DNA of 64,000 bases from Gelidibacter gilvus (lineage in GTDB: Bacteria; Bacteroidota; Bacteroidia; Flavobacteriales; Flavobacteriaceae), in contig NZ_SDDZ01000003.1 of assembly GCF_004115975.1 (NCBI RefSeq), forward strand, positions 1 to 64,000, written 5' to 3'. Shown here piece by piece: positions 1 through 64,000 of the stretch. The translations under genes were made by a program, and so were the position numbers. The notes under the pieces are model-generated. The model saw only the letters and a program-made list of their open reading frames with translations. It had not been told where the DNA came from and made no database searches. The stretch's first letter is position 1. Every line of letters starts with the position of its first letter.

Positions 1-2
1 AA

Positions 3-314
3 GTAGTGGGACGTTTATATAAACATAATAAAACAATAGTAAACAGTTATAAACTACAAAAGCCAAAAAATGAAAATCAAGTTTTAGATTTTTTTAAAAA
101 ACAAAAATGGTCGGAAATGGAAGCTGCAAAATTTTTTAATCACTACGAAGCGACAGGTTGGAAATTGGGAGGTAAAGTCCAAATCGAAAATTGGCAGGCC
201 ACCGCAAAAAATTGGATGATTAAAGCGGCTGAAATTGCCTTAAAAAACAAAACAATTGAAAATGGTTCCCCAACTGTCCCAAAATCGGGACAACCTCCAT
301 ACCACTCGAAATAA
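3..314 (+). CDS. DnaD/DnaT-like replication protein, 5' end uncertain
   Basis: The frame is open to the window edge, so the true start may lie upstream; a GTG at position 6 is the first possible start inside the window. The product, about 100 residues, has a helical core with W-S-E-x-E-A, F-x-x-Y, G-W-x-x-G and W-Q-A-x-A-x-x-W, a pattern I know from the DNA- and helicase-loader-binding domains of DnaD/DnaT-like proteins and phage replisome organisers. The C-terminal tail is rich in proline and serine and looks disordered. It lies 63 nt upstream of a DnaC-like ATPase gene, the usual partner in phage and plasmid replication pairs, which supports the call. A role in loading a helicase onto mobile-element or phage DNA is inferred. 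Confidence 0.55.
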   Translation, partial: VVGRLYKHNKTIVNSYKLQKPKNENQVLDFFKKQKWSEMEAAKFFNHYEATGWKLGGKVQIENWQATAKNWMIKAAEIALKNKTIENGSPTVPKSGQPPYHSK

Positions 315-377
315 AGATTACAACCAGCCCCTTTAATTTTTCTTGAGGTCACAACCAGAATTCCTAAACTCTAAAAA

Positions 378-1061
378 ATGAAACACTTTTCTTCAAATTA
401 CAACATGAGCAACCCAAGCGTGATTTACGAAGGAGCTTCGCAATTCGAACTCGGTACGCTAGACGGTAAAGTCATTAACTACAATTTCGACAAAATTTTA
501 CTTTACCTCCAGGTCAAAGGGAAATTGATGTTCGGTAAAAATTTTAAAATTTACAACGAGGATCACCAACTGATTCTCAAATTATCCAGCTACTTCATTC
601 AAGATCGGGAGTTCGCTCTTAAATTCGGAATCGATATAGACAAAGGATTGTTGCTTTCAGGACCTGTTGGCTGTGGCAAAACGACTATGATGATGTTGTT
701 GCCGCATCTCGTGCCGCACAAAAGAAAGTATAATATCGTTCCGGCAAGAAACATCGTTTTTGGCTTTAACGCCATCGGTTACAAAATGATCGAAGATTAT
801 TGCGATGCCAAAGATTATTGCTTCGATGATTTGGGTGTTGAAAATATAGGCACCCACTTCGGAAAAGACTGCAACGTCCTAGGCGAGATATTAATCTCAC
901 GCTACGACCTGTTCAAAGAAAAAGGCGTGAAGACCCATTGCACCACCAACCTCAATGCTGAAGAAATTCAAGAACGCTACGGCGAACGTGTCCGCTCCAG
1001 GATGCGGGAGCTTTTTAACTTGGTGGGGTTTGAGGCGTCTAGTGTGGATAAGAGGCTCTGA
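378..1061 (+). CDS. DnaC/IstB-like P-loop ATPase (helicase loader type)
   Basis: The 227-residue protein has a Walker A motif GPVGCGKTT at residues 95-103, a Walker B motif CFDDLG near 148-153, a sensor-1 strand HCTTNLN near 187-193 and a basic R-V-R-S-R-M segment near 205-210 that fits the arginine-finger/sensor-2 region. This order is that of DnaC and IstB AAA+ ATPases, which load replicative helicase or assist transposases. There is no transposase next to it, and the preceding DnaD/DnaT-like gene favours helicase loading. An alternative start is the Met at residue 10. Its 3' end (from HCTTNLN to the stop) recurs in degraded form three more times in the next 9.3 kb, which makes this gene look like the parental copy of a recombination hotspot. 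Confidence 0.75.
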   Translation: MKHFSSNYNMSNPSVIYEGASQFELGTLDGKVINYNFDKILLYLQVKGKLMFGKNFKIYNEDHQLILKLSSYFIQDREFALKFGIDIDKGLLLSGPVGCGKTTMMMLLPHLVPHKRKYNIVPARNIVFGFNAIGYKMIEDYCDAKDYCFDDLGVENIGTHFGKDCNVLGEILISRYDLFKEKGVKTHCTTNLNAEEIQERYGERVRSRMRELFNLVGFEASSVDKRL

Positions 1062-1169
1062 ACGTAATTTGATTAACGGATTTTATTTCAATTTACGTGT
1101 AGTTAAATCGTTTTCATTCAGTATATTAGTTCTTATTAATGCCTTGGCTCAACTTAAACTGCTAACACT

Positions 1170-1790
1170 ATGGGCAACCATAACCACTTCTGGAATTGGT
1201 TTAAAGAAAACCACCAAAACTTAGAAAATCCGCACGACTTCGATAAGATCGGATATTTGATGTTAGAAGCCCAAGAAGAACTTAGTTATTATAGTTCTAA
1301 TTTAACCTTTTTTATAAAGTACGCTACAGAAGAAAATAAGAAAAACAAACTAAAGTTCGTTTCAAGTGGGGATAGGAGTGTGGTTGTGATGGTAAACTAT
1401 CTTCTTAGCAAAGCCCCGGAATTGCCCAAATGGAAATTTTCTCTAAAAAAACGATCAAAACGTAAACTCAGCAAAATCATTGAGGGCACCGATCCTGACT
1501 ATGAGTTTGGCGACTTCAAAATCAAGATCAGCGATCTCATGTTTGCCCCATTCAACTACTGTTCGGATACCGAGATGTTTGATATTACAATTTATCTCTC
1601 TGAATTCTGGAAACATCCCCAGGTGTTGTTATATCAGGCCATGGCCATCCTGCTTGAGGATCTATTGGGCGCCGATTATGTCTACTCAAAGATTGACCAA
1701 CTTACATTGGAGCAGATCCCCAAAAATATTGAGGGACTCATTCCTGCCCATGACATGGAGTTGTTTTTTCAAACATTTACCATGGAATAA
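1170..1790 (+). CDS. Uncharacterised 206-aa protein (FWNWF-type)
   Basis: I do not recognise an established function. The protein starts with an F-W-N-W-F-x-x-N segment, has a central A-P-E-L-P-K-W-K-F motif near residues 87-95 and an acidic C-terminal half, and lacks a signal peptide or membrane segment. The layout resembles small cytosolic proteins of unknown function common in Bacteroidota, some of which sit in accessory regions; a role as an immunity-type or stress protein would be a guess. It follows the DnaC-like ATPase gene by 108 nt. A stub of a second copy (first 27 codons) follows another ATPase remnant at 10372, so the ATPase end and this gene seem to travel together. Confidence 0.6.
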   Translation: MGNHNHFWNWFKENHQNLENPHDFDKIGYLMLEAQEELSYYSSNLTFFIKYATEENKKNKLKFVSSGDRSVVVMVNYLLSKAPELPKWKFSLKKRSKRKLSKIIEGTDPDYEFGDFKIKISDLMFAPFNYCSDTEMFDITIYLSEFWKHPQVLLYQAMAILLEDLLGADYVYSKIDQLTLEQIPKNIEGLIPAHDMELFFQTFTME

Positions 1791-1849
1791 AATTGTTCGC
1801 TTCCAGGCCAATTTAAATTACACGCACAGATATATCAAATAAAAAGAGA

Positions 1850-1979
1850 GTCAAAACAAATTGCACTACCAACTTCAACGCCGAAGAAATCCAAGAACGC
1901 AACGGCTTACGGGTTCGCTCCAGAATGTGGGAGCTTTTTCATTTAGTTTGGTTCAAGGCGTCTAGTGTGGATAAGAGAT
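1850..1979 (+). pseudogene. Remnant 1 of the DnaC-like ATPase 3' end
   Basis: Read in frame from GTC at 1850 this stretch gives T-N-C-T-T-N-F-N-A-E-E-I-Q-E-R and then R-V-R-S-R-M-W-E-L-F, ending in A-S-S-V-D-K-R. It corresponds to residues of about 184-226 of the intact ATPase at 378-1061, including the exact string GCGTCTAGTGTGGATAAGAG near the end. The stop codon is lost and no Walker motifs are present. It lies 60 nt after the 206-aa gene. The rest of the 1791-2203 gap shows no gene and is very AT-rich. Confidence 0.75.
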
Positions 1980-2203
1980 GTGGAATTAGTTTTATTATCT
2001 ATAATTTTTCGTCCGCAAAAAGATATAATATGCAATTTCATAATTATTGTATTCTAATGTATTGATTTTAAGTATTTTTGATGTAGCTTAGCTATGATTA
2101 AAAAAAAATTCGAACATATTTAATTATCAAAAATTTTATTGAGATCAACACCCCTGCTGATATTTCCAACATTTGCAAAGAAAACAACTAAATATATCTC
2201 AAA

Positions 2204-3361
2204 ATGGAAAAAGCAATATTACTCATTTCATCAATTCTCATTCTAATAGTTGGTAAGACATTTGCTCAGTCAGATACTATAAAAAAAATAGAAAATCTAG
2301 ATCTGAATAAATTACAGAATATTGTAACCGACATTAAAGTCGAGAATACTAATCTTCAAAAAAGGCTGGAGTCATTAGAGGGTAGTGTAACAAAAGACAA
2401 CTTAAATAAAGTGCTTAAAACTGCAAATATCGAAAAATTCAAAAGCGATATGAATGTGCTAGATAAAAGATTTGAGGCTGGTGAAAATGTTTTGTATCAT
2501 ATTATTAAAGAAACAAACAACTTTAATCTTTCGTATAAGCAATTAGTGTTGCAATCACAATTTGGTGCTTTGATTAATCCTATGACTTATCCTGAGTTTA
2601 CTACACCTTTGAAAACAACATTAAATTCCCTTAAAGATAGAAAGCCAATACCCGATATTTCACAAGACCTTTCTAATATTTCATCTACAGTTCCATATTT
2701 AAGTAATCCTGTAGTTAATTCGGGACTTTCTATTGTTTCTTATTTTATTGCTAAGTATAACAATAAGAGTGCGATTAACAATCAGAATTTCGACAAAATG
2801 ATGTGTGTTATTAATTTCATTACAACTGCTGAGACGGATTATAAGGTTAATGTTTCAACAATTAAAACTCTAAGAGATAAAATTGATAATTATAATATAA
2901 AGCTTAAGGGTTTTTTTGATTTATATCTTCAATCGATCGGTTATAATTCTGGTTATGATGCTTACATTACTAGTAAAACCACTCATGGTAATAATTTTCT
3001 AAATCAAACTCGAGAATCCTTTTTCAATTCTATACTCTCAGATACCACAAAAATCGGAATTATTAATTACTCAACAAATAAGGATGATAATGTCTCATAT
3101 TACATAGAGCAAGTGAAATTTCAATTAAGCGAATATGAATCAATTCTACTTGATATTGAAAATAGTATAAATGGATATGAAAAATTTACGAATGATCTTT
3201 CTGAAACAGCAAATTCCTCATGCGCTGGTGTTAAAAATCAAACGAAAGATACTTTTAAAGTAATCAACGATAATATATCAGATGTTAAATTAGCATTTAA
3301 TATTGTCAATAAAGAAAACAAAGTGCCTGCAGACCTAAAGAGAGTATTATTTGGGCTGTAA
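2204..3361 (+). CDS. Predicted exported coiled-coil protein, function unknown
   Basis: The 385-residue product opens with a clear signal peptide: a Lys-bearing N-terminus, a hydrophobic run to about residue 18 and an F-A-Q cleavage site. Residues 25-95 are rich in leucine, lysine and glutamate with heptad-like spacing and should form a coiled coil; the rest is polar and mostly helical, with no motif that I recognise. It is probably periplasmic or surface-exposed. The base composition is very AT-rich, as expected for recently acquired cargo. It sits alone between an ATPase remnant and the convergent SOS cassette, the same setting as the exported protein gene at 9138. Confidence 0.6.
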   Translation: MEKAILLISSILILIVGKTFAQSDTIKKIENLDLNKLQNIVTDIKVENTNLQKRLESLEGSVTKDNLNKVLKTANIEKFKSDMNVLDKRFEAGENVLYHIIKETNNFNLSYKQLVLQSQFGALINPMTYPEFTTPLKTTLNSLKDRKPIPDISQDLSNISSTVPYLSNPVVNSGLSIVSYFIAKYNNKSAINNQNFDKMMCVINFITTAETDYKVNVSTIKTLRDKIDNYNIKLKGFFDLYLQSIGYNSGYDAYITSKTTHGNNFLNQTRESFFNSILSDTTKIGIINYSTNKDDNVSYYIEQVKFQLSEYESILLDIENSINGYEKFTNDLSETANSSCAGVKNQTKDTFKVINDNISDVKLAFNIVNKENKVPADLKRVLFGL

Positions 3362-3626
3362 CATATTTGACTGGCTTTATCTATAAAATCTGGAGTAGAT
3401 GATTGATTTAAGTACGGTAAATTTACATCTTTTGGAGAGAGAAGTTAAAAATGAGCATAAGGCATTCAAATTTGGTAAATATTTTATTAATGTAATAATA
3501 TAGATTAAAGAATAAGTTTTTTTGTGCTAACTGTCGATTGATGAATGGAGTGTCGTGATTAAGATAATTAGTTTTATAATCCTAGGCTTAAAGTATTCAA
3601 TGTTGTAAGAATCACTCAAACCAAAC

Positions 3627-4391
3627 CTAAATCACCAACTCCGCATAATTCACAGGCTCACTAATCTCTGGGACATTCCCCATATATTCCTTACCTCTCA
3701 ATTTTGATACCGTATGCGCCTCCAATTCTTCCTGCGGATATGCTTGAATAAGCTCCTTAATAAACTTCCGGTCTTTATTGCCTTCTAATTTGGTCAACCA
3801 TTGATCTGCTAATTCTTCGTGCAGAATCACAGGCATTCTCGCTTCTTTAAGTTTCGGGTTATTATGGATCTTAGCCAGGAGCGGATTTCCCGTGGTCGTC
3901 ACAATCGAGAACGTATTCATTTTTCCAGAAGTTTCAGGATTGACCCACTCATTAAAAAGTCCAGCTAAAATAATCGGGGAGTAGTCTTTCTTATAGATAT
4001 AAAAAGGATAGGTCTTTTTCTCAAAATGATGATGTTCATAAAACCCATCTATATAAATTAAGCAACGGCTTCCATTGGCAGCCCGTCTAAACGAATTTAA
4101 TTCAAATATGGTTTCCCCGCGGGCATTCAAAGTGTTGTTCCAACTCTTTTTCATATCCGCTTCATTTTTCACCCAATGCGGAACCAATCCCCAAGTGGCC
4201 ACTTCAGGATAATCCGGAGAACGATCTGTATAGATCAACAATTCCGGATGCGAAAATCCTGAGCTGTGATGGATCGGCAAATCGGTCAACGGAATTAAGG
4301 TTTCCATAATTTCATCAACGGCTTTTGCATCACCCTTTGTTTTGGCGCGTTTCAATTGGGTTTCTACGGTCGCTCTAATATCGTAACACAT
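3627..4391 (-). CDS. SRAP-domain protein (SOS response-associated peptidase, YedK/HMCES family)
   Basis: The 254-residue protein begins Met-Cys, so removal of Met would expose the catalytic Cys2 that SRAP proteins use to cross-link to abasic sites in single-stranded DNA. Other family marks are W-G-L-V-P-x-W near residue 67, N-A-R-x-E near 89-93, G-F-Y-E-H at 116-120 (catalytic Glu119 likely) and R-M-P-V-I-L at 185-190. The active-site His probably is His176; some eight residues separate it from R-M-P, where many members have H-x-R-M-P. It is the third gene of a minus-strand unit after the Y-family and DnaE-like polymerases, 89 nt from the latter. This is a known SOS-type combination in Bacteroidota; a protective role at abasic sites during translesion synthesis is inferred from the family. 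Confidence 0.88.
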   Translation of the reverse strand: MCYDIRATVETQLKRAKTKGDAKAVDEIMETLIPLTDLPIHHSSGFSHPELLIYTDRSPDYPEVATWGLVPHWVKNEADMKKSWNNTLNARGETIFELNSFRRAANGSRCLIYIDGFYEHHHFEKKTYPFYIYKKDYSPIILAGLFNEWVNPETSGKMNTFSIVTTTGNPLLAKIHNNPKLKEARMPVILHEELADQWLTKLEGNKDRKFIKELIQAYPQEELEAHTVSKLRGKEYMGNVPEISEPVNYAELVI

Positions 4392-4480
4392 GATTTTTTA
4401 TTTTAAAGTTAGGAGTATTGCGAATTACCTGCAACTATTTTAATCAACCTTAACAGCATGTTACACCAATTTTGTAGCAA

Positions 4481-7438
4481 TCAATTATTCCTCGGATCCT
4501 CCAGTATCCCCATTTTACGACTCCAAACCACATTCATGCTATAAAAATCAAACCTATCGGTTATTCGGCCATAACAAGCATAAACCCCCAATCCATTAAT
4601 TGGGTATTTCTCTACGACATCAGTAAAATGTACGGCATCAAAATAGTCGCCGTTACAATCAATAAAAGTACTCAACCGCATTAATTTACCTTGAGACGTT
4701 TTGTTGAATCTAGTCGTAACCAAACTGCCATATATCACAACCTCTTTATTTATATAATCTTTCATCTGAATCGCCAAAACGCCATTGGCCATTTCGCCAT
4801 TAACAAGATTGAAGTAATTACATAAAGGAAAGCCCAGCAGCTCCATTTCATCGTAAGCATTTTCAATCCAATTACTATTTAGTTTGGGCAACTTGAATGC
4901 CTTATGCTGGATTTTAAACAACTTTTCTTGCTGACTTTTGACGCCATCGGCATTCAGTTTAAAAATGGCCTGCCACAGCAATTCGGTTTTCGATTGTTTT
5001 GTAAATCGGAAAGCGTCTATCCGAATTAAAATAGTCAGCTGTTCGATGCTTATGGTGACGCGATCTATAAAATCATCCAGGGAGTTAAATGCACCATGCC
5101 ACTGCCTTTCCGTTAAAAGCCGTTGCACGGTATAAGTCTCTAAATTCTTCAAGTATCCAAAACCTAAATAAATGGAGGTACCAATCAATCGGTTCGGATG
5201 CTCACTGTTATTAATGCACGGCGCACAAATGGTCGCGCCCTGTTTCTGTGCTTCGTGTAAATAATGTTCCACACTATAAAAACCACCGCCATTGTTCAGT
5301 ACGGCAGTCATAAACTCCAAAGGAAAGTAACATTTCAGATATAAACTCTGGTAACTTTCCACGGCATATGATGCGGAATGGCCTTTGGCGAAAGCATAAC
5401 CGGCAAAACTTTTAATCTGATTCCAGACTTCAAAAATCAATTCATGCGTAAAGCCTTTCTTTCTGCAATTGGATATAAACTTTTCTTCTACGGCAACAAA
5501 TTCTTGACGTGATCGAAACTTACCGCTCATCCCTCGTCGTAATACATCAGCTTCACCAAGCGATAAATCGGCGAATTGATTGGCAACTTTTAAGACGTCT
5601 TCTTGATACACCATCACACCATAAGTTTCAGGCATTATTTGCATCAGTATCGGATGGGCATTTTTTCGCTGCTCAGGATACCGGTGGCGCTTAATAAATT
5701 CCTCTTTCATCCCAGATCCTGAAACACCTGGTCTAATAATGGAACTAGCAGCAACTAATCCTATATAGTCTTGGGTCTGTAACTGCTGCATCAATCCACG
5801 CATGGCTGGCGATTCGACATAATAGGCACCAATGGCACCTCCCGATTTTAAAAGCGCATTGATGTTCTTGTCCTTCTTAAAAGCTTCAACATTGGTAATG
5901 TCAATAGGAGGGACTTCGGGCCTGTTTTCTTTAATAATATCCAAAGCATCTTTAATCTTGGCCAATCCCCGCTGACCTAAAATATCGAATTTGAAGACCC
6001 CAACATCTTCCGCGATGATCATATCAAACTGAACCGTAGGAAATCCTTTTGGTGGCATATCGGTTGCCGAGTAATAATGCACCGGTCGGTCCAAAATAAG
6101 CACCCCAGCAGAATGAACACTCAAATGGTTGGGGAATCCCTCAATTAATTTGCCGTATCGTAAAACAAGCTGTGAGATGTCATCTAATTGTGAAAGGGCG
6201 TAATTCCCTTTGCTCAATTTATCAATTTCCTCCTTTGGCAAACCAAAGACTTTTCCCAATTCTCGAACTACCGCTCGATACTTAAAAGTATTGTACGTGG
6301 CCATTAGAGCAGTATGAGGAAACCGTCTAAAAATATAATCCGTCACATCATCTCTATCCTTCCAGGAGAAATCAATGTCAAAATCAGGTGGGGAAGCTCT
6401 AAACGGATTTATGAAACGTTCAAAATACAAATCCAATTCAATAGGGTCAACATCGGTGATCCCAATGATATAGGCCACAATACTATTGGCGCCACTACCA
6501 CGCCCTATATGAAAATAACCTTTGCTGTTGGCATAGGAAACGATATCATAATTGATCAGAAAGAAGGCCACAAAATCCAAAGATTTTATAGTGTCCAATT
6601 CGGTTTTTAACCGGTTTAAAACTACCTCATTCGGACTGGAATAACGTTTGTGTAAATTATCGTGACATAGTTTTTCTAGAAGTTTGTAATCGTTCTCAGC
6701 GGAATCCGTATAAAGCTTTAAATTTTGTGAAACCCGATGTTCTCCAAAGCCAAATTCAATATGACAGCTATTTAAGATCCGATTCGTGTTTTCAATAATA
6801 TGTGGAAAATCAGCAAAAGCTTCATTGATTTCATCCAAAGGAATCATTTTTTCAGTCAACTTACATTCCTCCGATTTATCAAGTTTGCTCAATAAAGTGT
6901 TTTTATCAATAGCTCGTAAAAGCCGGTGCGCATTGAAATCCTTTTTTCCTCTTATGGTAACGGTCTGCAGAACCACTAATTTTCTTTCTAGGTTTTTCAA
7001 TTTAGAGAACCGCAGTTTCCGCAACTCTTCAATCGACACCCCAATAAATTCGTTATCAGAAAATTCAGTTTTTTCTAATTGCAGAACATGCTCAAAAGGA
7101 TAAATTATATAACAATTCTCAAAAGTAGGAGCGAGCTCAGGCAATTTAATTTTGTTTTCCGAATGATGGGATAGAAAGGCGTTGAGTTCTTTAAATCCCT
7201 CATTGTTCTTGGCAAGACCTACATACACTTGCTTGTTCCCATTTCTAAAGTCAATTCCAACCACAGGCTTGATATCATAATCCTTCGCTTTTCGGATGAA
7301 ATTTAAGCATGCCGAGGTATTATTAATGTCCGTTAATGCTAAAGACTGGACATCATTTGTTTTGGCAAGTTCTAAAAGTTCAATTTCAGAAAACGTGCCG
7401 TAGCGTAGGGAATAGTATGAATGACAGTTGAGATACAT
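4481..7438 (-). CDS. DnaE-like error-prone DNA polymerase III alpha subunit
   Basis: The 985-residue protein has an N-terminal PHP domain (residues 1-65 onward), then the C-family polymerase core: G-R-G-S-G-A-N-S at 312-319, P-D-F-D-I-D-F at 351-357 (catalytic Asp354 and Asp356) and K-F-D-I-L-G at 483-488 (third Asp485), then fingers and a C-terminal OB-like region. The length is shorter than replicative DnaE (about 1,160) and fits the DnaE2/ImuC translesion type. The PHP start reads N-C-H-S where active proofreading PHP domains have H-x-H, so the metal site appears incomplete. Its ATG shares one base with the Pol IV stop (TAATG), which implies translational coupling. It is therefore likely an SOS mutasome polymerase, not the housekeeping one. 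Confidence 0.88.
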   Translation of the reverse strand: MYLNCHSYYSLRYGTFSEIELLELAKTNDVQSLALTDINNTSACLNFIRKAKDYDIKPVVGIDFRNGNKQVYVGLAKNNEGFKELNAFLSHHSENKIKLPELAPTFENCYIIYPFEHVLQLEKTEFSDNEFIGVSIEELRKLRFSKLKNLERKLVVLQTVTIRGKKDFNAHRLLRAIDKNTLLSKLDKSEECKLTEKMIPLDEINEAFADFPHIIENTNRILNSCHIEFGFGEHRVSQNLKLYTDSAENDYKLLEKLCHDNLHKRYSSPNEVVLNRLKTELDTIKSLDFVAFFLINYDIVSYANSKGYFHIGRGSGANSIVAYIIGITDVDPIELDLYFERFINPFRASPPDFDIDFSWKDRDDVTDYIFRRFPHTALMATYNTFKYRAVVRELGKVFGLPKEEIDKLSKGNYALSQLDDISQLVLRYGKLIEGFPNHLSVHSAGVLILDRPVHYYSATDMPPKGFPTVQFDMIIAEDVGVFKFDILGQRGLAKIKDALDIIKENRPEVPPIDITNVEAFKKDKNINALLKSGGAIGAYYVESPAMRGLMQQLQTQDYIGLVAASSIIRPGVSGSGMKEEFIKRHRYPEQRKNAHPILMQIMPETYGVMVYQEDVLKVANQFADLSLGEADVLRRGMSGKFRSRQEFVAVEEKFISNCRKKGFTHELIFEVWNQIKSFAGYAFAKGHSASYAVESYQSLYLKCYFPLEFMTAVLNNGGGFYSVEHYLHEAQKQGATICAPCINNSEHPNRLIGTSIYLGFGYLKNLETYTVQRLLTERQWHGAFNSLDDFIDRVTISIEQLTILIRIDAFRFTKQSKTELLWQAIFKLNADGVKSQQEKLFKIQHKAFKLPKLNSNWIENAYDEMELLGFPLCNYFNLVNGEMANGVLAIQMKDYINKEVVIYGSLVTTRFNKTSQGKLMRLSTFIDCNGDYFDAVHFTDVVEKYPINGLGVYACYGRITDRFDFYSMNVVWSRKMGILEDPRNN

Positions 7439-8652
7439 TACTGGTTTCTATGAGCTAATACTGTTGGCGGTTCGCCGTTGAATGGATTGTCAAATCTTCC
7501 TATAGAATTGGCGCCCATTGACGAGGCGCGCATAATGCTGGCTTCGCCATAACGGCCTCTAATATGATCCATGGCATTATAAAGACTGAGCATTTCTTCG
7601 GTATCATCAAATAGATTAATTTGATAGTGACCGCTTACTATATCGTTGATCTTTACTCCGACAAGTCGAACCAACAACCGCCGTTGATACAATTGTTCAA
7701 ACAGTTCCATCACTTTCGGAATGATAACATGGTCTGCGCTGGAGTAAGGAATTTTAACCTGTTTGCTATACGTATTAAAATCTGAGTACCGAATTTTCAC
7801 ACTAATCACCCCAGCTATTTTATTCCCTCTCCGTAACTGAAAAGCCAAATTTTCAGCCATCGCAAAAATGGTGGTTCGCAACTGTTTGACATCTATAGTA
7901 TCCTTATTGAAAGTGCGTTCTGTTGAAATGGACTTGCGTTCATGGAACGGCACCAACGGAGGATTGTCAATACCGTTAGCCCTTTTCCAAATGGTGGCAC
8001 CATTGGCACCCAATGCGCTGGTCATCATTTCGATGGGCATTTGTTGTACCACTCTAACTTTATCAACGCCTAAATTTCGCAACACCTGATACGTTTTTTC
8101 TCCCACAGATGGTATCTTCCTAATGGATAAAGGCCCCAAGAATGATTTCTCAAAACCCGCATCAATCTTCAATTGGTTATTGGGTTTCGCCTCTCCAGTG
8201 GCAACTTTAGAAACTATTTTATTGACCGACAATCCAAACGAGATTGGCAAACCGCTATTTTTAATGATACTCTGCCTGAGCTCAGAAGCATATTTATAAC
8301 AGCCATGAAACTTATCCATCCCAGTCAAATCGGCATAGAATTCATCAACACTTGCTTTCTCAAATACCGGAACTTTCTCCTTAATGATCTCCGTAACCAA
8401 ATGCGAATATTTGGTGTAAATAGAAGCATCCCCTCGGATCACAATAGCCTCCGGACATAAATTACGCGCCACCTTCATCGACATTCCCGAATGCACGCCA
8501 AACACTCGCGTTTCATAACTACAAGCCGCAACAACACCTCGATCTCCCGCGCCACCAACTAATAACGGTCTGTTAGCCAGTCTGCTATCAATCAATCGCT
8601 CACACGACACAAAGAAAGTATCCAAATCGAGATGCAAAATATTCTTTTCCAT
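7438..8652 (-). CDS. dinB: Y-family DNA polymerase IV
   Basis: The 404-residue product carries the Y-family palm motifs: H-L-D-L-D-T-F-F at 7-14 with catalytic Asp9, and S-V-D-E-F-Y at 101-106 with Asp103 and Glu104. A helix-hairpin-helix-like region follows (near 180-190, I-P-S-V-G-E-K-T) and then the little-finger domain. It synthesises DNA past lesions with low fidelity. It is the first gene of the three-gene minus-strand cassette with the DnaE-like polymerase and SRAP. No LexA, UmuD-like or ImuA gene is adjacent, so control would come from elsewhere. A UmuC-type member cannot be excluded; in Bacteroidota these cassettes are annotated under both names. Confidence 0.88.
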   Translation of the reverse strand: MEKNILHLDLDTFFVSCERLIDSRLANRPLLVGGAGDRGVVAACSYETRVFGVHSGMSMKVARNLCPEAIVIRGDASIYTKYSHLVTEIIKEKVPVFEKASVDEFYADLTGMDKFHGCYKYASELRQSIIKNSGLPISFGLSVNKIVSKVATGEAKPNNQLKIDAGFEKSFLGPLSIRKIPSVGEKTYQVLRNLGVDKVRVVQQMPIEMMTSALGANGATIWKRANGIDNPPLVPFHERKSISTERTFNKDTIDVKQLRTTIFAMAENLAFQLRRGNKIAGVISVKIRYSDFNTYSKQVKIPYSSADHVIIPKVMELFEQLYQRRLLVRLVGVKINDIVSGHYQINLFDDTEEMLSLYNAMDHIRGRYGEASIMRASSMGANSIGRFDNPFNGEPPTVLAHRNQ

Positions 8653-8700
8653 TCTGCAAAATTACCCGTAATTGTAGCCATTTGTTGCTATTAATTGTAG
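8653..8700 (-). promoter_or_regulatory. Candidate promoter and repeated operator of the translesion cassette
   Basis: On the minus strand TAATTTTG (8664-8657) matches the Bacteroidota -7 box TAnnTTTG and lies only four bases before the dinB ATG, so the transcript would be nearly leaderless. No clear -33 TTG was found. Upstream, the nine-base word CTACAATTA occurs twice on the minus strand (plus-strand positions 8669-8677 and 8692-8700), 23 bp apart, i.e. about two helical turns. A related GCTACAA occurs before the SRAP gene at about 4470 and near 9005. An SOS-type repressor site is an inference. Confidence 0.35.
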
Positions 8701-8763
8701 TATGTGGATAACTTGTTGGTGTTGTGTTCGAAGTTGAAAAGTTTGATTATGAATTTTAAAAGC

Positions 8764-8875
8764 GACAAAAGCCAATGCACGCCAACCTCAACAAAGCAGA
8801 AATTCAAAAGCGAAATGGCACGTGTGTCCGCCCTAGGATGCGGCAAAAATTTAATTCGGGTATTTTTGAGGCCTT
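8764..8875 (+). pseudogene. Remnant 2 of the DnaC-like ATPase 3' end
   Basis: The nucleotide sequence aligns over about 110 bp with the 3' end of the ATPase gene at 378-1061: CCAACCTCAA, then GAAATTCAA, then CGTGTCCGC, then AGGATGCGG are shared in order. Small indels shift the frame and a stop has arisen, so it is not coding. It lies between the translesion cassette and the exported protein gene at 9138. The rest of the 8701-9137 gap shows no gene. Confidence 0.7.
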
Positions 8876-9137
8876 TAGTAAGATTAAGATGATATCAGTT
8901 TAACGTGAATGATTTTTAATATTAATTGTAGGGAAATGTATTGAAAAGGAATATGTTTGACGGTCAATACAGATAAATGTAATTAGCCGTGTTGAATCAT
9001 TTGTTGTAGCACATTCTCCACACTGGAAAAACTTGTAAATCTCTTTGCAAACGAATAAAATGTTTGAGTATGAAAATCACAATAATTTTGACGTGCACCA
9101 GAATTATAATACAAGTTTTAAAAATATTAAAATATTT

Positions 9138-10067
9138 ATGAAAAACCTTAAATTTCTATTGATTATTGGGCTATTTTTTATTAAAAGCTATTGCCAAACC
9201 AATATTAATTATTCGAATTTTGATGCTTGGAAACAAAATTCTTCCAATAAAAAGATGGAGCATGTTAAAACCATTTATGAATCTGGGTATATTGAAATAG
9301 ACAATAAAAGATCTACAGCTATAATTTATAACACTAAATTAAATCAGAAAGAATTATTTAATTTCACTAAATTTATTATGGTTGAAAATGGTCATGTCCT
9401 TGGCTTTGGAAAACTCGATAGACAACACATGTTAACTTTCATTCCAGAAGATAAACTTCTTTTGTTAAAAGTAAATGACATTGTAATTATGCAATTTTCC
9501 TTAAGCCAGTCTGATATTTTGAAATTGAAAAACGAATTTCGAAGTATAGGCAATAATAATAGTAATAAAGGTTTACCACAGAACAAGGTTGATCTTTTAG
9601 TTGAGAAATATGATTATAAACAGATAACAATTTTCACTTCTGAGGGCGAATTAATAGGGTTCCCAACTATTAAAAATAACTCTGATGGAAAACCTTATTC
9701 TATTAAAATTAATGGAAGCACGACTGATAATGTCGACAAAATCTCTGAATTCTTTAGTTCTTTATTCAATGATAAGGTAAAAGAAGGGTTTACTACTAAT
9801 GCAGCACATTTAAGGCTACAACCTCCATATAATAGTGAATCAATTAGGAAAATGATGGATAGAGCTTATTTGGGAAATTCCGAAAATGGATTTAGGGTCG
9901 AATTCAATAAAGAAAGTTATGTGTTTAAAGCAGAGGTGAAGAGGAGGCAAGAGTCATATGTAGATGATCAAGGTTTTGTAAGAAGACGATACTTATATGA
10001 TTTTTTTATTGAGTTAATTGACAAGTTAAGATTAGCAGGAAGTAAATCAACCAATTTCAAGTTTTAG
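9138..10067 (+). CDS. Predicted exported protein, function unknown
   Basis: I chose the ATG at 9138 over an ATG at 9060 and a non-ATG start at 9045, because from here the protein opens with M-K-N-L-K-F, a hydrophobic run L-L-I-I-G-L-F-F-I and a plausible signal-peptidase site at S-Y-C-Q. The mature part of about 290 residues is polar and lysine-rich with alternating strand-like stretches, and no domain was recognised. It is probably periplasmic. Like the exported protein at 2204 it lies between two ATPase remnants, is very AT-rich, and is followed by a terminator-like hairpin at 10146, so it behaves like a one-gene cargo module. Confidence 0.6.
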   Translation: MKNLKFLLIIGLFFIKSYCQTNINYSNFDAWKQNSSNKKMEHVKTIYESGYIEIDNKRSTAIIYNTKLNQKELFNFTKFIMVENGHVLGFGKLDRQHMLTFIPEDKLLLLKVNDIVIMQFSLSQSDILKLKNEFRSIGNNNSNKGLPQNKVDLLVEKYDYKQITIFTSEGELIGFPTIKNNSDGKPYSIKINGSTTDNVDKISEFFSSLFNDKVKEGFTTNAAHLRLQPPYNSESIRKMMDRAYLGNSENGFRVEFNKESYVFKAEVKRRQESYVDDQGFVRRRYLYDFFIELIDKLRLAGSKSTNFKF

Positions 10068-10145
10068 AAACAGGCGACAACAAAATGCTAAGGTGAACAA
10101 TCAAACTCGTCTCCAATAGCTTTTATACAAATTTACCGAAACACC

Positions 10146-10167
10146 AAAAAAGCCTGTCAGCTTTTTT
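10146..10167 (+). terminator. Intrinsic terminator-like hairpin
   Basis: AAAAAAGC and GCTTTTTT form a perfect eight-base inverted repeat around a six-base loop, 79 bp after the stop of the exported protein gene. The T-run follows in the plus direction. The stem is A/T-rich, so termination strength is uncertain, and it could work both ways. Confidence 0.55.
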
Positions 10168-10227
10168 GTTTATATAACAGTATAACTTCAGTTAGTATAT
10201 TGCCTTTTCAAATAAAAAAGCGATAAA

Positions 10228-10353
10228 ACCCATTGCACCACCAACCTAAACGTCGCAGAAATCCAGGAAAGCTATTGCGTCCGCGTACGTTATCGCATGC
10301 GTCAAATGTTTAATCTATTAGCTTTTAGTGAATATTCCCAAGACAAACGCTAA
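10228..10353 (+). pseudogene. Remnant 3 of the DnaC-like ATPase 3' end (frame intact to stop)
   Basis: From ACC at 10228 the frame reads T-H-C-T-T-N-L-N-V-A-E-I-Q-E-S, then R-V-R-Y-R-M-R-Q-M-F-N-L-L, ending Q-D-K-R-stop. It matches residues from about 186 to the end of the intact ATPase, including the D-K-R terminus. It has no start codon and no Walker motifs. It is the best preserved of the three remnants and has diverged clearly from the parental copy, so it derives from a related allele, not from a recent duplication. Confidence 0.8.
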
Positions 10354-10371
10354 CTAAAAAAATAAGGCATT

Positions 10372-10455
10372 ATGAATAACCTCAACACATTCTGGGATTG
10401 TTTAAAAGAAAACAACCAGTATTTAGAAAACCATCAAGACATACTCAATAACTAA
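10372..10455 (+). pseudogene. Stub of a second copy of the 206-aa (FWNWF-type) gene
   Basis: The 27-residue reading frame M-N-N-L-N-T-F-W-D-C-L-K-E-N-N-Q then Y-L-E-N-H-Q-D matches the start of the protein at 1170 (M-G-N-H-N-H-F-W-N-W-F-K-E-N-H-Q and L-E-N-P-H-D) and then stops. It begins 18 bp after the ATPase remnant, the same gene order as at 378-1790. The following 265 bp up to 10720 show only faint similarity to the rest of that gene and no intact gene. Confidence 0.7.
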
Positions 10456-10720
10456 ATCCTGTTGGTTGAATTAAGTATATTTATATTTAATAACTGAAGA
10501 TTATCCTTTAGAACGCGACGCAATCGCACACCAGCGGGGGAAACTATTTGTCTAACTATTACTTGGAGCTTTCCAAAGAGAACCTATTTCTGGCTTGTAT
10601 TTTTTTTAGTAGAGCTTCATAATCCATAAAAGCTAACAATTTAATAGTTGTAACTAAAATTTTAAATAAATAATTTTCACAATTGGTTTATTGAAAAATA
10701 TCTCATTCTGGCATAACTTT

Positions 10721-11179
10721 TTAACGTTCTATCCAAGTTTGTATTTGTATAATTAATTCAGATTTAGCAATAGAGGAGACTTCAGTAAAAAATGTTTTTC
10801 TAATGCCATTATATTTTGGACCAATGACACCCGCATTTAAGTATTTCCGAATTGTTGCATTATCAACAAACCAATAATCATCGCTTCCCTCTGATCCGAG
10901 AATCCATCTCATATTCGTTTCAAAATAGTCGGACTTATCTCTTAACACCTCTGGCTGAAACCCACCACCCTTACCCTGTCCTACCCCGAGATGTCCATGA
11001 TGTTTTTGATGGTACTTGACTTCTAAGAAAAATAGTTTAGGATTTTGACCGTTTCTGGCAATTAATAAATCTACCGCTTTTTTGAAATCAAATAGCTTGT
11101 AGTTTTCATTTATTGACAATGGCAATACTTCATTCCTTATGTGACTTTCAAATTCTGATTCACTGTTTATATTTATCAT
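10721..11179 (-). CDS. PD-(D/E)xK nuclease-like protein at the end of the BREX locus
   Basis: The 152-residue product has the restriction-endonuclease-like pattern: a helix with an acidic residue near the start, D-L-L-I-A with Asp37, then a strand L-F-F-L-E-V-K-Y with Glu53 and Lys55 (E-x-K). A glycine-rich segment follows (G-V-G-Q-G-K-G-G-G, about 65-73). I do not know a named BREX family with this layout. The gene starts 19 bp after brxL and runs in the same direction, so it is probably co-transcribed with brxL. A nuclease effector accessory to BREX is inferred; a decoy or repair-type nuclease is possible. Confidence 0.55.
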   Translation of the reverse strand: MININSESEFESHIRNEVLPLSINENYKLFDFKKAVDLLIARNGQNPKLFFLEVKYHQKHHGHLGVGQGKGGGFQPEVLRDKSDYFETNMRWILGSEGSDDYWFVDNATIRKYLNAGVIGPKYNGIRKTFFTEVSSIAKSELIIQIQTWIER

Positions 11180-11198
11180 AATCTTTATCTATTATACA

Positions 11199-13250
11199 TC
11201 AATCCACAAGAATCCCTTTCTGCATCAACATTTGATTATTGGAATAAAATGGAACGTCTGTATTGCCTAATACTGTGGCGGGGACGTTGGGTATTTCGTT
11301 TAGGTTATCCATTGGCACAATAACGGTTTTTGCGCCGTTCTCCGAGAGCATTGTGATTTTGTCTGTGAAGTTAATAGCTCTTTCAACTGCGCCACCAACG
11401 GATATGTTACCCAAGACAGCTAATCCTGGTTTCAAGTTCTTTTTGTAGATAGAGGATATAATGGCGATATAGACTGCCGAGCCAATACCAGAGGAAACAT
11501 TGGATCCTAACAAGGTTGTTACTTGTACAGAAACGTCAAAATTCTTTAGAGAATGTTGTTCATCCAAAATGGTCTTTTCATTGGCTTTAATATAAAGAAA
11601 AGTGTTTTTTATATTTTCTTTTACTGGGTTGTTACTAACCCCGGTAATATTAAGTTTTCCTGAACCGGAAGTTATGACTACCTCAATTCTAACTAGAGCC
11701 AAATTATCCCCATCACTTGTGCTGGTGTAACATACGCCAGGTTGCAAGGGCGTGTTTTCTATTAGGTGAGATCCTTTTTCTTCAGGTAATCCTATGTAAT
11801 GTTCATCTTGGGTCTCTTTATCGATATAAGAAAAGTTTGTGTCCCAAAATTCCATTCCACCAATGCGCTTGAGCTGTTCTTTTACTCTTCTACGCATTTC
11901 TATAGCTAGTTCTAGATATTCTCTTACATCTTCCTTTGTGAAGTCACCATCGGGATGCATTAGCTTGATGAATCCTGAAACCGTCTTTTTTACTGGTTTT
12001 GTATCACGTTGCTTTAGGTGGGAACCTAAAGTGAAATAGTCTTCTAAAGTATCTGTATAAGTACTTTTTCTGAATGATTTAAGGCACTCTGAAAAGTAAT
12101 CTGTACTGAACCCAAAATTATCAGTGAAATTATCTGGTGAAAATTTAATCATTTCCCATCCCGGAAGATAGAAATGGATTCTGTCCAAAAAAGCAGTGTC
12201 ATTATTTACTTCGTCAGATAGAGCGCTAAATAAATGACTTGTTTGTAAGACAGTTTCAATAGGTTGATTAATATTTCCATTGAGAATGATTGAGGCTACA
12301 CCTGTTATTTCACCACCTGCACCAGCTCTAGAAAAGGATCCAGATTCCATATAATCCTTCATTAAAGGAACGGCATCGCGCTCTTTAAATATTTTATCCG
12401 TTGCTTCATCAAAGCAGATAGCGTCCCATTGCCCTACAGCTCCTACCTTGCCTGTAGAGCCGTGAACGAATAATTTTGCAATTGTTCCTTGTCCGCCAGA
12501 AATAAGCACCGCATAGGGCGTTAATTCTTTGTAAACGAAAGATTTTCCAGTTGATCTTGGACCTAGTTCAACAAAGTTGAAATTTGCTTCGACCATTGGT
12601 AATAGTCGCGATAGCAATAGCATTTTAACTCGGTGTGTCATTCCTTCGGACTCTGGCTCATAACCGCAACTTCTCAGGAGAAGGTTTAACCATTCACTCT
12701 TACTAAACTCCTTTCTTTTTGAAATTAGTCTGGAGTTATCAAATGAAGATAATTGAATGGGTTTAATATCTTTTATCAGAAAGGGATGGAGCGTAGCGCC
12801 TTCCTTACTATAAGCGTCATATTCAATATCTATAATGGCCCATATACCACCCATCAACATTTTATCGTGGGCACTTACCATTGCGTCAGAAATTACCCCG
12901 TCTCGAATATTACTATTTTGCAGATCTGCCCAATAGACGTCTTTTTTAGTGTCTAATTTCACCGATATTCTGTCGATGATTTTATAGCTTCCTTTTTCTC
13001 TTATTCTTGACTGGATGAGGTTGCTTTCTTCTGGGTTCACATAATGCTTGGAAAGAATGCTTTTCACATTCTCCATTCCTTGCTTTATTTTTTCTTCGTC
13101 ATCCGTGGAACAGGAATTAGCAATTAGAAATTCCAATACAAATACTGGAACATTTGCGCCAACTTTTAAAGATCGAACTAAGTCTTTTTTAACTACAAAC
13201 CCTCTAAAGTGTTCTAGTAACTTATTGTCTAAATCGTCAAGTACAATCAT
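11199..13250 (-). CDS. brxL: BREX system Lon-like protease BrxL
   Basis: The 683-residue protein has an ATPase core with Walker A G-P-R-S-T-G-K-S at 230-237 and Walker B W-D-A-I-C-F-D-E at 275-282, and a C-terminal Lon-protease-like domain with S-S-G-I-G-S-A-V (candidate catalytic Ser) followed by G-G-A-V-E-R and F-T-D-K-I (candidate Lys). The size and domain order are those of BrxL, an AAA+ protein that marks type 1 BREX and is needed for phage restriction in studied systems. It lies 11 bp downstream of pglZ and 19 bp upstream of the nuclease-like gene, all on the minus strand. Confidence 0.9.
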   Translation of the reverse strand: MIVLDDLDNKLLEHFRGFVVKKDLVRSLKVGANVPVFVLEFLIANSCSTDDEEKIKQGMENVKSILSKHYVNPEESNLIQSRIREKGSYKIIDRISVKLDTKKDVYWADLQNSNIRDGVISDAMVSAHDKMLMGGIWAIIDIEYDAYSKEGATLHPFLIKDIKPIQLSSFDNSRLISKRKEFSKSEWLNLLLRSCGYEPESEGMTHRVKMLLLSRLLPMVEANFNFVELGPRSTGKSFVYKELTPYAVLISGGQGTIAKLFVHGSTGKVGAVGQWDAICFDEATDKIFKERDAVPLMKDYMESGSFSRAGAGGEITGVASIILNGNINQPIETVLQTSHLFSALSDEVNNDTAFLDRIHFYLPGWEMIKFSPDNFTDNFGFSTDYFSECLKSFRKSTYTDTLEDYFTLGSHLKQRDTKPVKKTVSGFIKLMHPDGDFTKEDVREYLELAIEMRRRVKEQLKRIGGMEFWDTNFSYIDKETQDEHYIGLPEEKGSHLIENTPLQPGVCYTSTSDGDNLALVRIEVVITSGSGKLNITGVSNNPVKENIKNTFLYIKANEKTILDEQHSLKNFDVSVQVTTLLGSNVSSGIGSAVYIAIISSIYKKNLKPGLAVLGNISVGGAVERAINFTDKITMLSENGAKTVIVPMDNLNEIPNVPATVLGNTDVPFYSNNQMLMQKGILVD

Positions 13251-13261
13251 ATTATTTTAAA

Positions 13262-15499
13262 TTATAGAAGACCACCTAAGTCTCTGGCTTTACTCTGCTT
13301 TATAGTTACTTTGTCCAATTGCTCCTTCGTCAAAGCATCCATAACTTTAACTTCAAGTATTGAATGGTTTCCGAAACTATATTCTTTTTTGAATAGTTTA
13401 TCTCTCTCAATTACGAAGACTTCACTTTCATTAATTTTTCCCCCTTCAGAAAAGAACATAAGGATTATTTTTCGCTCTGTAGTAAACAAATTTTTGGTGG
13501 TAGATTCAGCCATTAAATGAATTGAAAATAAATCGCCTAATACTTCAGTTAAGGATGATTTATTGGAAATAGTCACTCCTAAGGAATCTCCATCGGTATG
13601 CAGGTGTGTCCATTTTAAGAAAGGAATAATGGTTTCCTGAGGGGAAAGCCCTCCGTGACTAAAACCATATACTCCTGGGGTTTTAAATGGCCCTAGTCTT
13701 TTAGCAAAATAACAATAGTTATTGGATTTATATTCCAGTCCTTCTTCGTGAAGTAAGTCTATGTTTATGGACTGCTTTTCAGCTGTTCTAATATATCTTT
13801 CATTCTTTTCTACTTTTCCATCGAAGTTGACTTCAATTTTATCGGAATCTTCAAGAATACCCGTGAGTACAAAACCGTGATCCGTGAGTAGATATACATT
13901 TTGATATCCGTTTCTAAGTAATTGCTCAATCTTATTGGCATAAAGAGTGGCTACCGAATCAAAATGTACTAAAGCTTTTTGCTGATATGTTTCCCCTAAT
14001 TTATCAGGGTCTTTATGACTGCAAATTAAGTAGTGTTCATTATCCGTTTGCTCACTTACCTTATCGAGGTCTATAAAGCCAATGTTTTTATCGGAATTTG
14101 CTTTCTTTAAATAGGCTTCCCTATCTGTTTTCTTAGCCATTATTTCACCAGATGCCACATAAAGTTGGCTCATATTATGTTCCGTTATCGAAGGGAGTCC
14201 TGCGAACATATATTGCGGTTCCTTATCTAACTGATAATCATTGGAGACTCTTTTTATAATGTCTTTAGAGAATTCATAGGAAATACCATCGCCCACAACT
14301 ACAGCAGTTTTTGCGGTATTCTCATCTAAGATTTTTTGTATAGTTCCCAGTTGATTGGGTGTATAGTCGTCAATGTATTTAAACCATTTATCCAAGAAGA
14401 GGGTTACAGTGTTCTTGTAATAGCCTTGTATGGGTTCTAATAAATCTCTTTTATTTAAAAACTCAGTGTACAGTTTTCGAATGGCGTTATCTAATTTATA
14501 AAAATGCTCGGTATAGAAAGAAATACATTCATCCAAGGATGCCAATTGATTGATATTCTTTTCATCAAATTCCAACAAGGTTTTTATAGGAGACCAAAAC
14601 TTAATATCTAAGTTTTTCACCACACGATCCGCTATCCTTTGATTGATCTTGGGAATGAAATCCGCTATAAATTTTTTATCCGAAATGTTTTCTCCTAATT
14701 TTCGTAACCATAGCTCGTCAATCGATAAAAACGGGTGTGATGGATGAACTTTAAACATATCCGATTTTTCGGCTAGCTTATATTTCTTAAGATATCCGAT
14801 AAATGATTTTTGGTAGGATTGACTATCCAGCCAGGTTTTATAAACTTCTAGTAGTATTGGGTTTGGATTGTTGTTTGCCAATCCTTCTAGCAAATGATTT
14901 ACAACCTCAGTAGCTAGAGTTGCTGGTGGCTTATTTATATAGGATTGCCCAATGAGTTCGTAGACCTTTTTAAAGAATATTTCTTGGGTTTTCTTATCAT
15001 ATTTATTGAGATGACTTTTTGGATTGTCTAAGAAGGGAAGTAACTCTTTTTGAAGGTCAAAAATTTCAGAGGAGCCTTTGTGGCTTAGGTCCATCCAGTA
15101 GGTTTGATCTTTTCCTACACTTATTTTTGCCGCTGATATTAATTCTTCCTTGTCAAGGTTTAAATTTAAATTCAGTTGTTTGTGAACTTTTTCCTTGACG
15201 TAATTCTGAAGATATTTTATTTCTACTCTGCCGTTGGTTTCACAATATTCCCGGATAAATTTTAATTCTTCTATAGGGCGATGGGAGTAGAGTAGATATT
15301 TTTTATTTGGGTCGTCTGCTTTCTCAATATCATACTTCACCTTTAACTCTTCAAGATCTGTATTGACTTCAAATATGGTTATTTGCTTATCAATGGTATT
15401 GAGTAGAAATGCAGCTTCTTTAGATTCATCAATAAAAACTGTTATTGAATGATCTGCAAATATTTTTTCTAAATCTTTATTAAACCAAGTATCAATCAT
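13262..15499 (-). CDS. pglZ: BREX phosphatase-fold protein PglZ
   Basis: The 745-residue protein has an N-terminal helical region of about 390 residues, then the alkaline-phosphatase-superfamily domain of PglZ: V-V-V-G-D-G-I-S-Y-E-F at 400-410 (metal-binding Asp404), L-P-S-I-T-E-H at 435-441, and L-L-T-D-H-G-F at 537-543 (Asp540, His541). PglZ is the defining protein of all BREX types. It is separated from the upstream accessory gene by 335 bp that hold two repeat arrays, so pglZ-brxL-nuclease may form a second transcript. Confidence 0.92.
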   Translation of the reverse strand: MIDTWFNKDLEKIFADHSITVFIDESKEAAFLLNTIDKQITIFEVNTDLEELKVKYDIEKADDPNKKYLLYSHRPIEELKFIREYCETNGRVEIKYLQNYVKEKVHKQLNLNLNLDKEELISAAKISVGKDQTYWMDLSHKGSSEIFDLQKELLPFLDNPKSHLNKYDKKTQEIFFKKVYELIGQSYINKPPATLATEVVNHLLEGLANNNPNPILLEVYKTWLDSQSYQKSFIGYLKKYKLAEKSDMFKVHPSHPFLSIDELWLRKLGENISDKKFIADFIPKINQRIADRVVKNLDIKFWSPIKTLLEFDEKNINQLASLDECISFYTEHFYKLDNAIRKLYTEFLNKRDLLEPIQGYYKNTVTLFLDKWFKYIDDYTPNQLGTIQKILDENTAKTAVVVGDGISYEFSKDIIKRVSNDYQLDKEPQYMFAGLPSITEHNMSQLYVASGEIMAKKTDREAYLKKANSDKNIGFIDLDKVSEQTDNEHYLICSHKDPDKLGETYQQKALVHFDSVATLYANKIEQLLRNGYQNVYLLTDHGFVLTGILEDSDKIEVNFDGKVEKNERYIRTAEKQSINIDLLHEEGLEYKSNNYCYFAKRLGPFKTPGVYGFSHGGLSPQETIIPFLKWTHLHTDGDSLGVTISNKSSLTEVLGDLFSIHLMAESTTKNLFTTERKIILMFFSEGGKINESEVFVIERDKLFKKEYSFGNHSILEVKVMDALTKEQLDKVTIKQSKARDLGGLL

Positions 15500-15600
15500 T
15501 TATCTATGCTCTTAATTACTATCATATTTAACTGCTAATCTATCTTTCCTGCTTATTCAGGAGTACTGTTATTAGTGCTGCTATCAAACTTCTATTTAAA

Positions 15601-15666
15601 GTGTCATTTATGGTGACATTTATTATGACATTTAATATGACATTTAAAGTGACATTTAAAGTGACA
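15601..15666 (-). repeat. 12-bp tandem repeat array A (five and a half units)
   Basis: Units of exactly 12 bp run head to tail; on the minus strand the consensus is ATGTCACTTTAA with small changes. Each unit contains a start and a stop in one frame; in another frame it reads V-T-L-N repeated. Tandem tetrapeptides of the N-D-T-L-N kind are known to me from the C-terminal region of AlbA_2/winged-helix proteins such as the gene just upstream, so the array may be the remains of such a tail. The flanking parts of 15500-15834 have no gene. Confidence 0.75.
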
Positions 15667-15748
15667 CATAGCTATACTATTAAATAGCAGACTAATTGCT
15701 TCCTTAAACTGTTATAAAACCATCACTTTAAAGTCTTTATCAACACAA

Positions 15749-15802
15749 TATTTAAAGTATCATTTAAAGTATCATTTAAAAGATCATATAAAGTATCATT
15801 TA
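15749..15802 (-). repeat. 12-bp tandem repeat array B (about four units)
   Basis: This is a second array with a 12-bp period, minus-strand consensus ATGATACTTTAA. In one frame it reads N-D-T-L-Y-D-L-L-N-D-T-L-N-D-T-L-N and stops 8 codons later. That frame is shifted by one from the end of the accessory gene at 15835, which ends 33 bp before. It is related to array A about 90 bp further on. Confidence 0.75.
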
Positions 15803-15834
15803 GAAATAGGATTAACCACACTTTTAAAACAAGT

Positions 15835-17265
15835 TTATTCCTGCTTCACTATAATCCAATCTCCCGTTTTTCTTGAACCTTCACGATCTAAGTATTTTTT
15901 ATCTGTAAGTTCCTTTATGTCTCTGTTAATAGTCCTTTCAGCAACTCCAATAATTTCAGCTAATTCAGCTAAAGTTACCTTACTGTTTTCCGAAACTATT
16001 TTTAGAATAACTAAAGCTCGTTCTCCTATATTATCTTCTATTTCATTAATATCAAGGTTGTATTCATCAACCAAGAAACCAAATCCTTTATCTTCTTTAG
16101 GAGCAATATAATTTTTCTTTATAAACTGCACCTGAAATTGAAGTCCCTTCTCAAACCATTCAAACCCTATTTCAGGATACTCTTTTAAATCTTTTGCGAT
16201 TAATTTTAAGCCGTTGCCCCATTGATCAATAATACCTAATCTCTTAAAAATGGGAGCGATCACTTTATTTCTAATATCAGACTGTCTGGATTCCATCTCG
16301 GTGAAATCTATGGACGGTAAAAGTGTTCCGGGACTGGTTATTTCGATCATATCATCATATATAGCCACTTTAATATCTTTGCCAGACAAGGAATAATCTC
16401 TGTGTACTATCGCATTTCTAATAGCTTCCCGAATAGCTATAACGGGATATTCCCAACGCGTTTCTGTATAAACACCTTTTACTGTTGCGCCTTTGTTAAT
16501 GTGTCTTAACACAAAATCATAAGCAGCTTCTGCTTGTAGGGCTATGTTGCTGTCAATGGTTTTTTGATCTATAAATTCGTCTGTGGTAGTTCCCTTAAAT
16601 CTTGCACATTCTATTTTAGCATAGGGGAACATTTCATTTCTTAGGGGATCGTCAGAAAACAGGACCAGGGCTTGTGTAGCCTTTTCTTCGTCTTGATAGG
16701 TGTTGATTAATTGGAGTTTTTTTAAGGTGTTTTTCTCCAGTTTTTCATCTGTTTTTTCTTCATAAAATGCCGTAAAACTTTCTATGTTAATTTCGTCCAA
16801 AGGCTTATCAAAAATAAGCTCTGCATCAAAAGAAGTATTGCGTTTTTGGCGTTCCAATTCGGCAATAATCTCATCGGTTGCTTTTCTATTGCTTGAACCA
16901 ACTCTTATAAAAGTTCCTTCTTTCTTGCCTGCTGTTTTTAAATAATATGGAAGATTACTACCTCTAAATATTTCAACTTTTAGCAAGTATTTATCTTCAA
17001 AAACAACACTGGAAATATTAGGGATAATAACTGGATTACAATTATCGTGAATGATATTGCTTACTTGCTCTTCTACGCTCATAAGATCGTCTTCGGGGAT
17101 GCCTACAACTTCTCTGGGCTCATCGCGCACGCCTAAATATAAAACGCCGCCAGCATCATTGGAAAAAGCTACAATAGTTTTTCCCAGTTCAGCTTTGGTA
17201 GGTATGGCTTCCTTAAATTCAAGCCGCCTTCCCTCAGGTTGTTTTATAATATCTTTTAGACTCAT
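15835..17265 (-). CDS. AlbA_2-domain / winged-helix protein inside the BREX operon
   Basis: The 476-residue protein begins with an AlbA_2 (Schlafen-like) domain: L-E-F-K-E at 15-19, then F-S-N-D-A-G-G-V-L-Y-L-G-V at 34-46. A middle ATPase-like C-terminal region of the RecG-like regulator family follows with I-R-E-A-I-R-N-A-I-V-H-R-D-Y-S at 278-292 and I-T-S-P-G near 309. Residues 420-470 form a winged helix (L-A-E-L-A-E-I-I-G-V, then T-I-N-R-D-I-K-E-L). Such proteins are often found in restriction and BREX loci, with a presumed regulatory or accessory role. The gene starts 3 bp after pglX and so is co-transcribed with brxA-pglX. Array-type repeats directly after its stop suggest that it has lost a repetitive C-terminal tail. 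Confidence 0.75.
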   Translation of the reverse strand: MSLKDIIKQPEGRRLEFKEAIPTKAELGKTIVAFSNDAGGVLYLGVRDEPREVVGIPEDDLMSVEEQVSNIIHDNCNPVIIPNISSVVFEDKYLLKVEIFRGSNLPYYLKTAGKKEGTFIRVGSSNRKATDEIIAELERQKRNTSFDAELIFDKPLDEINIESFTAFYEEKTDEKLEKNTLKKLQLINTYQDEEKATQALVLFSDDPLRNEMFPYAKIECARFKGTTTDEFIDQKTIDSNIALQAEAAYDFVLRHINKGATVKGVYTETRWEYPVIAIREAIRNAIVHRDYSLSGKDIKVAIYDDMIEITSPGTLLPSIDFTEMESRQSDIRNKVIAPIFKRLGIIDQWGNGLKLIAKDLKEYPEIGFEWFEKGLQFQVQFIKKNYIAPKEDKGFGFLVDEYNLDINEIEDNIGERALVILKIVSENSKVTLAELAEIIGVAERTINRDIKELTDKKYLDREGSRKTGDWIIVKQE

Positions 17266-17268
17266 TTT

Positions 17269-20200
17269 TTACCAATCTGCGTTTAAATATTTCTTTAACT
17301 GTCCTTTGTTTAACACCTCATACGCCAACATATCTTTAGCTTGGAGGGGAGCAATGTTTTTACCAACGCCATCATCTAAAATAGGATCGTAGCCTTCTTC
17401 CAATAAGGCATCTATTTTCTTCTTAAAAGATTCTATTTCTTTAAGCTGAAGATAAATGATTTCTTTTTCATTTTGTGCTTTGGCTGAGGTGTCGTTTGCC
17501 AGATCGCTTTGGCGGTTGATAAGGGAACGCTCTCTGTTTTCTATATAGATGGAACGAATGCGGAACAGTTTGTCCCGCGACCATTTGTAGATGATGATAT
17601 AACAATCAAAGCCCATTTGTGGACCACTTGTTAGGTGCCAAATAAATGGGGTTTTGGGCAAGTACATAAAAAGATTAAGATGATCTGAAAATGCCTTAAA
17701 GAAATGATTGTTTATATATTCAGTTAATTCCCTACCCAACACACTGTCAAAACTGGAGTATTGCGCCATTGAGAATCCTTTCTCAATAAACTTTTCTTCA
17801 ACGCGATCTAACAATATTTTTTCGCCAGCATTGGGTACCAAAGGAATAATGCCATCATCATCTTCCATCAATATTTCGCGTAATAGATCTGCTAAAAACT
17901 CCATAGCAAGATCGTTCATACGCTGTTTTGGGATTACATTGCTTTCTTTAAACCAATACCAAACATTTATTGGATTTATTTGATGGCGAATGCAAAACTC
18001 TTCCAGATCATTGTTGCTTTGGTATAAGCTTGGAAATTCTTTTTCTAAATTTTCTCTCTCGGTTGAAGTGAACTCTTTTTCAGGGAGACTTTGAATATAT
18101 GCTCTTATATTGTCCAATGGAAACTCCTCAATTTCATTGTCTAAATAGGCTTGTTTAGCTTCTTTACTAACTGGTAAAGCACCAATGCTTTCGCCTTCAT
18201 TTTCCAAAACCATTACTTTGTCTACTTCGGTAAGATTATAGACTTCAAATATTTGTTGATTAATAATTGATTCGTTAATTAGTATTTGAGATGAAATATG
18301 GTTGCCTAGGTCAAAATAATTCGAAACTTTACGTTTAACCTCAATATTTGAAACATTTTTATTAATTGGATTATTTTTGAAGTTCCTTTCAAACATTCGA
18401 TAGCTAGCAAGCTTTTTGACTAATTTAATATTTCTCTTCGATAGTTCAGAAATAATTCTTTCTTGAAACTCTTTAGGAATGACAAATGGAACTCTTTTTA
18501 GATCACCGACTTGAGTATTAATCGTGGGATTTAGACATTTAGTGATATAAAAGCATAATTTTGAATTCATAAAGGCTAATGAGTATTCAATGTTTTTATA
18601 TTCAAACGGAAAAATACAAGAGCCACCAACGTCAAAAACATTATTCTCTGGCAAATATCGAAATGATCCACCACCTAAAGCGGAATATGTAATGCCTTCA
18701 CGATAGTAATACTCTTTACTTGGTAAATGATTACCACTGTTCCTTAGAAATTCATAACCACTTTTATCAAAATCAATCACCAACCACATATTTCCGTACC
18801 ATCTTTGGAATGGACCGCCTTTGGAATAACCAATCCATTTTTTGTTGTCTCCTATTTTTGTCGATAAATTTTCTGAATCAACTTCCCACCAAAAACGCAA
18901 ACATCTATAATTGTTACCTGTGGCAATACCTTGTCTTACTTTTAAAAGTTCATCAACTGATTTATTTTTGAATCCTTGTCGAAAAGAATCACTAATCCAA
19001 TAAATAAATGGGAAAGACTTTATCTCCTTTAGTTTATTTTGATTTATTAAATAATTATGAGAATTATTTTCATTCTGAATGAAATCCTTTAAAGCATTAA
19101 GGAAATAATATTTCTTGTTCTTCTCATTCGGGGTCCTCGTATATTTTTCTAAAGAAATAAAGAGTGAATCAACACTACTTTTCGTTTTTTCTAATATATA
19201 AAATGCAGTAGCAGATGCAAATGAACCATCAAAAAGATTAGTGGAGTCAGCACTATAATCAACAAAGACGTTAATATGTGTTTTATCTAAAATAAATTTT
19301 CTAACACCCTCAAAAGTTTTAATGTACATAAATGTCAAAGGATGGATCATTGCTATTTTCCCATCTGAATTAGTCAATTCAAAACATCGTTTAATAAAAC
19401 TGGAGTATAGGTTCGTGTGGAACTTTTGAGGTTTTTTATAGTTGTTTTCAATAAAGGTTTTAAGCTCAGGGCCAAAATCACCACTATCTGTATAGGGTGG
19501 ATTTGCTGTGGCTATATCGTATTTTTGAGTAACCAGTTTTAAAAAGGTAATGGCATCCTTAGTTTTATCTGTTAAGAAGGAATTTCCTTGTTGGCTGGCA
19601 AATTGGGTTACTGCGGTTTCAAGGTTTTTGAAGAACTCATCTTTAAAGCGCTCGTATTCTTCTACTTCTTCAATCCCAAATAGCGTAGTGCCTTTTTGCG
19701 CGATCAAGCCGTGAAATTGCAAGCTTAATTTTTCTTCAATTTTTACCAGGCTTCCAAACTTATAAGCTTGTTGTAGATCTCCCCAAATTTCTTCAATTAC
19801 CTGAAGCTGCTTTGAGTTGGTGGTGCCACTTTTAAAAATCGGCTGTACCTCTTCAAAATCTGGCAAATAAAAGTCTGAGGAAACAATATTAAAATTCAGC
19901 GATCCAATATTGCGTACTTTTTGTTTTGCTTTAATCCAAAGCCCAAGTTGTGCTAATTGTATGGCGCGATCATCTAGATCTATTCCGTGTAGGTTGTTTT
20001 CAATGATGAGTTGCGGAATATCGTCTTCATCATAATCTGCTCCATAATTATCAATTTGGTCTTGATACAAGGCATAGAAAAAATTGAATCCATACAACAA
20101 GAAATTCCCAGATCCCGATGCCGGATCTATAAGTTTGATGGTGTGTAAAGCTTTTATTTTGCGGACGCGCTCAGTAGGGGCATTGGCAATTTTATATTGG

Positions 20201-20955
20201 GTTTTGATCTTGGAGTCTGGGTACATTTCCAGATAGAGTTTTCCAAGGGAATTATTTACCAAAAACTCAACCACCCATCGTGGGGTATAAACTTGAGATT
20301 GTAAGCTTACTTTATCATATTCGGTTTTCGCTCCACTGTCTTTGTGATCTTGTTTTTTGACATTGTTATAGCTTTCATATAACCAACCTAAAATGTCATC
20401 ACTTTCCCAAATATCATCATCAATTTGAGCATCTTTTTCTACCGCGTTGAAAGCTTCTATAATTTCATTTAGGTCAATAACATAGGGTAGGAGGGCGTAT
20501 GGATAGTTTGTGTGATACAAGGGGATAGATTCTCCTAGCGTATTAAATTCATACTTAAAATATTCTCTAAGGCCTTCCAGTTCTTTATCACGCATTTCTG
20601 GATTTCGCTCCAACCAAACTTTATGGCCAAAAGAGCGGTCGCCGTGTTCCGCTTGCTTAGTAATTATAGGAGGAAAAAGTTGGTGTGCTTCCATCACTTT
20701 AATAGCTGCCAAACGGTTAAACAGGGTAAAGGTTAATTCGTCTAAAGCTTTTTCTCTCGCGCCTTCATAACTTCCTGTTTCCTCTTTGTGGGTTTTTATT
20801 AATACTTCAATTTTCTCCCGTTTTTTACGAAGAGGTTCAGGTATTTTATCGAGGTCGCTGAGCTTGGAAGCGCCTACGCCAAGTCTGGCAAATTGATTAT
20901 TAAAAGACTTATATATTAAGGATCTTATTAGTTCAACGTGATCTGGTAGTTTCAA
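17269..20955 (-). CDS. pglX: BREX-1 adenine-specific DNA methyltransferase PglX
   Basis: The 1,228-residue protein has methyltransferase motif I D-P-A-S-G-S-G-N-F at 277-285 and motif IV N-P-P-Y at 485-488, the gamma-type N6-adenine arrangement, embedded in long N- and C-terminal recognition regions. PglX marks host DNA at a non-palindromic site so that BREX spares it; the target is set by the central variable region (about 600-900) and cannot be read from the sequence. The gene lies 5 bp after brxC and 3 bp before the AlbA_2 gene. It appears full length with no frameshift. Confidence 0.92.
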   Translation of the reverse strand: MKLPDHVELIRSLIYKSFNNQFARLGVGASKLSDLDKIPEPLRKKREKIEVLIKTHKEETGSYEGAREKALDELTFTLFNRLAAIKVMEAHQLFPPIITKQAEHGDRSFGHKVWLERNPEMRDKELEGLREYFKYEFNTLGESIPLYHTNYPYALLPYVIDLNEIIEAFNAVEKDAQIDDDIWESDDILGWLYESYNNVKKQDHKDSGAKTEYDKVSLQSQVYTPRWVVEFLVNNSLGKLYLEMYPDSKIKTQYKIANAPTERVRKIKALHTIKLIDPASGSGNFLLYGFNFFYALYQDQIDNYGADYDEDDIPQLIIENNLHGIDLDDRAIQLAQLGLWIKAKQKVRNIGSLNFNIVSSDFYLPDFEEVQPIFKSGTTNSKQLQVIEEIWGDLQQAYKFGSLVKIEEKLSLQFHGLIAQKGTTLFGIEEVEEYERFKDEFFKNLETAVTQFASQQGNSFLTDKTKDAITFLKLVTQKYDIATANPPYTDSGDFGPELKTFIENNYKKPQKFHTNLYSSFIKRCFELTNSDGKIAMIHPLTFMYIKTFEGVRKFILDKTHINVFVDYSADSTNLFDGSFASATAFYILEKTKSSVDSLFISLEKYTRTPNEKNKKYYFLNALKDFIQNENNSHNYLINQNKLKEIKSFPFIYWISDSFRQGFKNKSVDELLKVRQGIATGNNYRCLRFWWEVDSENLSTKIGDNKKWIGYSKGGPFQRWYGNMWLVIDFDKSGYEFLRNSGNHLPSKEYYYREGITYSALGGGSFRYLPENNVFDVGGSCIFPFEYKNIEYSLAFMNSKLCFYITKCLNPTINTQVGDLKRVPFVIPKEFQERIISELSKRNIKLVKKLASYRMFERNFKNNPINKNVSNIEVKRKVSNYFDLGNHISSQILINESIINQQIFEVYNLTEVDKVMVLENEGESIGALPVSKEAKQAYLDNEIEEFPLDNIRAYIQSLPEKEFTSTERENLEKEFPSLYQSNNDLEEFCIRHQINPINVWYWFKESNVIPKQRMNDLAMEFLADLLREILMEDDDGIIPLVPNAGEKILLDRVEEKFIEKGFSMAQYSSFDSVLGRELTEYINNHFFKAFSDHLNLFMYLPKTPFIWHLTSGPQMGFDCYIIIYKWSRDKLFRIRSIYIENRERSLINRQSDLANDTSAKAQNEKEIIYLQLKEIESFKKKIDALLEEGYDPILDDGVGKNIAPLQAKDMLAYEVLNKGQLKKYLNADW

Positions 20956-20960
20956 GGTGC

Positions 20961-23900
20961 TTAATTGTTAATGGTTAATTCTATTTCATCCTCATTATCC
21001 ATCCCTGCCATTGCCTGTAATTGTGAGGCAAGCAAGCCTTTATATTCCGAAGTGGTCATCACTCTTTTTGTGATAGTCAATTGTAATTTTTTGGGCTGTT
21101 TTGGTTTTTTGGGATCTTCAGGAATGGGAGCTGTTTTTATAAAGCTATTTTCAAGGATTTGAAGCTCCATTTCCTTAGTAGGCGCCAAGGCTATATAATT
21201 TAATATTTCCGATAGGGAAAACAAACAGTTCTGGCATTCAATATGGTATTGGAGCTTTATTTCCTTAACAATCCGTGAAGTGGCATAATGGATAATCTCA
21301 TTTAATTTTCTTTCAGATTCCTTATTCAGATCCTTCGGATAATTATCATTTAGATCTTTCAAAGCTTTAGAAGCATTGTTTTTAAGATCTTGATATGTAG
21401 TTGTCATCTTTTCTGAATAGGAACTCATTAGACGGAAGTATTCATCCTTTATAGCCTGAGCAGCATTTTGAACTTCTGTAAATTTTCCTACGACGTCATT
21501 TTTGTAAGCTTCGTTAAATAGGGTGGTCTGGGCAGTAATTATTTCATTGTCTGAAAGGGCTGCTTTTTTCAACTCATCATTCACCTGAACCACAAAACGG
21601 CTATAACCTTTAATTTTGTCCAGATTTTTCTTGATGAATTTTTCAGTAGCTACAATACTCATAATAGCATTGCTGTATTCTGTTTTATTATCAAGGAAAT
21701 CCTCGGTCTTTTCAATGTAGTTTCCTTCCGTAGTTTTTGAGGTGTAATTCTGCAATACGTCTTTTTGTCGCTTAGTTTGCCCGAATAGTTTATCGAAATC
21801 CGGAATAGTATTGCTTAATGTATTTATTGAAGAAATAAAATGTTCAGCAAGTTGGGTGATTGCGTTTGCAAGATCAAAATCGCTAGAGGTCCAACTAATT
21901 TTATTTTCTGTATGCTTTTCAAAGTTTAAATCCAGTAGGGCTTGGACCAATTGGTTTTTTTGATCTGCTGTAAGCGTTTTTGTGATTGATTTGAAACGTG
22001 CCGATCTAAACTTAGTAGCGTTATTGAATACTTCGTGCGACGGTTTATCCCTATAAGAGAAATACTCTGTATCATTAAACTTTACAACGAGTCTGCCTGC
22101 CCTAAAAAGCGCTGCCAGTGTAGTGGAAAGCGTTCCGTACGAATAACCCCAAGGAGCAATAGATAGTTCATCTTCAAGACTCTTACCGTCAATATAGCGG
22201 TTGTCCATTTTGGCAGTTAACTCTTCAACTACTTTTAAGTGATCGCCGGTGAAATTTCCGTTGGAATCAAAGAACTTGAATTCATCTCCAGAAAAATAAC
22301 GGTGCAACTTATCATCGCTGCTTTCATTGATCAATTTGGAACCAACAGCTTCAGATAATTGGCTCGTCAATCTTTTAGTATAAACGTTCTTTATAAGCTT
22401 GCGCTGAACTTCGTTCACGCTGCCTTTAAAGCTATCTTTATTTAGAAGGTTTTCATCAAATAGGTATATCAAAGAGCCATTGGCATAGGCTGCTTCAATG
22501 AGGGTAATTAAATCCTTTTCCTTTTCTTCCTTAATGATTATAAACTCTCTTATAATTTGCTTGGTGTTGGTATCTGGATCGCTACCATATTTTTCTTCCA
22601 TTAAGGCATAGCGTCTTACTTCGCCAATAAGCTTGTCTATTGTTTTAAAGTTACTATTGTCAGGCACCAGCGTAATAGTATCCTTGGAGTATTGTGTATC
22701 TAATTTTATACCTTCAACAAAATCTTGACGTTCTTCATTTATATTGAAGAGACTATAAGCTGTTAATTTCAGGTTCTTATTACTTGAGCTTATAATTTCA
22801 TCATCAAGATCTGTTAGTATATTGAAATTATAGGCAACAGAGTCTTCATTTATAACATTGACTTGGCGAAATAGGTTAAGTTTTTTTAAATAGGTGACAA
22901 GCTCCCGTTTTTTAATAAACAGAGCTACGTCAAAATCATTCATTTCTTCCAGAAGTTTTCCTTCTAGATTGGAGGTGATTTTATAATTATTATTTGAAAC
23001 CAATAGTATCTTTGATTCAACCAATAAATTTAGTGCTTCTTCAATGATTGGTTTTATCTCATAATATTTTGTGATATCAGAAATATATGTTTTGGTTATA
23101 TTCTCAACGGTAGGGAAAACCAACTCCGATTCATTAATAAAATGAAGACATTTTAATAACTCTTCTCCATCTATAGCCAGTTCTTTGTTTTGAATAATCT
23201 TTTTAGAATTTTGGTATTTATTCATTAGATCTGCAGGTGGGGAGGTTTGCGCCTCCTTGCAAAGATCCTGAGCTGTTGTGAAGTTGTAAAGTGTTTGGTC
23301 TTTTAGATCTCTTCTTAAAATATCAAAGGTTGTAATAATCATTCCACGCGCAGCAATCTGATTGGCAACAAGGGCATTTGAGCTAAAAAGAAATTTTTGC
23401 AGGAGTTCAAATTGATAGTTGTGGAACGGATAATAGGTAGCAAACTGCTCAGCTGATTTCGTTTGTGTAGGGAAATTGGATTTTAAGTTTGTTGCATTAC
23501 TAACTAGTCCATCATTTTCACTAAAATATGCAATTAAGTCACTATGAGCTTTAGGTGATTTTTTTAACAGTCTGTTCCTGATAATTACATCCACCTCGGT
23601 TGAGTCTAAGTGGATTTTACTTTTAAATCTATCAGTAACTTTGTTGAGATTGGCTCTGCTTATGTTTGAATTGCTTATAACGTCGTCCAGTTTTTCTTGA
23701 GCAATTGCAATGGTCCACACCTTATTACTGATGCTGGATAAACTTTCACTTAACCCTTCGAGATCTAGAAGATTAAATTTCTTTTGGTTTATCGCTTCAC
23801 TAGCTTCATCAAATACAAATACTAAAGTTTCTTCAGGATTTAGGACTAAATATTTCTCTAGTTCATCTTTAAATTTTGAGGAGGAGAAGGCTTTAATAGA

Positions 23901-24569
23901 TTCTTCGTAGGTGTTTTTTGTGTCTTCGTATTCAGCGTCGGTATAATCTAAGGAAGCATAGAATCTACGCATAGCTTTTGCTATCTCTCTGTTGCTCTTT
24001 TTTATTTCATCCCATTCTTTTCCAAAAAGCTCTATGGATTTCTCCTTGAGCAAATCATATTTCCCATCTATGAATAATTCATATTCCATATACCCATAAA
24101 GATCATCTCGAAACCCCAGTCTTTTTAGGAAGTTTGAAAATAGGGTAAAGGAGAGGCCATTATCTGTATTCTGTTTGGCAACGTCAAGAAAAATCACTTT
24201 ACTCTGAACGGAGCTTAGCTTTCTAATATCGTTTTCAATTAAACTTTGGTTTTCTACGCCGTTTAATCTTGGCAGAAATCGGTCTATAGCGTCTGTCCCA
24301 TTGATTTTCGGGTTGTCAATTAAGTACCCTAACATTTTCCCGAAATAGGATTTACCCGAACCATAGAATCCAGATAGCCAGACACCTGTTTCCTTAATGT
24401 TACTGGTATATAAATTAATGAAGCTAGAAAGATGCTGACCTATTCCATCAGTAACGATATAGGATTCTATTTCAGATTGAATTGCATTTTCTGATTGATC
24501 TTGGAGGTCAATAACATTTTTAATGTCCTCTTTTAAGTCTAATTCTAAAATATCTTTTATAAACGTCAT
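20961..24569 (-). CDS. brxC: BREX ATPase BrxC
   Basis: The 1,202-residue protein has a Walker A motif G-F-Y-G-S-G-K-S at 67-74 close to the N-terminus and a Walker B strand V-F-V-F-D-E-A near 250. The long C-terminal part is helical with coiled-coil stretches (near 1,000-1,110). Length, motif placement and neighbours fit BrxC (PglY-like, DUF499-related), an ATPase present in nearly all BREX systems. It lies 8 bp after brxB and 5 bp before pglX. Confidence 0.9.
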   Translation of the reverse strand: MTFIKDILELDLKEDIKNVIDLQDQSENAIQSEIESYIVTDGIGQHLSSFINLYTSNIKETGVWLSGFYGSGKSYFGKMLGYLIDNPKINGTDAIDRFLPRLNGVENQSLIENDIRKLSSVQSKVIFLDVAKQNTDNGLSFTLFSNFLKRLGFRDDLYGYMEYELFIDGKYDLLKEKSIELFGKEWDEIKKSNREIAKAMRRFYASLDYTDAEYEDTKNTYEESIKAFSSSKFKDELEKYLVLNPEETLVFVFDEASEAINQKKFNLLDLEGLSESLSSISNKVWTIAIAQEKLDDVISNSNISRANLNKVTDRFKSKIHLDSTEVDVIIRNRLLKKSPKAHSDLIAYFSENDGLVSNATNLKSNFPTQTKSAEQFATYYPFHNYQFELLQKFLFSSNALVANQIAARGMIITTFDILRRDLKDQTLYNFTTAQDLCKEAQTSPPADLMNKYQNSKKIIQNKELAIDGEELLKCLHFINESELVFPTVENITKTYISDITKYYEIKPIIEEALNLLVESKILLVSNNNYKITSNLEGKLLEEMNDFDVALFIKKRELVTYLKKLNLFRQVNVINEDSVAYNFNILTDLDDEIISSSNKNLKLTAYSLFNINEERQDFVEGIKLDTQYSKDTITLVPDNSNFKTIDKLIGEVRRYALMEEKYGSDPDTNTKQIIREFIIIKEEKEKDLITLIEAAYANGSLIYLFDENLLNKDSFKGSVNEVQRKLIKNVYTKRLTSQLSEAVGSKLINESSDDKLHRYFSGDEFKFFDSNGNFTGDHLKVVEELTAKMDNRYIDGKSLEDELSIAPWGYSYGTLSTTLAALFRAGRLVVKFNDTEYFSYRDKPSHEVFNNATKFRSARFKSITKTLTADQKNQLVQALLDLNFEKHTENKISWTSSDFDLANAITQLAEHFISSINTLSNTIPDFDKLFGQTKRQKDVLQNYTSKTTEGNYIEKTEDFLDNKTEYSNAIMSIVATEKFIKKNLDKIKGYSRFVVQVNDELKKAALSDNEIITAQTTLFNEAYKNDVVGKFTEVQNAAQAIKDEYFRLMSSYSEKMTTTYQDLKNNASKALKDLNDNYPKDLNKESERKLNEIIHYATSRIVKEIKLQYHIECQNCLFSLSEILNYIALAPTKEMELQILENSFIKTAPIPEDPKKPKQPKKLQLTITKRVMTTSEYKGLLASQLQAMAGMDNEDEIELTINN

Positions 24570-24577
24570 AGCCTGAT

Positions 24578-25135
24578 TTAGTCAATTATTGTGCATCTAT
24601 ATTTTGATGCCTGTTTAAAGTTTAGAAAAAGTAAATTTTCATTTTCAATTTTCACTGGATAGAAAATTATCAAGGGTTGTTTTAGTTCCATAACGGAGCT
24701 GTGTTCCATAATATTCACATTTTCTATTCCTGTTCCGTAAAGTGCCCCGGTACGAATTAATATTGGCATTAAACCTGCTTCCTCAGCCTCTGATATTTCT
24801 CTTATAATGAGATCCATTAGATCGATAGCATCGTCATCGGAATTAAAAATAATGTGAGGTGTTAGAGAGAAATCCTCATAATATTCTTTAAAATCATTCC
24901 ATCCGTCAATATCTATAAATTCAACAAAGAGTTTAGCGATATCGATAAATTTATATTGCGAAGTGGGTAAGTATTCCTGAGCCTTTTGAAGGTACAGTTT
25001 TTCCTCGTCAGGCGGATATGTAAATAAAATACTATTTCCTCCATTGGCTTCACGCCTAAGTTGATTCCTGTTTTTAAAATCAGCACTCACCTTTAAGTTG
25101 TGGAACTTAGCTTTATAATCATCTAAAAATGCCAT
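24578..25135 (-). CDS. brxB: BREX protein BrxB (DUF1788 family)
   Basis: The 185-residue protein has the usual length and position of BrxB, between brxA and brxC. Recognisable stretches are F-T-Y-P-P-D-E-E near 53-60, R-T-G-A-L-Y-G near 146-152 and F-Y-P-V-K-I near 173-178. Its role in the BREX complex is not established. It overlaps the end of brxA by 17 bp, so the two are translationally coupled. Confidence 0.85.
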   Translation of the reverse strand: MAFLDDYKAKFHNLKVSADFKNRNQLRREANGGNSILFTYPPDEEKLYLQKAQEYLPTSQYKFIDIAKLFVEFIDIDGWNDFKEYYEDFSLTPHIIFNSDDDAIDLMDLIIREISEAEEAGLMPILIRTGALYGTGIENVNIMEHSSVMELKQPLIIFYPVKIENENLLFLNFKQASKYRCTIID

Positions 25136-25889
25136 CGGTTATTTTATTAGGTTCAAAAGCAGGTTCAATCTTTAGATTACTTCCTGCCATACTCATATTA
25201 ATCCAATCTTTTTTTGCTACTCTTTTAATCCTTTCAACTAAGCTATCTTCGGATATAAATGAAAAGGCAGCGAATTCATCTTTAAGGAAATTAGATCCGT
25301 TTTTTTCAGTGAAACTATAGAGGTGTAAAAAAACCGCAAACAGCTTATCGCTAATAGAAACTAACTCAAATGTCTTCTTTCTTGATCCATTCAGTAAATG
25401 GAGCTTTTTTAGTACTGAAAGATATTTGTAGGCAATAGTGTCAATAGTAATGTCAGACCATTTGCCTTTTAACTCTGGGGTTCTTGAGATTAAATCTTTG
25501 AGATACGCAATGACGTCCTCCTTTGGAAATTCCATTCTCCCCTGGAAATAAAATTTAAAATATACGTCGCGATTCAACTCGTAAAACAATCTATTGTTAA
25601 TACTAAACAACCAAAAGAACAATAAAGCCTGCGAGGGTTCATCATTTTTGAGAGTTTCAAACATATTGGAAGCTAGCTCATTTATTTTATCGTTATCAGA
25701 AACTAATGCTGACTTTAAAACTGTCAAAAATCGTTGTCGAGATCTTTCTGTCCTAAAATTAAATTCATTGTTATTAACTAATATTTCTCTTAAATTGGAC
25801 TCATCCTTTATTAAAATTGGCAATGCCACGTATAATAATTGGTAATCAGGAATACCTCCAAGTATATTGATATCTGTATTGTAATTCAT
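25119..25889 (-). CDS. brxA: BREX protein BrxA (DUF1819 family)
   Basis: The 256-residue helical protein is first in the minus-strand operon, as BrxA is in type 1 BREX. It is recognised by position, size and stretches such as F-R-T-E-R-S-R-Q-R near 47-55 and L-L-F-F-W-L near 89-94. BrxA folds like NusB-type RNA-binding or DNA-binding helical proteins in published structures; its exact job is open. No BrxR-type WYL regulator gene lies upstream, which is the usual place for one. Confidence 0.85.
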   Translation of the reverse strand: MNYNTDINILGGIPDYQLLYVALPILIKDESNLREILVNNNEFNFRTERSRQRFLTVLKSALVSDNDKINELASNMFETLKNDEPSQALLFFWLFSINNRLFYELNRDVYFKFYFQGRMEFPKEDVIAYLKDLISRTPELKGKWSDITIDTIAYKYLSVLKKLHLLNGSRKKTFELVSISDKLFAVFLHLYSFTEKNGSNFLKDEFAAFSFISEDSLVERIKRVAKKDWINMSMAGSNLKIEPAFEPNKITDGIFR

Positions 25890-26304
25890 AGTCCGCTAAA
25901 ATAGGGAATAGCCTGCGATTTTGTTTGGATTCCTTGTTGGAACTATTTGGTTATTTTGTTGGGTGGGGAGCATAGGTTGATAGGTTTTTTTATAGCTTTT
26001 CTTTTCGAAATTTCAAATGTAAAGAGTTCTTTATTCTAATCCTTACGGGATTCCTCATAAGATGAAGTTATTTTCATCTCAAATATAGGGATTGTTTTAG
26101 GAAGATTTTAACAGTTTTTGAAATCTAAATCGAAATTCCTAGTTTGAAGAGAATCCATATTGAAAATAGAAATTTGTGACGTGTAAGAAAAAGTCGCACA
26201 GGTTTTCCGTAAAGATTAGAGATGGTAGTTGATTATATTTGAGAATATTTAGAAGAATTCTAAAAGTAGTTAAATCTGTAAAGAATTCCTTAAACGAACA
26301 TAAA
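25890..26304. other. Divergent intergenic region upstream of BREX
   Basis: These 415 bp must carry the brxA promoter on the minus strand. I see no confident -33/-7 pair and no strong inverted repeat. The frame of the next plus-strand gene can be extended back to an ATG-less start at 26239, but the extension has no protein-like signature. Confidence 0.4.
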
Positions 26305-26514
26305 ATGAAATTCGCGTTAGTTATTGGTGTGAGAAAAACTGCTGAACCAAAGGATCTAGGTATATGTATTTGTTGTGATACTGAAGTAAGGGTTTATTGT
26401 GGCTTAGAAAGGGTTCATCATTGGAAAAATATACATGCTGTTGATTGTGATTATTGGAGTGAAGGAGAAACAGAATGGCCTAGGGAGTGGAAAAAGGAAA
26501 TTGATACAGCCTGA
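26305..26514 (+). CDS. Short CoiA-like zinc-ribbon/nuclease-family fragment
   Basis: From ATG 26305 the 69-residue product shows C-I-C-C near residue 21, then H-H-W-K-N-I-H, D-C-D-Y-W and E-T-E-W-P-R-E-W-K. This run of a Cys pair, His pair and E-T-E-W-x-x-x-W-K resembles the N-terminal half of competence-protein-CoiA-like nucleases and related phage or plasmid proteins. Those proteins are normally much longer, so this is likely a truncated copy. It sits between BREX and the repeats. I am unsure whether it is expressed. Confidence 0.4.
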   Translation: MKFALVIGVRKTAEPKDLGICICCDTEVRVYCGLERVHHWKNIHAVDCDYWSEGETEWPREWKKEIDTA

Positions 26515-26564
26515 AAAAAGTTATGACTAACTTGCAGAATAATTTAAGCCATTATAAAATTTAA

Positions 26565-26954
26565 ACTTTTAATTATAAAACGAGGAAACGATCGATTTAT
26601 AAAAATAATGTCGAAGAAATTCATTGTTTAGTTCATTTTAAAAATAAGATTGTTACAATAGTCACTCCAATCTATCCGTATGACGATGAAATTAAAAAAA
26701 AAATTAAAGAGTTACAACCTTCTATAATAGGACAAAAACGTTTTAGGATAGAAAAATTATGGCGAAGTAAAAGCTATCCCTATGTTTTACAGTATAATAG
26801 CGCTTATGGTGTTCAAAACTTATATCTTGACTATTCTCGGTTTCATTTTGTACTGACCAAGGGAATTATAAGTTTCAATATTCACCAATTCACAACCAGT
26901 ATTTTTACCAACGCGCAATTCGTCCATTTGTTTAAAACATCATACCACCATTAA
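26565..26954 (+). pseudogene. Open frame without a start codon, probable gene remnant
   Basis: An uninterrupted 129-codon frame ends at TAA 26954 but has no ATG or GTG near its beginning. The translation looks protein-like (K-R-F-R-I-E-K-L-W-R-S, Y-P-Y-V-L-Q-Y-N, Y-S-R-F-H-F-V-L) with a pattern of alternating hydrophobic strands. I do not recognise the family. It ends directly at the start of a dispersed repeat, so the repeat or its insertion may have cut the gene. Confidence 0.35.
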
Positions 26955-26955
26955 A

Positions 26956-27200
26956 ATTTGGAAGGGACAGATAATAAGGAGTTCGTCAGTCATTTCTTCA
27001 AAATCCCTGCGCAGGCAGGGATCCCGTATATAAAAGCTTATTTCAATAATGAATTTAAAAACTCATTAAATAAGAATATAACATATTTACAAGGGGCAGG
27101 GAATAAGGGGTTCGTCAGTTGTCCATAAAACATATCCGCAACGCAATCCTTTATTTTCAATTGTCACCCAGCATGTGTTGAGCGGAGTCGAAGGGCAGTT
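26956..27200 (+). repeat. Dispersed repeat, partial copy
   Basis: It contains AAAATTTGGAAGGG, then GAGTTCGTCAGTC, then the palindromic CCCTGCGCAGGCAGGG, and further on a second GGGGTTCGTCAGTT with CATAAAACATATC. The same words in the same order occur at about 27919-28370 and 44960-45290. The palindrome is REP-like. No gene lies in 26955-27291. Confidence 0.7.
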
Positions 27201-27291
27201 GAAGGGTCGTCGAGTTAGCAAATTTAGCTATTATCATTATTTGGGTAAAATCCTGAAGCTAAAGGAGAAAGGTGGAATTTTATGCATTTTC

Positions 27292-27843
27292 TCACCACTC
27301 CCAAATCACCACATTCCAATGAGTGTCTGAGGTGTCGGTATAGGAATGTATGATTTCATAGCCCACTTTTTGATGTGCTTTTAAAGAACGCATATTACTG
27401 GAAGCAATTTCCGTAATAGAAAAATCGTAACGCTCAGAAAAAGCGGTTTTATAGTGTTGAAATAAGCCTTCAATTAATCCTTGTCCACGATAATCCTTGT
27501 GCACACAGGTTTGACCTACAACCATATAATTAAAATCAGCAATTGTTTTACCGCGAAAGGGGATCATTTTAAATTCATCAAACATCGGAGCGATTAAAGG
27601 AATATCAAATCTTGATTTCTTGGTCATAGCCAGTACATATCCAACCACTTTTCCATTGTCCTTTGCCACAGAATGGGGTTCAATTTTTGTTAAACCAATA
27701 AGCGATTCCCAATCGTGATCTACTGTAACAAAGCCATACTTTTCCGCGTCTTCTTTGGAAAGGTTCTTCTTTAAATTGGCTTTTTGCAAGATGAGGATCT
27801 CTTGTAAATCCTCTTTTTTGTCTGTCGTTTCAAAAGTGATCAT
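27292..27843 (-). CDS. GNAT-family N-acetyltransferase
   Basis: I placed the start at ATG 27843, giving 183 residues that begin M-I-T-F-E-T-T-D, because the frame further upstream translates the dispersed repeat (R-R-D repeats) and cannot be protein. The acetyl-CoA-binding motif is V-H-K-D-Y-R-G-Q-G-L near residues 114-123, followed by a helix and A-S-S-N-M-R-S near 147-153, typical of GNAT folds. The substrate is unknown. Dispersed repeats flank the gene on both sides, so its promoter probably lies within or next to one. Confidence 0.75.
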   Translation of the reverse strand: MITFETTDKKEDLQEILILQKANLKKNLSKEDAEKYGFVTVDHDWESLIGLTKIEPHSVAKDNGKVVGYVLAMTKKSRFDIPLIAPMFDEFKMIPFRGKTIADFNYMVVGQTCVHKDYRGQGLIEGLFQHYKTAFSERYDFSITEIASSNMRSLKAHQKVGYEIIHSYTDTSDTHWNVVIWEW

Positions 27844-27918
27844 AATTTGTATAGGAAATGAAGTTTTAAAACCCATCTTATTTTGTTCAATATTATACTT
27901 TTTTAAAACCCTACCCAA

Positions 27919-28370
27919 AAAATCCCTGCGAAAGCAGGGATCTCCCATTAAGTCCCTGCGAAGGCAGGGATCTCCATTCGCGATAGCAATCGTTTGTAAC
28001 GAGTGCAAGCAACAAATATCAAAAAAATACAAACTTAAAATTTGGAGGGGGCAAGTTATATGGAGTTCGTCAGTCGTTCCACATCCCTGCGCAGTCAGGG
28101 ATCTCCACAAGTCCCTGCGAAAGCAGGAACTCGAAGATTCAGCGGAGCTAATCTCCAGTTAAAACCCCGTCGTTTGTTGAATGTATACGCAAACATTTAA
28201 ATTTCAGAAAGTGCAGGTTAACTTGAGTTCCTTGGCCGCACCATTTTGCACCATAAAACATATCTGCAAGCCACCTTGTTAATCCCACGTCATTGCGAGC
28301 GAAGCAAAGCAATCACAAATTAAGTAACACTTTTTAATTTGCAGGCTTGCATCTACCATAAATAGCCCAA
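27919..28370 (+). repeat. Dispersed repeat, long copy 1
   Basis: Blocks in order: REP-like units TCCCTGCGAAAGCAGGGATC, GCAAGCAACAAATATC, AAAATTTGGAGGGG, GGAGTTCGTCAGTCGTTCC, a second pair of REP-like units, CATAAAACATATCTGCAAG, GTCATTGCGAGCGAAGC and CTACCATAAATAGC. The same order recurs in the same orientation at 44960-45290, 17 kb away. The remaining 28371-28522 holds no gene. Confidence 0.8.
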
Positions 28371-28522
28371 GAAATTATATCAATGCCTTGGGGAGTGTGG
28401 TTAGGGCTATTCATGAGCACTAAAATAATAAGAATATTCGATCTCAATAGTCTCATTGTGTCTTGATCACCATCATGAATAAAAGGCTATATATGTTTTT
28501 AGAAGTAAATGTGGAAATATTT

Positions 28523-29071
28523 CTATGGGAAAACAGAAATGGCACCGCACAGGTAAATATAAACAATATCACTTGCATTAGCCTTGGATCTCAAAAAAGC
28601 ATAAGCTCTTTTCATTTGAGTTTTGACCGTATTTATAGAGATACCTCTCAACTCAGCAATTTCTGCATAGCTTTGGCCATGGACAACAAAAGCAATAAAA
28701 ATGTCTTTTCTGCTATGAGGGAGTTGATTTAGAAGCTCCCATATCTTTTCGTAGGTATTGGGTTTCTCAAAGGCATTTTGGGTTTCTTCCGCGTGATAAT
28801 TTAAAATTAAATCTAAGGATTGTTTTTTGTTAGCTTTTTTAATTGCAATCAAACTTAAGTTTTTTACTGCACGAACAGCATATGCTTGGAAGGATATTTT
28901 TATAGAAAGAACTTTTCTTTTTTGCCAATATGAAATAAAAAAATCTTGTACTACGTCTCTTGCGGCATCTTCATCTTTGACTATTGTAAATGAAACTAAA
29001 CACAACAAAGTATAGTGCTCAATAAATAACTGTTCTATTTCCGAAGTGTTTGTTTTTAATCTTGATTTCAT
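28523..29071 (-). CDS. ECF-type RNA polymerase sigma factor
   Basis: The 182-residue protein has a sigma region 2 (F-T-I-V-K-D-E-D-A-A-R-D-V-V-Q-D-F-F near 29-46, then Y-W-Q-K-R) and a sigma region 4 helix-turn-helix (S-Y-A-E-I-A-E-L-R-G-I-S then T-V-K-T-Q-M-K-R-A near 134-155). It lacks other sigma domains. Such factors in Bacteroidota pair with a FecR anti-sigma factor and a SusC receptor that has an STN domain; both lie 2.6-4 kb away on the other strand. It is divergent from the amidohydrolase gene with a 580-bp gap, an uncommon arrangement, as the sigma gene normally precedes fecR directly. Confidence 0.88.
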   Translation of the reverse strand: MKSRLKTNTSEIEQLFIEHYTLLCLVSFTIVKDEDAARDVVQDFFISYWQKRKVLSIKISFQAYAVRAVKNLSLIAIKKANKKQSLDLILNYHAEETQNAFEKPNTYEKIWELLNQLPHSRKDIFIAFVVHGQSYAEIAELRGISINTVKTQMKRAYAFLRSKANASDIVYIYLCGAISVFP

Positions 29072-29346
29072 AACATTCAGGTTAACCGTAATTAGAAGAT
29101 GTAAGTTTAGACTTTGTTCTGGTTGTTTTTATTTAAATATATTATTCAAATTTAACTACTCATGAAAATGTTCTTCAACTGATGAACCATATGTAAGCTA
29201 CCTTATTTTATGTCAAAGTAAGTTTTGCTTCTTGATTCTTCAAATGCCATTATTAAACCGTTAATACTATAGAATTTGTGGTTTTTACAGTAGTATATTA
29301 ACCATCTTAATCCTCAGTTTTCATACTTGAATTCACTCTGAAAGGC

Positions 29347-29360
29347 TTTGGTTGACCAAA
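29347..29360. promoter_or_regulatory. Small palindrome in the divergent sigma/amidohydrolase region
   Basis: TTTGGT-TG-ACCAAA has perfect six-base arms. A second hairpin, GAGGG and CCCTC, follows at about 29369-29393. They lie midway in the 580-bp gap between the sigma gene and the amidohydrolase gene and could be operator sites, but no regulator can be named. Confidence 0.3.
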
Positions 29361-29497
29361 CGTTTCTGAGGGCATATAATCAAAACCCTCTGATCTTTAA
29401 TTGTAAAATTTAATAAAGAATTAACGCTATATTTTTTTAAATGTAATAAAAGTTTACAAGAAAAGAAAAAGAATTTAAACTTTAATATCTAAAGATC

Positions 29498-29525
29498 TGT
29501 CACCCTTATTTGCGATTTATGTAAC
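29498..29525 (+). promoter_or_regulatory. Candidate ECF-dependent promoter 1
   Basis: TGTCACCCT is followed after exactly 15 bases by TAAC. The same two words with the same spacing occur upstream of fecR at 31617-31644. The site is 126 bp before the amidohydrolase start. A -35/-10 pair for the ECF sigma factor encoded next door is the simplest reading. Confidence 0.5.
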
Positions 29526-29651
29526 TGTATAGTAATGCTGATATTTATATTATGAATAACTTCTAAATTATTGCAGATATAATTTGCAATTAAGTTAATT
29601 TTTTAAACGATAAATAATCCATGTATAATCCAATAATTTAAATCCGTAAGT

Positions 29652-31235
29652 ATGAAAAATCAATTATTAATAGTGTTTCTTTTATCTCCATTAATTTTAG
29701 TAGCCCAAATGATAGGTGCGCCGGATCGCAAATCGGGAGAAGGAGATGGTCCTTATGATCAATTAATTATTCGCGGGGCTACCCTAATTGATGGGACTGG
29801 TGGTCCTCCAGCAGGGCCTGTAGATATAATTATTGAAAAGAATAAAATTGTTAATATCGTCTCTGTTGGCGTTCCAAAAATCGAGATTAACGAATCACGT
29901 AGACCAAAGTTAGGAGTTGGGAGGACTAAGGAAATCGATGCCCATGGTAAATACGTGATGCCTGGAATAGTTGATTTGCATGTTCACACAGGGGGTGTAC
30001 CAAAGGCTCCTGAAGCAGAATATATCTATAAGCTATGGCTCGCTCATGGTATCACAACAGTTAGAGGAGTGCCTACAGGGGAACTGGAATGGTCTTTAAT
30101 TGAGCGTACAAGAAGTGCAAAGAATCAAATTGTTGCACCAAGAATCATTCTATTTCACCGTCCTGGAAGTGGAAAAGAGTGGGAGGGACGACAGATATTG
30201 ACTCCTGCCGATGCAAAAGAGTGGGTTCAATATGCTAAGAAAAAAGGAGTAGATGGATTGAAGTTGGGTTCATATCATCCACAAATTATGAAATCTTTGC
30301 TCGATGAGGCAAATAGTCTAGATATGGGTAGCACTGCTCATCTTGGGCAAAGCGGTGTCGCTCAAATGAATGCTTTGGATGCAGCTAGATTAGGGCTTAC
30401 CAGTATGACTCACTTCTATGGTCTCTTTGAGTCAATGTATGAAAATAACGATGTGCAACCATGGCCTATTGATATAAATTACGGGGATGAACAGCACAGG
30501 TTTGGGCAGGTTGCTAGACAGTGGAACTTGGTAAAACCGGGTAGTGAAAAATGGAATGCACTTCTGCATGAATTTTTGGAAATGGATTTTTACATTAATC
30601 CAACTATGACCATTTATTCTGCGGGGAGGGATGTCATGGCAGCGCGTAATGCTGATTGGCATAATAAATATACTCTGCCATCTCAGATGGATTTTTTCGA
30701 ACCTAGTCGATTGAATCACGGCGCATATTGGTTTGATTGGACTACAGAAGACGAAGTGGCATGGAAAAAATACTATCAGGTATGGATGCAATTTTTAAAT
30801 GAATATAAAAATAGAGGCGGAAAAGTTACTGTAGGTTCAGATTCTGGTTTTATTTATCAATTATATGGCTTTGGGACCATTTTGGAACTTGAAATGCTAC
30901 AAGAAGCGGGTTTTCATCCACTTGAGGTTATTCGAGCTGCGACCATGCATGGCGCTGAAGAAATTTTTAAACCGTTAAAGAAGGAGATTGAATTTGGGGT
31001 TATTAGGCCGGGTTTATTGGCAGACATTGTGATTCTTGATGAAAATCCTTTGCAGAACCTGAAAACGCTTTATGGCACGGGTGCGGTACGGCTCAATGAC
31101 AAAGTCGGAAAGCCCGAAAGAGTTGGAGGTGTATTATATACAATTAAAGACGGAATTATTTATGACGCAAAAAAATTATTACGCGATGTAGAATCTATGG
31201 TCATTAAACAAAAGGAGGAGCGGAAAAAACATTGA
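29652..31235 (+). CDS. Exported metal-dependent amidohydrolase (first copy)
   Basis: The 527-residue protein has a signal peptide (hydrophobic run to about residue 17, L-V-A-Q cleavage site) and an amidohydrolase-superfamily barrel: D-L-H-V-H-T-G-G with His110 and His112, G-L-K-L-G near 200, T-A-H-L-G near 224-228, M-T-H-F-Y near 243-247 and G-S-D-S-G with the metal-binding Asp near 400. Relatives act as imidazolonepropionase-like or D-aminoacylase/dipeptidase enzymes; a periplasmic peptidase or acyl-amino-acid role is inferred from the S10 and SusC/D neighbours. It lies between the sigma gene and fecR and is a paralogue of the gene at 41331. Confidence 0.85.
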   Translation: MKNQLLIVFLLSPLILVAQMIGAPDRKSGEGDGPYDQLIIRGATLIDGTGGPPAGPVDIIIEKNKIVNIVSVGVPKIEINESRRPKLGVGRTKEIDAHGKYVMPGIVDLHVHTGGVPKAPEAEYIYKLWLAHGITTVRGVPTGELEWSLIERTRSAKNQIVAPRIILFHRPGSGKEWEGRQILTPADAKEWVQYAKKKGVDGLKLGSYHPQIMKSLLDEANSLDMGSTAHLGQSGVAQMNALDAARLGLTSMTHFYGLFESMYENNDVQPWPIDINYGDEQHRFGQVARQWNLVKPGSEKWNALLHEFLEMDFYINPTMTIYSAGRDVMAARNADWHNKYTLPSQMDFFEPSRLNHGAYWFDWTTEDEVAWKKYYQVWMQFLNEYKNRGGKVTVGSDSGFIYQLYGFGTILELEMLQEAGFHPLEVIRAATMHGAEEIFKPLKKEIEFGVIRPGLLADIVILDENPLQNLKTLYGTGAVRLNDKVGKPERVGGVLYTIKDGIIYDAKKLLRDVESMVIKQKEERKKH

Positions 31236-31616
31236 TTTTTCTACGACCTATTTTTTAATTATGTAAAACATCTGATAAGTTCTAAAAATAAATATTTAGA
31301 CACTGTTTTATATATTCATAATACATTGTTAAAAATTAATCTTATTTATTTAGCATAAAAATCTTAACCAATAAAGTATTGATATTGAAGTGGCTAATAA
31401 TAATCAAGAAATGTATTAAATAGGGGCTTATGCACTTATTTGAAAATCAACAAATCTGAGTTTTTAAGATTCTCAACAATAATTACAAAACGATTTTAAC
31501 ACTTTTTATTAAATATTTCCAATTTGATCTCGTTGCTTGACAATTAAGCAGTTAGCATATCGAGGTGAGGTTTTAATTTTAAGATTTAAATATATAATGA
31601 AAATAATTAAAAAAGT

Positions 31617-31644
31617 TGTCACCCTACTTTAACTTTTTCATAAC
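31617..31644 (+). promoter_or_regulatory. Candidate ECF-dependent promoter 2
   Basis: TGTCACCCT-N15-TAAC repeats the motif at 29498-29525 with identical spacing; the site ends 22 bp before the fecR ATG. The rest of the 431-bp gap 31236-31666 is AT-rich and shows no gene. It suggests that fecR and the SusC/D genes are read by the local ECF sigma factor. Confidence 0.5.
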
Positions 31645-31666
31645 ATATTAATAGAAGAATCTTTTT

Positions 31667-32806
31667 ATGACATCAAAATCAAGTTTAAAGTTAGTCTTAG
31701 AAATTATCGCGGACACGGGAAAAATAACCCCCGAGTTATTGAGTCATTTAACTAATGATGAAAGACAGCTTATTGAAACAATTATTTTACAAGGCTCAGT
31801 AAATGAAAGCTTAAACTTTCTTAAAAATATCGATAGTGAGGTCGAGTGGAAATTGGTAGAGAATCGATTAATTAAGCCTAAGGCTTTGGTGACTCCATTG
31901 TGGAAATCCATAATTCGTTACGCTGCAATATTTGTTACGCTTTTTGCTTTGGTTTATGCCATTCAAAATAAGAATAATGTTGAAGTTCCACATCAGGTTT
32001 CTGAAAAGGATAATATTAGATTAATGCTTGGGAATGATCAAGTTAAAGTTTTGGCTCAAGGTGGCACTGAGGATATTGTTGTCTCAGGTGAAATTGTTGC
32101 TAATTATGTTGGAAGTAGTATAATATATAATTCACACACCGGAATTAATCAACTTATCTTCCATCAAGTGGTTGTTCCGTATGGAAAAGTATTGGATATT
32201 GAGTTGTCGGATGGTACTGTCGTACATTTAAATTCAGGAAGTAAGATGAGGTATCCCGTCCAATTTTTAGAAGGAAAATCGAGAGAGGTATTTGTTGAAG
32301 GAGAAGCATATTTTGATGTTTCAAAAGATAAAAAACATCCGTTTATTGTCAATGCGGATGCAGTTTCCATAGAAGTGCTAGGGACTAAATTCGCTGTGTC
32401 TACTTACACTGAGGATCTTGAAATCAATGCGGTATTAGTAGAAGGTTCAATAAGTATGAGTAATTCTTATATCCCCGAAGATGTTATAACTCTTACGCCC
32501 GGAACAAAAGGTTCGTGGGATAAGACTGGGCATCAAACTAAAATGGAAGATGTAGACGTAGAAAACTATATAAGTTGGATGAAAGGAGAGTTGGTCTTTA
32601 GAAATACACCTTTTGAAATTATGGAAAAAAAGCTTGAGCGTAAATATAACGTAGAAATAAAAAACAATAACTCATTGCTTTCTAAGAAAGTTTTCAACGC
32701 CAGTTTTAGTGAAAATATTGAGAGCATTGAAGATGTATTGAAATACATATCGGAGTTGTATCCTTTTAATTATAAAATTTCCAATAATCACATTTTAATA
32801 TATTAA
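31667..32806 (+). CDS. FecR-family anti-sigma factor
   Basis: The 379-residue protein has a cytoplasmic N-terminal part of about 80 residues that would hold the ECF sigma factor, one membrane segment near 83-100 (Y-A-A-I-F-V-T-L-F-A-L-V-Y-A-I), and a periplasmic FecR domain with V-V-P-Y-G-K, L-S-D-G-T-V-V-H-L-N-S-G-S near 181-193, V-E-G-E-A-Y-F-D-V near 209-217 and a C-terminal DUF4974-like region. The FecR domain receives the signal from the STN domain of the SusC receptor encoded 146 bp downstream. Confidence 0.9.
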   Translation: MTSKSSLKLVLEIIADTGKITPELLSHLTNDERQLIETIILQGSVNESLNFLKNIDSEVEWKLVENRLIKPKALVTPLWKSIIRYAAIFVTLFALVYAIQNKNNVEVPHQVSEKDNIRLMLGNDQVKVLAQGGTEDIVVSGEIVANYVGSSIIYNSHTGINQLIFHQVVVPYGKVLDIELSDGTVVHLNSGSKMRYPVQFLEGKSREVFVEGEAYFDVSKDKKHPFIVNADAVSIEVLGTKFAVSTYTEDLEINAVLVEGSISMSNSYIPEDVITLTPGTKGSWDKTGHQTKMEDVDVENYISWMKGELVFRNTPFEIMEKKLERKYNVEIKNNNSLLSKKVFNASFSENIESIEDVLKYISELYPFNYKISNNHILIY

Positions 32807-32951
32807 CCAATTCCAAAATGAAAGCCTATGAGATTTTACTAAAGTATTTAGAAAGGTAAATAATAACTACTGATAATTGTTGAAACATTCAGCAAAAACT
32901 CAATTAGGACCTAGAAATTGTATTGAAAACCAATTAAATTCAAAATAAATT

Positions 32952-35900
32952 ATGAAAAAAAATAAAAGAGGTAGATCGCTTTTTTTGAGCTCCCACCCTC
33001 ACCTAAGATTAAAATTAACTTTACTTTTTTTAATTGTTTCGTTTTTGAAAATTCAAGCCAGTTCATTTTCTTATTCCGATGACCAGAAAATGAGCTTAAA
33101 TATTCATCAAGCAAGTCTAATAAAGATTTTTGAAGAAATTGAATCAATTTCTGAGTACAGGTTTTTATTCGAAAGCAAGCAAATTGAAAGTGAAAGGAAA
33201 ATTACTTTGAAATTATATAATAAAGATATTAAAGAAGTTCTTGATGTAATTTTTAGTGATACAGAAATTAAATACCAATTGAAAGGTCGACAGGTAATTC
33301 TTGAAAGAGTGAAGAAAACCAAAGAGACGGCATATCCATCAACCTTTAATAATAATGATAATTTCAAAAATGATCTACAAGCACAACAACAAGTAAAAGG
33401 AGTTGTTTCGGATGCTCAGGGTATGCCCATGATTGGAGCGAATGTAATTGAAAAGGGTACAGCTAATGGCGTGCAAACGGATTTTGATGGTAATTTTTCT
33501 ATTACGGTTCCTCAAAATGCGATTTTAGTTTTTTCATATGTCGGTTTTAAAGCAAAAGAAATTAAAGTTGGTAGTCAGAGCACTCTCAACGTCACCCTTG
33601 AAGAAGATGCGGCTTTATTAGATGAAGTTGTTGTAACTGCATTAGGTATTTCCAGAGAGAAAAAATCTCTTGGATACGCTACCCAAGAGGTCAGTGGAGA
33701 TGATGTCAATAGAGTTCCCACTGATAACGTTGTGAATGCACTTTCCGGAAAAGTCTCTGGTGTTCAAATTAAGAATAACACCAATTTAGGAGGGTCAAGT
33801 AACGTTATTATTAGAGGAAGTACGTCTTTAACAGGTGATAATCAAGCGTTATTTGTTATTGATGGCGTTCCGGTCAGCAACTCTAACTTTAATACTTCCG
33901 ATCAACAAAATGCTGGCGGTGGGTTTGATTATGGTAACTTAGCGTCAGACATTAACCCTGAGGATATTGCGTCGATTAACGTCCTAAAAGGTGCTGCGGC
34001 TACTGCATTATATGGGTCTAGAGCAACAAATGGCGCAGTGATTATTACCACAAAATCAGGAGCAGGTAAAGAGAAAACAACAATTACCATTAATTCTGGT
34101 GTAACGATTGGGTTTATTGACAAATCTACTTGGCCGAAATTTCAAAATGAATATGGTACGGGTTATGGATCTATATATGGGCCTAACCGTAATGAGTATT
34201 TTAACCGGCAAGATGTAAATGGTGATGGAATACTTGATTTGGTTTCACCTTCTACTGCATATGGTTCTTATGGTGCACCTTTTGATTCAAATTTGATGGT
34301 ATATCAATGGGATTCATTTTATCCTGAATCTCCTTATTATTTACAACCTACTCCTTGGGAAGCTCCTAAAGAAAAATTAATTAGTTTCTTCGAAACTCCG
34401 GTGACTTTTGTGAATAGCCTATCAGTATCTGGAGGTAGTCAAAAAGCTAATTATAGAATTTCATATACCAATTTTGAACAAGAAGGAATTGTGCCAAACA
34501 GCAGTCTTTCCCGAAATAATATATCTGTATCTACGGGTTTTGATTTGAATGACAGATTAAAAGCATCTGCAAGTGCAAATTATATAAAAACCGATGCGAT
34601 AGGTCGTAATCGTACAGGTAATGAATCTGCTTTTGGAAATGGAGGAAATGTCGTAGCTGCGATGCGTAAATATTGGGCGAATAACGTTGGAATACAAGAA
34701 TTAAAGAATGCGTACTTTAGTACTAGAACCAATATTACCCCATTTATGGGAGGTACTATTGATAATCCATATTGGGTATTATATGAAAACTTCCAAAATG
34801 ATACACGTAGTAGAATTTTTGGGAATGTTTCTCTAGCATATAAAGTAAATGATTGGATTAATATTGAAGGTCGAGTTTCTTTAGATACATATTCCTTTCT
34901 GCAAGAGGAAAGAGCTAATACAGGTACACGAGGTAGAGAAGGTAAGTATGAGAGAAAGAATATAAATTTCAGTGAAATGAATTATGACCTAATGGTAAAC
35001 TTCAATAAGCATGTTACTGAAAAATTAAACATTAGTGGGGTGGTAGGAACTAATATAAGAAGAAATGAATTTAGTTCAATAAATGCTGTGACTAATGGAG
35101 GATTGGTGCTATCGGGACTTTATTCGCTCTCAAACTCTGTAAATATACCAGACGCTCCTATTGAAGTGCTTGAGAAAGTAGGTGTTGACGGACTTTATGG
35201 TCTAGTTTCTTTTGGGTATGACAATTTAATATATTTAGATTTAACAGGAAGATTTGACCATTCCTCTACCTTGCCTAAAGAGAATAGTACTTATTTCTAT
35301 CCTTCTATTTCTACAAGTTTTATATTTTCAAATTTAATTGATAGTGACGTATTGACATTTGGTAAACTGAGATTGAATTATGCAGAAGTGGGAAGTTCAG
35401 CACCACCTAATAGCCTTAAAGATGTCTTGACAAAACCTACACCATTTGGTTCAATTCCTTTGTATGGGGTGAACAGTACTAAAAATAATTCTGAACTTTT
35501 ACCCGAAAGTACTGCAAGTAGCGAATTAGGATTGGAAATGCGTTTCTTTAATAGTAGGTTAAAAATGGATATGTCGGTTTATAAAACAAATACCAGGGAT
35601 CAAATTATACCAGTTGCAATATCAACCACAACAGGATATTCTTCAAAATTTGTTAATGCCGGAGAAATTGAAAATAAGGGGGTGGAGATAGGCCTATCGG
35701 GTGCGGTCATAAAAAATGAAGATTTTCAATGGGAAGTAAGTGTTAATTGGGCTACTAATAAAAGCAAAGTAATTTCATTATTTGAAGGCGCATCAAACCT
35801 ACAGCTGGGAAGTCTTTCTGGAGTCACAATTAATGCGACGCTAGGAGAACCTTATGGCACAATTCAGGGCACCGATTATATTTATCTTGACGGAAAACGC

Positions 35901-36530
35901 GTGATAAACCAAAGTAATGGAGAGTTTATGCGTACAACGACTTCAAACAATGTGATTGGAAATGTGACTCCTGACTGGAATGGTGGAATCACCAATTCTT
36001 TAACATACAAAAACCTAAATCTTAATTTTTTAATTGATATGCAGAAAGGTGGTGATCTTTATTCGCGTGATATCGCTGTTGGAAATAGATCTGGTCTTTA
36101 TAACTATTCAGTAGGATTAAATGATCTTGGCAACCCAATGCGTAATTCATTAGCAAACGGAGGAGGTATTATTTTAGAGGGAGTAGCTCCTGATGGACAG
36201 CCAAATAAGGTGCGTACAGCAATGGATACATACAATAACGCTACTGGAAGTGTAAAAGCGCCTTCGGCTCATTTTATTTATGATGCTTCATACGTAAAAT
36301 TAAGAGAAGTGTCTCTGACCTATTCTTTTCCAAAAGTAAGTCTTCTTGATAAAATAAAAGTGGAGGCTATGAAACTTAGTTTAGTGGGCTCAAACCTCTG
36401 GATCATTCACAAAAATTTACCTTTCTCAGATCCTGAAGCTAATTTAAGTTCAGGAAATATCCAAGGATATCAAGAGGGGGTATTACCTTCAACACAAAAT
36501 TTAGGTTTAAATCTGCAAATTCAATTTTAA
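32952..36530 (+). CDS. SusC/RagA-family TonB-dependent outer-membrane transporter with STN domain
   Basis: The 1,192-residue protein has an N-terminal hydrophobic signal segment (about 22-36), an STN domain (about 48-118) that signals to FecR, a carboxypeptidase-like beta domain (about 148-225, V-S-D-A-Q-G-M-P-M-I-G-A-N-V), the SusC start-of-plug motif D-E-V-V-V-T-A-L-G, a plug domain and a large barrel ending in an aromatic residue (L-Q-I-Q-F). It takes up bulky nutrients with the SusD lipoprotein encoded 16 bp downstream. The peptidase neighbours suggest oligopeptides, not glycans; no glycoside hydrolase is nearby. Confidence 0.93.
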   Translation: MKKNKRGRSLFLSSHPHLRLKLTLLFLIVSFLKIQASSFSYSDDQKMSLNIHQASLIKIFEEIESISEYRFLFESKQIESERKITLKLYNKDIKEVLDVIFSDTEIKYQLKGRQVILERVKKTKETAYPSTFNNNDNFKNDLQAQQQVKGVVSDAQGMPMIGANVIEKGTANGVQTDFDGNFSITVPQNAILVFSYVGFKAKEIKVGSQSTLNVTLEEDAALLDEVVVTALGISREKKSLGYATQEVSGDDVNRVPTDNVVNALSGKVSGVQIKNNTNLGGSSNVIIRGSTSLTGDNQALFVIDGVPVSNSNFNTSDQQNAGGGFDYGNLASDINPEDIASINVLKGAAATALYGSRATNGAVIITTKSGAGKEKTTITINSGVTIGFIDKSTWPKFQNEYGTGYGSIYGPNRNEYFNRQDVNGDGILDLVSPSTAYGSYGAPFDSNLMVYQWDSFYPESPYYLQPTPWEAPKEKLISFFETPVTFVNSLSVSGGSQKANYRISYTNFEQEGIVPNSSLSRNNISVSTGFDLNDRLKASASANYIKTDAIGRNRTGNESAFGNGGNVVAAMRKYWANNVGIQELKNAYFSTRTNITPFMGGTIDNPYWVLYENFQNDTRSRIFGNVSLAYKVNDWINIEGRVSLDTYSFLQEERANTGTRGREGKYERKNINFSEMNYDLMVNFNKHVTEKLNISGVVGTNIRRNEFSSINAVTNGGLVLSGLYSLSNSVNIPDAPIEVLEKVGVDGLYGLVSFGYDNLIYLDLTGRFDHSSTLPKENSTYFYPSISTSFIFSNLIDSDVLTFGKLRLNYAEVGSSAPPNSLKDVLTKPTPFGSIPLYGVNSTKNNSELLPESTASSELGLEMRFFNSRLKMDMSVYKTNTRDQIIPVAISTTTGYSSKFVNAGEIENKGVEIGLSGAVIKNEDFQWEVSVNWATNKSKVISLFEGASNLQLGSLSGVTINATLGEPYGTIQGTDYIYLDGKRVINQSNGEFMRTTTSNNVIGNVTPDWNGGITNSLTYKNLNLNFLIDMQKGGDLYSRDIAVGNRSGLYNYSVGLNDLGNPMRNSLANGGGIILEGVAPDGQPNKVRTAMDTYNNATGSVKAPSAHFIYDASYVKLREVSLTYSFPKVSLLDKIKVEAMKLSLVGSNLWIIHKNLPFSDPEANLSSGNIQGYQEGVLPSTQNLGLNLQIQF

Positions 36531-36545
36531 TAAAACTCGAATATC

Positions 36546-37961
36546 ATGAAAAAGTATTTTCTTATATACATCACATTTATATTCTGTAGTTGCTCTAATG
36601 ATTTAGAGAACTTAAATGTAGATGAAAAAAATGCGACCTCAGCGCCGGCTGAAACGTTTTTTAACTTCGCATTAAAAAACATGTCGGATTTAGAAAGTGA
36701 TCTTACTTATGGATCCAATGGTAGCCCGTATACGCTTTCAAGGCTATGGTCACAACAGATCTCATCAGTAACTTACAACGAAGGCACTACTTATTTTTCA
36801 AATTTTAACTGGACAAATGTCTACTTAGGAGTTTTGATTAATTTGCAAGAGAGCAAGAAAGTAATTGAAAGTACGGTGCAAACTCCAATGAACAGTGTCG
36901 CACTTCAAAATCAACTGTCCATCCTTGAGATATTAAGAGTTTATTCCTATAGCAAGCTTGTTGAATCATTTGGCAACATCCCTTATTCAGAAGCATTGGA
37001 TGTAAATAATATTTCCCCTGCTTACGATGATGCTGAAACTATTTATCTTGATTTATTAGCAAAGCTTAATATAGCTTTAGACAATATGGATGAGTCAGGA
37101 GCCAGTTGGAGTGATGATCTTATGTATGATGGTAATACCAAGCTTTGGAAAAAGTTTGGAAGGTCATTACAGTTACTAATGGCGATGCGTATTGTCGACA
37201 GCAATCCACAAGTTGCAGAGACTAATATTATTGCAGCACTTCCTGGAGTATTCACGTCAAATGCGGATAATGCCAAGGTGGATCATTTAAATGCGCAACC
37301 AAACACTAATGCATTATATCTGGATTTAGCTGTCGGAAATAGAAAGGATTTTGTTGGCGCTAAACCGTTCGTAGATTACATGAATTCTCTTAATGATCCA
37401 CGTCGTAGCATATTTTTTAAATCAGTAAACGGGAATTACATTGGTGCTCCGTCCGGAATTGTCGTAAATTATGATAGCTATTCAGAGATGGGTACATTAT
37501 TCTACCAGCCTAACACTGCCGTCATATTTATTGACTATTCTACTGTAGAATTCCTACTCGCGGAGGCAGCGGAACGAAATATAGCAGGAGTTGCCGATGC
37601 CGAATTGCATTATAATAATGCTATTAGAGCTTCTTTTGAATATTATGGGGTTTCAGGTGTGGACGATTACTTAGCACAACCAGAAGTCGCGTATTCTACA
37701 GCTCTAGGAAATTGGAAAGAAAAAATAGGCATGCAAAAATGGGTGGCATTATATAATCAAGGTTTAGAAGCATGGACAGAATATAGAAGGTTAGATTATC
37801 CACAACTTTCGGCACCTGCAGGGGCATATGTTGATAAGGTACCAGTTCGTCTTATTTATCCTATATCTGAACAAACTTTAAATAGAAGTAATTATGAAGC
37901 TGCAGCAGCAGATATAGGTGGCGATTTGTTGACAACAAAGCTCTTTTGGGATAAATATTAA
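36546..37961 (+). CDS. SusD/RagB-family outer-membrane lipoprotein
   Basis: The 471-residue protein has a lipoprotein signal peptide with Cys16 in F-C-S-C-S-N and the mainly helical SusD_2-type fold, with N-terminal D-L-E-N-L-N-V-D, a central F-G-N-I-P-Y-S-E-A and a C-terminal R-L-I-Y-P-I-S-E-Q near 438-446. It caps the SusC barrel at the cell surface and binds substrate. It is co-transcribed with susC (15-bp gap). Confidence 0.92.
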   Translation: MKKYFLIYITFIFCSCSNDLENLNVDEKNATSAPAETFFNFALKNMSDLESDLTYGSNGSPYTLSRLWSQQISSVTYNEGTTYFSNFNWTNVYLGVLINLQESKKVIESTVQTPMNSVALQNQLSILEILRVYSYSKLVESFGNIPYSEALDVNNISPAYDDAETIYLDLLAKLNIALDNMDESGASWSDDLMYDGNTKLWKKFGRSLQLLMAMRIVDSNPQVAETNIIAALPGVFTSNADNAKVDHLNAQPNTNALYLDLAVGNRKDFVGAKPFVDYMNSLNDPRRSIFFKSVNGNYIGAPSGIVVNYDSYSEMGTLFYQPNTAVIFIDYSTVEFLLAEAAERNIAGVADAELHYNNAIRASFEYYGVSGVDDYLAQPEVAYSTALGNWKEKIGMQKWVALYNQGLEAWTEYRRLDYPQLSAPAGAYVDKVPVRLIYPISEQTLNRSNYEAAAADIGGDLLTTKLFWDKY

Positions 37962-38194
37962 TTTCAACCGATTATAGCACTGCATCTCGCTAAGAGTGAT
38001 GTATAAAACTTTACGAAGAATTTATATAATTTATTCTAATTAGCACATGGGCGGTTTTAGGGTATATCTCTCATGCCGCTTATAGCTAAGTCTTTGAAAG
38101 CTAATTATGATTTTTTGAAGGTCTTTAATGGTGGAATTTTCAATCAATGTCACTTTATAAGATCTAACTTAACTATAAAATATAAATCAATCTC

Positions 38195-39691
38195 ATGAAA
38201 ATTTTTTATCATCTTACGGTCATATTGCTACTTTTTTGTTTCTCATTAAATGCACAACAGCGTAATACTAGTATGGATACCATGGTGGTGACTTCTGGAC
38301 AAGTAACTATTAAAGGTTCTCCTGTTAAATATAAAGCTACTGCTGGTAAACAGCCTGTTTGGGATGACCAAGGGAAAATTATTGCAGGTCTTTACTACAC
38401 CTATTATGAAAGATCCGATGTGAAAAATCGTTCCAAAAGACCACTCTTTTTTTCGTTTAACGGCGGGCCAGGGGCTGCCTCGGTTTGGATGCATTTAGGG
38501 TATACAGGACCGTACAAGTTAAAACTTGATGACGAAGGCTATCCAATACAACCCTACGGAGTTGAAGAAAATCCAAATTCCATATTGGATGTTGCTGATA
38601 TCGTTTATATTGAACCTGTAAATACGGGCTTTTCTAGACCTGTTGATAGTATGAGCGATGAGGAGATTGCTAAAACTTTCTTTGGTGTGAATGCAGATAT
38701 AAAGTATTTAGCGGAATGGATCAACACTTTCGTCACAAGAAAAAATCGCTGGGAATCACCTAAATATCTAATAGGTGAAAGTTACGGAACACCTCGAGTG
38801 TCAGGTCTTTCTTTAGAACTACAAAATCGTCATTGGATGTACTTGAATGGTGTGATTTTGGTATCTCCTACTGATCTGGGTATGGAGCGAGGTACAGCAA
38901 TTGAGCCTGCAAATCTCATTCCGTATTATGCTGCCGCGGCATGGTTTCATAAAAAACTTCCTGCCGATTTACAATCGAAAGATTTGACTGACGTTTTAAT
39001 TGAGGTAGAAGATTACACCGCAAATAAATTAATACCCATCATGGCTAAAGGAGGCTTTCTCTCAAACGCTGTAAAACGAAAAACGGCTGGCGAATTATCT
39101 CGATACATAGGACTATCTGAAAAGGTCATAATGGAACATGATCTAAGAGTGCCAAAAGCATTTTTCTGGAAAGATTTATTAAGAGATGAAGGTTTTACCA
39201 TTGGAAGATTAGATTCCCGATACCTTGGAATTGATAAGATGAATGCTGGTGATCGTCCTGATTATTCACCAGAAATGAAATCGTGGGAACATTCATTTAC
39301 CCCTGCTATCAATTATTATTTTAAAAACTATCTTAATTATAATACAGATTTAAGATATTTTATTGGTGGCCAGGCACGTCCTTGGGATAGGACCAATAAT
39401 AATACGGGCGAGAATCTACGTCAAGCAATGGCTCAGAATCCATATTTGCATGTGATGGTACAGGCTGGATATTATGACGGAGCAACAGATTATTATAACT
39501 CCAAGTATAATTTATGGCAAATGGATACGAGTGGAAAATTACGTAATCGCATGAGTTGGAAAGGCTATAGAAGTGGACACATGATGTATCTGAGATCAGA
39601 AGATATAATTACTTCTAACGAAGATATTAGAGAGTTCATAAAAACATCTATCCCAAAAGAAAATCAACCGGCGGAATACATCAGAAAATAA
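38195..39691 (+). CDS. Exported serine carboxypeptidase-like protein, family S10 (first copy)
   Basis: The 498-residue protein has a signal peptide (to A-Q at about 20-21) and S10 marks: oxyanion-hole loop N-G-G-P-G-A-A-S at 89-96, nucleophile motif G-E-S-Y-G at 194-198 (Ser196) and a C-terminal G-H-M-M-Y with the catalytic His; the Asp is probably in Y-Y-D-G-A-T-D. S10 enzymes remove C-terminal amino acids at acidic pH. It stands first in a row with a paralogue and an amidohydrolase, 233 bp after susD. Peptide trimming in the periplasm is inferred. Confidence 0.88.
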   Translation: MKIFYHLTVILLLFCFSLNAQQRNTSMDTMVVTSGQVTIKGSPVKYKATAGKQPVWDDQGKIIAGLYYTYYERSDVKNRSKRPLFFSFNGGPGAASVWMHLGYTGPYKLKLDDEGYPIQPYGVEENPNSILDVADIVYIEPVNTGFSRPVDSMSDEEIAKTFFGVNADIKYLAEWINTFVTRKNRWESPKYLIGESYGTPRVSGLSLELQNRHWMYLNGVILVSPTDLGMERGTAIEPANLIPYYAAAAWFHKKLPADLQSKDLTDVLIEVEDYTANKLIPIMAKGGFLSNAVKRKTAGELSRYIGLSEKVIMEHDLRVPKAFFWKDLLRDEGFTIGRLDSRYLGIDKMNAGDRPDYSPEMKSWEHSFTPAINYYFKNYLNYNTDLRYFIGGQARPWDRTNNNTGENLRQAMAQNPYLHVMVQAGYYDGATDYYNSKYNLWQMDTSGKLRNRMSWKGYRSGHMMYLRSEDIITSNEDIREFIKTSIPKENQPAEYIRK

Positions 39692-39767
39692 TGTTGGAAA
39701 TAGCGCCTATAAAATTATATAATAAACACATGTTGCTTGGAAATAAACCAATTAAAACTCAAAAATA

Positions 39768-41267
39768 ATGAAAATGAATAAAATTTATACAATTGCGACT
39801 ATCTTGATGCTGTGTAGTCTAAACTTGAGCGCACAACAGTTGAACACATCGATGGATTCTACAGTAACTACCAATGGTGAAGTGACTATAAAAGGGGTTT
39901 CTGTAAAATATTCAGCAACTACAGGAAAACAACCTGTATGGGACGAGAAAGGCAAAATTATAGCAGGGTTGTATTTTACTTATTACCAAAGATTGGGTGT
40001 AAATAATAGAGCAAAAAGGCCACTTATAATTTCCTTAAACGGTGGACCTGGTTCGGCATCAGTGTGGATGCATATAGCCTACACTGGACCAAAAATTCTA
40101 AAAATTGATGATGAAGGGTATCCTGTTCAGCCCTATGGCATTAAGGACAACGTACATTCTATACTGGATGTGGCAGACATCGTTTATATTAATCCAGTAA
40201 ATACGGGTTATTCTAGGGCCGTTGACACTATGGATGAGGATGAGAAGAGAAAAACATTTTTTGGTGTCAACGCTGATATAAAATATTTGGCTAGTTGGAT
40301 CAATACTTTTGTGACCCGTCAGAACCGGTGGGAATCACCTAAGTATCTGATCGGTGAGAGCTATGGTGCACCTCGGGTTTCAGGACTTTCTTTAGAACTT
40401 CAAAATCGTCACTGGATGTATTTAAATGGTGTAATTTTAGTGTCGCCTACTGGCTTAGGAATAGAGAGAGGTACTGCTGTGGAAGCGGCTAATCTGCTTC
40501 CGTATTACGCTGCGACTGCTTGGTATCACCAAAAATTGCCTTCAGACTTACAGTCTAAAGATCTTACAAATATGTTAACTGAAGTTGAAGAATACACGGT
40601 TAATGAATTGATCCCAATAATGGCAAAGGGAGGCTTTTTACCCGAAGCCGAAAAAAAGAAAGCTGCCGCTCGTATTGCAAGATATTCGGGATTATCTGAA
40701 AAAGTTGTTATGGAACACGATTTGAGAATTCCAAAAGGCTTCTTTTGGAAAGAACTACTGAGAGACGAAGGTTTCAATATTGGCCGATTAGATTCCAGAT
40801 ATTTAGGAATAGACAAAATGGTAGCTGGTGAAAAACCTGATTACTCCGCAGAATTAACATCTTGGCTTCATTCATTCACGCCTGCAATCAACTATTATAT
40901 AAAAAATCACCTAAAATATGAAACTGATTTGAAATATAATATGTTCGGTCCAGTACATCCTTGGGATAATAGCAATAACAACACAGGCTTTGACCTACGT
41001 CAGGCCATGGCACAAAACCCTTACTTACACGTTTTGGTTCAAGCGGGATATTATGACGGAGGCACAGATTATTTCAATTCAAAGTACAATCAATGGCAAA
41101 TGGATACGAGTGGGAAACTACGTGAACGAATGACATGGGAAGGCTACAGAAGCGGTCATATGATGTATTTGCGAAGTGAGGATCTGGCGAGTTCAAATGA
41201 ACATATCAGGGAGTTCCTCGTAAAATCAACACCCAAAGATGGTCAACCTGCAGAGTACAAGAGATAA
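39768..41267 (+). CDS. Exported serine carboxypeptidase-like protein, family S10 (second copy)
   Basis: The 499-residue protein is collinear with the preceding S10 protein, shifted by two residues: signal peptide, N-G-G-P-G-S-A-S near 91-98, G-E-S-Y-G with Ser198, and G-H-M-M-Y. Most of the central part is identical or nearly so at the residue level, but the nucleotide sequence has drifted and the copies differ in loops, so the duplication is not recent. It lies 76 bp downstream of the first copy and 63 bp upstream of the second amidohydrolase. Different chain-length or residue specificity is an inference. Confidence 0.88.
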   Translation: MKMNKIYTIATILMLCSLNLSAQQLNTSMDSTVTTNGEVTIKGVSVKYSATTGKQPVWDEKGKIIAGLYFTYYQRLGVNNRAKRPLIISLNGGPGSASVWMHIAYTGPKILKIDDEGYPVQPYGIKDNVHSILDVADIVYINPVNTGYSRAVDTMDEDEKRKTFFGVNADIKYLASWINTFVTRQNRWESPKYLIGESYGAPRVSGLSLELQNRHWMYLNGVILVSPTGLGIERGTAVEAANLLPYYAATAWYHQKLPSDLQSKDLTNMLTEVEEYTVNELIPIMAKGGFLPEAEKKKAAARIARYSGLSEKVVMEHDLRIPKGFFWKELLRDEGFNIGRLDSRYLGIDKMVAGEKPDYSAELTSWLHSFTPAINYYIKNHLKYETDLKYNMFGPVHPWDNSNNNTGFDLRQAMAQNPYLHVLVQAGYYDGGTDYFNSKYNQWQMDTSGKLRERMTWEGYRSGHMMYLRSEDLASSNEHIREFLVKSTPKDGQPAEYKR

Positions 41268-41330
41268 TCTAAAATCAAAATTTTTAGTTGATTCTAATTT
41301 TTTAATAAATCTAATTAATTACAAATTCAT

Positions 41331-42926
41331 ATGAATACTTTTAAAAATAAATTACTAATCCCAATTTGTTTGCTGCTGAGTATAAGTCTGCATGCACAGA
41401 TTGAAAAAGCACCCGACAGACAAGAAGGTGAAGGTCCATGGTCACAATTGATTATTAGAGGTGCGACATTAATAAATGGAACCCTAGCTCCTCCAATTGG
41501 ACCTGTAGATATAGTAGTTGAAAAGAATCGTATTGTAGATGTCCGAGTCGTTGGTTATCCTGGAGTACCTATAAATGAAAGCAGACGACCTGTCTTAAAG
41601 GCAGGAGGCAAAGAATTATATGCTGAAGGAATGTTTATTATGCCTGGATTTATTGATAGCCACGCGCACATAGGTGGGAAATCTCAAGGCACACCTGCAG
41701 AATATGTCTATAAATTATGGCTTGGACACGGCATTACTACAATCGTCGATCCAAGCAGTGGTAACGGGATCGATTGGACTCTTAATGAAAAAAGAAGAAG
41801 TGACAAAAATGAAATAACTGCACCTAGAATTAAAGCATACACTTCGTTCGGACAAAATAGTAAAAACCCTATCGCTACAGATGAGCAAGCAAGAGAATGG
41901 GTGCACAACAACGCAAAACTTGGTGCCGATGGAATTAAGTTTTTTGGAGCTAGTCCCGTAGTAATGGCTGCGGCATTAGATGAAAATAAAAAATTAGGTT
42001 TACGCTCAAAAATGCATCATGCGCAAATTTATGTTGGGAGTTGGAATGTCTTAAATAGTGCAAGATCAGGACTGACTTCTATGGAGCACTGGTACGGTTT
42101 GCCTGAAGCATTGTTTTTTGATAGAACTGTCCAAGACTACTCCTTGGATTACAATTATCAAAATGAACAAGATCGATTTGGTGAAGCCGGACAGTTATGG
42201 AAGCAAGCTGCAAAACCTAATAGCAAAAAATGGAATGAGGTGATGGAAGAGCTCTTATCACTTGATTTTACGTTAACGCCAACCTTTGTAATTTACGAAG
42301 CCAATAGAGACTTGACTAGAGCGCGTCTGGTTGAATGGCATCAAGAATATACGCTACCAAGTTTATGGGAATTTTATGCGCCAAGTCGTGAATCGCATGG
42401 ATCGTATTGGCTCAGCTGGGGAACAGAGCAGGAGATCGAATGGAAAGAAAATTATAAGCTTTGGATGAATTTTGTCAATGATTATAAAAATAGAGGAGGA
42501 CGTGTAACGGTAGGTACTGATGCCGGATTTATTTATGAATTATATGGATTTTCTTACCCTCGAGAAATGGAGCTTCTACGTGAAGCAGGGTTTCATCCAC
42601 TTGAAGTAATAAAAGCAGCTACATTAAATGGGGCTGAAGCCTTGGGGATGGAAAAGGATATTGGATCTGTGGAAGTTGGTAAATTGGCCGATTTTGTCAT
42701 TGTAGAAGAAAATCCTTTGGAGAATTTCCAAACTCTTTACGGAACAGGTGCAATTAAAATAACTGAAGACAATAAAGTGATTCGTGTAGGAGGTGTGAAA
42801 TATACCATTAAAGATGGGATTATTTATGACGCTAAAAAACTGTTGTCTGATGTCAAAGAAATGGTTAGCAAAGACAAAGAAAGTAAAGGCTATAAGATTA
42901 CTCAGCCGGGACTGCCTAAAAATTAA
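41331..42926 (+). CDS. Exported metal-dependent amidohydrolase (second copy)
   Basis: The 531-residue paralogue of the gene at 29652 has a signal peptide (to H-A-Q near 21-23), D-S-H-A-H-I-G-G near 109-116, D-G-I-K-F-F-G, M-H-H-A-Q, M-E-H-W-Y and G-T-D-A-G as metal and active-site motifs. The C-terminal I-K-D-G-I-I-Y-D-A-K-K-L-L is shared with the first copy. It ends the likely S10-S10-amidohydrolase transcription unit. Periplasmic hydrolysis of peptides or N-acyl amino acids is inferred from context. Confidence 0.85.
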   Translation: MNTFKNKLLIPICLLLSISLHAQIEKAPDRQEGEGPWSQLIIRGATLINGTLAPPIGPVDIVVEKNRIVDVRVVGYPGVPINESRRPVLKAGGKELYAEGMFIMPGFIDSHAHIGGKSQGTPAEYVYKLWLGHGITTIVDPSSGNGIDWTLNEKRRSDKNEITAPRIKAYTSFGQNSKNPIATDEQAREWVHNNAKLGADGIKFFGASPVVMAAALDENKKLGLRSKMHHAQIYVGSWNVLNSARSGLTSMEHWYGLPEALFFDRTVQDYSLDYNYQNEQDRFGEAGQLWKQAAKPNSKKWNEVMEELLSLDFTLTPTFVIYEANRDLTRARLVEWHQEYTLPSLWEFYAPSRESHGSYWLSWGTEQEIEWKENYKLWMNFVNDYKNRGGRVTVGTDAGFIYELYGFSYPREMELLREAGFHPLEVIKAATLNGAEALGMEKDIGSVEVGKLADFVIVEENPLENFQTLYGTGAIKITEDNKVIRVGGVKYTIKDGIIYDAKKLLSDVKEMVSKDKESKGYKITQPGLPKN

Positions 42927-43347
42927 TTAGCCAACCCAAATTTTATTCAAGCTAGTATCATAGAGATAGATCACTAACTAGGGTGTTAAAATTCACATTT
43001 ATTTTGATTTTTAGGATGAAATTCCAAATAGGATCAAAGTGTTATGTAAATAAACAATGATCTAACCAGATCAAAGCTATTTGATACTAACTAACGTGCT
43101 CTCAATAATAGGCTGTGAAGTGATTAGTGGTTTGATATTCAATATTACGCTGTTTTATGTTGTTCAAATTTTTGTGCCTCTTTATTGATCGTAATCTGAA
43201 TAAATTGAAATTCCAATATATAATGGTTTTAGAAATTTCATATCATTTGATTGTATAATTGCGGGAATGAATTTTTAAAATTAGGAGCAATTTGGGATTG
43301 TAAACGAGTAAATCCAAATACTAACTAACCAACTAAAATACTATACT
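42927..43347. other. Intergenic region before the symporter pseudogene
   Basis: These 421 AT-rich bases show no gene, terminator or clear promoter. The string CTAACTAACCAACTAAAAT lies just before the symporter start. Confidence 0.4.
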
Positions 43348-44853
43348 ATGCAAATTTACGAAGCCATTTCCATTGGGCTTTACATGTTATTAATGATTGC
43401 CATCGGAATTTATTCCTATCGAAAATCTACTTCAACGTCAGAGGAATTTTTAATAGGTGGGCGGAAATTAGGTCCTATGGTAACTGCGCTTTCTGCAGGC
43501 GCTGCAGATATGAGTGGATGGCTTTTGATGGGACTACCGGGCGCGATGTACTTTACAGGATTGTCGAGTGCTTGGATAGCAATAGGTTTGACTATCGGTG
43601 CTTATTTTAATTATATTTTGGTGGCGCCACGACTTCGAATTTACACGGAAGTGGCACAAAATGCCATTACACTCCCCGTGTTTTTTGAGAATCGATACAA
43701 GGACAAACAACATTTATTAAAAATCACTTCGTCGATTTTTATTCTAATATTTTTCACACTTTACACTTCTGCAGGAATGGTTTCCGGTGGGAAACTATTT
43801 GAATCTGCATTTGGGATGGAATATTTGACGGGTGTTTTGGTCACAAGTTTGGTCGTTGTTCTCTATACCTTTATAGGAGGTTTCTTAGCGGTAAGTTTAA
43901 CCGACTTCATTCAGGGAACTATAATGGTTGTTGCTTTGTAAATTGTTCCAACCGTTGCTATTTACGAAATAGGTGGTACGGCAGAAACACTATCGATCAT
44001 CCAAACTAAAGGAGACCATTATTTGAGTTTGTTTAAGGGCACAACCGCTGTTGGAGTATTCTCTCTCTTAGCCTGGGGTTTAGGTTATTTTGGTCAACCT
44101 CATATTTTGGTTCGTTTTATGGCCATTGATAAGCCCAAGGATTTGATTAAAGCCAAAAATATTGGAATCTCCTGGATGATTTTAACAGTTTTTGGTGCCT
44201 TGAGCATTGGATTAGTTGGAATTGCTTATTTAAACAAGTTTGATAATACAACCATGCAGGTTTTTGATGCCTCCAGTAGGGAAGCCGAAACAATTTTTAT
44301 CTATTTTGCAAGAGGATTGTTTCATCCACTTATAGGTGGATTTCTTTTGTCGGCAATTTTGGCAGCAGTTATGAGTACCATTTCGTCTCAACTTTTGGTT
44401 ACATCTAGTTCCTTAACGGAGGATGTTTATAAAGCTTTTATTAAGCCTAAAGCAACTCCTAACAACTTATTAATTGCTAGTCGCGTTTCGGTATTGATCG
44501 TGGCTTTCGTTGCATTGGCGTTGTCTTTACAACCTCGTGATAGTATATTGAATTTAGTCGGTAACGCTTGGGCTGGTTTTGGCGCTGCTTTTGGCCCATT
44601 AATACTTCTTTCGCTCTTATACAAGAAATCAAGTATGGCGGGAGCACTTTCTGGAATGTTAGTTGGTGGCTTAACGGTTTTGTTTTGGATCTATTTCGAT
44701 CATCCTTTCAAAGACTGGTACGAGTTGATTCCTGGATTTTCTTTGTCGTTCATAACGCATATTGTTGTTTCAAGATTTACATATAAACCAGATTTAATTA
44801 TTGAAGCTGAATTTGATGAAGTGGATGAAATCAAGAAAGAAATGATGAAATAA
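43348..44853 (+). pseudogene. putP: PutP-type sodium/solute symporter interrupted by one in-frame stop
   Basis: The frame from ATG 43348 runs 197 codons to TAA at 43939-43941 and then continues in the same frame to TAA 44853, 501 codons in all, the normal length of PutP. The sodium:solute symporter signature is intact on both sides: G-G-R-K-L-G, S-A-G-A-A-D-M-S-G-W-L-L near 50-61, then after the stop L-A-W-G-L-G-Y-F-G-Q-P-H and A-V-M-S-T-I-S-S-Q-L. The stop lies in a membrane segment (V-V-A-L-stop-I-V-P), and one base change from a leucine codon (TTA) would explain it. It may be a recent nonsense mutation or a sequence error. PutP imports proline with Na+, which would fit the peptide locus upstream. 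Confidence 0.85.
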
Positions 44854-44959
44854 AAATCTGTTACTGTGGATCTACTGAGGGTTTTTAAAACCTTTGGTTG
44901 TGCTTACAAAGTTTTTTCAAGATAATATTATCTTTTTAACCAATACTTCAAACCGTATC

Positions 44960-45290
44960 ATTAATTTGTAAGGTCAGGTTATATGGAGTTCGTCAGTCAT
45001 TCCACATCCCTGCGCAGGCAGGGATCTCCACAAGTCCCTGCGAAAGCAGGGATCTCCATTCGCGATAGCAATCATTTGTAACGTGTGCAAGCAACAAATA
45101 TCAAAAAAATACAACCGTTAAAATTTGGCGGGGTCAGGTAATATGGAGTTCGTCAGTCGTTCCATTTTGTTCCATAAAACTTATCTGCAAGCTAACTCGT
45201 TATTCCCACGTCATTGCGAGCAAAGCGAAGCAATCTCAAAACAAATAACACTTTTTAAATTGTAGGCTTGCATATACCATAAATAGCACC
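44960..45290 (+). repeat. Dispersed repeat, long copy 2
   Basis: The block order repeats that of 27919-28370: GGAGTTCGTCAGTC, paired REP-like units around CCCTGCGCAGGCAGGG, GCGATAGCAATC, GCAAGCAACAAATATC, a second GGAGTTCGTCAGTCGTTCC, ACTTATCTGCAAG, GTCATTGCGAGC and TACCATAAATAGC. Orientation is the same. The two copies bracket the peptide-use locus. Confidence 0.8.
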
Positions 45291-46343
45291 ACTGCGGCGA
45301 CACGTCCTCGTTTGGTACTATTTATTTGTTTTATTTCACACATTCTCTCCTTCCTCACCCGCAGCTACTTTTGTGCCCAAACCCAATAAGGTTTCGCTTC
45401 GCGAGTTTTTTTTATTGGGCACAACCGCTGCTTCATGTGATGCGAGCCTGCGGGTCGCTTCGGGCTGATCGGGCTGTCACGATTTTTGCACTATCCCATT
45501 TGCCTCCAGTCGCTTCTGTTCAGGCCTTCGTGCCTCAAGCCTTCATTCAGCCACTTCGGCAACCCGCGCAAGCGTAGCTCATTTATTACACTCCACGAGC
45601 CATCCTTTCTTCATTCCGCAATACTAAAGGCTTAATTCAATGCATAATTGTCCATAAGCATAGCATCTGCAAATTCAAATAACGAATTGCGTAAACGTAT
45701 TGCTCCATTTCGGGGCTGTCAACGTTGCGTTTCACGCCATCGCTACCCTTGCCTTTGTCACCGCTGAAGCAAAAAAATCGCGCCAGCCCTGCGGTAAACC
45801 GTAGGCGTCTGCTGCCCTCATCCTTCGGGCCTATGCAGCCACCACCCTCGCTCAACTCGCAGCCGGCTCGCGCCTTTTGATTACCTGCCTTGGCTGTTTT
45901 ATCATAATTAGTTGATGTAGCAGATAAATTATTGAGGTAAAAAATCTTAAGTTAATAGATGCAAATTGATTACTTTCTAATTTACAGATTCGGCTTGTAC
46001 ATCAGTTTGGTTCATGTCTTGATTCCTGATTCTAAAAGCGACCTGTGCTGAGCGCAGTCGAAGTAAGCGGTCTTTATTCTTTACCCATAGTTTCTACATT
46101 ATAACCACTCTAGTCTTGATTCTTGATTCTAGAAGCGAAGCGGTCTATGTTCTATTTAAAACTCATACATACTACAAAGGTACAGGCATGCGGATGCGAG
46201 CGCTACAAGAGTTCGCTTCGCCTGTTTGGTAAAAAAATCTCCATCCGCCTTCGGCAGGATAGTATTTTTTTACCACAGCCCTTTCCGCAATCGCACCGTC
46301 CTGTATACAAGGCACTATGTTTAAGTTTTTATTCAGGATCCGT

Positions 46344-46598
46344 TTAGGCAGTCGGTGGCTGCTGGCGGGCATACGTACATCGGGCAGTCCGTTCCATGTA
46401 GGTGTTCACTTCGTCGGCTTTAAGGAGTACACGGTGCGCATCTTTTGGTTTGAGTGCTGTCTTTCTGAGCTCCCTTTTTAGGGGGCTTTTTTTTGGTCGT
46501 TCCCAGACTGACAGTGCTAAAAAGATGAAGGGCAGAGTGGGAGCGGCGATAAAATTTCGGAAAGATTTTCGATAAGAATAAAACAAAAAAGACAACAA
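46344..46598 (-). pseudogene. Possible small ORF remnant in the GC-rich stretch
   Basis: An 84-codon frame contains K-R-E-L-R-K-T-A-L-K-P-K-D-A-H-R then V-N-T-Y-M-E-R-T, which is basic and helix-like, unlike the surrounding noise. The first 35 residues do not look protein-like. It could be the end of a mobilisation or DNA-binding gene. I do not recognise a family and the call is weak. Confidence 0.2.
46468..46494 (+). terminator. Intrinsic terminator
   Basis: AGCTCCC and GGGGGCT form a stem around a short T-rich loop, followed by eight T residues. No plus-strand gene reads into it, so it is probably left from the former element. Confidence 0.55.
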
Positions 46599-46807
46599 AG
46601 ATAGTTGGCTTCCTTCGGCCTCCCCTTAGATGCTGTAAAGCTCAAGCCTATCGGTTTTGCGAAAAATAGTGGCTAAAAAGCTCACGATTTTTCGGAAAAA
46701 GCTTGACAGCATCGCCCCGCCAACTGTGCCATGGGTTTTCTTTTTTTATCTTCCGAAAAAAATATCAAGGGGGAATTGGAGGACAACCCCAAATGTGTCA
46801 AAACAAT

Positions 46808-46831
46808 AAGGAGCCTCGTGTGAAGCTCCTT
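46808..46831 (-). terminator. Terminator of the DUF5675 cassette
   Basis: AAGGAGC and GCTCCTT form a perfect seven-base stem with a ten-base loop, followed on the minus strand by a T-rich run (TTATTGTTTT). It lies 8 bp after the stop of the last gene of the minus-strand cassette. Confidence 0.7.
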
Positions 46832-46839
46832 AAAGGCTA

Positions 46840-47034
46840 TTAATCCCTTACTTGAAGGCGTTTTATCCGTTTCCGAATAAATTTAATCAACAATGATACG
46901 ACATAACTTACCACAGTTCCAAATGTGGCCATGACCGCGGTCTTGATGAGGTCCTCTGAATTGACATGCATCCAAAAAGAAGTAAAGGCACCACCAAGAA
47001 TTGAGAATCGGATATGTGTAACATCTTCAGACAT
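46840..47034 (-). CDS. Small membrane protein, holin-like
   Basis: The 64-residue protein has two hydrophobic stretches (about 9-22 and 33-50) and a very basic C-terminus (K-F-I-R-K-R-I-K-R-L). This layout is that of small holin-like or membrane-anchor proteins, but no family was recognised. It is the last of four genes packed on the minus strand, 2 bp after the preceding gene. Confidence 0.55.
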   Translation of the reverse strand: MSEDVTHIRFSILGGAFTSFWMHVNSEDLIKTAVMATFGTVVSYVVSLLIKFIRKRIKRLQVRD

Positions 47035-47036
47035 CC

Positions 47037-47279
47037 TTAATCGGATTCAGTCGATTTCTTTTTAGACTCCGCGGTCCCATCTTGGGTAACTGCCTGACTC
47101 ACCGCCACAGCTACCGATCCCGCTACGGTCAAATAGGTGGCTACCGAAATAAGTATGGCGGGCATCACTACCGGAGCAGCTAAAATGGCGCCTCCAGCGG
47201 TGGCCAATGCGATGCCGATGTTCCGTAATTTCTTGAAGAATTTCGGCGTCGGCTTTTGATAACGTTCGATAATATTCAT
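47037..47279 (-). CDS. Small membrane protein, glycine/alanine-rich
   Basis: The 80-residue protein has a basic N-terminus (Y-Q-K-P-T-P-K-F-F-K-K), two hydrophobic Ala/Val/Gly-rich segments (about 22-40 and 43-62) and a charged tail. It resembles class II holins in layout only. It lies 4 bp after the DUF5675-like gene and 2 bp before the next small membrane protein, so all are likely made together. Confidence 0.55.
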   Translation of the reverse strand: MNIIERYQKPTPKFFKKLRNIGIALATAGGAILAAPVVMPAILISVATYLTVAGSVAVAVSQAVTQDGTAESKKKSTESD

Positions 47280-47283
47280 AATC

Positions 47284-47679
47284 TTATGATTTAATGATTA
47301 ATTGGACTTTTTCGTTTCTGTCGAATGCCTGGTAGCATAGCGACACTAATTTTTGAAGTAATAACTTTGAATTGGTTCCCTTACCGATCCCTGTCAACTG
47401 CGTTACCGGTGCGATGCAACCTTGAAGCTCCTGTTTCGCGTCGTTCGCAGAATGTATCAGAATCAAGCTTCTGCTTTGCACCTCCAGAACCTGTAAATGA
47501 TGCCCAAATTTTGTGGAAAAACGTGCTTTCAGAGTGTATTCGCCTTCCGGAATACATGAAATGGTACGTTTGTTATTTACCCAGGGCAATTCAATGGCAA
47601 ATCCCAGAAACTGACCATTTATAAAGAGGGCACCGTTGGTACCCTCTTCAAAATAGGTTCTTTGGATCAGCACCGTCAT
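47284..47679 (-). CDS. DUF5675-family protein
   Basis: The 131-residue protein shows the features I associate with DUF5675: N-G-A-L-F-I-N-G near 15-22, E-L-P-W near 30-33, S-C-I-P-E-G-E-Y near 41-48, and L-I-H-S-A-N-D followed by Q-G-C-I (His76, Cys88). The His and Cys placement resembles L,D-transpeptidase or NlpC-type active sites, and the family occurs in phages and prophage-like cassettes, so a cell-wall role is possible but not proven. Its ATG overlaps the stop of the upstream 251-aa gene by one base (TAATG). Confidence 0.65.
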   Translation of the reverse strand: MTVLIQRTYFEEGTNGALFINGQFLGFAIELPWVNNKRTISCIPEGEYTLKARFSTKFGHHLQVLEVQSRSLILIHSANDAKQELQGCIAPVTQLTGIGKGTNSKLLLQKLVSLCYQAFDRNEKVQLIIKS

Positions 47680-48434
47680 TACAGGTGATCTACTGTCGCG
47701 ATGGAAAGCGCGTTGAATGCACCATTTTTAAGCGGATACATCTGCCCGTTTACCTCTTGGTAGAACTCAATACCCACCACTTGCATAAGTGGCAATACAG
47801 AGTTCGCAGGCAGTGCCATACTAAGGCTGATGGCAGCCGTGTCAGCACTGTCATACGGTAAAATGGCCGTTTCATCACTTTCAAAAACCGAAGTTTCATT
47901 TTCGAAATCAAGCTCCGCAGCGCCAGATACAATTTTGAAATGCGTGGTGCCTCCCGGAGCAGCAATGCGCACCGTTGGCGCAAATGGTGCTACCGTAACA
48001 GTTACCGTGCCTGTCACCCGATCAATAGACGTCGCAATTGGAGCATACATGGTTGCTCCCAATTTTCCATTGACGTTGAAATCGAAGCCTAATAAAAGGC
48101 TCATGTTTCCGTCTTGGCTGGTTCTAAGACCACGCTCGTTAATAGGATCCGTTTTTGCAACCTCCAGTAAGGATTTTACCAATCTGCTGACCACGCGTTT
48201 GTCTTTTGCATTCTGCAAAAGTACCCGCACCGCCCCTCTGATCAGTTTACCACCTTTGCCTGCACGCCCAAACTCCGAACCGTTCTCACGTGTTCTCTGG
48301 AATGCAGGATCACTTGCCATTCTGCTCGCATCAATGCCACCTTTGGCTCTCGCCATGTGACCATCTGCGCTTTTGTAAAAGGAAATATCTCCGATAGTGC
48401 CCTTCAATTTGATAATACCAGTTTGTCTAGCCAT
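47679..48434 (-). CDS. Conserved 251-aa protein of a phage-like cassette
   Basis: The first 75 residues are basic and glycine-rich (G-T-I-G-D-I-S-F-Y-K, G-G-I-D-A-S-R, D-P-A-F-Q-R-T-R-E-N, E-F-G-R-A) and the second half is strand-rich with Thr/Val runs (T-V-T-V-T-V-A-P), like beta-sandwich structural proteins. I recall close relatives in many Flavobacteriia and Sphingobacteriia, always hypothetical. It lacks a signal peptide. It is the first of four coupled minus-strand genes and diverges from an HTH gene across a region with 11-bp iterons. A structural or surface component is an inference. Confidence 0.6.
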   Translation of the reverse strand: MARQTGIIKLKGTIGDISFYKSADGHMARAKGGIDASRMASDPAFQRTRENGSEFGRAGKGGKLIRGAVRVLLQNAKDKRVVSRLVKSLLEVAKTDPINERGLRTSQDGNMSLLLGFDFNVNGKLGATMYAPIATSIDRVTGTVTVTVAPFAPTVRIAAPGGTTHFKIVSGAAELDFENETSVFESDETAILPYDSADTAAISLSMALPANSVLPLMQVVGIEFYQEVNGQMYPLKNGAFNALSIATVDHL

Positions 48435-48567
48435 AACATTTAATATTTTGATTATAAGCTAAAAGACAGTAACTTTCAATTAGAAATCAATAATCAGGTA
48501 CCATCCTGTCCGATTCATTCAATTTTGTCCATAGTGAGCCAAAAATGTCCCCTTAGCAAGCTTAAAG

Positions 48568-48622
48568 ATGAAGTAGGGATGAAGTACGGATGATGTATGG
48601 ATAAAGCATGGATAGTGTATCA
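48568..48622. repeat. 11-bp iterons between the HTH gene and the DUF5675 cassette
   Basis: Five head-to-tail units of 11 bp: ATGAAGTAGGG, ATGAAGTACGG, ATGATGTATGG, ATAAAGCATGG, ATAGTGTATCA. The period is close to one helical turn, so the units would present the same face of DNA. They lie directly before the HTH start and could be its binding sites. Confidence 0.65.
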
Positions 48623-48623
48623 A

Positions 48624-48827
48624 ATGAAGCTAAGAAGAATTTGTATTTACCCAAAAGACATCCAGCGCATCACCGGAAGAAGTGAGCGGCACAGTCGTAG
48701 GCTTCTCAAGGAGATAAAGGTCCATTTGGGCAAGTCGTCTCACCAGTTGGTGACTACAGGAGAATTCGCTCAATACACCGGTATTGACGAGGACCTCGTC
48801 AACGAATATCTTCAGGAAGCCACATAG
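48624..48827 (+). CDS. Small helix-turn-helix protein
   Basis: I chose ATG 48624 over 48597 because the extra nine codons translate the iteron repeat. The 67-residue product reads M-K-L-R-R-I-C-I-Y-P-K-D-I-Q-R-I-T-G-R-S-E-R with R-R-L-L-K-E-I-K, a clear HTH of the type that recognises DNA through I-Q-R-I-T-G, followed by a second helical part (F-A-Q-Y-T-G-I-D-E-D). Relatives are common in Flavobacteriaceae. It faces away from the 251-aa gene, so it is probably the regulator of the cassette and of itself. Confidence 0.65.
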   Translation: MKLRRICIYPKDIQRITGRSERHSRRLLKEIKVHLGKSSHQLVTTGEFAQYTGIDEDLVNEYLQEAT

Positions 48828-49024
48828 TATTTGTTAGTATTTAAGTAGGTTTGAAACCCTTTGTTTTGTAACTTAGACCTAGACTAAAAGTAGTCAATCA
48901 ACCCGAAATGCTATTACCACAATTCGGTCAACATAGTTTTACAAGTCTCGCTAAGTGTGATATACACTGCGTAAAAGCAAATAGTTTGAATCCAGTCGAG
49001 GTCACGAATAACTATTATAATAAG

Positions 49025-49055
49025 AAAAAACGCCAAGTTTACTTGAGCGTTTTTT
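49025..49055 (+). terminator. Terminator in the first 97-bp unit
   Basis: AAAAAACGC and GCGTTTTTT enclose a nested CAAGT-TT-ACTTG stem and lead into a T-run. It ends transcription from the HTH gene about 200 bp upstream, or from either side. Units two and three keep the CGCCAAG...CTTGAGCG stem and the T-run (49128-49152, 49225-49250). Confidence 0.7.
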
Positions 49056-49300
49056 CGTTTATAATAGTTTCAAAGCGGAGCTTTGTGGATGCGCGAAGCG
49101 AATCTAGTTTATTGCATAACTGCACTTCGCCAAGTTTACTTGAGCGTTTTTTCGTTTATAATAGTTTCAAAGCGGAGCTTTATGGATGCGCGAAGCGAAT
49201 CTAGTTTATTGCATAACTGCACTTCGCCAAGCTTGCTTGAGCGTTTTTTTGTTTTAATGACTTTCAAAGCGAAGCTTTGTGGATGCGCGGAGCGAATCCA
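49031..49300. repeat. 97-bp tandem repeat, three copies (last partial)
   Basis: Copies start at 49031, 49128 and 49225, exactly 97 bp apart. Each has the terminator stem, GTTTCAAAGCGGAGCTTT (third: GACTTTCAAAGCGAAGC), GGATGCGCGAAGCGAATC and, in the first two, TTTATTGCATAACTGCAC. The first two are almost identical, the third has drifted. Frames across it are not genes. The rest of 48828-49517 is AT-rich with no gene. Confidence 0.85.
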
Positions 49301-49517
49301 GGCAAAATATGGAAAAAACAGCATTTTACTCAGACATTAGGCTTGGCTTGTCTAAAAGAAAATTGATGGTTCTAAGCTTTTTAAGGAATAGTAAGAAGAT
49401 GCTGTTAACTTGATTAAGGTGTCTTTTTTGAGTGTGGATATGCAGGAGAATTATCTCTATCTTTTAGAGTTGAGATTTCAAGTTTGGAATGAAACTTTTT
49501 AAGAGAAAACCATAATC

Positions 49518-50246
49518 TTAATACATCAATTTTTTTATGTTATCCATATAACCTCTACTGACCCTTACCACATCGCCATTTTCCATGGTGATGTCGTAGC
49601 TTTTAGTGTACTTGCTCAATTCCTTTACTTTGTTGAGATTGACAATTGATGATCGATGTACCCTAATGAAAACAGAATCGTCCAACCTTTCTTCCAGGGT
49701 AGAAATTCCATAATTGCTTAAATAAGTGTCATCCGTGGTTACTAATTTAGAATAATCGCCATAAGCTTCAATTCGTATGACATCTTCTACAGCGATGGTC
49801 ACTAATTTATTTTGCTTTTGAACCAATATCCGCTCCGGATATTTAGACGTTTCTATAAGTAAGTTTTCTGCCAAAGGTCTTGCTTTATTGGCTTCGGTAG
49901 ATTTTGATAAACGCTCTACAGCAACCTTAAACCTTTCTTTTGTATAAGGTTTAAGCAAATAATCCACGGCATGAACGTCAAAAGCCTTTAGCGCGTATTG
50001 ATCATAGGCAGTTGAGAATATAATTTGAGGTAATTCCTCTAAATGTGTTAAAACATCAAAGCCAGTCATTCCTGGCATTTGGATGTCTAAAAAAACTAAA
50101 TCGGGCTTAAATTCATTGATTATTTTTACAGCATCCACGCCATTATTGGCTTCGCCCAATAAAATCAAATCCTTAAAATCTTCAAGATATTCTTTTATCA
50201 ATTTTCTCCCAGCAGACTCATCATCAACAATAATTACTTTTTTCAT
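49518..50246 (-). CDS. LytTR-family response regulator
   Basis: The 242-residue protein has a receiver domain with acidic pocket D-D-E at 8-10, phosphoacceptor Asp54 in F-L-D-I-Q-M-P-G, and Thr/Ser near 78 (I-I-F-S-T-A), then a LytTR DNA-binding domain (about 140-240) with V-H-R-S-S-I-V-N-L-N near 203-212. Its ATG overlaps the end of the histidine kinase gene by four bases. It likely regulates the adjacent outer-membrane receptor genes or envelope functions. Confidence 0.9.
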   Translation of the reverse strand: MKKVIIVDDESAGRKLIKEYLEDFKDLILLGEANNGVDAVKIINEFKPDLVFLDIQMPGMTGFDVLTHLEELPQIIFSTAYDQYALKAFDVHAVDYLLKPYTKERFKVAVERLSKSTEANKARPLAENLLIETSKYPERILVQKQNKLVTIAVEDVIRIEAYGDYSKLVTTDDTYLSNYGISTLEERLDDSVFIRVHRSSIVNLNKVKELSKYTKSYDITMENGDVVRVSRGYMDNIKKLMY

Positions 50247-51289
50247 AGTTCAAAACTCACCTTTAATCCTTGTGGTTTATTGTCACTTAATTGCAAAGTG
50301 CTTTGGTACATTTTTTCCAAACGTAAACGTGTATTGTTCAATCCTACACCCTTATCAAAAACCGCACTTTTATCTTTTATACCAACCCCACTATCTGAAA
50401 CTTCAAACGTCAATTTATCATCTTTTTTATGAATGGTTATTGAAATTTTTCCACCTTCAATTAATGATGACAAACCGTGTTTTATGGAGTTCTCTACCAA
50501 GGGCTGCAATAACATGGGTGGCACCATGTCATTCAAAATGGAATCGTCAACAGCAATCTCAATCTCCAAACGTTCCTCAAAACGCTCTTTTTCCAAATCG
50601 AGATATTTTTTCACAAAATCCAATTCATCTTTTAAAGGCACTAATTCTGTTTGTGAAGCTTTAAGTTGATACCGAAACAAATCTGATAATTCAGCAATCA
50701 TATGACGTGTCTTTTCATTTTCTGAAGGTACGGATGCACTTATGGTATTGAAAATATTATATAAAAAATGAGGATTCAATTGGGCTTTTATAGCCGATAA
50801 TTCACTTCTTAATGCTGCATTTCTAAGCTCGCCTTCCAGTTTTATTTTCTTCTGATTCTCTTTAAAATATCGGTAGGCAAAAAGGCAACCAAACTGAATC
50901 ATCATAAACAAAGAGGGGATGTACCAATCCCAAATAGTGCCTGCGCCTCTAAATCTATCAGCACCAATTGAATCCATCAAGGCATAGCGTCCCTCCCTGA
51001 TAAAATAAACTACGATAGGAATCAAGATGACGACAACAGCAATCTGTAAAACGGTTTTTTTATTTTTCAGCAAGTAAATCGCCAAGAACCAAATCAAAAG
51101 GGAGGCGAAAAAATAAAATAAATATTGCATTCCAGAATCCAACCAATAGCCTTTCAAATCTGCCCAGCCAAAAATTCCGTCACGCTCATAACCACCACCG
51201 TATGCCCACAAGACGAGGCGATACAACAACGAGAAAAACACGTAAAATAAAACACCAATTAAGATTTCCTTTTTCGTCACGTTTTTCAT
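50243..51289 (-). CDS. LytS/YehU-type sensor histidine kinase
   Basis: The 348-residue protein has four membrane segments (about 9-29, 54-74, 80-96, 124-139), then the His_kinase domain with Q-L-N-P-H-F-L-Y-N-I-F-N and phospho-accepting His174, and an ATPase region with P-L-V-E-N-S-I-K-H-G and D-S-G-V-G-I. There is no periplasmic sensor domain, so the membrane part probably senses the stimulus. It forms an operon with the LytTR regulator and diverges from the receptor gene at 51480. Confidence 0.9.
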   Translation of the reverse strand: MKNVTKKEILIGVLFYVFFSLLYRLVLWAYGGGYERDGIFGWADLKGYWLDSGMQYLFYFFASLLIWFLAIYLLKNKKTVLQIAVVVILIPIVVYFIREGRYALMDSIGADRFRGAGTIWDWYIPSLFMMIQFGCLFAYRYFKENQKKIKLEGELRNAALRSELSAIKAQLNPHFLYNIFNTISASVPSENEKTRHMIAELSDLFRYQLKASQTELVPLKDELDFVKKYLDLEKERFEERLEIEIAVDDSILNDMVPPMLLQPLVENSIKHGLSSLIEGGKISITIHKKDDKLTFEVSDSGVGIKDKSAVFDKGVGLNNTRLRLEKMYQSTLQLSDNKPQGLKVSFEL

Positions 51290-51479
51290 TGGTTGTAAAA
51301 TTTATTAGGGGTTAAATATAAACCTTATCAACGCATTTTAAAACATAAAAGAGACGAGTGGACTTATGGCTCGACCAATTGTCCAAGCCTATTTAACTCT
51401 TAATTGTCCAACTCATCGGAATAGACGTGCATACCTTAAGCAGTCTCTTCATATTTGCATCGAATTAAAAAAAAATCAA

Positions 51480-53879
51480 ATGAAAACACTTGTAACTATA
51501 GCTGTATTACTGATCGTTAATCTATGTTTTTCGCAACATACTATCGATGGAAAACTCTTGGACTCTGAAAATAATCCTATCAATGCCGCGGCGGTATCAC
51601 TATTAACTTTTAATGAAGGTTCTTTCGTAAAGGCGGCAATCACAACTGAAAACGGAACTTTTAAAATATCCAATATTTCAAACGGTGATTATAAGTTGCT
51701 CATCACTTCATTAGGCTCAAAGGATTATACGTCCAAAAAGTTTACAATTTCAGATAACAACAAAACATTGGAATCTTTTATTATTGAAGCAAATTCCGAA
51801 ACTTTGGATGAAGTGACCATTAAAGCCGAAAAACCAATGGTGCAAGTATTGGCGGACAAAACAGTTTTCAATGTGCAAAAATCCATCAGTATTGCTGGTG
51901 AATCTGGTTTTGAACTGCTTCGAAAAGCACCCGGTGTTCTGATAGACAATAATGAAAATTTAATTGTTGAAGGGAAAGCAGGCGTTTTGATCTATATTGA
52001 TGATAAGCCATCTGTTTTGCGTGGCGAGGATTTAGTCAACTACCTAAAAACCATCCAGGCTACCGACGTCGATGCGATTGAAATTATCACTCAACCGTCC
52101 TCTAAATATGATTCTGAGGGGAATGCCGGAATCATCAACATCAAATTTAAGCGTGATAAAACCTTGGGGACTAATGGTAATTTGGCTTCCGGCGTTACTA
52201 TTGGTGATTTTGCAACGTTTAATAATTCAATCTCCTTAAATAATCGCAACAAAAAAACCAGTTTATACGGCTCTTTTAGTAACCGATTTGGCGAAACGAC
52301 AAGATATATGAATCTTTATAGGCTGCAGAATAACACTATTTTCGATTCTAAAACAAACAGTAATTATGATGTTAATAATAACAATCTGCGTTTAGGATTT
52401 GACTATTTCGCAACTTCAAAATCTACTTTTGGTATCATTTTAACAGGAAACTTTAGTGACAACGAGAACACCAGTAAGTCGAGAACTCCTATCATTCCAG
52501 AGGGCAATACTAATCCCACCTCTGTTTTGGTCGCAGGCACTGATTCCCATTCAAAAACCTCTAATTTGTATGGCAACCTAAACTATAAATTAAAACTAGA
52601 AAACAATACAAGTTTTAATGTGGATTTGGATTATGGCAAGTACACCCAAGACAGGACCAATCTTCAGCCAAACCGTTACTTCAACGGCGCCGAAACAGAA
52701 GTGATAAGCGAATCCATCAACTTTATGGATACGCCAATAACTATTGATATTGTTACCGCAAAAATAGATTATGAGCAAGATTTCTTAAAGGGGAAACTTT
52801 CACTGGGTGCAAAATATTCTAAAATTATAACGGACAATAAGTTTGATTTTTTTGACAGAATCAATGGAGAGGACATCATCAATGAAAATCGAACCAATAC
52901 TTTTAAATATGATGAAAACATCAATGCAGCTTATGTGAACTTCAACAGAACTTATGAGAAATTCAATTTCCAAGCAGGATTACGTGTAGAGCGCACCAAT
53001 TCAGACGGTATTTTGACCAGTTTGCAAGAAGATCAAAATGACCGAGTAGAGCGGAGTTACACTGATTTTTTTCCAAGTGGCGGCATTACCTATCAGCACA
53101 ATCGGACGAATTCTTTTGCCTTAATCTATAGTAAAAGGGTTCAAAGACCTAATTACCAAAGTTTAAATCCTTTTGAATATCAAGTGGATGAACTTACATT
53201 CTTAAGGGGCAATCCTTTTTTACAGCCACAATATACCGACAATATAAAGTTTTCACACACTTATAACTACAGATTGAATACCTCTTTAAGCTATAGTTTT
53301 GTGAAGGATTTTTCGGCACAAGTTACAGAAGCGGTTGGTGATGACAAGAATTTTATGAGTCCGCGAAATGTCGCAAACCAAAAGGTCATTAATCTCGGTT
53401 TATCTTATCCAACAAAATTCAATGATTGGTGGAGCATTTATTTTACTGTCAATGCGTCAAGAAGTATTTATGAGGCAACAAATGAAGATTTTCTGTCCAC
53501 TGATCAAAATACATTGAGCCTGTTTGCGCAAAACACGTTCAACATTACAAAAAGTTTTAGTGCTGAAGTTTCAGGTTGGTATAGTTCACCATCCATTTGG
53601 AGCGGAACTTATCAAATTGAGAGTTTAGGGTCATTAAACATTGCATTTCAAAAGAAATTTTTTGACGATAAACTTTCTGCAAAACTAGGATTCAACGATA
53701 TCCTTTATACGTCATCATGGCGCGGTACAACACAGTTTGGTGATTTAAGAATTGATGGAGGTGGCGGAAGCGACAGCAGACAGGTTCAATTTAACTTGGC
53801 TTATAATTTTGGTGGAAGTGACGTTAAAAAAGCTAGAAGTAGAGATACTGGAATAGAGGAAGAAAAGAATAGGTTGTAA
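51480..53879 (+). CDS. Outer-membrane TonB-dependent receptor-like protein
   Basis: I chose ATG 51480 because it gives a signal peptide (M-K-T-L-V-T-I-A-V-L-L-I then C-F-S-Q); an upstream ATG at 51366 adds a non-signal-like extension. The 799-residue protein has a carboxypeptidase-like regulatory domain (about 20-105), a plug region (about 110-215, V-L-I-Y-I-D-D-K-P-S) and a barrel of the outer-membrane beta-barrel family 3 type. Substrate unknown; such proteins often sit near LytTR or other regulators in Flavobacteriaceae. No SusD partner is present. Confidence 0.85.
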   Translation: MKTLVTIAVLLIVNLCFSQHTIDGKLLDSENNPINAAAVSLLTFNEGSFVKAAITTENGTFKISNISNGDYKLLITSLGSKDYTSKKFTISDNNKTLESFIIEANSETLDEVTIKAEKPMVQVLADKTVFNVQKSISIAGESGFELLRKAPGVLIDNNENLIVEGKAGVLIYIDDKPSVLRGEDLVNYLKTIQATDVDAIEIITQPSSKYDSEGNAGIINIKFKRDKTLGTNGNLASGVTIGDFATFNNSISLNNRNKKTSLYGSFSNRFGETTRYMNLYRLQNNTIFDSKTNSNYDVNNNNLRLGFDYFATSKSTFGIILTGNFSDNENTSKSRTPIIPEGNTNPTSVLVAGTDSHSKTSNLYGNLNYKLKLENNTSFNVDLDYGKYTQDRTNLQPNRYFNGAETEVISESINFMDTPITIDIVTAKIDYEQDFLKGKLSLGAKYSKIITDNKFDFFDRINGEDIINENRTNTFKYDENINAAYVNFNRTYEKFNFQAGLRVERTNSDGILTSLQEDQNDRVERSYTDFFPSGGITYQHNRTNSFALIYSKRVQRPNYQSLNPFEYQVDELTFLRGNPFLQPQYTDNIKFSHTYNYRLNTSLSYSFVKDFSAQVTEAVGDDKNFMSPRNVANQKVINLGLSYPTKFNDWWSIYFTVNASRSIYEATNEDFLSTDQNTLSLFAQNTFNITKSFSAEVSGWYSSPSIWSGTYQIESLGSLNIAFQKKFFDDKLSAKLGFNDILYTSSWRGTTQFGDLRIDGGGGSDSRQVQFNLAYNFGGSDVKKARSRDTGIEEEKNRL

Positions 53880-54091
53880 ATTTTATAATCTTATCAGTTA
53901 TTGTTAATTGTTTTCCATGAAATGAGTTAGTCTTCAATATATCGAAACAATTAATTCAAAGATTGATTAAATAATTTCATTGGATTAATCACATCTTTAC
54001 GATTCCTAATAGTGATTTCATAACTTTCCACAAAAGCCCTTGATCATAGTGATTAAGGGCTTTATTTAAATACCTCTAAACTCAGTTGATA

Positions 54092-56527
54092 ATGAATAAG
54101 TTTTTGTTTTTTTTCTTCAGTTTTTTATTAATCAGTTTCTCTAGTTTTTCTCAGAAGGAAGGTCGAATCATTGGTCACATTCAGGACAAAAACACTTTGG
54201 AAACGCTAATGGGGGTCAATCTTTTAGTGGAAGGAACTTCGTTAGGAACTACAACGGATGAAAACGGACGATTTAATCTAACTTTACCTGTAGGAACCTA
54301 TTCTATTACAGCATCTTTTTTAGGCTACAGAACATCCACATTATATAGTATTGAAGTGACTTCAGGAAACGATAGGATCATCAACTTTGAAATGGATCCA
54401 GAATCAGAAGTTCTTGAAGGCGTCGTCATTAATTTTAACAGAAATGCTTCGGCAAAAACAACAGACATGATCACGCCGTTATCCGTTCAGCAATTGACCT
54501 CCCAAGAAATTAAATCCAATCCCGGCGGTAATTTTGATGTCTCAAAAGTTGTCCAGACCTTGCCTGGAGTTGGTCTTAGTAATGGTGTTGGCGAACGCAA
54601 CGACATCATCATTCGTGGAGGTGCACCAAATGAAAATGTTTATTATCTAGACGGCATTGAAATTCCCGTTTTGAACCATTTTCAAACCCAAGGTAGTTCT
54701 GGCGGTGCCCAAGGCATCTTGAATGTGTCTTTTATTGAGAGTTTAAAATTGACCACGTCAGCGTTCGATTCAAAGTATAACGATGCGCTCGCCTCTACGT
54801 TTGTAATTAAACAGCGCAATGGAAATCCCGATCGATTTTCTGGGAATGTGCGTGTAAGTTTAACGGAAACAGCTTTGACCTTAGAAGGTCCTCTATCCAC
54901 TAAAACAACTTTTTTAAGTTCGGTTCGAAAATCCTATTTAGGTTTACTTTTTAATATTGTAGACTTGCCGATCCGGCCAGATTTTTATGACTTTCAATAT
55001 AAGGTCAACCATGAGTTTAATGACAAAACGACCTTGACTGCCATTGGTATTGGAGCAATAGACGATTTCAGCTTTGCGGAAACCAAAGAATCGACACCTG
55101 AGGATATTTACATCCTTCGTTCAACACCATATATCAATCAATGGACCTATACCATGGGTTTTAATTTGAATCGAAAAATTGAAAATGGGTTTATGAATTT
55201 TGCCTTGAGCAGAAACATGTTTCATACCACTATCGACAAATTTGAAGATGAACAAAGAATCGAAGAAAACCGAACCTTATTGGTCAATTCCGATGAAATT
55301 GAAAACAAATTTAGATTTGATTATAATAAATTTGTAAACGGATGGCGCTTTTCTTCGGGATTGGATGCGCAGTATGTTGGTTATTTTGGAGAGGTCTTTA
55401 ATAAAATAAGCAACGAATTAAAAGACGAAAATGGTGCGATCATCTCGCCAGGACGTACAATTTCATTCAATAGCCAAATTAACTTCTTTAAATACGGCAT
55501 GTTTGCACAAATTGCGAAACGGTTCTATAAGGATAGACTCCTTATTTCCGGAGGGATTCGTACAGACATGAATAGTTTTACCAATACTGGCAATAATCCT
55601 CTAAAAACCCTATCGCCACGCCTCTCCGCCTCTTATAGCTTGAATGAACGATGGAATTTAAATGGATCTGTAGGTACTTATTATAAAGCACCAATTTATA
55701 CATCATTGGGTTATAAGGATGATCATGGCGATTTTATAAATAGGGATTTGGAATACACACGTTCCACGCATTATGTACTAGGTACAAAATTCCTTCCTAA
55801 CCGATCTTTGCGATTTACATTTGAAGGCTATTTTAAGCAGTATTCTGATTATCCAATTTCTGAATCTACAGGAGTGTCTCAGGCCAATCAAGGTACTCAA
55901 TTTGGGTCTGTGGGAAGTGAACGCATCCTATCTATTGGCGATGGCCAAACTTATGGTTTGGAACTCTTCATGCAACAAAAAATGACAGATCGACTCTTCT
56001 ACGTTGCAAGCTATTCTTATGTGGTGAGTAAGTTCTCGGGTTTTGATGGCGTTTTAAAACCATCATCATGGGATAATCGACATTTATTTTCTGCAACTGT
56101 AGGATATCAATTCAATAACAACTGGGATTTGGGTCTGAAATATCGTTTTGCAGGTGGAAATCCATATACACCATTTGATATGCCCGCTTCCCAACAAAAT
56201 TATTTATTGCTGGGACAGGGTGTGCTTGATGCGGACATGCTCAATCAAAACCGATTGTTAAATTATAACCAATTGGATTTGCGAGTGGATAAAAAATTCA
56301 ATTTCAATAAAACATCGCTTATAGCGTATTTGGATGTTCAAAACTTATTGGTTCAGGAAAGTGAATCGAATCCAAATTACACCTTTCAGCGCAATGCAGA
56401 TAACACAGGGTTTCAAACTACGAATGGACAACCTGTACAAATGGATGGGAGTAACGCCATTCCCATTATTTTGGAAAATAAGAGCGCGCATCCTCTACCT
56501 ACTTTAGGGATTATCTTTGAATTTTAG
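54092..56527 (+). CDS. TonB-dependent receptor with carboxypeptidase-like N-terminal domain
   Basis: The ATG at 54092 gives 811 residues with a signal peptide (F-F-F-S-F-L-L-I-S then F-S-Q), a carboxypeptidase-like domain (about 22-105, G-V-N-L-L-V-E-G-T-S-L-G-T-T-T-D-E-N-G), a plug domain (about 110-235, with R-G-G-A-P-N-E-N-V-Y-Y-L-D-G) and a barrel ending in F-E-F. It is a typical siderophore- or nutrient-type receptor; the ligand is unknown. It follows the receptor at 51480 by 213 bp. Confidence 0.9.
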   Translation: MNKFLFFFFSFLLISFSSFSQKEGRIIGHIQDKNTLETLMGVNLLVEGTSLGTTTDENGRFNLTLPVGTYSITASFLGYRTSTLYSIEVTSGNDRIINFEMDPESEVLEGVVINFNRNASAKTTDMITPLSVQQLTSQEIKSNPGGNFDVSKVVQTLPGVGLSNGVGERNDIIIRGGAPNENVYYLDGIEIPVLNHFQTQGSSGGAQGILNVSFIESLKLTTSAFDSKYNDALASTFVIKQRNGNPDRFSGNVRVSLTETALTLEGPLSTKTTFLSSVRKSYLGLLFNIVDLPIRPDFYDFQYKVNHEFNDKTTLTAIGIGAIDDFSFAETKESTPEDIYILRSTPYINQWTYTMGFNLNRKIENGFMNFALSRNMFHTTIDKFEDEQRIEENRTLLVNSDEIENKFRFDYNKFVNGWRFSSGLDAQYVGYFGEVFNKISNELKDENGAIISPGRTISFNSQINFFKYGMFAQIAKRFYKDRLLISGGIRTDMNSFTNTGNNPLKTLSPRLSASYSLNERWNLNGSVGTYYKAPIYTSLGYKDDHGDFINRDLEYTRSTHYVLGTKFLPNRSLRFTFEGYFKQYSDYPISESTGVSQANQGTQFGSVGSERILSIGDGQTYGLELFMQQKMTDRLFYVASYSYVVSKFSGFDGVLKPSSWDNRHLFSATVGYQFNNNWDLGLKYRFAGGNPYTPFDMPASQQNYLLLGQGVLDADMLNQNRLLNYNQLDLRVDKKFNFNKTSLIAYLDVQNLLVQESESNPNYTFQRNADNTGFQTTNGQPVQMDGSNAIPIILENKSAHPLPTLGIIFEF

Positions 56528-57285
56528 AAATAAAATAAAAATTCTCTAATTTTCAGAGAAGCCTACACTTTTGGGGAAGCATGCTCTAAATCACTTAAAT
56601 CTCCTGATTGGACTTTAGAAAAACGGCTGTTAGTTAAAATGGTTTTGCTTAACAGAAAGATTTTATAATGAAGATGAGTTCAACAAACAGGGCATATGCT
56701 ATGGGTTTTTTCGAGAGGTGTTTTTTTCTTTGCCTCCTTCGTAACTGATTTTGTTTCTGTCTCAGGATCAGTGCCAATTGGTTGGTTTTTAGTGTCATTT
56801 TACCAACTGACAGATAACAATAAGTTAAGAATTAATAGAGGTGTGAAGAGTTTTCTGATTTTGTTTTAAAATCAGCTGTTATATAAAATTTAGATATAAT
56901 AATCTCATTAGTATTTTAGGATAGATAAAAAGATTGTTAATGAAAGTCTTTTAAATAAATCTAAAAGTCTCCCTATTTGTTAGTAATTCCATTTTTTTTT
57001 AGAATAATGTGACAGGTCATCATTTATGGGCCTAAAATATTTATGTCATTTTTCTGGCTTTTTCAAGACTTTCACTTTCTCTCTATGTTTCGGAAAAAAA
57101 GTTGAAAATATATTTTTATTGATTTATATCCTTTAATTCTCAAAACATTCATGTTTCCATAATTTCGGTCAGTTCAAATTCGAATGGAGTCCTGATATAC
57201 CGAAAACATTTTCCTGATTCAAAAAAAAATGCCAATGGCCATTCTAATAACCATTGACATCTCTATAATCGATTTAAATCTGAGG
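56528..57285. other. Intergenic region after the second receptor
   Basis: No gene is apparent in these 758 bp. A short TTCTCT and AGAGAA hairpin lies 25 bp after the receptor stop, without a T-run. A strong minus-strand terminator lies at the right end (57221-57260). Confidence 0.5.
57221..57260 (-). terminator. Terminator of the SDR gene
   Basis: On the minus strand GTCAATGG and CCATTGGC form a stem around a 12-base loop, followed by a run of nine T. It lies 26 bp after the dehydrogenase stop codon. Confidence 0.8.
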
Positions 57286-58035
57286 TTACTGTGCTAAATA
57301 ACCACCATCTACAGGATAATATGCACCCGTCGCAAATGACGATTTAGAAGAAGCAAGCCACAGAATTAATTCTGCTATTTCTTCTGATTCTCCTAATCTT
57401 CCCATGGGGTGTAAACTTACTAACCCTTCCATTGTTTCAGTGTCAAGAGCGTTGGTTACCAATGGCGTTTTGACATAACCAGGTCCAATTGAATTTATTC
57501 GAATATTTTGGTCTGCATAATCCAAAGCGGCTGCTTTCGTCAAACCTACAACGCCGTGTTTTGCGGCAACATAGGCTGGTGACCCTTTTGTGCCTGCCTG
57601 CCCTAAAATAGAGGCTACATTTACGATAGAACCACCTTTCTTAAGCATCGCTGGAATCTGGTAACGAAGCCCATAAAACACCCCTGACAAGTTGATGTCG
57701 ATGACCTTTTGCCAACCTTCTAATGGATATTCTCCCGTCGCGGCAATCGGACCTCCAATACCAGCATTGTTTACCGCTATGTCCAATCCGCCATATTTCT
57801 TCAAGGTACCCTCAACAAGTGATTGATGACCTCCGGCCTTGGAAGAATCGGATGGAATAAAAAATCCTTCTCCTCCTGATTTGACTATTTCGCTTACAAC
57901 TGATTTGCCGTTTTCTTCATCAATGTCTGAAACGACAACTTTTGCGCCTTCTTTTGCAAACAAAAGTGCTGTTGCACGTCCAATCCCAGAGCCTGCTCCG
58001 GTAATAATGGCTACTTTATTTTCTAAATTTTTCAT
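57286..58035 (-). CDS. Short-chain dehydrogenase/reductase (SDR), classical type
   Basis: The 249-residue protein has the NAD(P)-binding motif T-G-A-G-S-G-I-G at 12-19, N-N-A-G at 89-92, and the catalytic set Ser142, Tyr155, Lys159 in Y-V-A-A-K. Asp37-Asp39 after beta-2 (V-S-D-I-D) points to NAD(H) preference. The likely reaction is reversible oxidation of an alcohol, as in glucose 1-dehydrogenase-like or 3-oxoacyl reductase-like members; substrate cannot be set. It stands alone with its own terminator. Confidence 0.88.
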
Positions 58036-58485
58036 TTTGTAATAGTTTTATTTAATTTTTTAATGGTATTTCTGATATTTCAGATTTTCTTCTTTCTTTT
58101 GATTCATTGCAACAAGTTATTAATCTAGATACTTTATTAAATCAACATCCAAGAAAATGATGTTAATGCCTTACCTGGCGCTTTTTACGATGATCAACCA
58201 AAGCGCTATTATACACCCCAAATACGACGTGTAGCAATTAAAATAATACTTATAATATACGATTCTCCCCACACCATGACTATGATTCATATCATGTGGC
58301 TTAATTTTTTAGAAGTATATGCGTGGGAATGTCTGGTGCTCATCAGTCATAGGGCGTGATGATGAAGCTGTTTATTTTAGCCATAATCAAGCCAAGCGGC
58401 TTTGTCACCATAATTGTCGTCCCGATGATCGACATGATCCCAGTAGACAGCTGTGCTTATTTCCTAATTATGATGATCTAATATT
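58036..58485. other. Intergenic region between SDR and universal stress genes
   Basis: A 73-codon plus-strand frame without a start codon (58141-58359) contains A-L-P-G-A-F-Y-D-D and K-R-Y-Y-T-P-Q-I-R-R, which look faintly protein-like, but I recognise no family. Otherwise nothing stands out. The SDR promoter should lie in the first 150 bp. Confidence 0.3.
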
Positions 58486-59304
58486 TTATGGTAATATAAT
58501 TAAGGGGGTTCGGCCTTCGTAAACTAATTCGTTAATTAGAAATCGCCTAAAGAGTTGGTCGGTTAAAATACGTGAGCCTTTTTGAACAATCAGGATTTCA
58601 TCAATTTTGTTGTTAATCACTGACTTTATGCCGTCCAATCGATTATTGGCCTCGTAAATAGCAAAGTTTGTAGTAAATCTGTCGGCATAAGTTTCTGCTA
58701 GATTCTGTAACTGTTCTTTTATTTGGGTTGTGTCCTCATTTGGTTTGGCCAAATGGAAAAACGTAATACTCGTGTTGTGGTGGTCCATGAACTCAAGAAA
58801 ATTGTTCAGTTGCTGGATATTCAAGAGTTTTTTTTCGCCTACGGCCACAAATATTTTTTCGTGCGAAAAAGAATCGATTCCTTTGGGCATTGCAACCACC
58901 GTGTTTTCAGTATTTCCAATGATCCGAAGGGCGACGCTCCCAAGAAATAATTTTTTTAGAATTCCCGTACCTTTTAAACCAATAAAAACTAGATTTTCAA
59001 AAGGTTCTGCCAATAGTTCTGGTAAAGTAAGGTGAAAATCGATTTCAGAAACATAATAAGCAACCTCAATAGTATGCGGAATTAGGTCATTTGCAAGCGC
59101 CTTTAATTTTTCAAGTGCTTGGTCATTGGCTTGCCGAACAATATAGTCTCTAGCCTCTTTTTCTGCAAATGCCGGTAAAAACGCATGGGTTTGATGATGC
59201 AAAAGAATTTTCGCATTTGTTTCTTGGCTCCAATCGCAAGCATACTTTATCAGATTGCTCGAATACTCCGAAAAGTCAATGAGCACTATAAACCGTTTGT
59301 TCAT
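58486..59304 (-). CDS. Universal stress protein, two-domain
   Basis: The 272-residue protein has two tandem UspA-like folds: N-terminal I-V-L-I-D-F-S-E-Y-S at 5-14, a G-L-K-G-T-G loop and S-V-A-L-R-I-I near 122-128, and a weaker C-terminal repeat ending R-T-P-L-I-I-L-P. The G-x-x-G nucleotide loop is not fully kept. Such tandem Usp proteins help Bacteroidota survive stress. It lies 94 bp downstream of the CPA2 antiporter gene, same direction, and may share its transcript. Confidence 0.8.
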   Translation of the reverse strand: MNKRFIVLIDFSEYSSNLIKYACDWSQETNAKILLHHQTHAFLPAFAEKEARDYIVRQANDQALEKLKALANDLIPHTIEVAYYVSEIDFHLTLPELLAEPFENLVFIGLKGTGILKKLFLGSVALRIIGNTENTVVAMPKGIDSFSHEKIFVAVGEKKLLNIQQLNNFLEFMDHHNTSITFFHLAKPNEDTTQIKEQLQNLAETYADRFTTNFAIYEANNRLDGIKSVINNKIDEILIVQKGSRILTDQLFRRFLINELVYEGRTPLIILP

Positions 59305-59398
59305 TTTTTAAGGTTTTATGGCGTTGTTCAAGTTTTTAGGGGACATAATAGTTATGAAGCTGAAAGCCACACTTATGGATGCCCACTTCTTTTTTGTT

Positions 59399-61372
59399 TT
59401 AGTTGATAAGTTTATGAAACTCTTCTACTTTACTCTGATCTCCTTGAATATAAATGATGTCTCCCTGTTTTATTATTTCGTCTGGCTGTACACTTTCCAA
59501 CAATTTATCCTTTCTTTTAATGGCCAAGATATTGATGCCATAAAGTGCTCTTAAGTTCAATTCACTTAAAGGTTTCCCTAAAAATTTATTACTATCTGAT
59601 CTCATGCGCAAACTTCTAATGTTGAAATCGGCTAGCTCACTGGTCCTATAGGTTTTCGGACCTTTTAAATCTCCTTTAAATAATTGGTAATTGTCAGCCC
59701 TAACCTTATGGATAAGCTGGACAATATCGCCTTCAGGTACAAGAAAATTGTGCAGGATGTGTTCGAATATTTGTATGGATGTTTCAAATTCCTCGGGAAT
59801 TACTTCATCGGCACCTAGGGCCAATAATTCGGAAGTTTCCTTAACATATCTTGTCCTTACCACTAAGTATAATGAATCAGAGATGGCGCGTATGTTTTTA
59901 ATGATATTTTGAGTGTCCGTGTTTTCAGAAATGGCAATTACAGCTGCTCTTGCCCTTGAAAGATGGACTGTTTCAAGAATATGGTCATTTGTTGCATCAC
60001 CAAAAATGATAGGCAAACCTTTTGCTTTTTCCCGCTTGACTATTTCAGCATTGGTCTCTATGACTATAAATGGAATGTTGCTAGCCCTAGCCGCCTTAGC
60101 TAAATTGCTGCCATTTATACCATAGCCAATGATCACTAAGTGGTTTTCTAATTTAGGTGCAACTACTTCTTCAATGTGGCTTTGATCCAGTTCCCTTTTG
60201 ATTCCTAACCTTTTCTTAACACCCAAGACCTTATCCGCAATAGTCTCCGAAAAAATAATAACAAATGGCGTTATGATCATAGACACAATTGAAACGGACA
60301 AAAAGTATTGGTTGGTTTGTGGCGTTAAAAGATTGTATTTAATACCGATCTTAGAAAGGATAAAAGCGAATTCCCCAACTTGAAAAAGCGCCAAGCCTGT
60401 TAAGATTGCAGTTTTGGTAGGATATTTAAGAATGGCAACGGCAATGGCCGCAACTGATGATTTTAATATAAGTACAATAAATACCAAAAGCAGGATGATT
60501 GGAATATTGCTTAGGAAAAAACTTAAATCCATTAACATACCAACCGATACGAAAAAGAAGCTGGTAAAAAGCTCACGAAAAGGAAGGATGATACTAGTGG
60601 CCTGATGGCTATATTCCGATTCTGAAATAATAAGGCCTGCAATAAACGCACCTAAGGCCAGCGATAATCCTATTTCTGCCGTTAGAAAAGCAATGGCAAA
60701 ACAAAGGGTGATCGTGACCAAGAGAAAAAGTTCTTTACTGTTGGTTTTTGCCACAGCATGCATCAGTCTAGGAACAACATAACGTGCACTGACATACGTG
60801 AGCACAACAACAATGGCCGATTTAACCAATAACATTAAAATATCCATGGTTACATTGCTAGATTCTCCAGCAATCATAGGCGTAACCAGCATCATAGGAA
60901 CGACTATAATGTCTTGAAAAATCAGGATTGCCAAAGCGTTTCTTGCATGCGGAGCCGAAATTTCCTGTCGATCCTGTAAGGTTTTTAAAACGATTGCTGT
61001 ACTTGATAAAGAAAATAGAAAGCCCACAAATACAGACTCGTTCCAAGTATTTCCTAGAAAATAATAAACAAGGGCTGCAACACCTACAGTAAGTCCTACT
61101 TGTAAAAACCCACCTATAAAGACAGTTTTTTTAATGGAGACCAATTGCTTAATTGATAATTCCATTCCAATAACAAACAGTAGTAGAATGACACCAACTT
61201 CGGATAAAGTTTCTACTTGCTCTACAGCTTTAATCAGACTTAATCCATAAGGACCAATAATGACGCCTGTCAAAAGAAAACCGATTATAGAAGGAAGCTT
61301 TAGCCGCTGTAGCACAAAAACGATGACGACTGAAAAACCTAGAAGGATAAGTATATCTTGTAGTAATGGCAT
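59399..61372 (-). CDS. CPA2-family monovalent cation/proton antiporter with TrkA domains
   Basis: The 657-residue protein has about 12 membrane segments in residues 1-390, including G-F-L-L-T-G-V-I-I-G-P near 31-41 and L-S-L-A-L-G-A-F-I-A-G-L near 236-247. A TrkA-N (RCK) domain follows with V-I-I-G-Y-G-I-N-G-S near 419-428 and a TrkA-C domain near 575-657. This is the KefB/KefC/YbaL architecture: K+ or Na+ exchange for H+ gated by NAD(H) or other ligands. It is preceded by 333 bp with no gene. Confidence 0.9.
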   Translation of the reverse strand: MPLLQDILILLGFSVVIVFVLQRLKLPSIIGFLLTGVIIGPYGLSLIKAVEQVETLSEVGVILLLFVIGMELSIKQLVSIKKTVFIGGFLQVGLTVGVAALVYYFLGNTWNESVFVGFLFSLSSTAIVLKTLQDRQEISAPHARNALAILIFQDIIVVPMMLVTPMIAGESSNVTMDILMLLVKSAIVVVLTYVSARYVVPRLMHAVAKTNSKELFLLVTITLCFAIAFLTAEIGLSLALGAFIAGLIISESEYSHQATSIILPFRELFTSFFFVSVGMLMDLSFFLSNIPIILLLVFIVLILKSSVAAIAVAILKYPTKTAILTGLALFQVGEFAFILSKIGIKYNLLTPQTNQYFLSVSIVSMIITPFVIIFSETIADKVLGVKKRLGIKRELDQSHIEEVVAPKLENHLVIIGYGINGSNLAKAARASNIPFIVIETNAEIVKREKAKGLPIIFGDATNDHILETVHLSRARAAVIAISENTDTQNIIKNIRAISDSLYLVVRTRYVKETSELLALGADEVIPEEFETSIQIFEHILHNFLVPEGDIVQLIHKVRADNYQLFKGDLKGPKTYRTSELADFNIRSLRMRSDSNKFLGKPLSELNLRALYGINILAIKRKDKLLESVQPDEIIKQGDIIYIQGDQSKVEEFHKLIN

Positions 61373-61705
61373 ACGTTTTAGCTATTCTTGTATTTAATTT
61401 GGTTGGCCTAATTGTTCACTACGCGCACTTTTGCCCATAAAAATAGGAGGTGTTAAAGATAAACTAATGACAATTAAATATGGATAGATTTGACACTTAA
61501 TATGTCCCAAGTGTTGTGTTAGGCCTGTTCTGTGGGTTGACTATTTGTCCTTTGTTAACTGCATAATCAGTTTAATTATTGATATTGTTTTCTTTATACG
61601 TTGTATAAAACGAAATATCTGCAATACGCACAAGAATAAATAATTCTGAAGAAAACCTAACAGGAAATATTTGAAATGCAGAAACGATAAATCCTGACGA
61701 TCTAA
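61373..61705. other. Intergenic region upstream of the antiporter
   Basis: These 333 bp should carry the antiporter promoter (minus strand). No gene, strong hairpin or repeat was found. Confidence 0.4.
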
Positions 61706-62098
61706 CTAATCCTTATCAGTTTTAGCTTGCTTAACGTCACGAAATGTTGGATTGTTCTCTGTAATTCGTCCCGCTCCCTTTTTATTGATTTTGAAAGTGA
61801 CGTCTTTTGCTGTGGTAAATAAAAGCACCGATGAAAAAGACGTTTGGAGATGCGATTTTAGAAACGCATAGGCTTCTTCTAGGCTAAGTTCTTGTTCCTC
61901 ATCTTCTGTTTCTTTAGACCTGTAGTGCGATTTTACTAAAACCTTAAAGTTATCCTCTGATTGGAGAGGTCTAAAAAAGATATTCTTCAGGTTAGGTTTG
62001 CCAATGGTTTTTGCCATGGTCAGTTTTGCAAAGCTACCCTCTTGAATACTTGCTTTAACTTGATTCCAGAAAAGGTCGAAAACGTTTTGATAGGGCAT
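61706..62098 (-). CDS. Conserved hypothetical protein, 130 aa
   Basis: I do not recognise a family. The protein is cytosolic, with a helical N-terminus (V-F-D-L-F-W-N-Q-V-K), a central mixed region with F-F-R-P-L near 41-45 and Y-R-S-K-E near 58-62, an acidic stretch E-D-E-E-Q-E-L-S-L-E-E-A near 65-76, and a C-terminal basic tail. The G-K-P-N-L-K-N loop near 33-39 could bind a phosphate but is not a P-loop. It stands alone between the antiporter and the rhodanese operon. Confidence 0.55.
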   Translation of the reverse strand: MPYQNVFDLFWNQVKASIQEGSFAKLTMAKTIGKPNLKNIFFRPLQSEDNFKVLVKSHYRSKETEDEEQELSLEEAYAFLKSHLQTSFSSVLLFTTAKDVTFKINKKGAGRITENNPTFRDVKQAKTDKD

Positions 62099-62217
62099 AA
62101 ATTACAGATTGATGAGCGATTATTTTGAAGGTTCAAAAATAATATAAAAAAAGTTTGGGAAGCCTAAAACTCTTTTAATATAACCAAACCAATTATTAAT
62201 GAAAGGTTAGGCCATTT

Positions 62218-62436
62218 TTACTTTCTCTGATGGATATCGGTTTTTACCTCGCAAGATCCAGTGCTGCAATTTCCTCCTGCACAAGCCAATCCAAAAAGAC
62301 CCATAGCGGCGGGCCAAGCCCCAAGAACAATCCCTATCCACTGACCTTCAATCGCACTTTGTACGATGACCCAGGTTCCTATAAGTAGGTAGGCTGCCCG
62401 TGTAAAGTTCCATCCGGTAAAAATTCTGTTTAACAT
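62218..62436 (-). CDS. DUF2892/YgaP-type small membrane protein with Cys-rich tail
   Basis: The 72-residue protein has two hydrophobic segments (about 12-27 and 32-52) and a C-terminal tail with C-A-G-G-N-C-S-T-G-S-C, three cysteines that could carry persulfide or bind metal. DUF2892 membrane domains are often fused or linked to rhodanese domains (as in YgaP). It lies 7 bp after the second rhodanese gene, so it is the third gene of this operon. Confidence 0.8.
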   Translation of the reverse strand: MLNRIFTGWNFTRAAYLLIGTWVIVQSAIEGQWIGIVLGAWPAAMGLFGLACAGGNCSTGSCEVKTDIHQRK

Positions 62437-62443
62437 AGCGTCA

Positions 62444-62758
62444 TTAAATTTTGTTATTAAGTGAATTCCAGCCTCCGCCGTTGTAGACCTCTGTGAATCC
62501 CTTTGATTTTAAAAGGTTTTTTGCTGAAGCACTTCGCATCCCGGAAGCACAACAGGTAATTACTGGCTTATTTTTATTTTTCAGTAAGTTGAGGTTCGAA
62601 CTTAATATTTGCAAAGGAATGTTTTTTGAGCCTTTAATGTGACCACCAGCGAATTCTTCTTTACTTCTTACGTCTACGATAATGCCGCCTTCTTTTAGAA
62701 GCTGACTATAATTTGGCGCTGGTTTTATTCCTAAAAGCGCCTTTAGTTTTGAAATCAT
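62444..62758 (-). CDS. Rhodanese-domain protein (single domain), 104 aa
   Basis: The protein has the rhodanese fold with I-V-D-V-R-S-K-E-E-F at 27-36, G-H-I-K-G-S-K-N-I-P at 39-48 and the active loop C-C-A-S-G-M-R-S with catalytic Cys70. It transfers sulfane sulfur. The N-terminal L-L-G-I-K-P segment (8-13) is hydrophobic but too short for a membrane anchor. It starts 1 bp after the preceding rhodanese gene and is its paralogue, sharing C-C-A-S-G-M-R-S. Confidence 0.88.
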   Translation of the reverse strand: MISKLKALLGIKPAPNYSQLLKEGGIIVDVRSKEEFAGGHIKGSKNIPLQILSSNLNLLKNKNKPVITCCASGMRSASAKNLLKSKGFTEVYNGGGWNSLNNKI

Positions 62759-62759
62759 A

Positions 62760-63044
62760 TTATACTTTTTGTGCAGTTAAATTATTTACTTCCAACCAAG
62801 AGCCTCCGTTGAGACAGTTCACACCGTGATGGCTTAAAAAATCCTCTGCCTGGCCACTTCGCATTCCTGAGGCGCAACATAAAATCAATGGTGTTTTCAT
62901 TGCTTTGAGCTCGCCTATTCTTTGTGGAATTTCATTAAGGGGGATATTCATAGCGCCAGCAACACTGCCTCCCATAAATTCCATTGGTGTACGCACGTCT
63001 ATAATTGTGCCTTCGCAATTTTTGATTGTTTCTTCTCTATTCAT
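62760..63044 (-). CDS. Rhodanese-domain protein (single domain), 94 aa
   Basis: The protein has I-I-D-V-R-T-P-M-E-F at 14-23, A-G-A-M-N-I-P-L-N-E at 29-38 and the active loop C-C-A-S-G-M-R-S with catalytic Cys57. It is first in the three-gene operon with another rhodanese and the DUF2892 protein. Together they would handle sulfane sulfur at the membrane; a link to sulfide or nitrosative stress is inferred from the family and the candidate Crp/Fnr site upstream. Confidence 0.88.
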   Translation of the reverse strand: MNREETIKNCEGTIIDVRTPMEFMGGSVAGAMNIPLNEIPQRIGELKAMKTPLILCCASGMRSGQAEDFLSHHGVNCLNGGSWLEVNNLTAQKV

Positions 63045-63632
63045 AATTGTGTTTAGATAAAATTATTTAAAATCAGCGTGAATAACCTACCGATTCATAC
63101 CCACAAAATTAAACCTAAAACACTCAACCCACAGTAACCTTGGTTACATAAGAAACTTACCTATATATTGCAAACTTAGGATTTTTTAAGAACGCGTAGG
63201 TAATCGACGACCTAGAAGAATTTAAAAGGAATTTTGAAGTTCCAAGGCAATGGAATTTATAGTCGGTAATTGCAGAAACGGGTTTTCTGTTTTTTAGACG
63301 GTCCTGAAGCATAAGGGCAATTCCCAATAAAAAAGCATCAGTATTTCTTAATAACCAGAAGAGGTTTTACCATGATCTAATTTTTGTTTTCGAAGATAAT
63401 GCCCTAATTTCATCGTTTGGATACCGATTTATTTTCAGTAAAGCTGATCCAAGAAAAATAACAATAAATTGGGCTATCACTCTGTCATGGATCCAAAAAT
63501 CACAAAACATAGTAAGTCTATCGGCCACCTCAATATTTTTAGGTCTGCATAACGAGAAATTACAAGTTTGGCTGTTGAGCGAGGTGGGGTGGGCATCCAG
63601 ATCATTTAAATCATAAATAATTAAATAAAAAC
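63045..63632. other. Divergent promoter region of the rhodanese operon and the decarboxylase-family gene
   Basis: The 588 bp have the palindrome at 63134-63147 and otherwise no gene. A 92-codon minus-strand frame at 63367-63645 overlaps the start of the plus-strand gene and does not look protein-like. Confidence 0.5.
63134..63147. promoter_or_regulatory. Candidate Crp/Fnr-type operator
   Basis: GTAAC-CTTG-GTTAC has perfect five-base arms with a four-base spacer, the spacing used by Crp/Fnr-family dimers. It lies 90 bp before the first rhodanese start. Rhodanese operons of this kind are often controlled by such regulators in Bacteroidota, but none is encoded in view. Confidence 0.45.
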
Positions 63633-64000
63633 ATGGAAAAATCAAAACGCCATCAACAAGGGATGGACATTATAAAGAAATATGAAGATCCATCGGATAC
63701 TCCAGCATACTCTATCACTTTTGACAGTTTAATGGATTTAGATTCCGAGTTAGAAAATTATATTGTTGAATTTGCTTTCGGTGACATCTATTCAAGAGAA
63801 GGTCTGTCCGACAAGAAAAAAACACTGATTACCATTTCTTCTTTAGTAACCCAAAGTTTGGAACCGCAACTCAAATTGCACGTCAACATTGGCCTCACCA
63901 TTGGGTTGACCCAAAAGGAGATCGTAGGAGCCATCATTCACTTGCTGCCTTACATCGGTTTCCCGCGCGTGCTCAATGCATTAAAAGTCGCGAAGGAAGT
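63633..64000 (+). CDS. Carboxymuconolactone decarboxylase (CMD/AhpD) family protein, 3' truncated
   Basis: From ATG 63633 the frame is open to the window edge (122 codons seen). The stretch E-F-A-F-G-D-I-Y then T-L-I-T-I-S-S-L-V-T, H-V-N-I-G-L-T-I-G-L and V-G-A-I-I-H-L-L-P-Y-I-G-F-P is the CMD helix pattern with the H-x-N-x-x-L core. No C-x-x-C pair is visible, so it belongs to the gamma-carboxymuconolactone decarboxylase branch, not to AhpD peroxidases. Its function is often unassigned in flavobacteria. Confidence 0.85.
   Translation, partial: MEKSKRHQQGMDIIKKYEDPSDTPAYSITFDSLMDLDSELENYIVEFAFGDIYSREGLSDKKKTLITISSLVTQSLEPQLKLHVNIGLTIGLTQKEIVGAIIHLLPYIGFPRVLNALKVAKE

Follow-up and report, generated by a model that had tools for sequence, protein, structure and literature searches.

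Repeated 3′ ends of a helicase-loader ATPase gene separate variable, defence-rich cargo in a mobile element of Flavobacteriaceae

Main finding

Marine flavobacteria seem to have added new genes, many of them directed against viruses, repeatedly behind a single gene of a mobile element. In the window (the whole stretch of Gelidibacter gilvus DNA analysed here, 64,000 nucleotides long), an intact gene for a DnaC-like helicase-loader ATPase is followed by three degraded copies of its own 3′ end, with separate cargo units between them. The best explanation, to which we give an even chance, is that the region represents the cargo-bearing end of an integrative mobile element from flavobacteria, and that modules were stacked behind the ATPase in successive homology-anchored events, older tails being displaced together with older cargo.

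The ATPase gene and its remnants in the window

The window begins at the first base of contig C37 (NZ_SDDZ01000003.1), and the gene preceding the ATPase is therefore cut (Table 1); the upstream side of the island, with any integrase, RteC gene and att site, falls before the contig start. The ATPase itself is present as one intact gene, as the preliminary description stated; it is the final conserved gene of the backbone, and cargo starts directly behind it. The three degraded same-strand copies that had been reported, here called W1, W2 and W3, proved genuine, since their local alignment scores to the ATPase 3′ end (153, 53 and 74, respectively) exceed both the best score of 34 from 1000 dinucleotide shuffles per remnant and the best score of 30 among 391 real 270-bp windows taken between 11 and 63.7 kb on both strands. 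The extent originally given for them, the last 110-130 bp, had to be revised, with left edges at the DNA level lying 141-154 bp from the gene end. The stub of the 206-aa-type gene described after the last copy was recovered as well. No further ATPase copy was found in the 64-kb window (tblastn, E 0.01). The BREX genes BrxA, BrxB, BrxC, PglX, PglZ and BrxL form an adjacent set in the window.

Table 1. Features of the window, with positions counted from its first base
Feature	Position	Strand	Basis or remark
p220, C-terminal part (backbone gene preceding the ATPase)	6..314	+	5′ part beyond contig start
DnaC-like helicase-loader ATPase, intact	378..1061	+	phrog_50, E 2.8e-18
206-aa gene, first cargo gene	1170..1790	+	no family found; C33 paralog at 95%
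W1, ATPase 3′ remnant	~1835-1977	+	DNA alignment, 82% over 142 bp; left edge 149 bp from gene end
Promoter-like motif TTG-N23-TAnnTTTG behind W1	2047..2080	+	sequence motif
Exported-protein-like gene, 385 aa	2204..3361	+	no family found
SOS cassette, whole	3627..8652	-	90% identity with C33
SRAP (SOS cassette)	3627-4391	-	
DNA pol III alpha-like (SOS cassette)	4481-7438	-	
Y-family polymerase (SOS cassette)	7438-8652	-	
W2, ATPase 3′ remnant and conserved flank	8758..8960 (remnant 8758-8879)	+	left edge 141 bp from gene end
Promoter-like motif TTG-N23-TATGTTTG in W2 flank	8926..8959	+	sequence motif
Exported-protein-like gene	9045..10067	+	ORF from TTG 9045, in-frame ATG at 9138; no family found
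W3, ATPase 3′ remnant	10203..10352	+	DNA alignment 10203-10274, left edge 154 bp from gene end; protein match to 10350
206-aa-type gene stub behind W3	10372..10455	+	start of 206-aa gene recurs, 73 nt at 73%
BREX genes: BrxL, PglZ, 476-aa protein (match unclear), PglX, BrxC, BrxB, BrxA	11199..25889	-	

Paralogous islands within the same genome

The genome holds several related backbones or tails, on contigs C37, C33, C6 and C39, and a second, paralogous island begins at the identical base on C33. Divergence between C37 and C33 changes from block to consecutive block (~2%, 12%, 2% and 21%), a mosaic of exchange between the two islands. Their homology is lost at the remnant ends or ~65 bp past them (beyond W2 it stops at 8960), in agreement with the earlier proposal that ATPase 3′ ends mark the joins between modules. 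Two C33 tails (C33a and C33b), W2 and the C39 tail have ~70 bp in common past the stop codon; therefore, the repeated unit reaches beyond the gene. The six tails of this genome, with left edges 113-174 bp short of the gene end, differ from one another. The C39 tail stands alone, with no intact copy nearby, and has an integrase fragment ~1.8 kb and a p220 gene ~2.5 kb upstream.

Backbone, cargo and tails in related genomes

In related Flavobacteriaceae, the ATPase closes a mobile-element gene set consisting of RteC, HTH, p220 and the ATPase, and the first three are present ahead of it in most of 20 relatives (loci L048 and L056 hold unassigned genes, and the p220 of L052, L054, L058 and L059 was detected via tblastn). 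At L061, the one locus scanned for this, a MobB relaxase and a coupling protein adjoin the set, the latter with a MobC match under the NCBI cut-off and Pfam coupling domains over theirs.

The preliminary description had also implied that cargo would differ among relatives and suggested that the site gathers defence genes, and both ideas were borne out. The DNA behind the ATPase is mostly variable: among the 300-bp flanks past the stop codon, 29 of 703 pairs beat the best shuffled score, and 15 of 38 loci have no relative at all. The largest non-backbone ORF matches defence models at 14 of 19 loci behind the ATPase vs 3 of 20 upstream. Cargo lying between an intact copy and a tail includes DUF6088/AbiEii, a 16.6-kb polysaccharide-utilisation block and SOS genes. 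The sister genomes G093 and G296 have restriction genes and the chromosomal site in common, but in G296 exported-protein genes lie between two ATPase tails, and its tails occur without an intact copy nearby. We found no two near-identical strains that show a locus before and after such an addition.

Being short, most tails escaped a full-length family search, and C-terminal probes revealed them. With equal 45-aa probes on the same 33 preselected genomes, we found 19 C-terminal interior fragments (in 11 genomes), 6 middle ones and 1 N-terminal one; on each of the seven contigs with both an intact copy and a tail, the two point the same way. The 19 include G376:C104, which could instead be the latter half of a gene that was interrupted. 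Outside this count stand three fragments cut by contig ends (G329:C14, G329:C19 and G354:C5), G378:C31 and G376:C7 (65 and ~220 bp inside the contig start, perhaps true fragments of ~400 and 255 bp), a 45-bp tail in L043, and a weak second G006 row (E 0.05) that does belong to the 16 measured tails.

Of these 16 tails, 15 have their left edge 80-174 bp from the gene end, or 15 of 20 when four longer interior fragments are added (L088, 370 bp; L090, 501; L091, 400; L093, 512); the length of the G269:C8 tail was taken from another search, its DNA alignment having landed on the intact gene. A uniform-breakpoint test on the left edges (15/16) was set aside; its set had left out those four fragments. 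Sequence to the left of the tails shows no alignment with the intact gene.

Origin of the tails

Compared with intact alleles, 16 remnants differ at 87, 45 and 192 sites in codon positions 1, 2 and 3, respectively, the tails of G296, G006 and G376 being set against genes of other genomes. The third-position share is 59%, vs 45% expected if a duplicate had simply decayed (p 7e-8). In this genome alone, the third position accounts for 67 of 115 differences (p 0.002); with own-genome genes only and G334 omitted, for 109 of 200 (p 0.003, or p 0.04 if 48% is taken as a stricter expectation). The remaining genomes, with G334 again omitted, give 42 of 85, which is not significant (p 0.21), and the signal is uneven, W2 and G228C4 showing none. 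Because the differences lean towards third codon positions, an origin of the tails as remains of diverged working alleles is favoured, though not proven, and the signal comes mainly from this genome and G334. Of the earlier idea that remnants differ in age or donor, different donors are thus favoured by the codon positions, short of proof. Tails are mostly closest to the ATPase of their own genome or genus.

Possible explanations

In serial stacking, an incoming related element would pair with the resident one along the conserved backbone, as far as the ATPase, and would supply its own ATPase end and new cargo. At the far side, the new DNA would be joined within the 3′ portion of the resident ATPase, where homology is scant or absent. 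This would leave an intact ATPase, often a hybrid, followed by the new cargo and then by the displaced older ATPase tail still joined to older cargo; repeated rounds would yield an array. Short tails would persist, since recombination between long direct repeats would remove the cargo, and the survivors could later be used as homology for module exchange. We infer the order of events, the illegitimate join and the loss of long tails; what we observe is the anatomy, its recurrence in relatives, the bias towards 3′ ends, the variable defence-rich cargo and the mosaic exchange between the two paralogous islands. A weak point is that left edges are tighter than random joins would leave them, for which the assumed loss of long repeats is the sole explanation. 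Further points against stacking are the uneven codon signal, the ~70 bp shared past the stop codon, the tails of G296 and C39 that stand without a nearby intact copy, the doubtful G376 tail, and the failure to find strains showing a locus before and after an addition.

The preliminary description likened the region to tRNA ends used by integrases. Under such site-specific integration, a recombinase would act in the ATPase 3′ end, and small islands would each carry a replacement end, so that the gene stays intact, and push the old one to the far side. The intact gene with same-strand tails, the edges of the six tails here, the halt of paralogous homology at or just beyond tails, and the integrase fragment near the C39 tail are consistent with it, the last being counter-evidence to an integrase-free view. 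However, no island-family integrase was found in the 4 kb downstream of any of 38 intact copies (tblastn, one integrase family), nor was one seen in the intact-gene-to-tail intervals whose ORFs were read by eye (that of G093 except for 2.1 kb). The one island integrase mapped, in G093, adjoins tRNA-Ser, which led us to abandon the ATPase end as the place of island attachment. Tandem islands made by an integrase would show a fixed core and a constant left edge, whereas the left edges here vary from 80 to ~510 bp, and even the sharp ones are unequal (101, 105, 129, ~150 and 337 bp). The likeness was therefore not supported; integration of this kind is unlikely, and stacking fits better. We regard as improbable a related scheme in which the ATPase 3′ end and its ~70-bp flank with the promoter-like motif would form a dedicated recombination site, so that site-ended cargo units are captured and exchanged as cassettes and new cargo gains a junction and a promoter, the recombinase or replication protein coming from elsewhere, possibly as the ATPase/p220 pair.

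Among the rivals to stacking, portable homology ranks highest, although it too is unlikely. Cargo circles bearing the terminal 100-150 bp of the ATPase gene would enter the gene end by one homologous crossover, and the left edge of each tail would be the circle junction. This yields the observed anatomy; the patches of ~2% difference between C37 and C33 point to homologous exchange, and a tail of G296 and one of G093 have the same left junction and ~165 bp upstream in common. Still, the first tail must arise in some other way, and 75-85% identity over ~130 bp is a poor substrate for RecA. Duplication in place, with the 3′ end copied in tandem or by slippage, then decaying while cargo landed between copies, would agree with the finding that most tails are nearest to the ATPase of the same genome or genus, and with the lack of a significant codon bias outside this genome and G334. 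We consider it quite improbable in view of the bias within those two genomes, the dissimilarity of tails in one genome, and the different cargo behind each. Least probable of all is that two related elements inserted next to each other and that deletion then trimmed the second one's redundant backbone down to the ATPase tail: the several related backbones and tails of this genome fit, but none of 15 loci keeps RteC, HTH or p220 directly before a tail (L064, L065 and L092 being cut by contig ends). C39 has the p220 upstream of its tail mentioned above, and G329 a piece of RteC on the other strand.

Known systems and significance

Serial stacking behind the ATPase, as proposed here, would put a known kind of process in a new setting. 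At tRNA 3′ ends, tandem genomic islands are bounded by repeated same-strand 3′ ends of one gene, as the modules are here, but the present modules yielded no integrase and lack a fixed core. In integrons, too, cassettes line up behind a single fixed gene; in contrast, the fixed gene here is not an integrase and the modules are multi-gene. A close parallel comes from the T6SS effector-immunity modules of Vibrio cholerae, for which sequential displacement is described, orphan Rhs 3′ regions are named and homology-facilitated illegitimate recombination is proposed (PMC5361080). Both cases have a conserved upstream anchor with the newest module directly behind it, earlier modules and 3′ ends displaced downstream, and mosaic exchange, and here too the older anchor-gene ends lie downstream in the same orientation. 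The flavobacterial case differs in its anchor, which is a mobile element's helicase-loader gene, in displaced tails that look non-functional, and in its cargo, which serves defence, DNA repair and glycan use or encodes exported proteins. Genomic islands of Pseudomonas have defence hotspots that are likewise conserved places in mobile islands with variable defence genes (PMC12629846); compared with these, our case concerns Flavobacteriaceae, has an RteC-type backbone, and its layers are marked by gene-end scars. In the literature searched, nothing was found on the ATPase gene end as a cargo hotspot.

The ATPase offers a recognisable address for the defence cargo of flavobacterial mobile elements, which comprises Gabija-type, CBASS-type, restriction-modification and other systems (BREX in this genome). 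Uncharacterised genes behind it are candidates for roles in defence or competition. If the scars allow the successive layers of an array to be read, as they may, the order in which cargo was taken up could be tested.

Remnants of the ATPase Gene

In agreement with the preliminary description, a complete DnaC-like ATPase gene, matching helicase loaders of that type (phrog_50), is followed on the same strand by three decayed copies of its 3' end (tails W1–W3); the third is followed by a 27-codon remnant of the 206-aa gene (the first cargo gene). The alignment score of each tail exceeds the best of 1000 shuffles (34) and the best of 391 real control windows (30).

Coordinates of features in the window and in extracted loci
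Feature	Sequence	Position	Remark
Intact ATPase	window	378-1061	
206-aa gene	window	1170-1790	
W1	window	~1835-1977	score 153
Promoter-like site	window	2047	behind W1
Exported-protein-like genes	window	2204-3361, 9138-10067	adjoin tails
SOS cassette	window	3627-8652	
W2	window	8758-8879	score 53
Promoter-like site	window	8926	behind W2
W3	window	10203-10352	score 74
BREX genes	window	11199-25889	minus strand
476-aa gene	window	15835-17265	within BREX
Exported-protein-like gene	L038 (contig C33)	2156-2566	adjoins tail
Tail region	L040 (contig C39)	8006-10090	flipped
49-bp repeat	L086 (G093)	8150-8198	behind intact ATPase
49-bp repeat	L087 (G093)	13878-13926	before other exported-protein genes
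49-bp repeat	L085 (G296)	~8895-8942	flipped
ATPase tail, 45 bp	L043 (G206)	11197-11241	immediately after intact ATPase

About 70 bp past the stop codon are common to W2 and both C33 tails (C33a and C33b), and less well to the C39 tail; TATGTTTG is present in this flank of W2, C33a, and C33b. The promoter-like sites close behind W1 and W2 read TTG-N23-TAnnTTTG, which we take to be the flavobacterial promoter consensus. The motif occurs 10 times on the plus strand of the window and 9 times on its minus strand; shuffled sequences average 12.3 over both strands, so the placement of the two sites is suggestive at most.

Small exported-protein-like genes adjoin tails in Gelidibacter gilvus and in the genomes G296 (L085) and G093 (L087), and may form a separate cargo class. 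The 476-aa gene has only odd PADLOC matches, to Argonaute-associated and WYL/CasR models.

A Paralogous Island in the Same Genome

Window base 1 is also the first base of contig C37, and C37 and C33 start at an identical base within p220; a near-identical repeat probably lies upstream of both, breaking the assembly there. The C33 island comprises the ATPase, the 206-aa gene, a tail, a 136-aa lipoprotein-like gene (in place of the window's 385-aa gene), the SOS cassette, and a second tail, after which Orf5/HEC-06-type and DruH3-type genes stand where the window has BREX. Identity to C33 is 92% over window positions 1-1976 and 90% over 3618-8960; homology ends at the end of W1 and ~65 bp past the gene end in W2. 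The differences fall in blocks (~2% at 1-525, 12% at 526-1275, 2% at 1276-1800, and 21% beyond 1800), a pattern that points to homologous exchange between the two islands.

Elsewhere, C6 carries a divergent intact ATPase within an ICE-like region, and C39 a tail without an intact ATPase. Read by eye, the features ahead of the C39 tail are an integrase fragment and an FAD-enzyme-like gene, and the genes after it resemble esterase, regulator, and SusC genes.

Backbone and Cargo Place in Relatives

The whole ATPase has matches in 109 of 299 family genomes, and its C-terminal and N-terminal probes in 135 and 123 of 397, counts that include a few other DnaC-like proteins. In 20 relatives (L041-L060, 18 genomes), picked from the best and most complete full-length matches, RteC-, HTH-, and p220-type genes precede the ATPase, some genes being without assignment; a TraG-sized cluster, interpreted by eye as conjugation genes, lies within 12 kb downstream in 11 of these loci. 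The scan of a single locus, L061, shows BfmA-type, MobB relaxase, and MobC-like genes ahead of the backbone set.

Past the stop codon, the DNA mostly varies from locus to locus. Of the 703 pairwise comparisons between 300-bp flanks of 38 intact loci, 29 score higher than the best shuffled pair; 15 loci have no flank relative, and the others form four groups, one with 13 loci. Five loci (L047, L048, L072, L075, and L078) have this DNA in common, and their first cargo gene is apparently one endonuclease/exonuclease-like gene, a function read from the sequence start.

Cargo was represented by the largest non-backbone ORF 0.6–6 kb downstream of the ATPase (19 loci of L041-L060; none in L056), with the largest such ORF 2.9–8 kb upstream as control (20 loci). 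At E 1e-5, 14/19 downstream ORFs had a PADLOC match versus 3/20 upstream ones (one-sided Fisher p = 3e-4), some weaker matches being only partial; at E 1e-30 the counts were 10/19 and 1/20 (p = 0.001). The ten strong downstream matches are IetS, GajA (three), a UvrD/GajB-like helicase (a generic fold), OloA, a type I methylase, a type IIG enzyme, a type I restriction enzyme, and a CBASS cyclase.

Tails in Other Genomes

Equal 45-aa pieces were used to probe 33 genomes, most chosen for several or partial C-terminal matches and hence enriched for tails. Interior fragments (E ≤ 0.01) were C-terminal in 19 cases (11 genomes; six in G. gilvus), middle in six, five of which belong to the same tails, and N-terminal in one. 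No N-terminal interior fragment was found in G. gilvus with this probe, and the N-terminal search of 397 genomes gave one short frame among the matches listed. The left edge lies 80–174 bp from the gene end in 15 of 16 measured tails and at 337 bp in the other; four longer fragments (370–512 bp) occur besides. Intact copy and tail share orientation on all seven contigs holding both.

The interval between intact copy and tail contains DUF6088 and AbiEii genes in G334 and spans 16.6 kb with SusC/D-type, GH32, and PfkB genes in G228; two intervals of ~120–210 bp in G269 hold no gene. In G296, where the 45-aa probe found no intact ATPase of this type, exported-protein genes lie between two tails, ahead of restriction genes common to its sister G093, in which these follow the intact ATPase and one 308-aa gene. 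The two G093 copies of the 49-bp repeat lie ~28 kb apart.

How the Tails May Have Arisen

The best-fitting candidate is homology-anchored displacement, in which older ATPase 3' ends would be pushed on as new cargo joins behind the ATPase. This would account for the shared orientation, the 3' bias, the mosaic exchange, and the lack of an island-family integrase downstream of the intact genes; its weak point is the narrow left-edge range of most tails. A rival is a site-specific recombinase. Against it, an island-family integrase was found within 4 kb downstream of the intact ATPase in 0 of 38 loci, and the G093 integrase adjoins tRNA-Ser; in its favour, the C39 integrase fragment lies ~1.8 kb ahead of the tail. 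Upstream, such an integrase occurs within 5.5 kb in 10 of the 38 loci. Further rivals to displacement are portable homology carried on circles and tandem accretion followed by deletion.

Codon positions bear on a last rival, duplication in place. Tails differ from the compared intact allele at 87/45/192 sites in positions 1/2/3, a third-position share of 59% against ~45% expected for duplicates decaying in place, with the working branch patterned on intact-gene differences (p = 7e-8; 2e-4 without G334; 0.002 for this genome alone). A further check makes this signal weaker. With own-genome comparison genes only, the share is 148/248 (p = 1e-6), or 109/200 without G334 (p = 0.003; 0.04 under a stricter 48% expectation). 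Outside this genome and G334, it is 42/85 (p = 0.21), so that an origin from diverged alleles is favoured in those two genomes only. Since tails are mostly nearest the ATPase type of their own genome or genus, any donors would be related.

Displacement is a kind of process already known: the same homology-anchored process is proposed for T6SS effector modules (PMC5361080). The literature searched yielded no account of this cargo place or its gene-end scars. The arrangement itself is real and recurrent: in flavobacterial mobile elements, a defence-rich cargo place with gene-end scars follows the ATPase.
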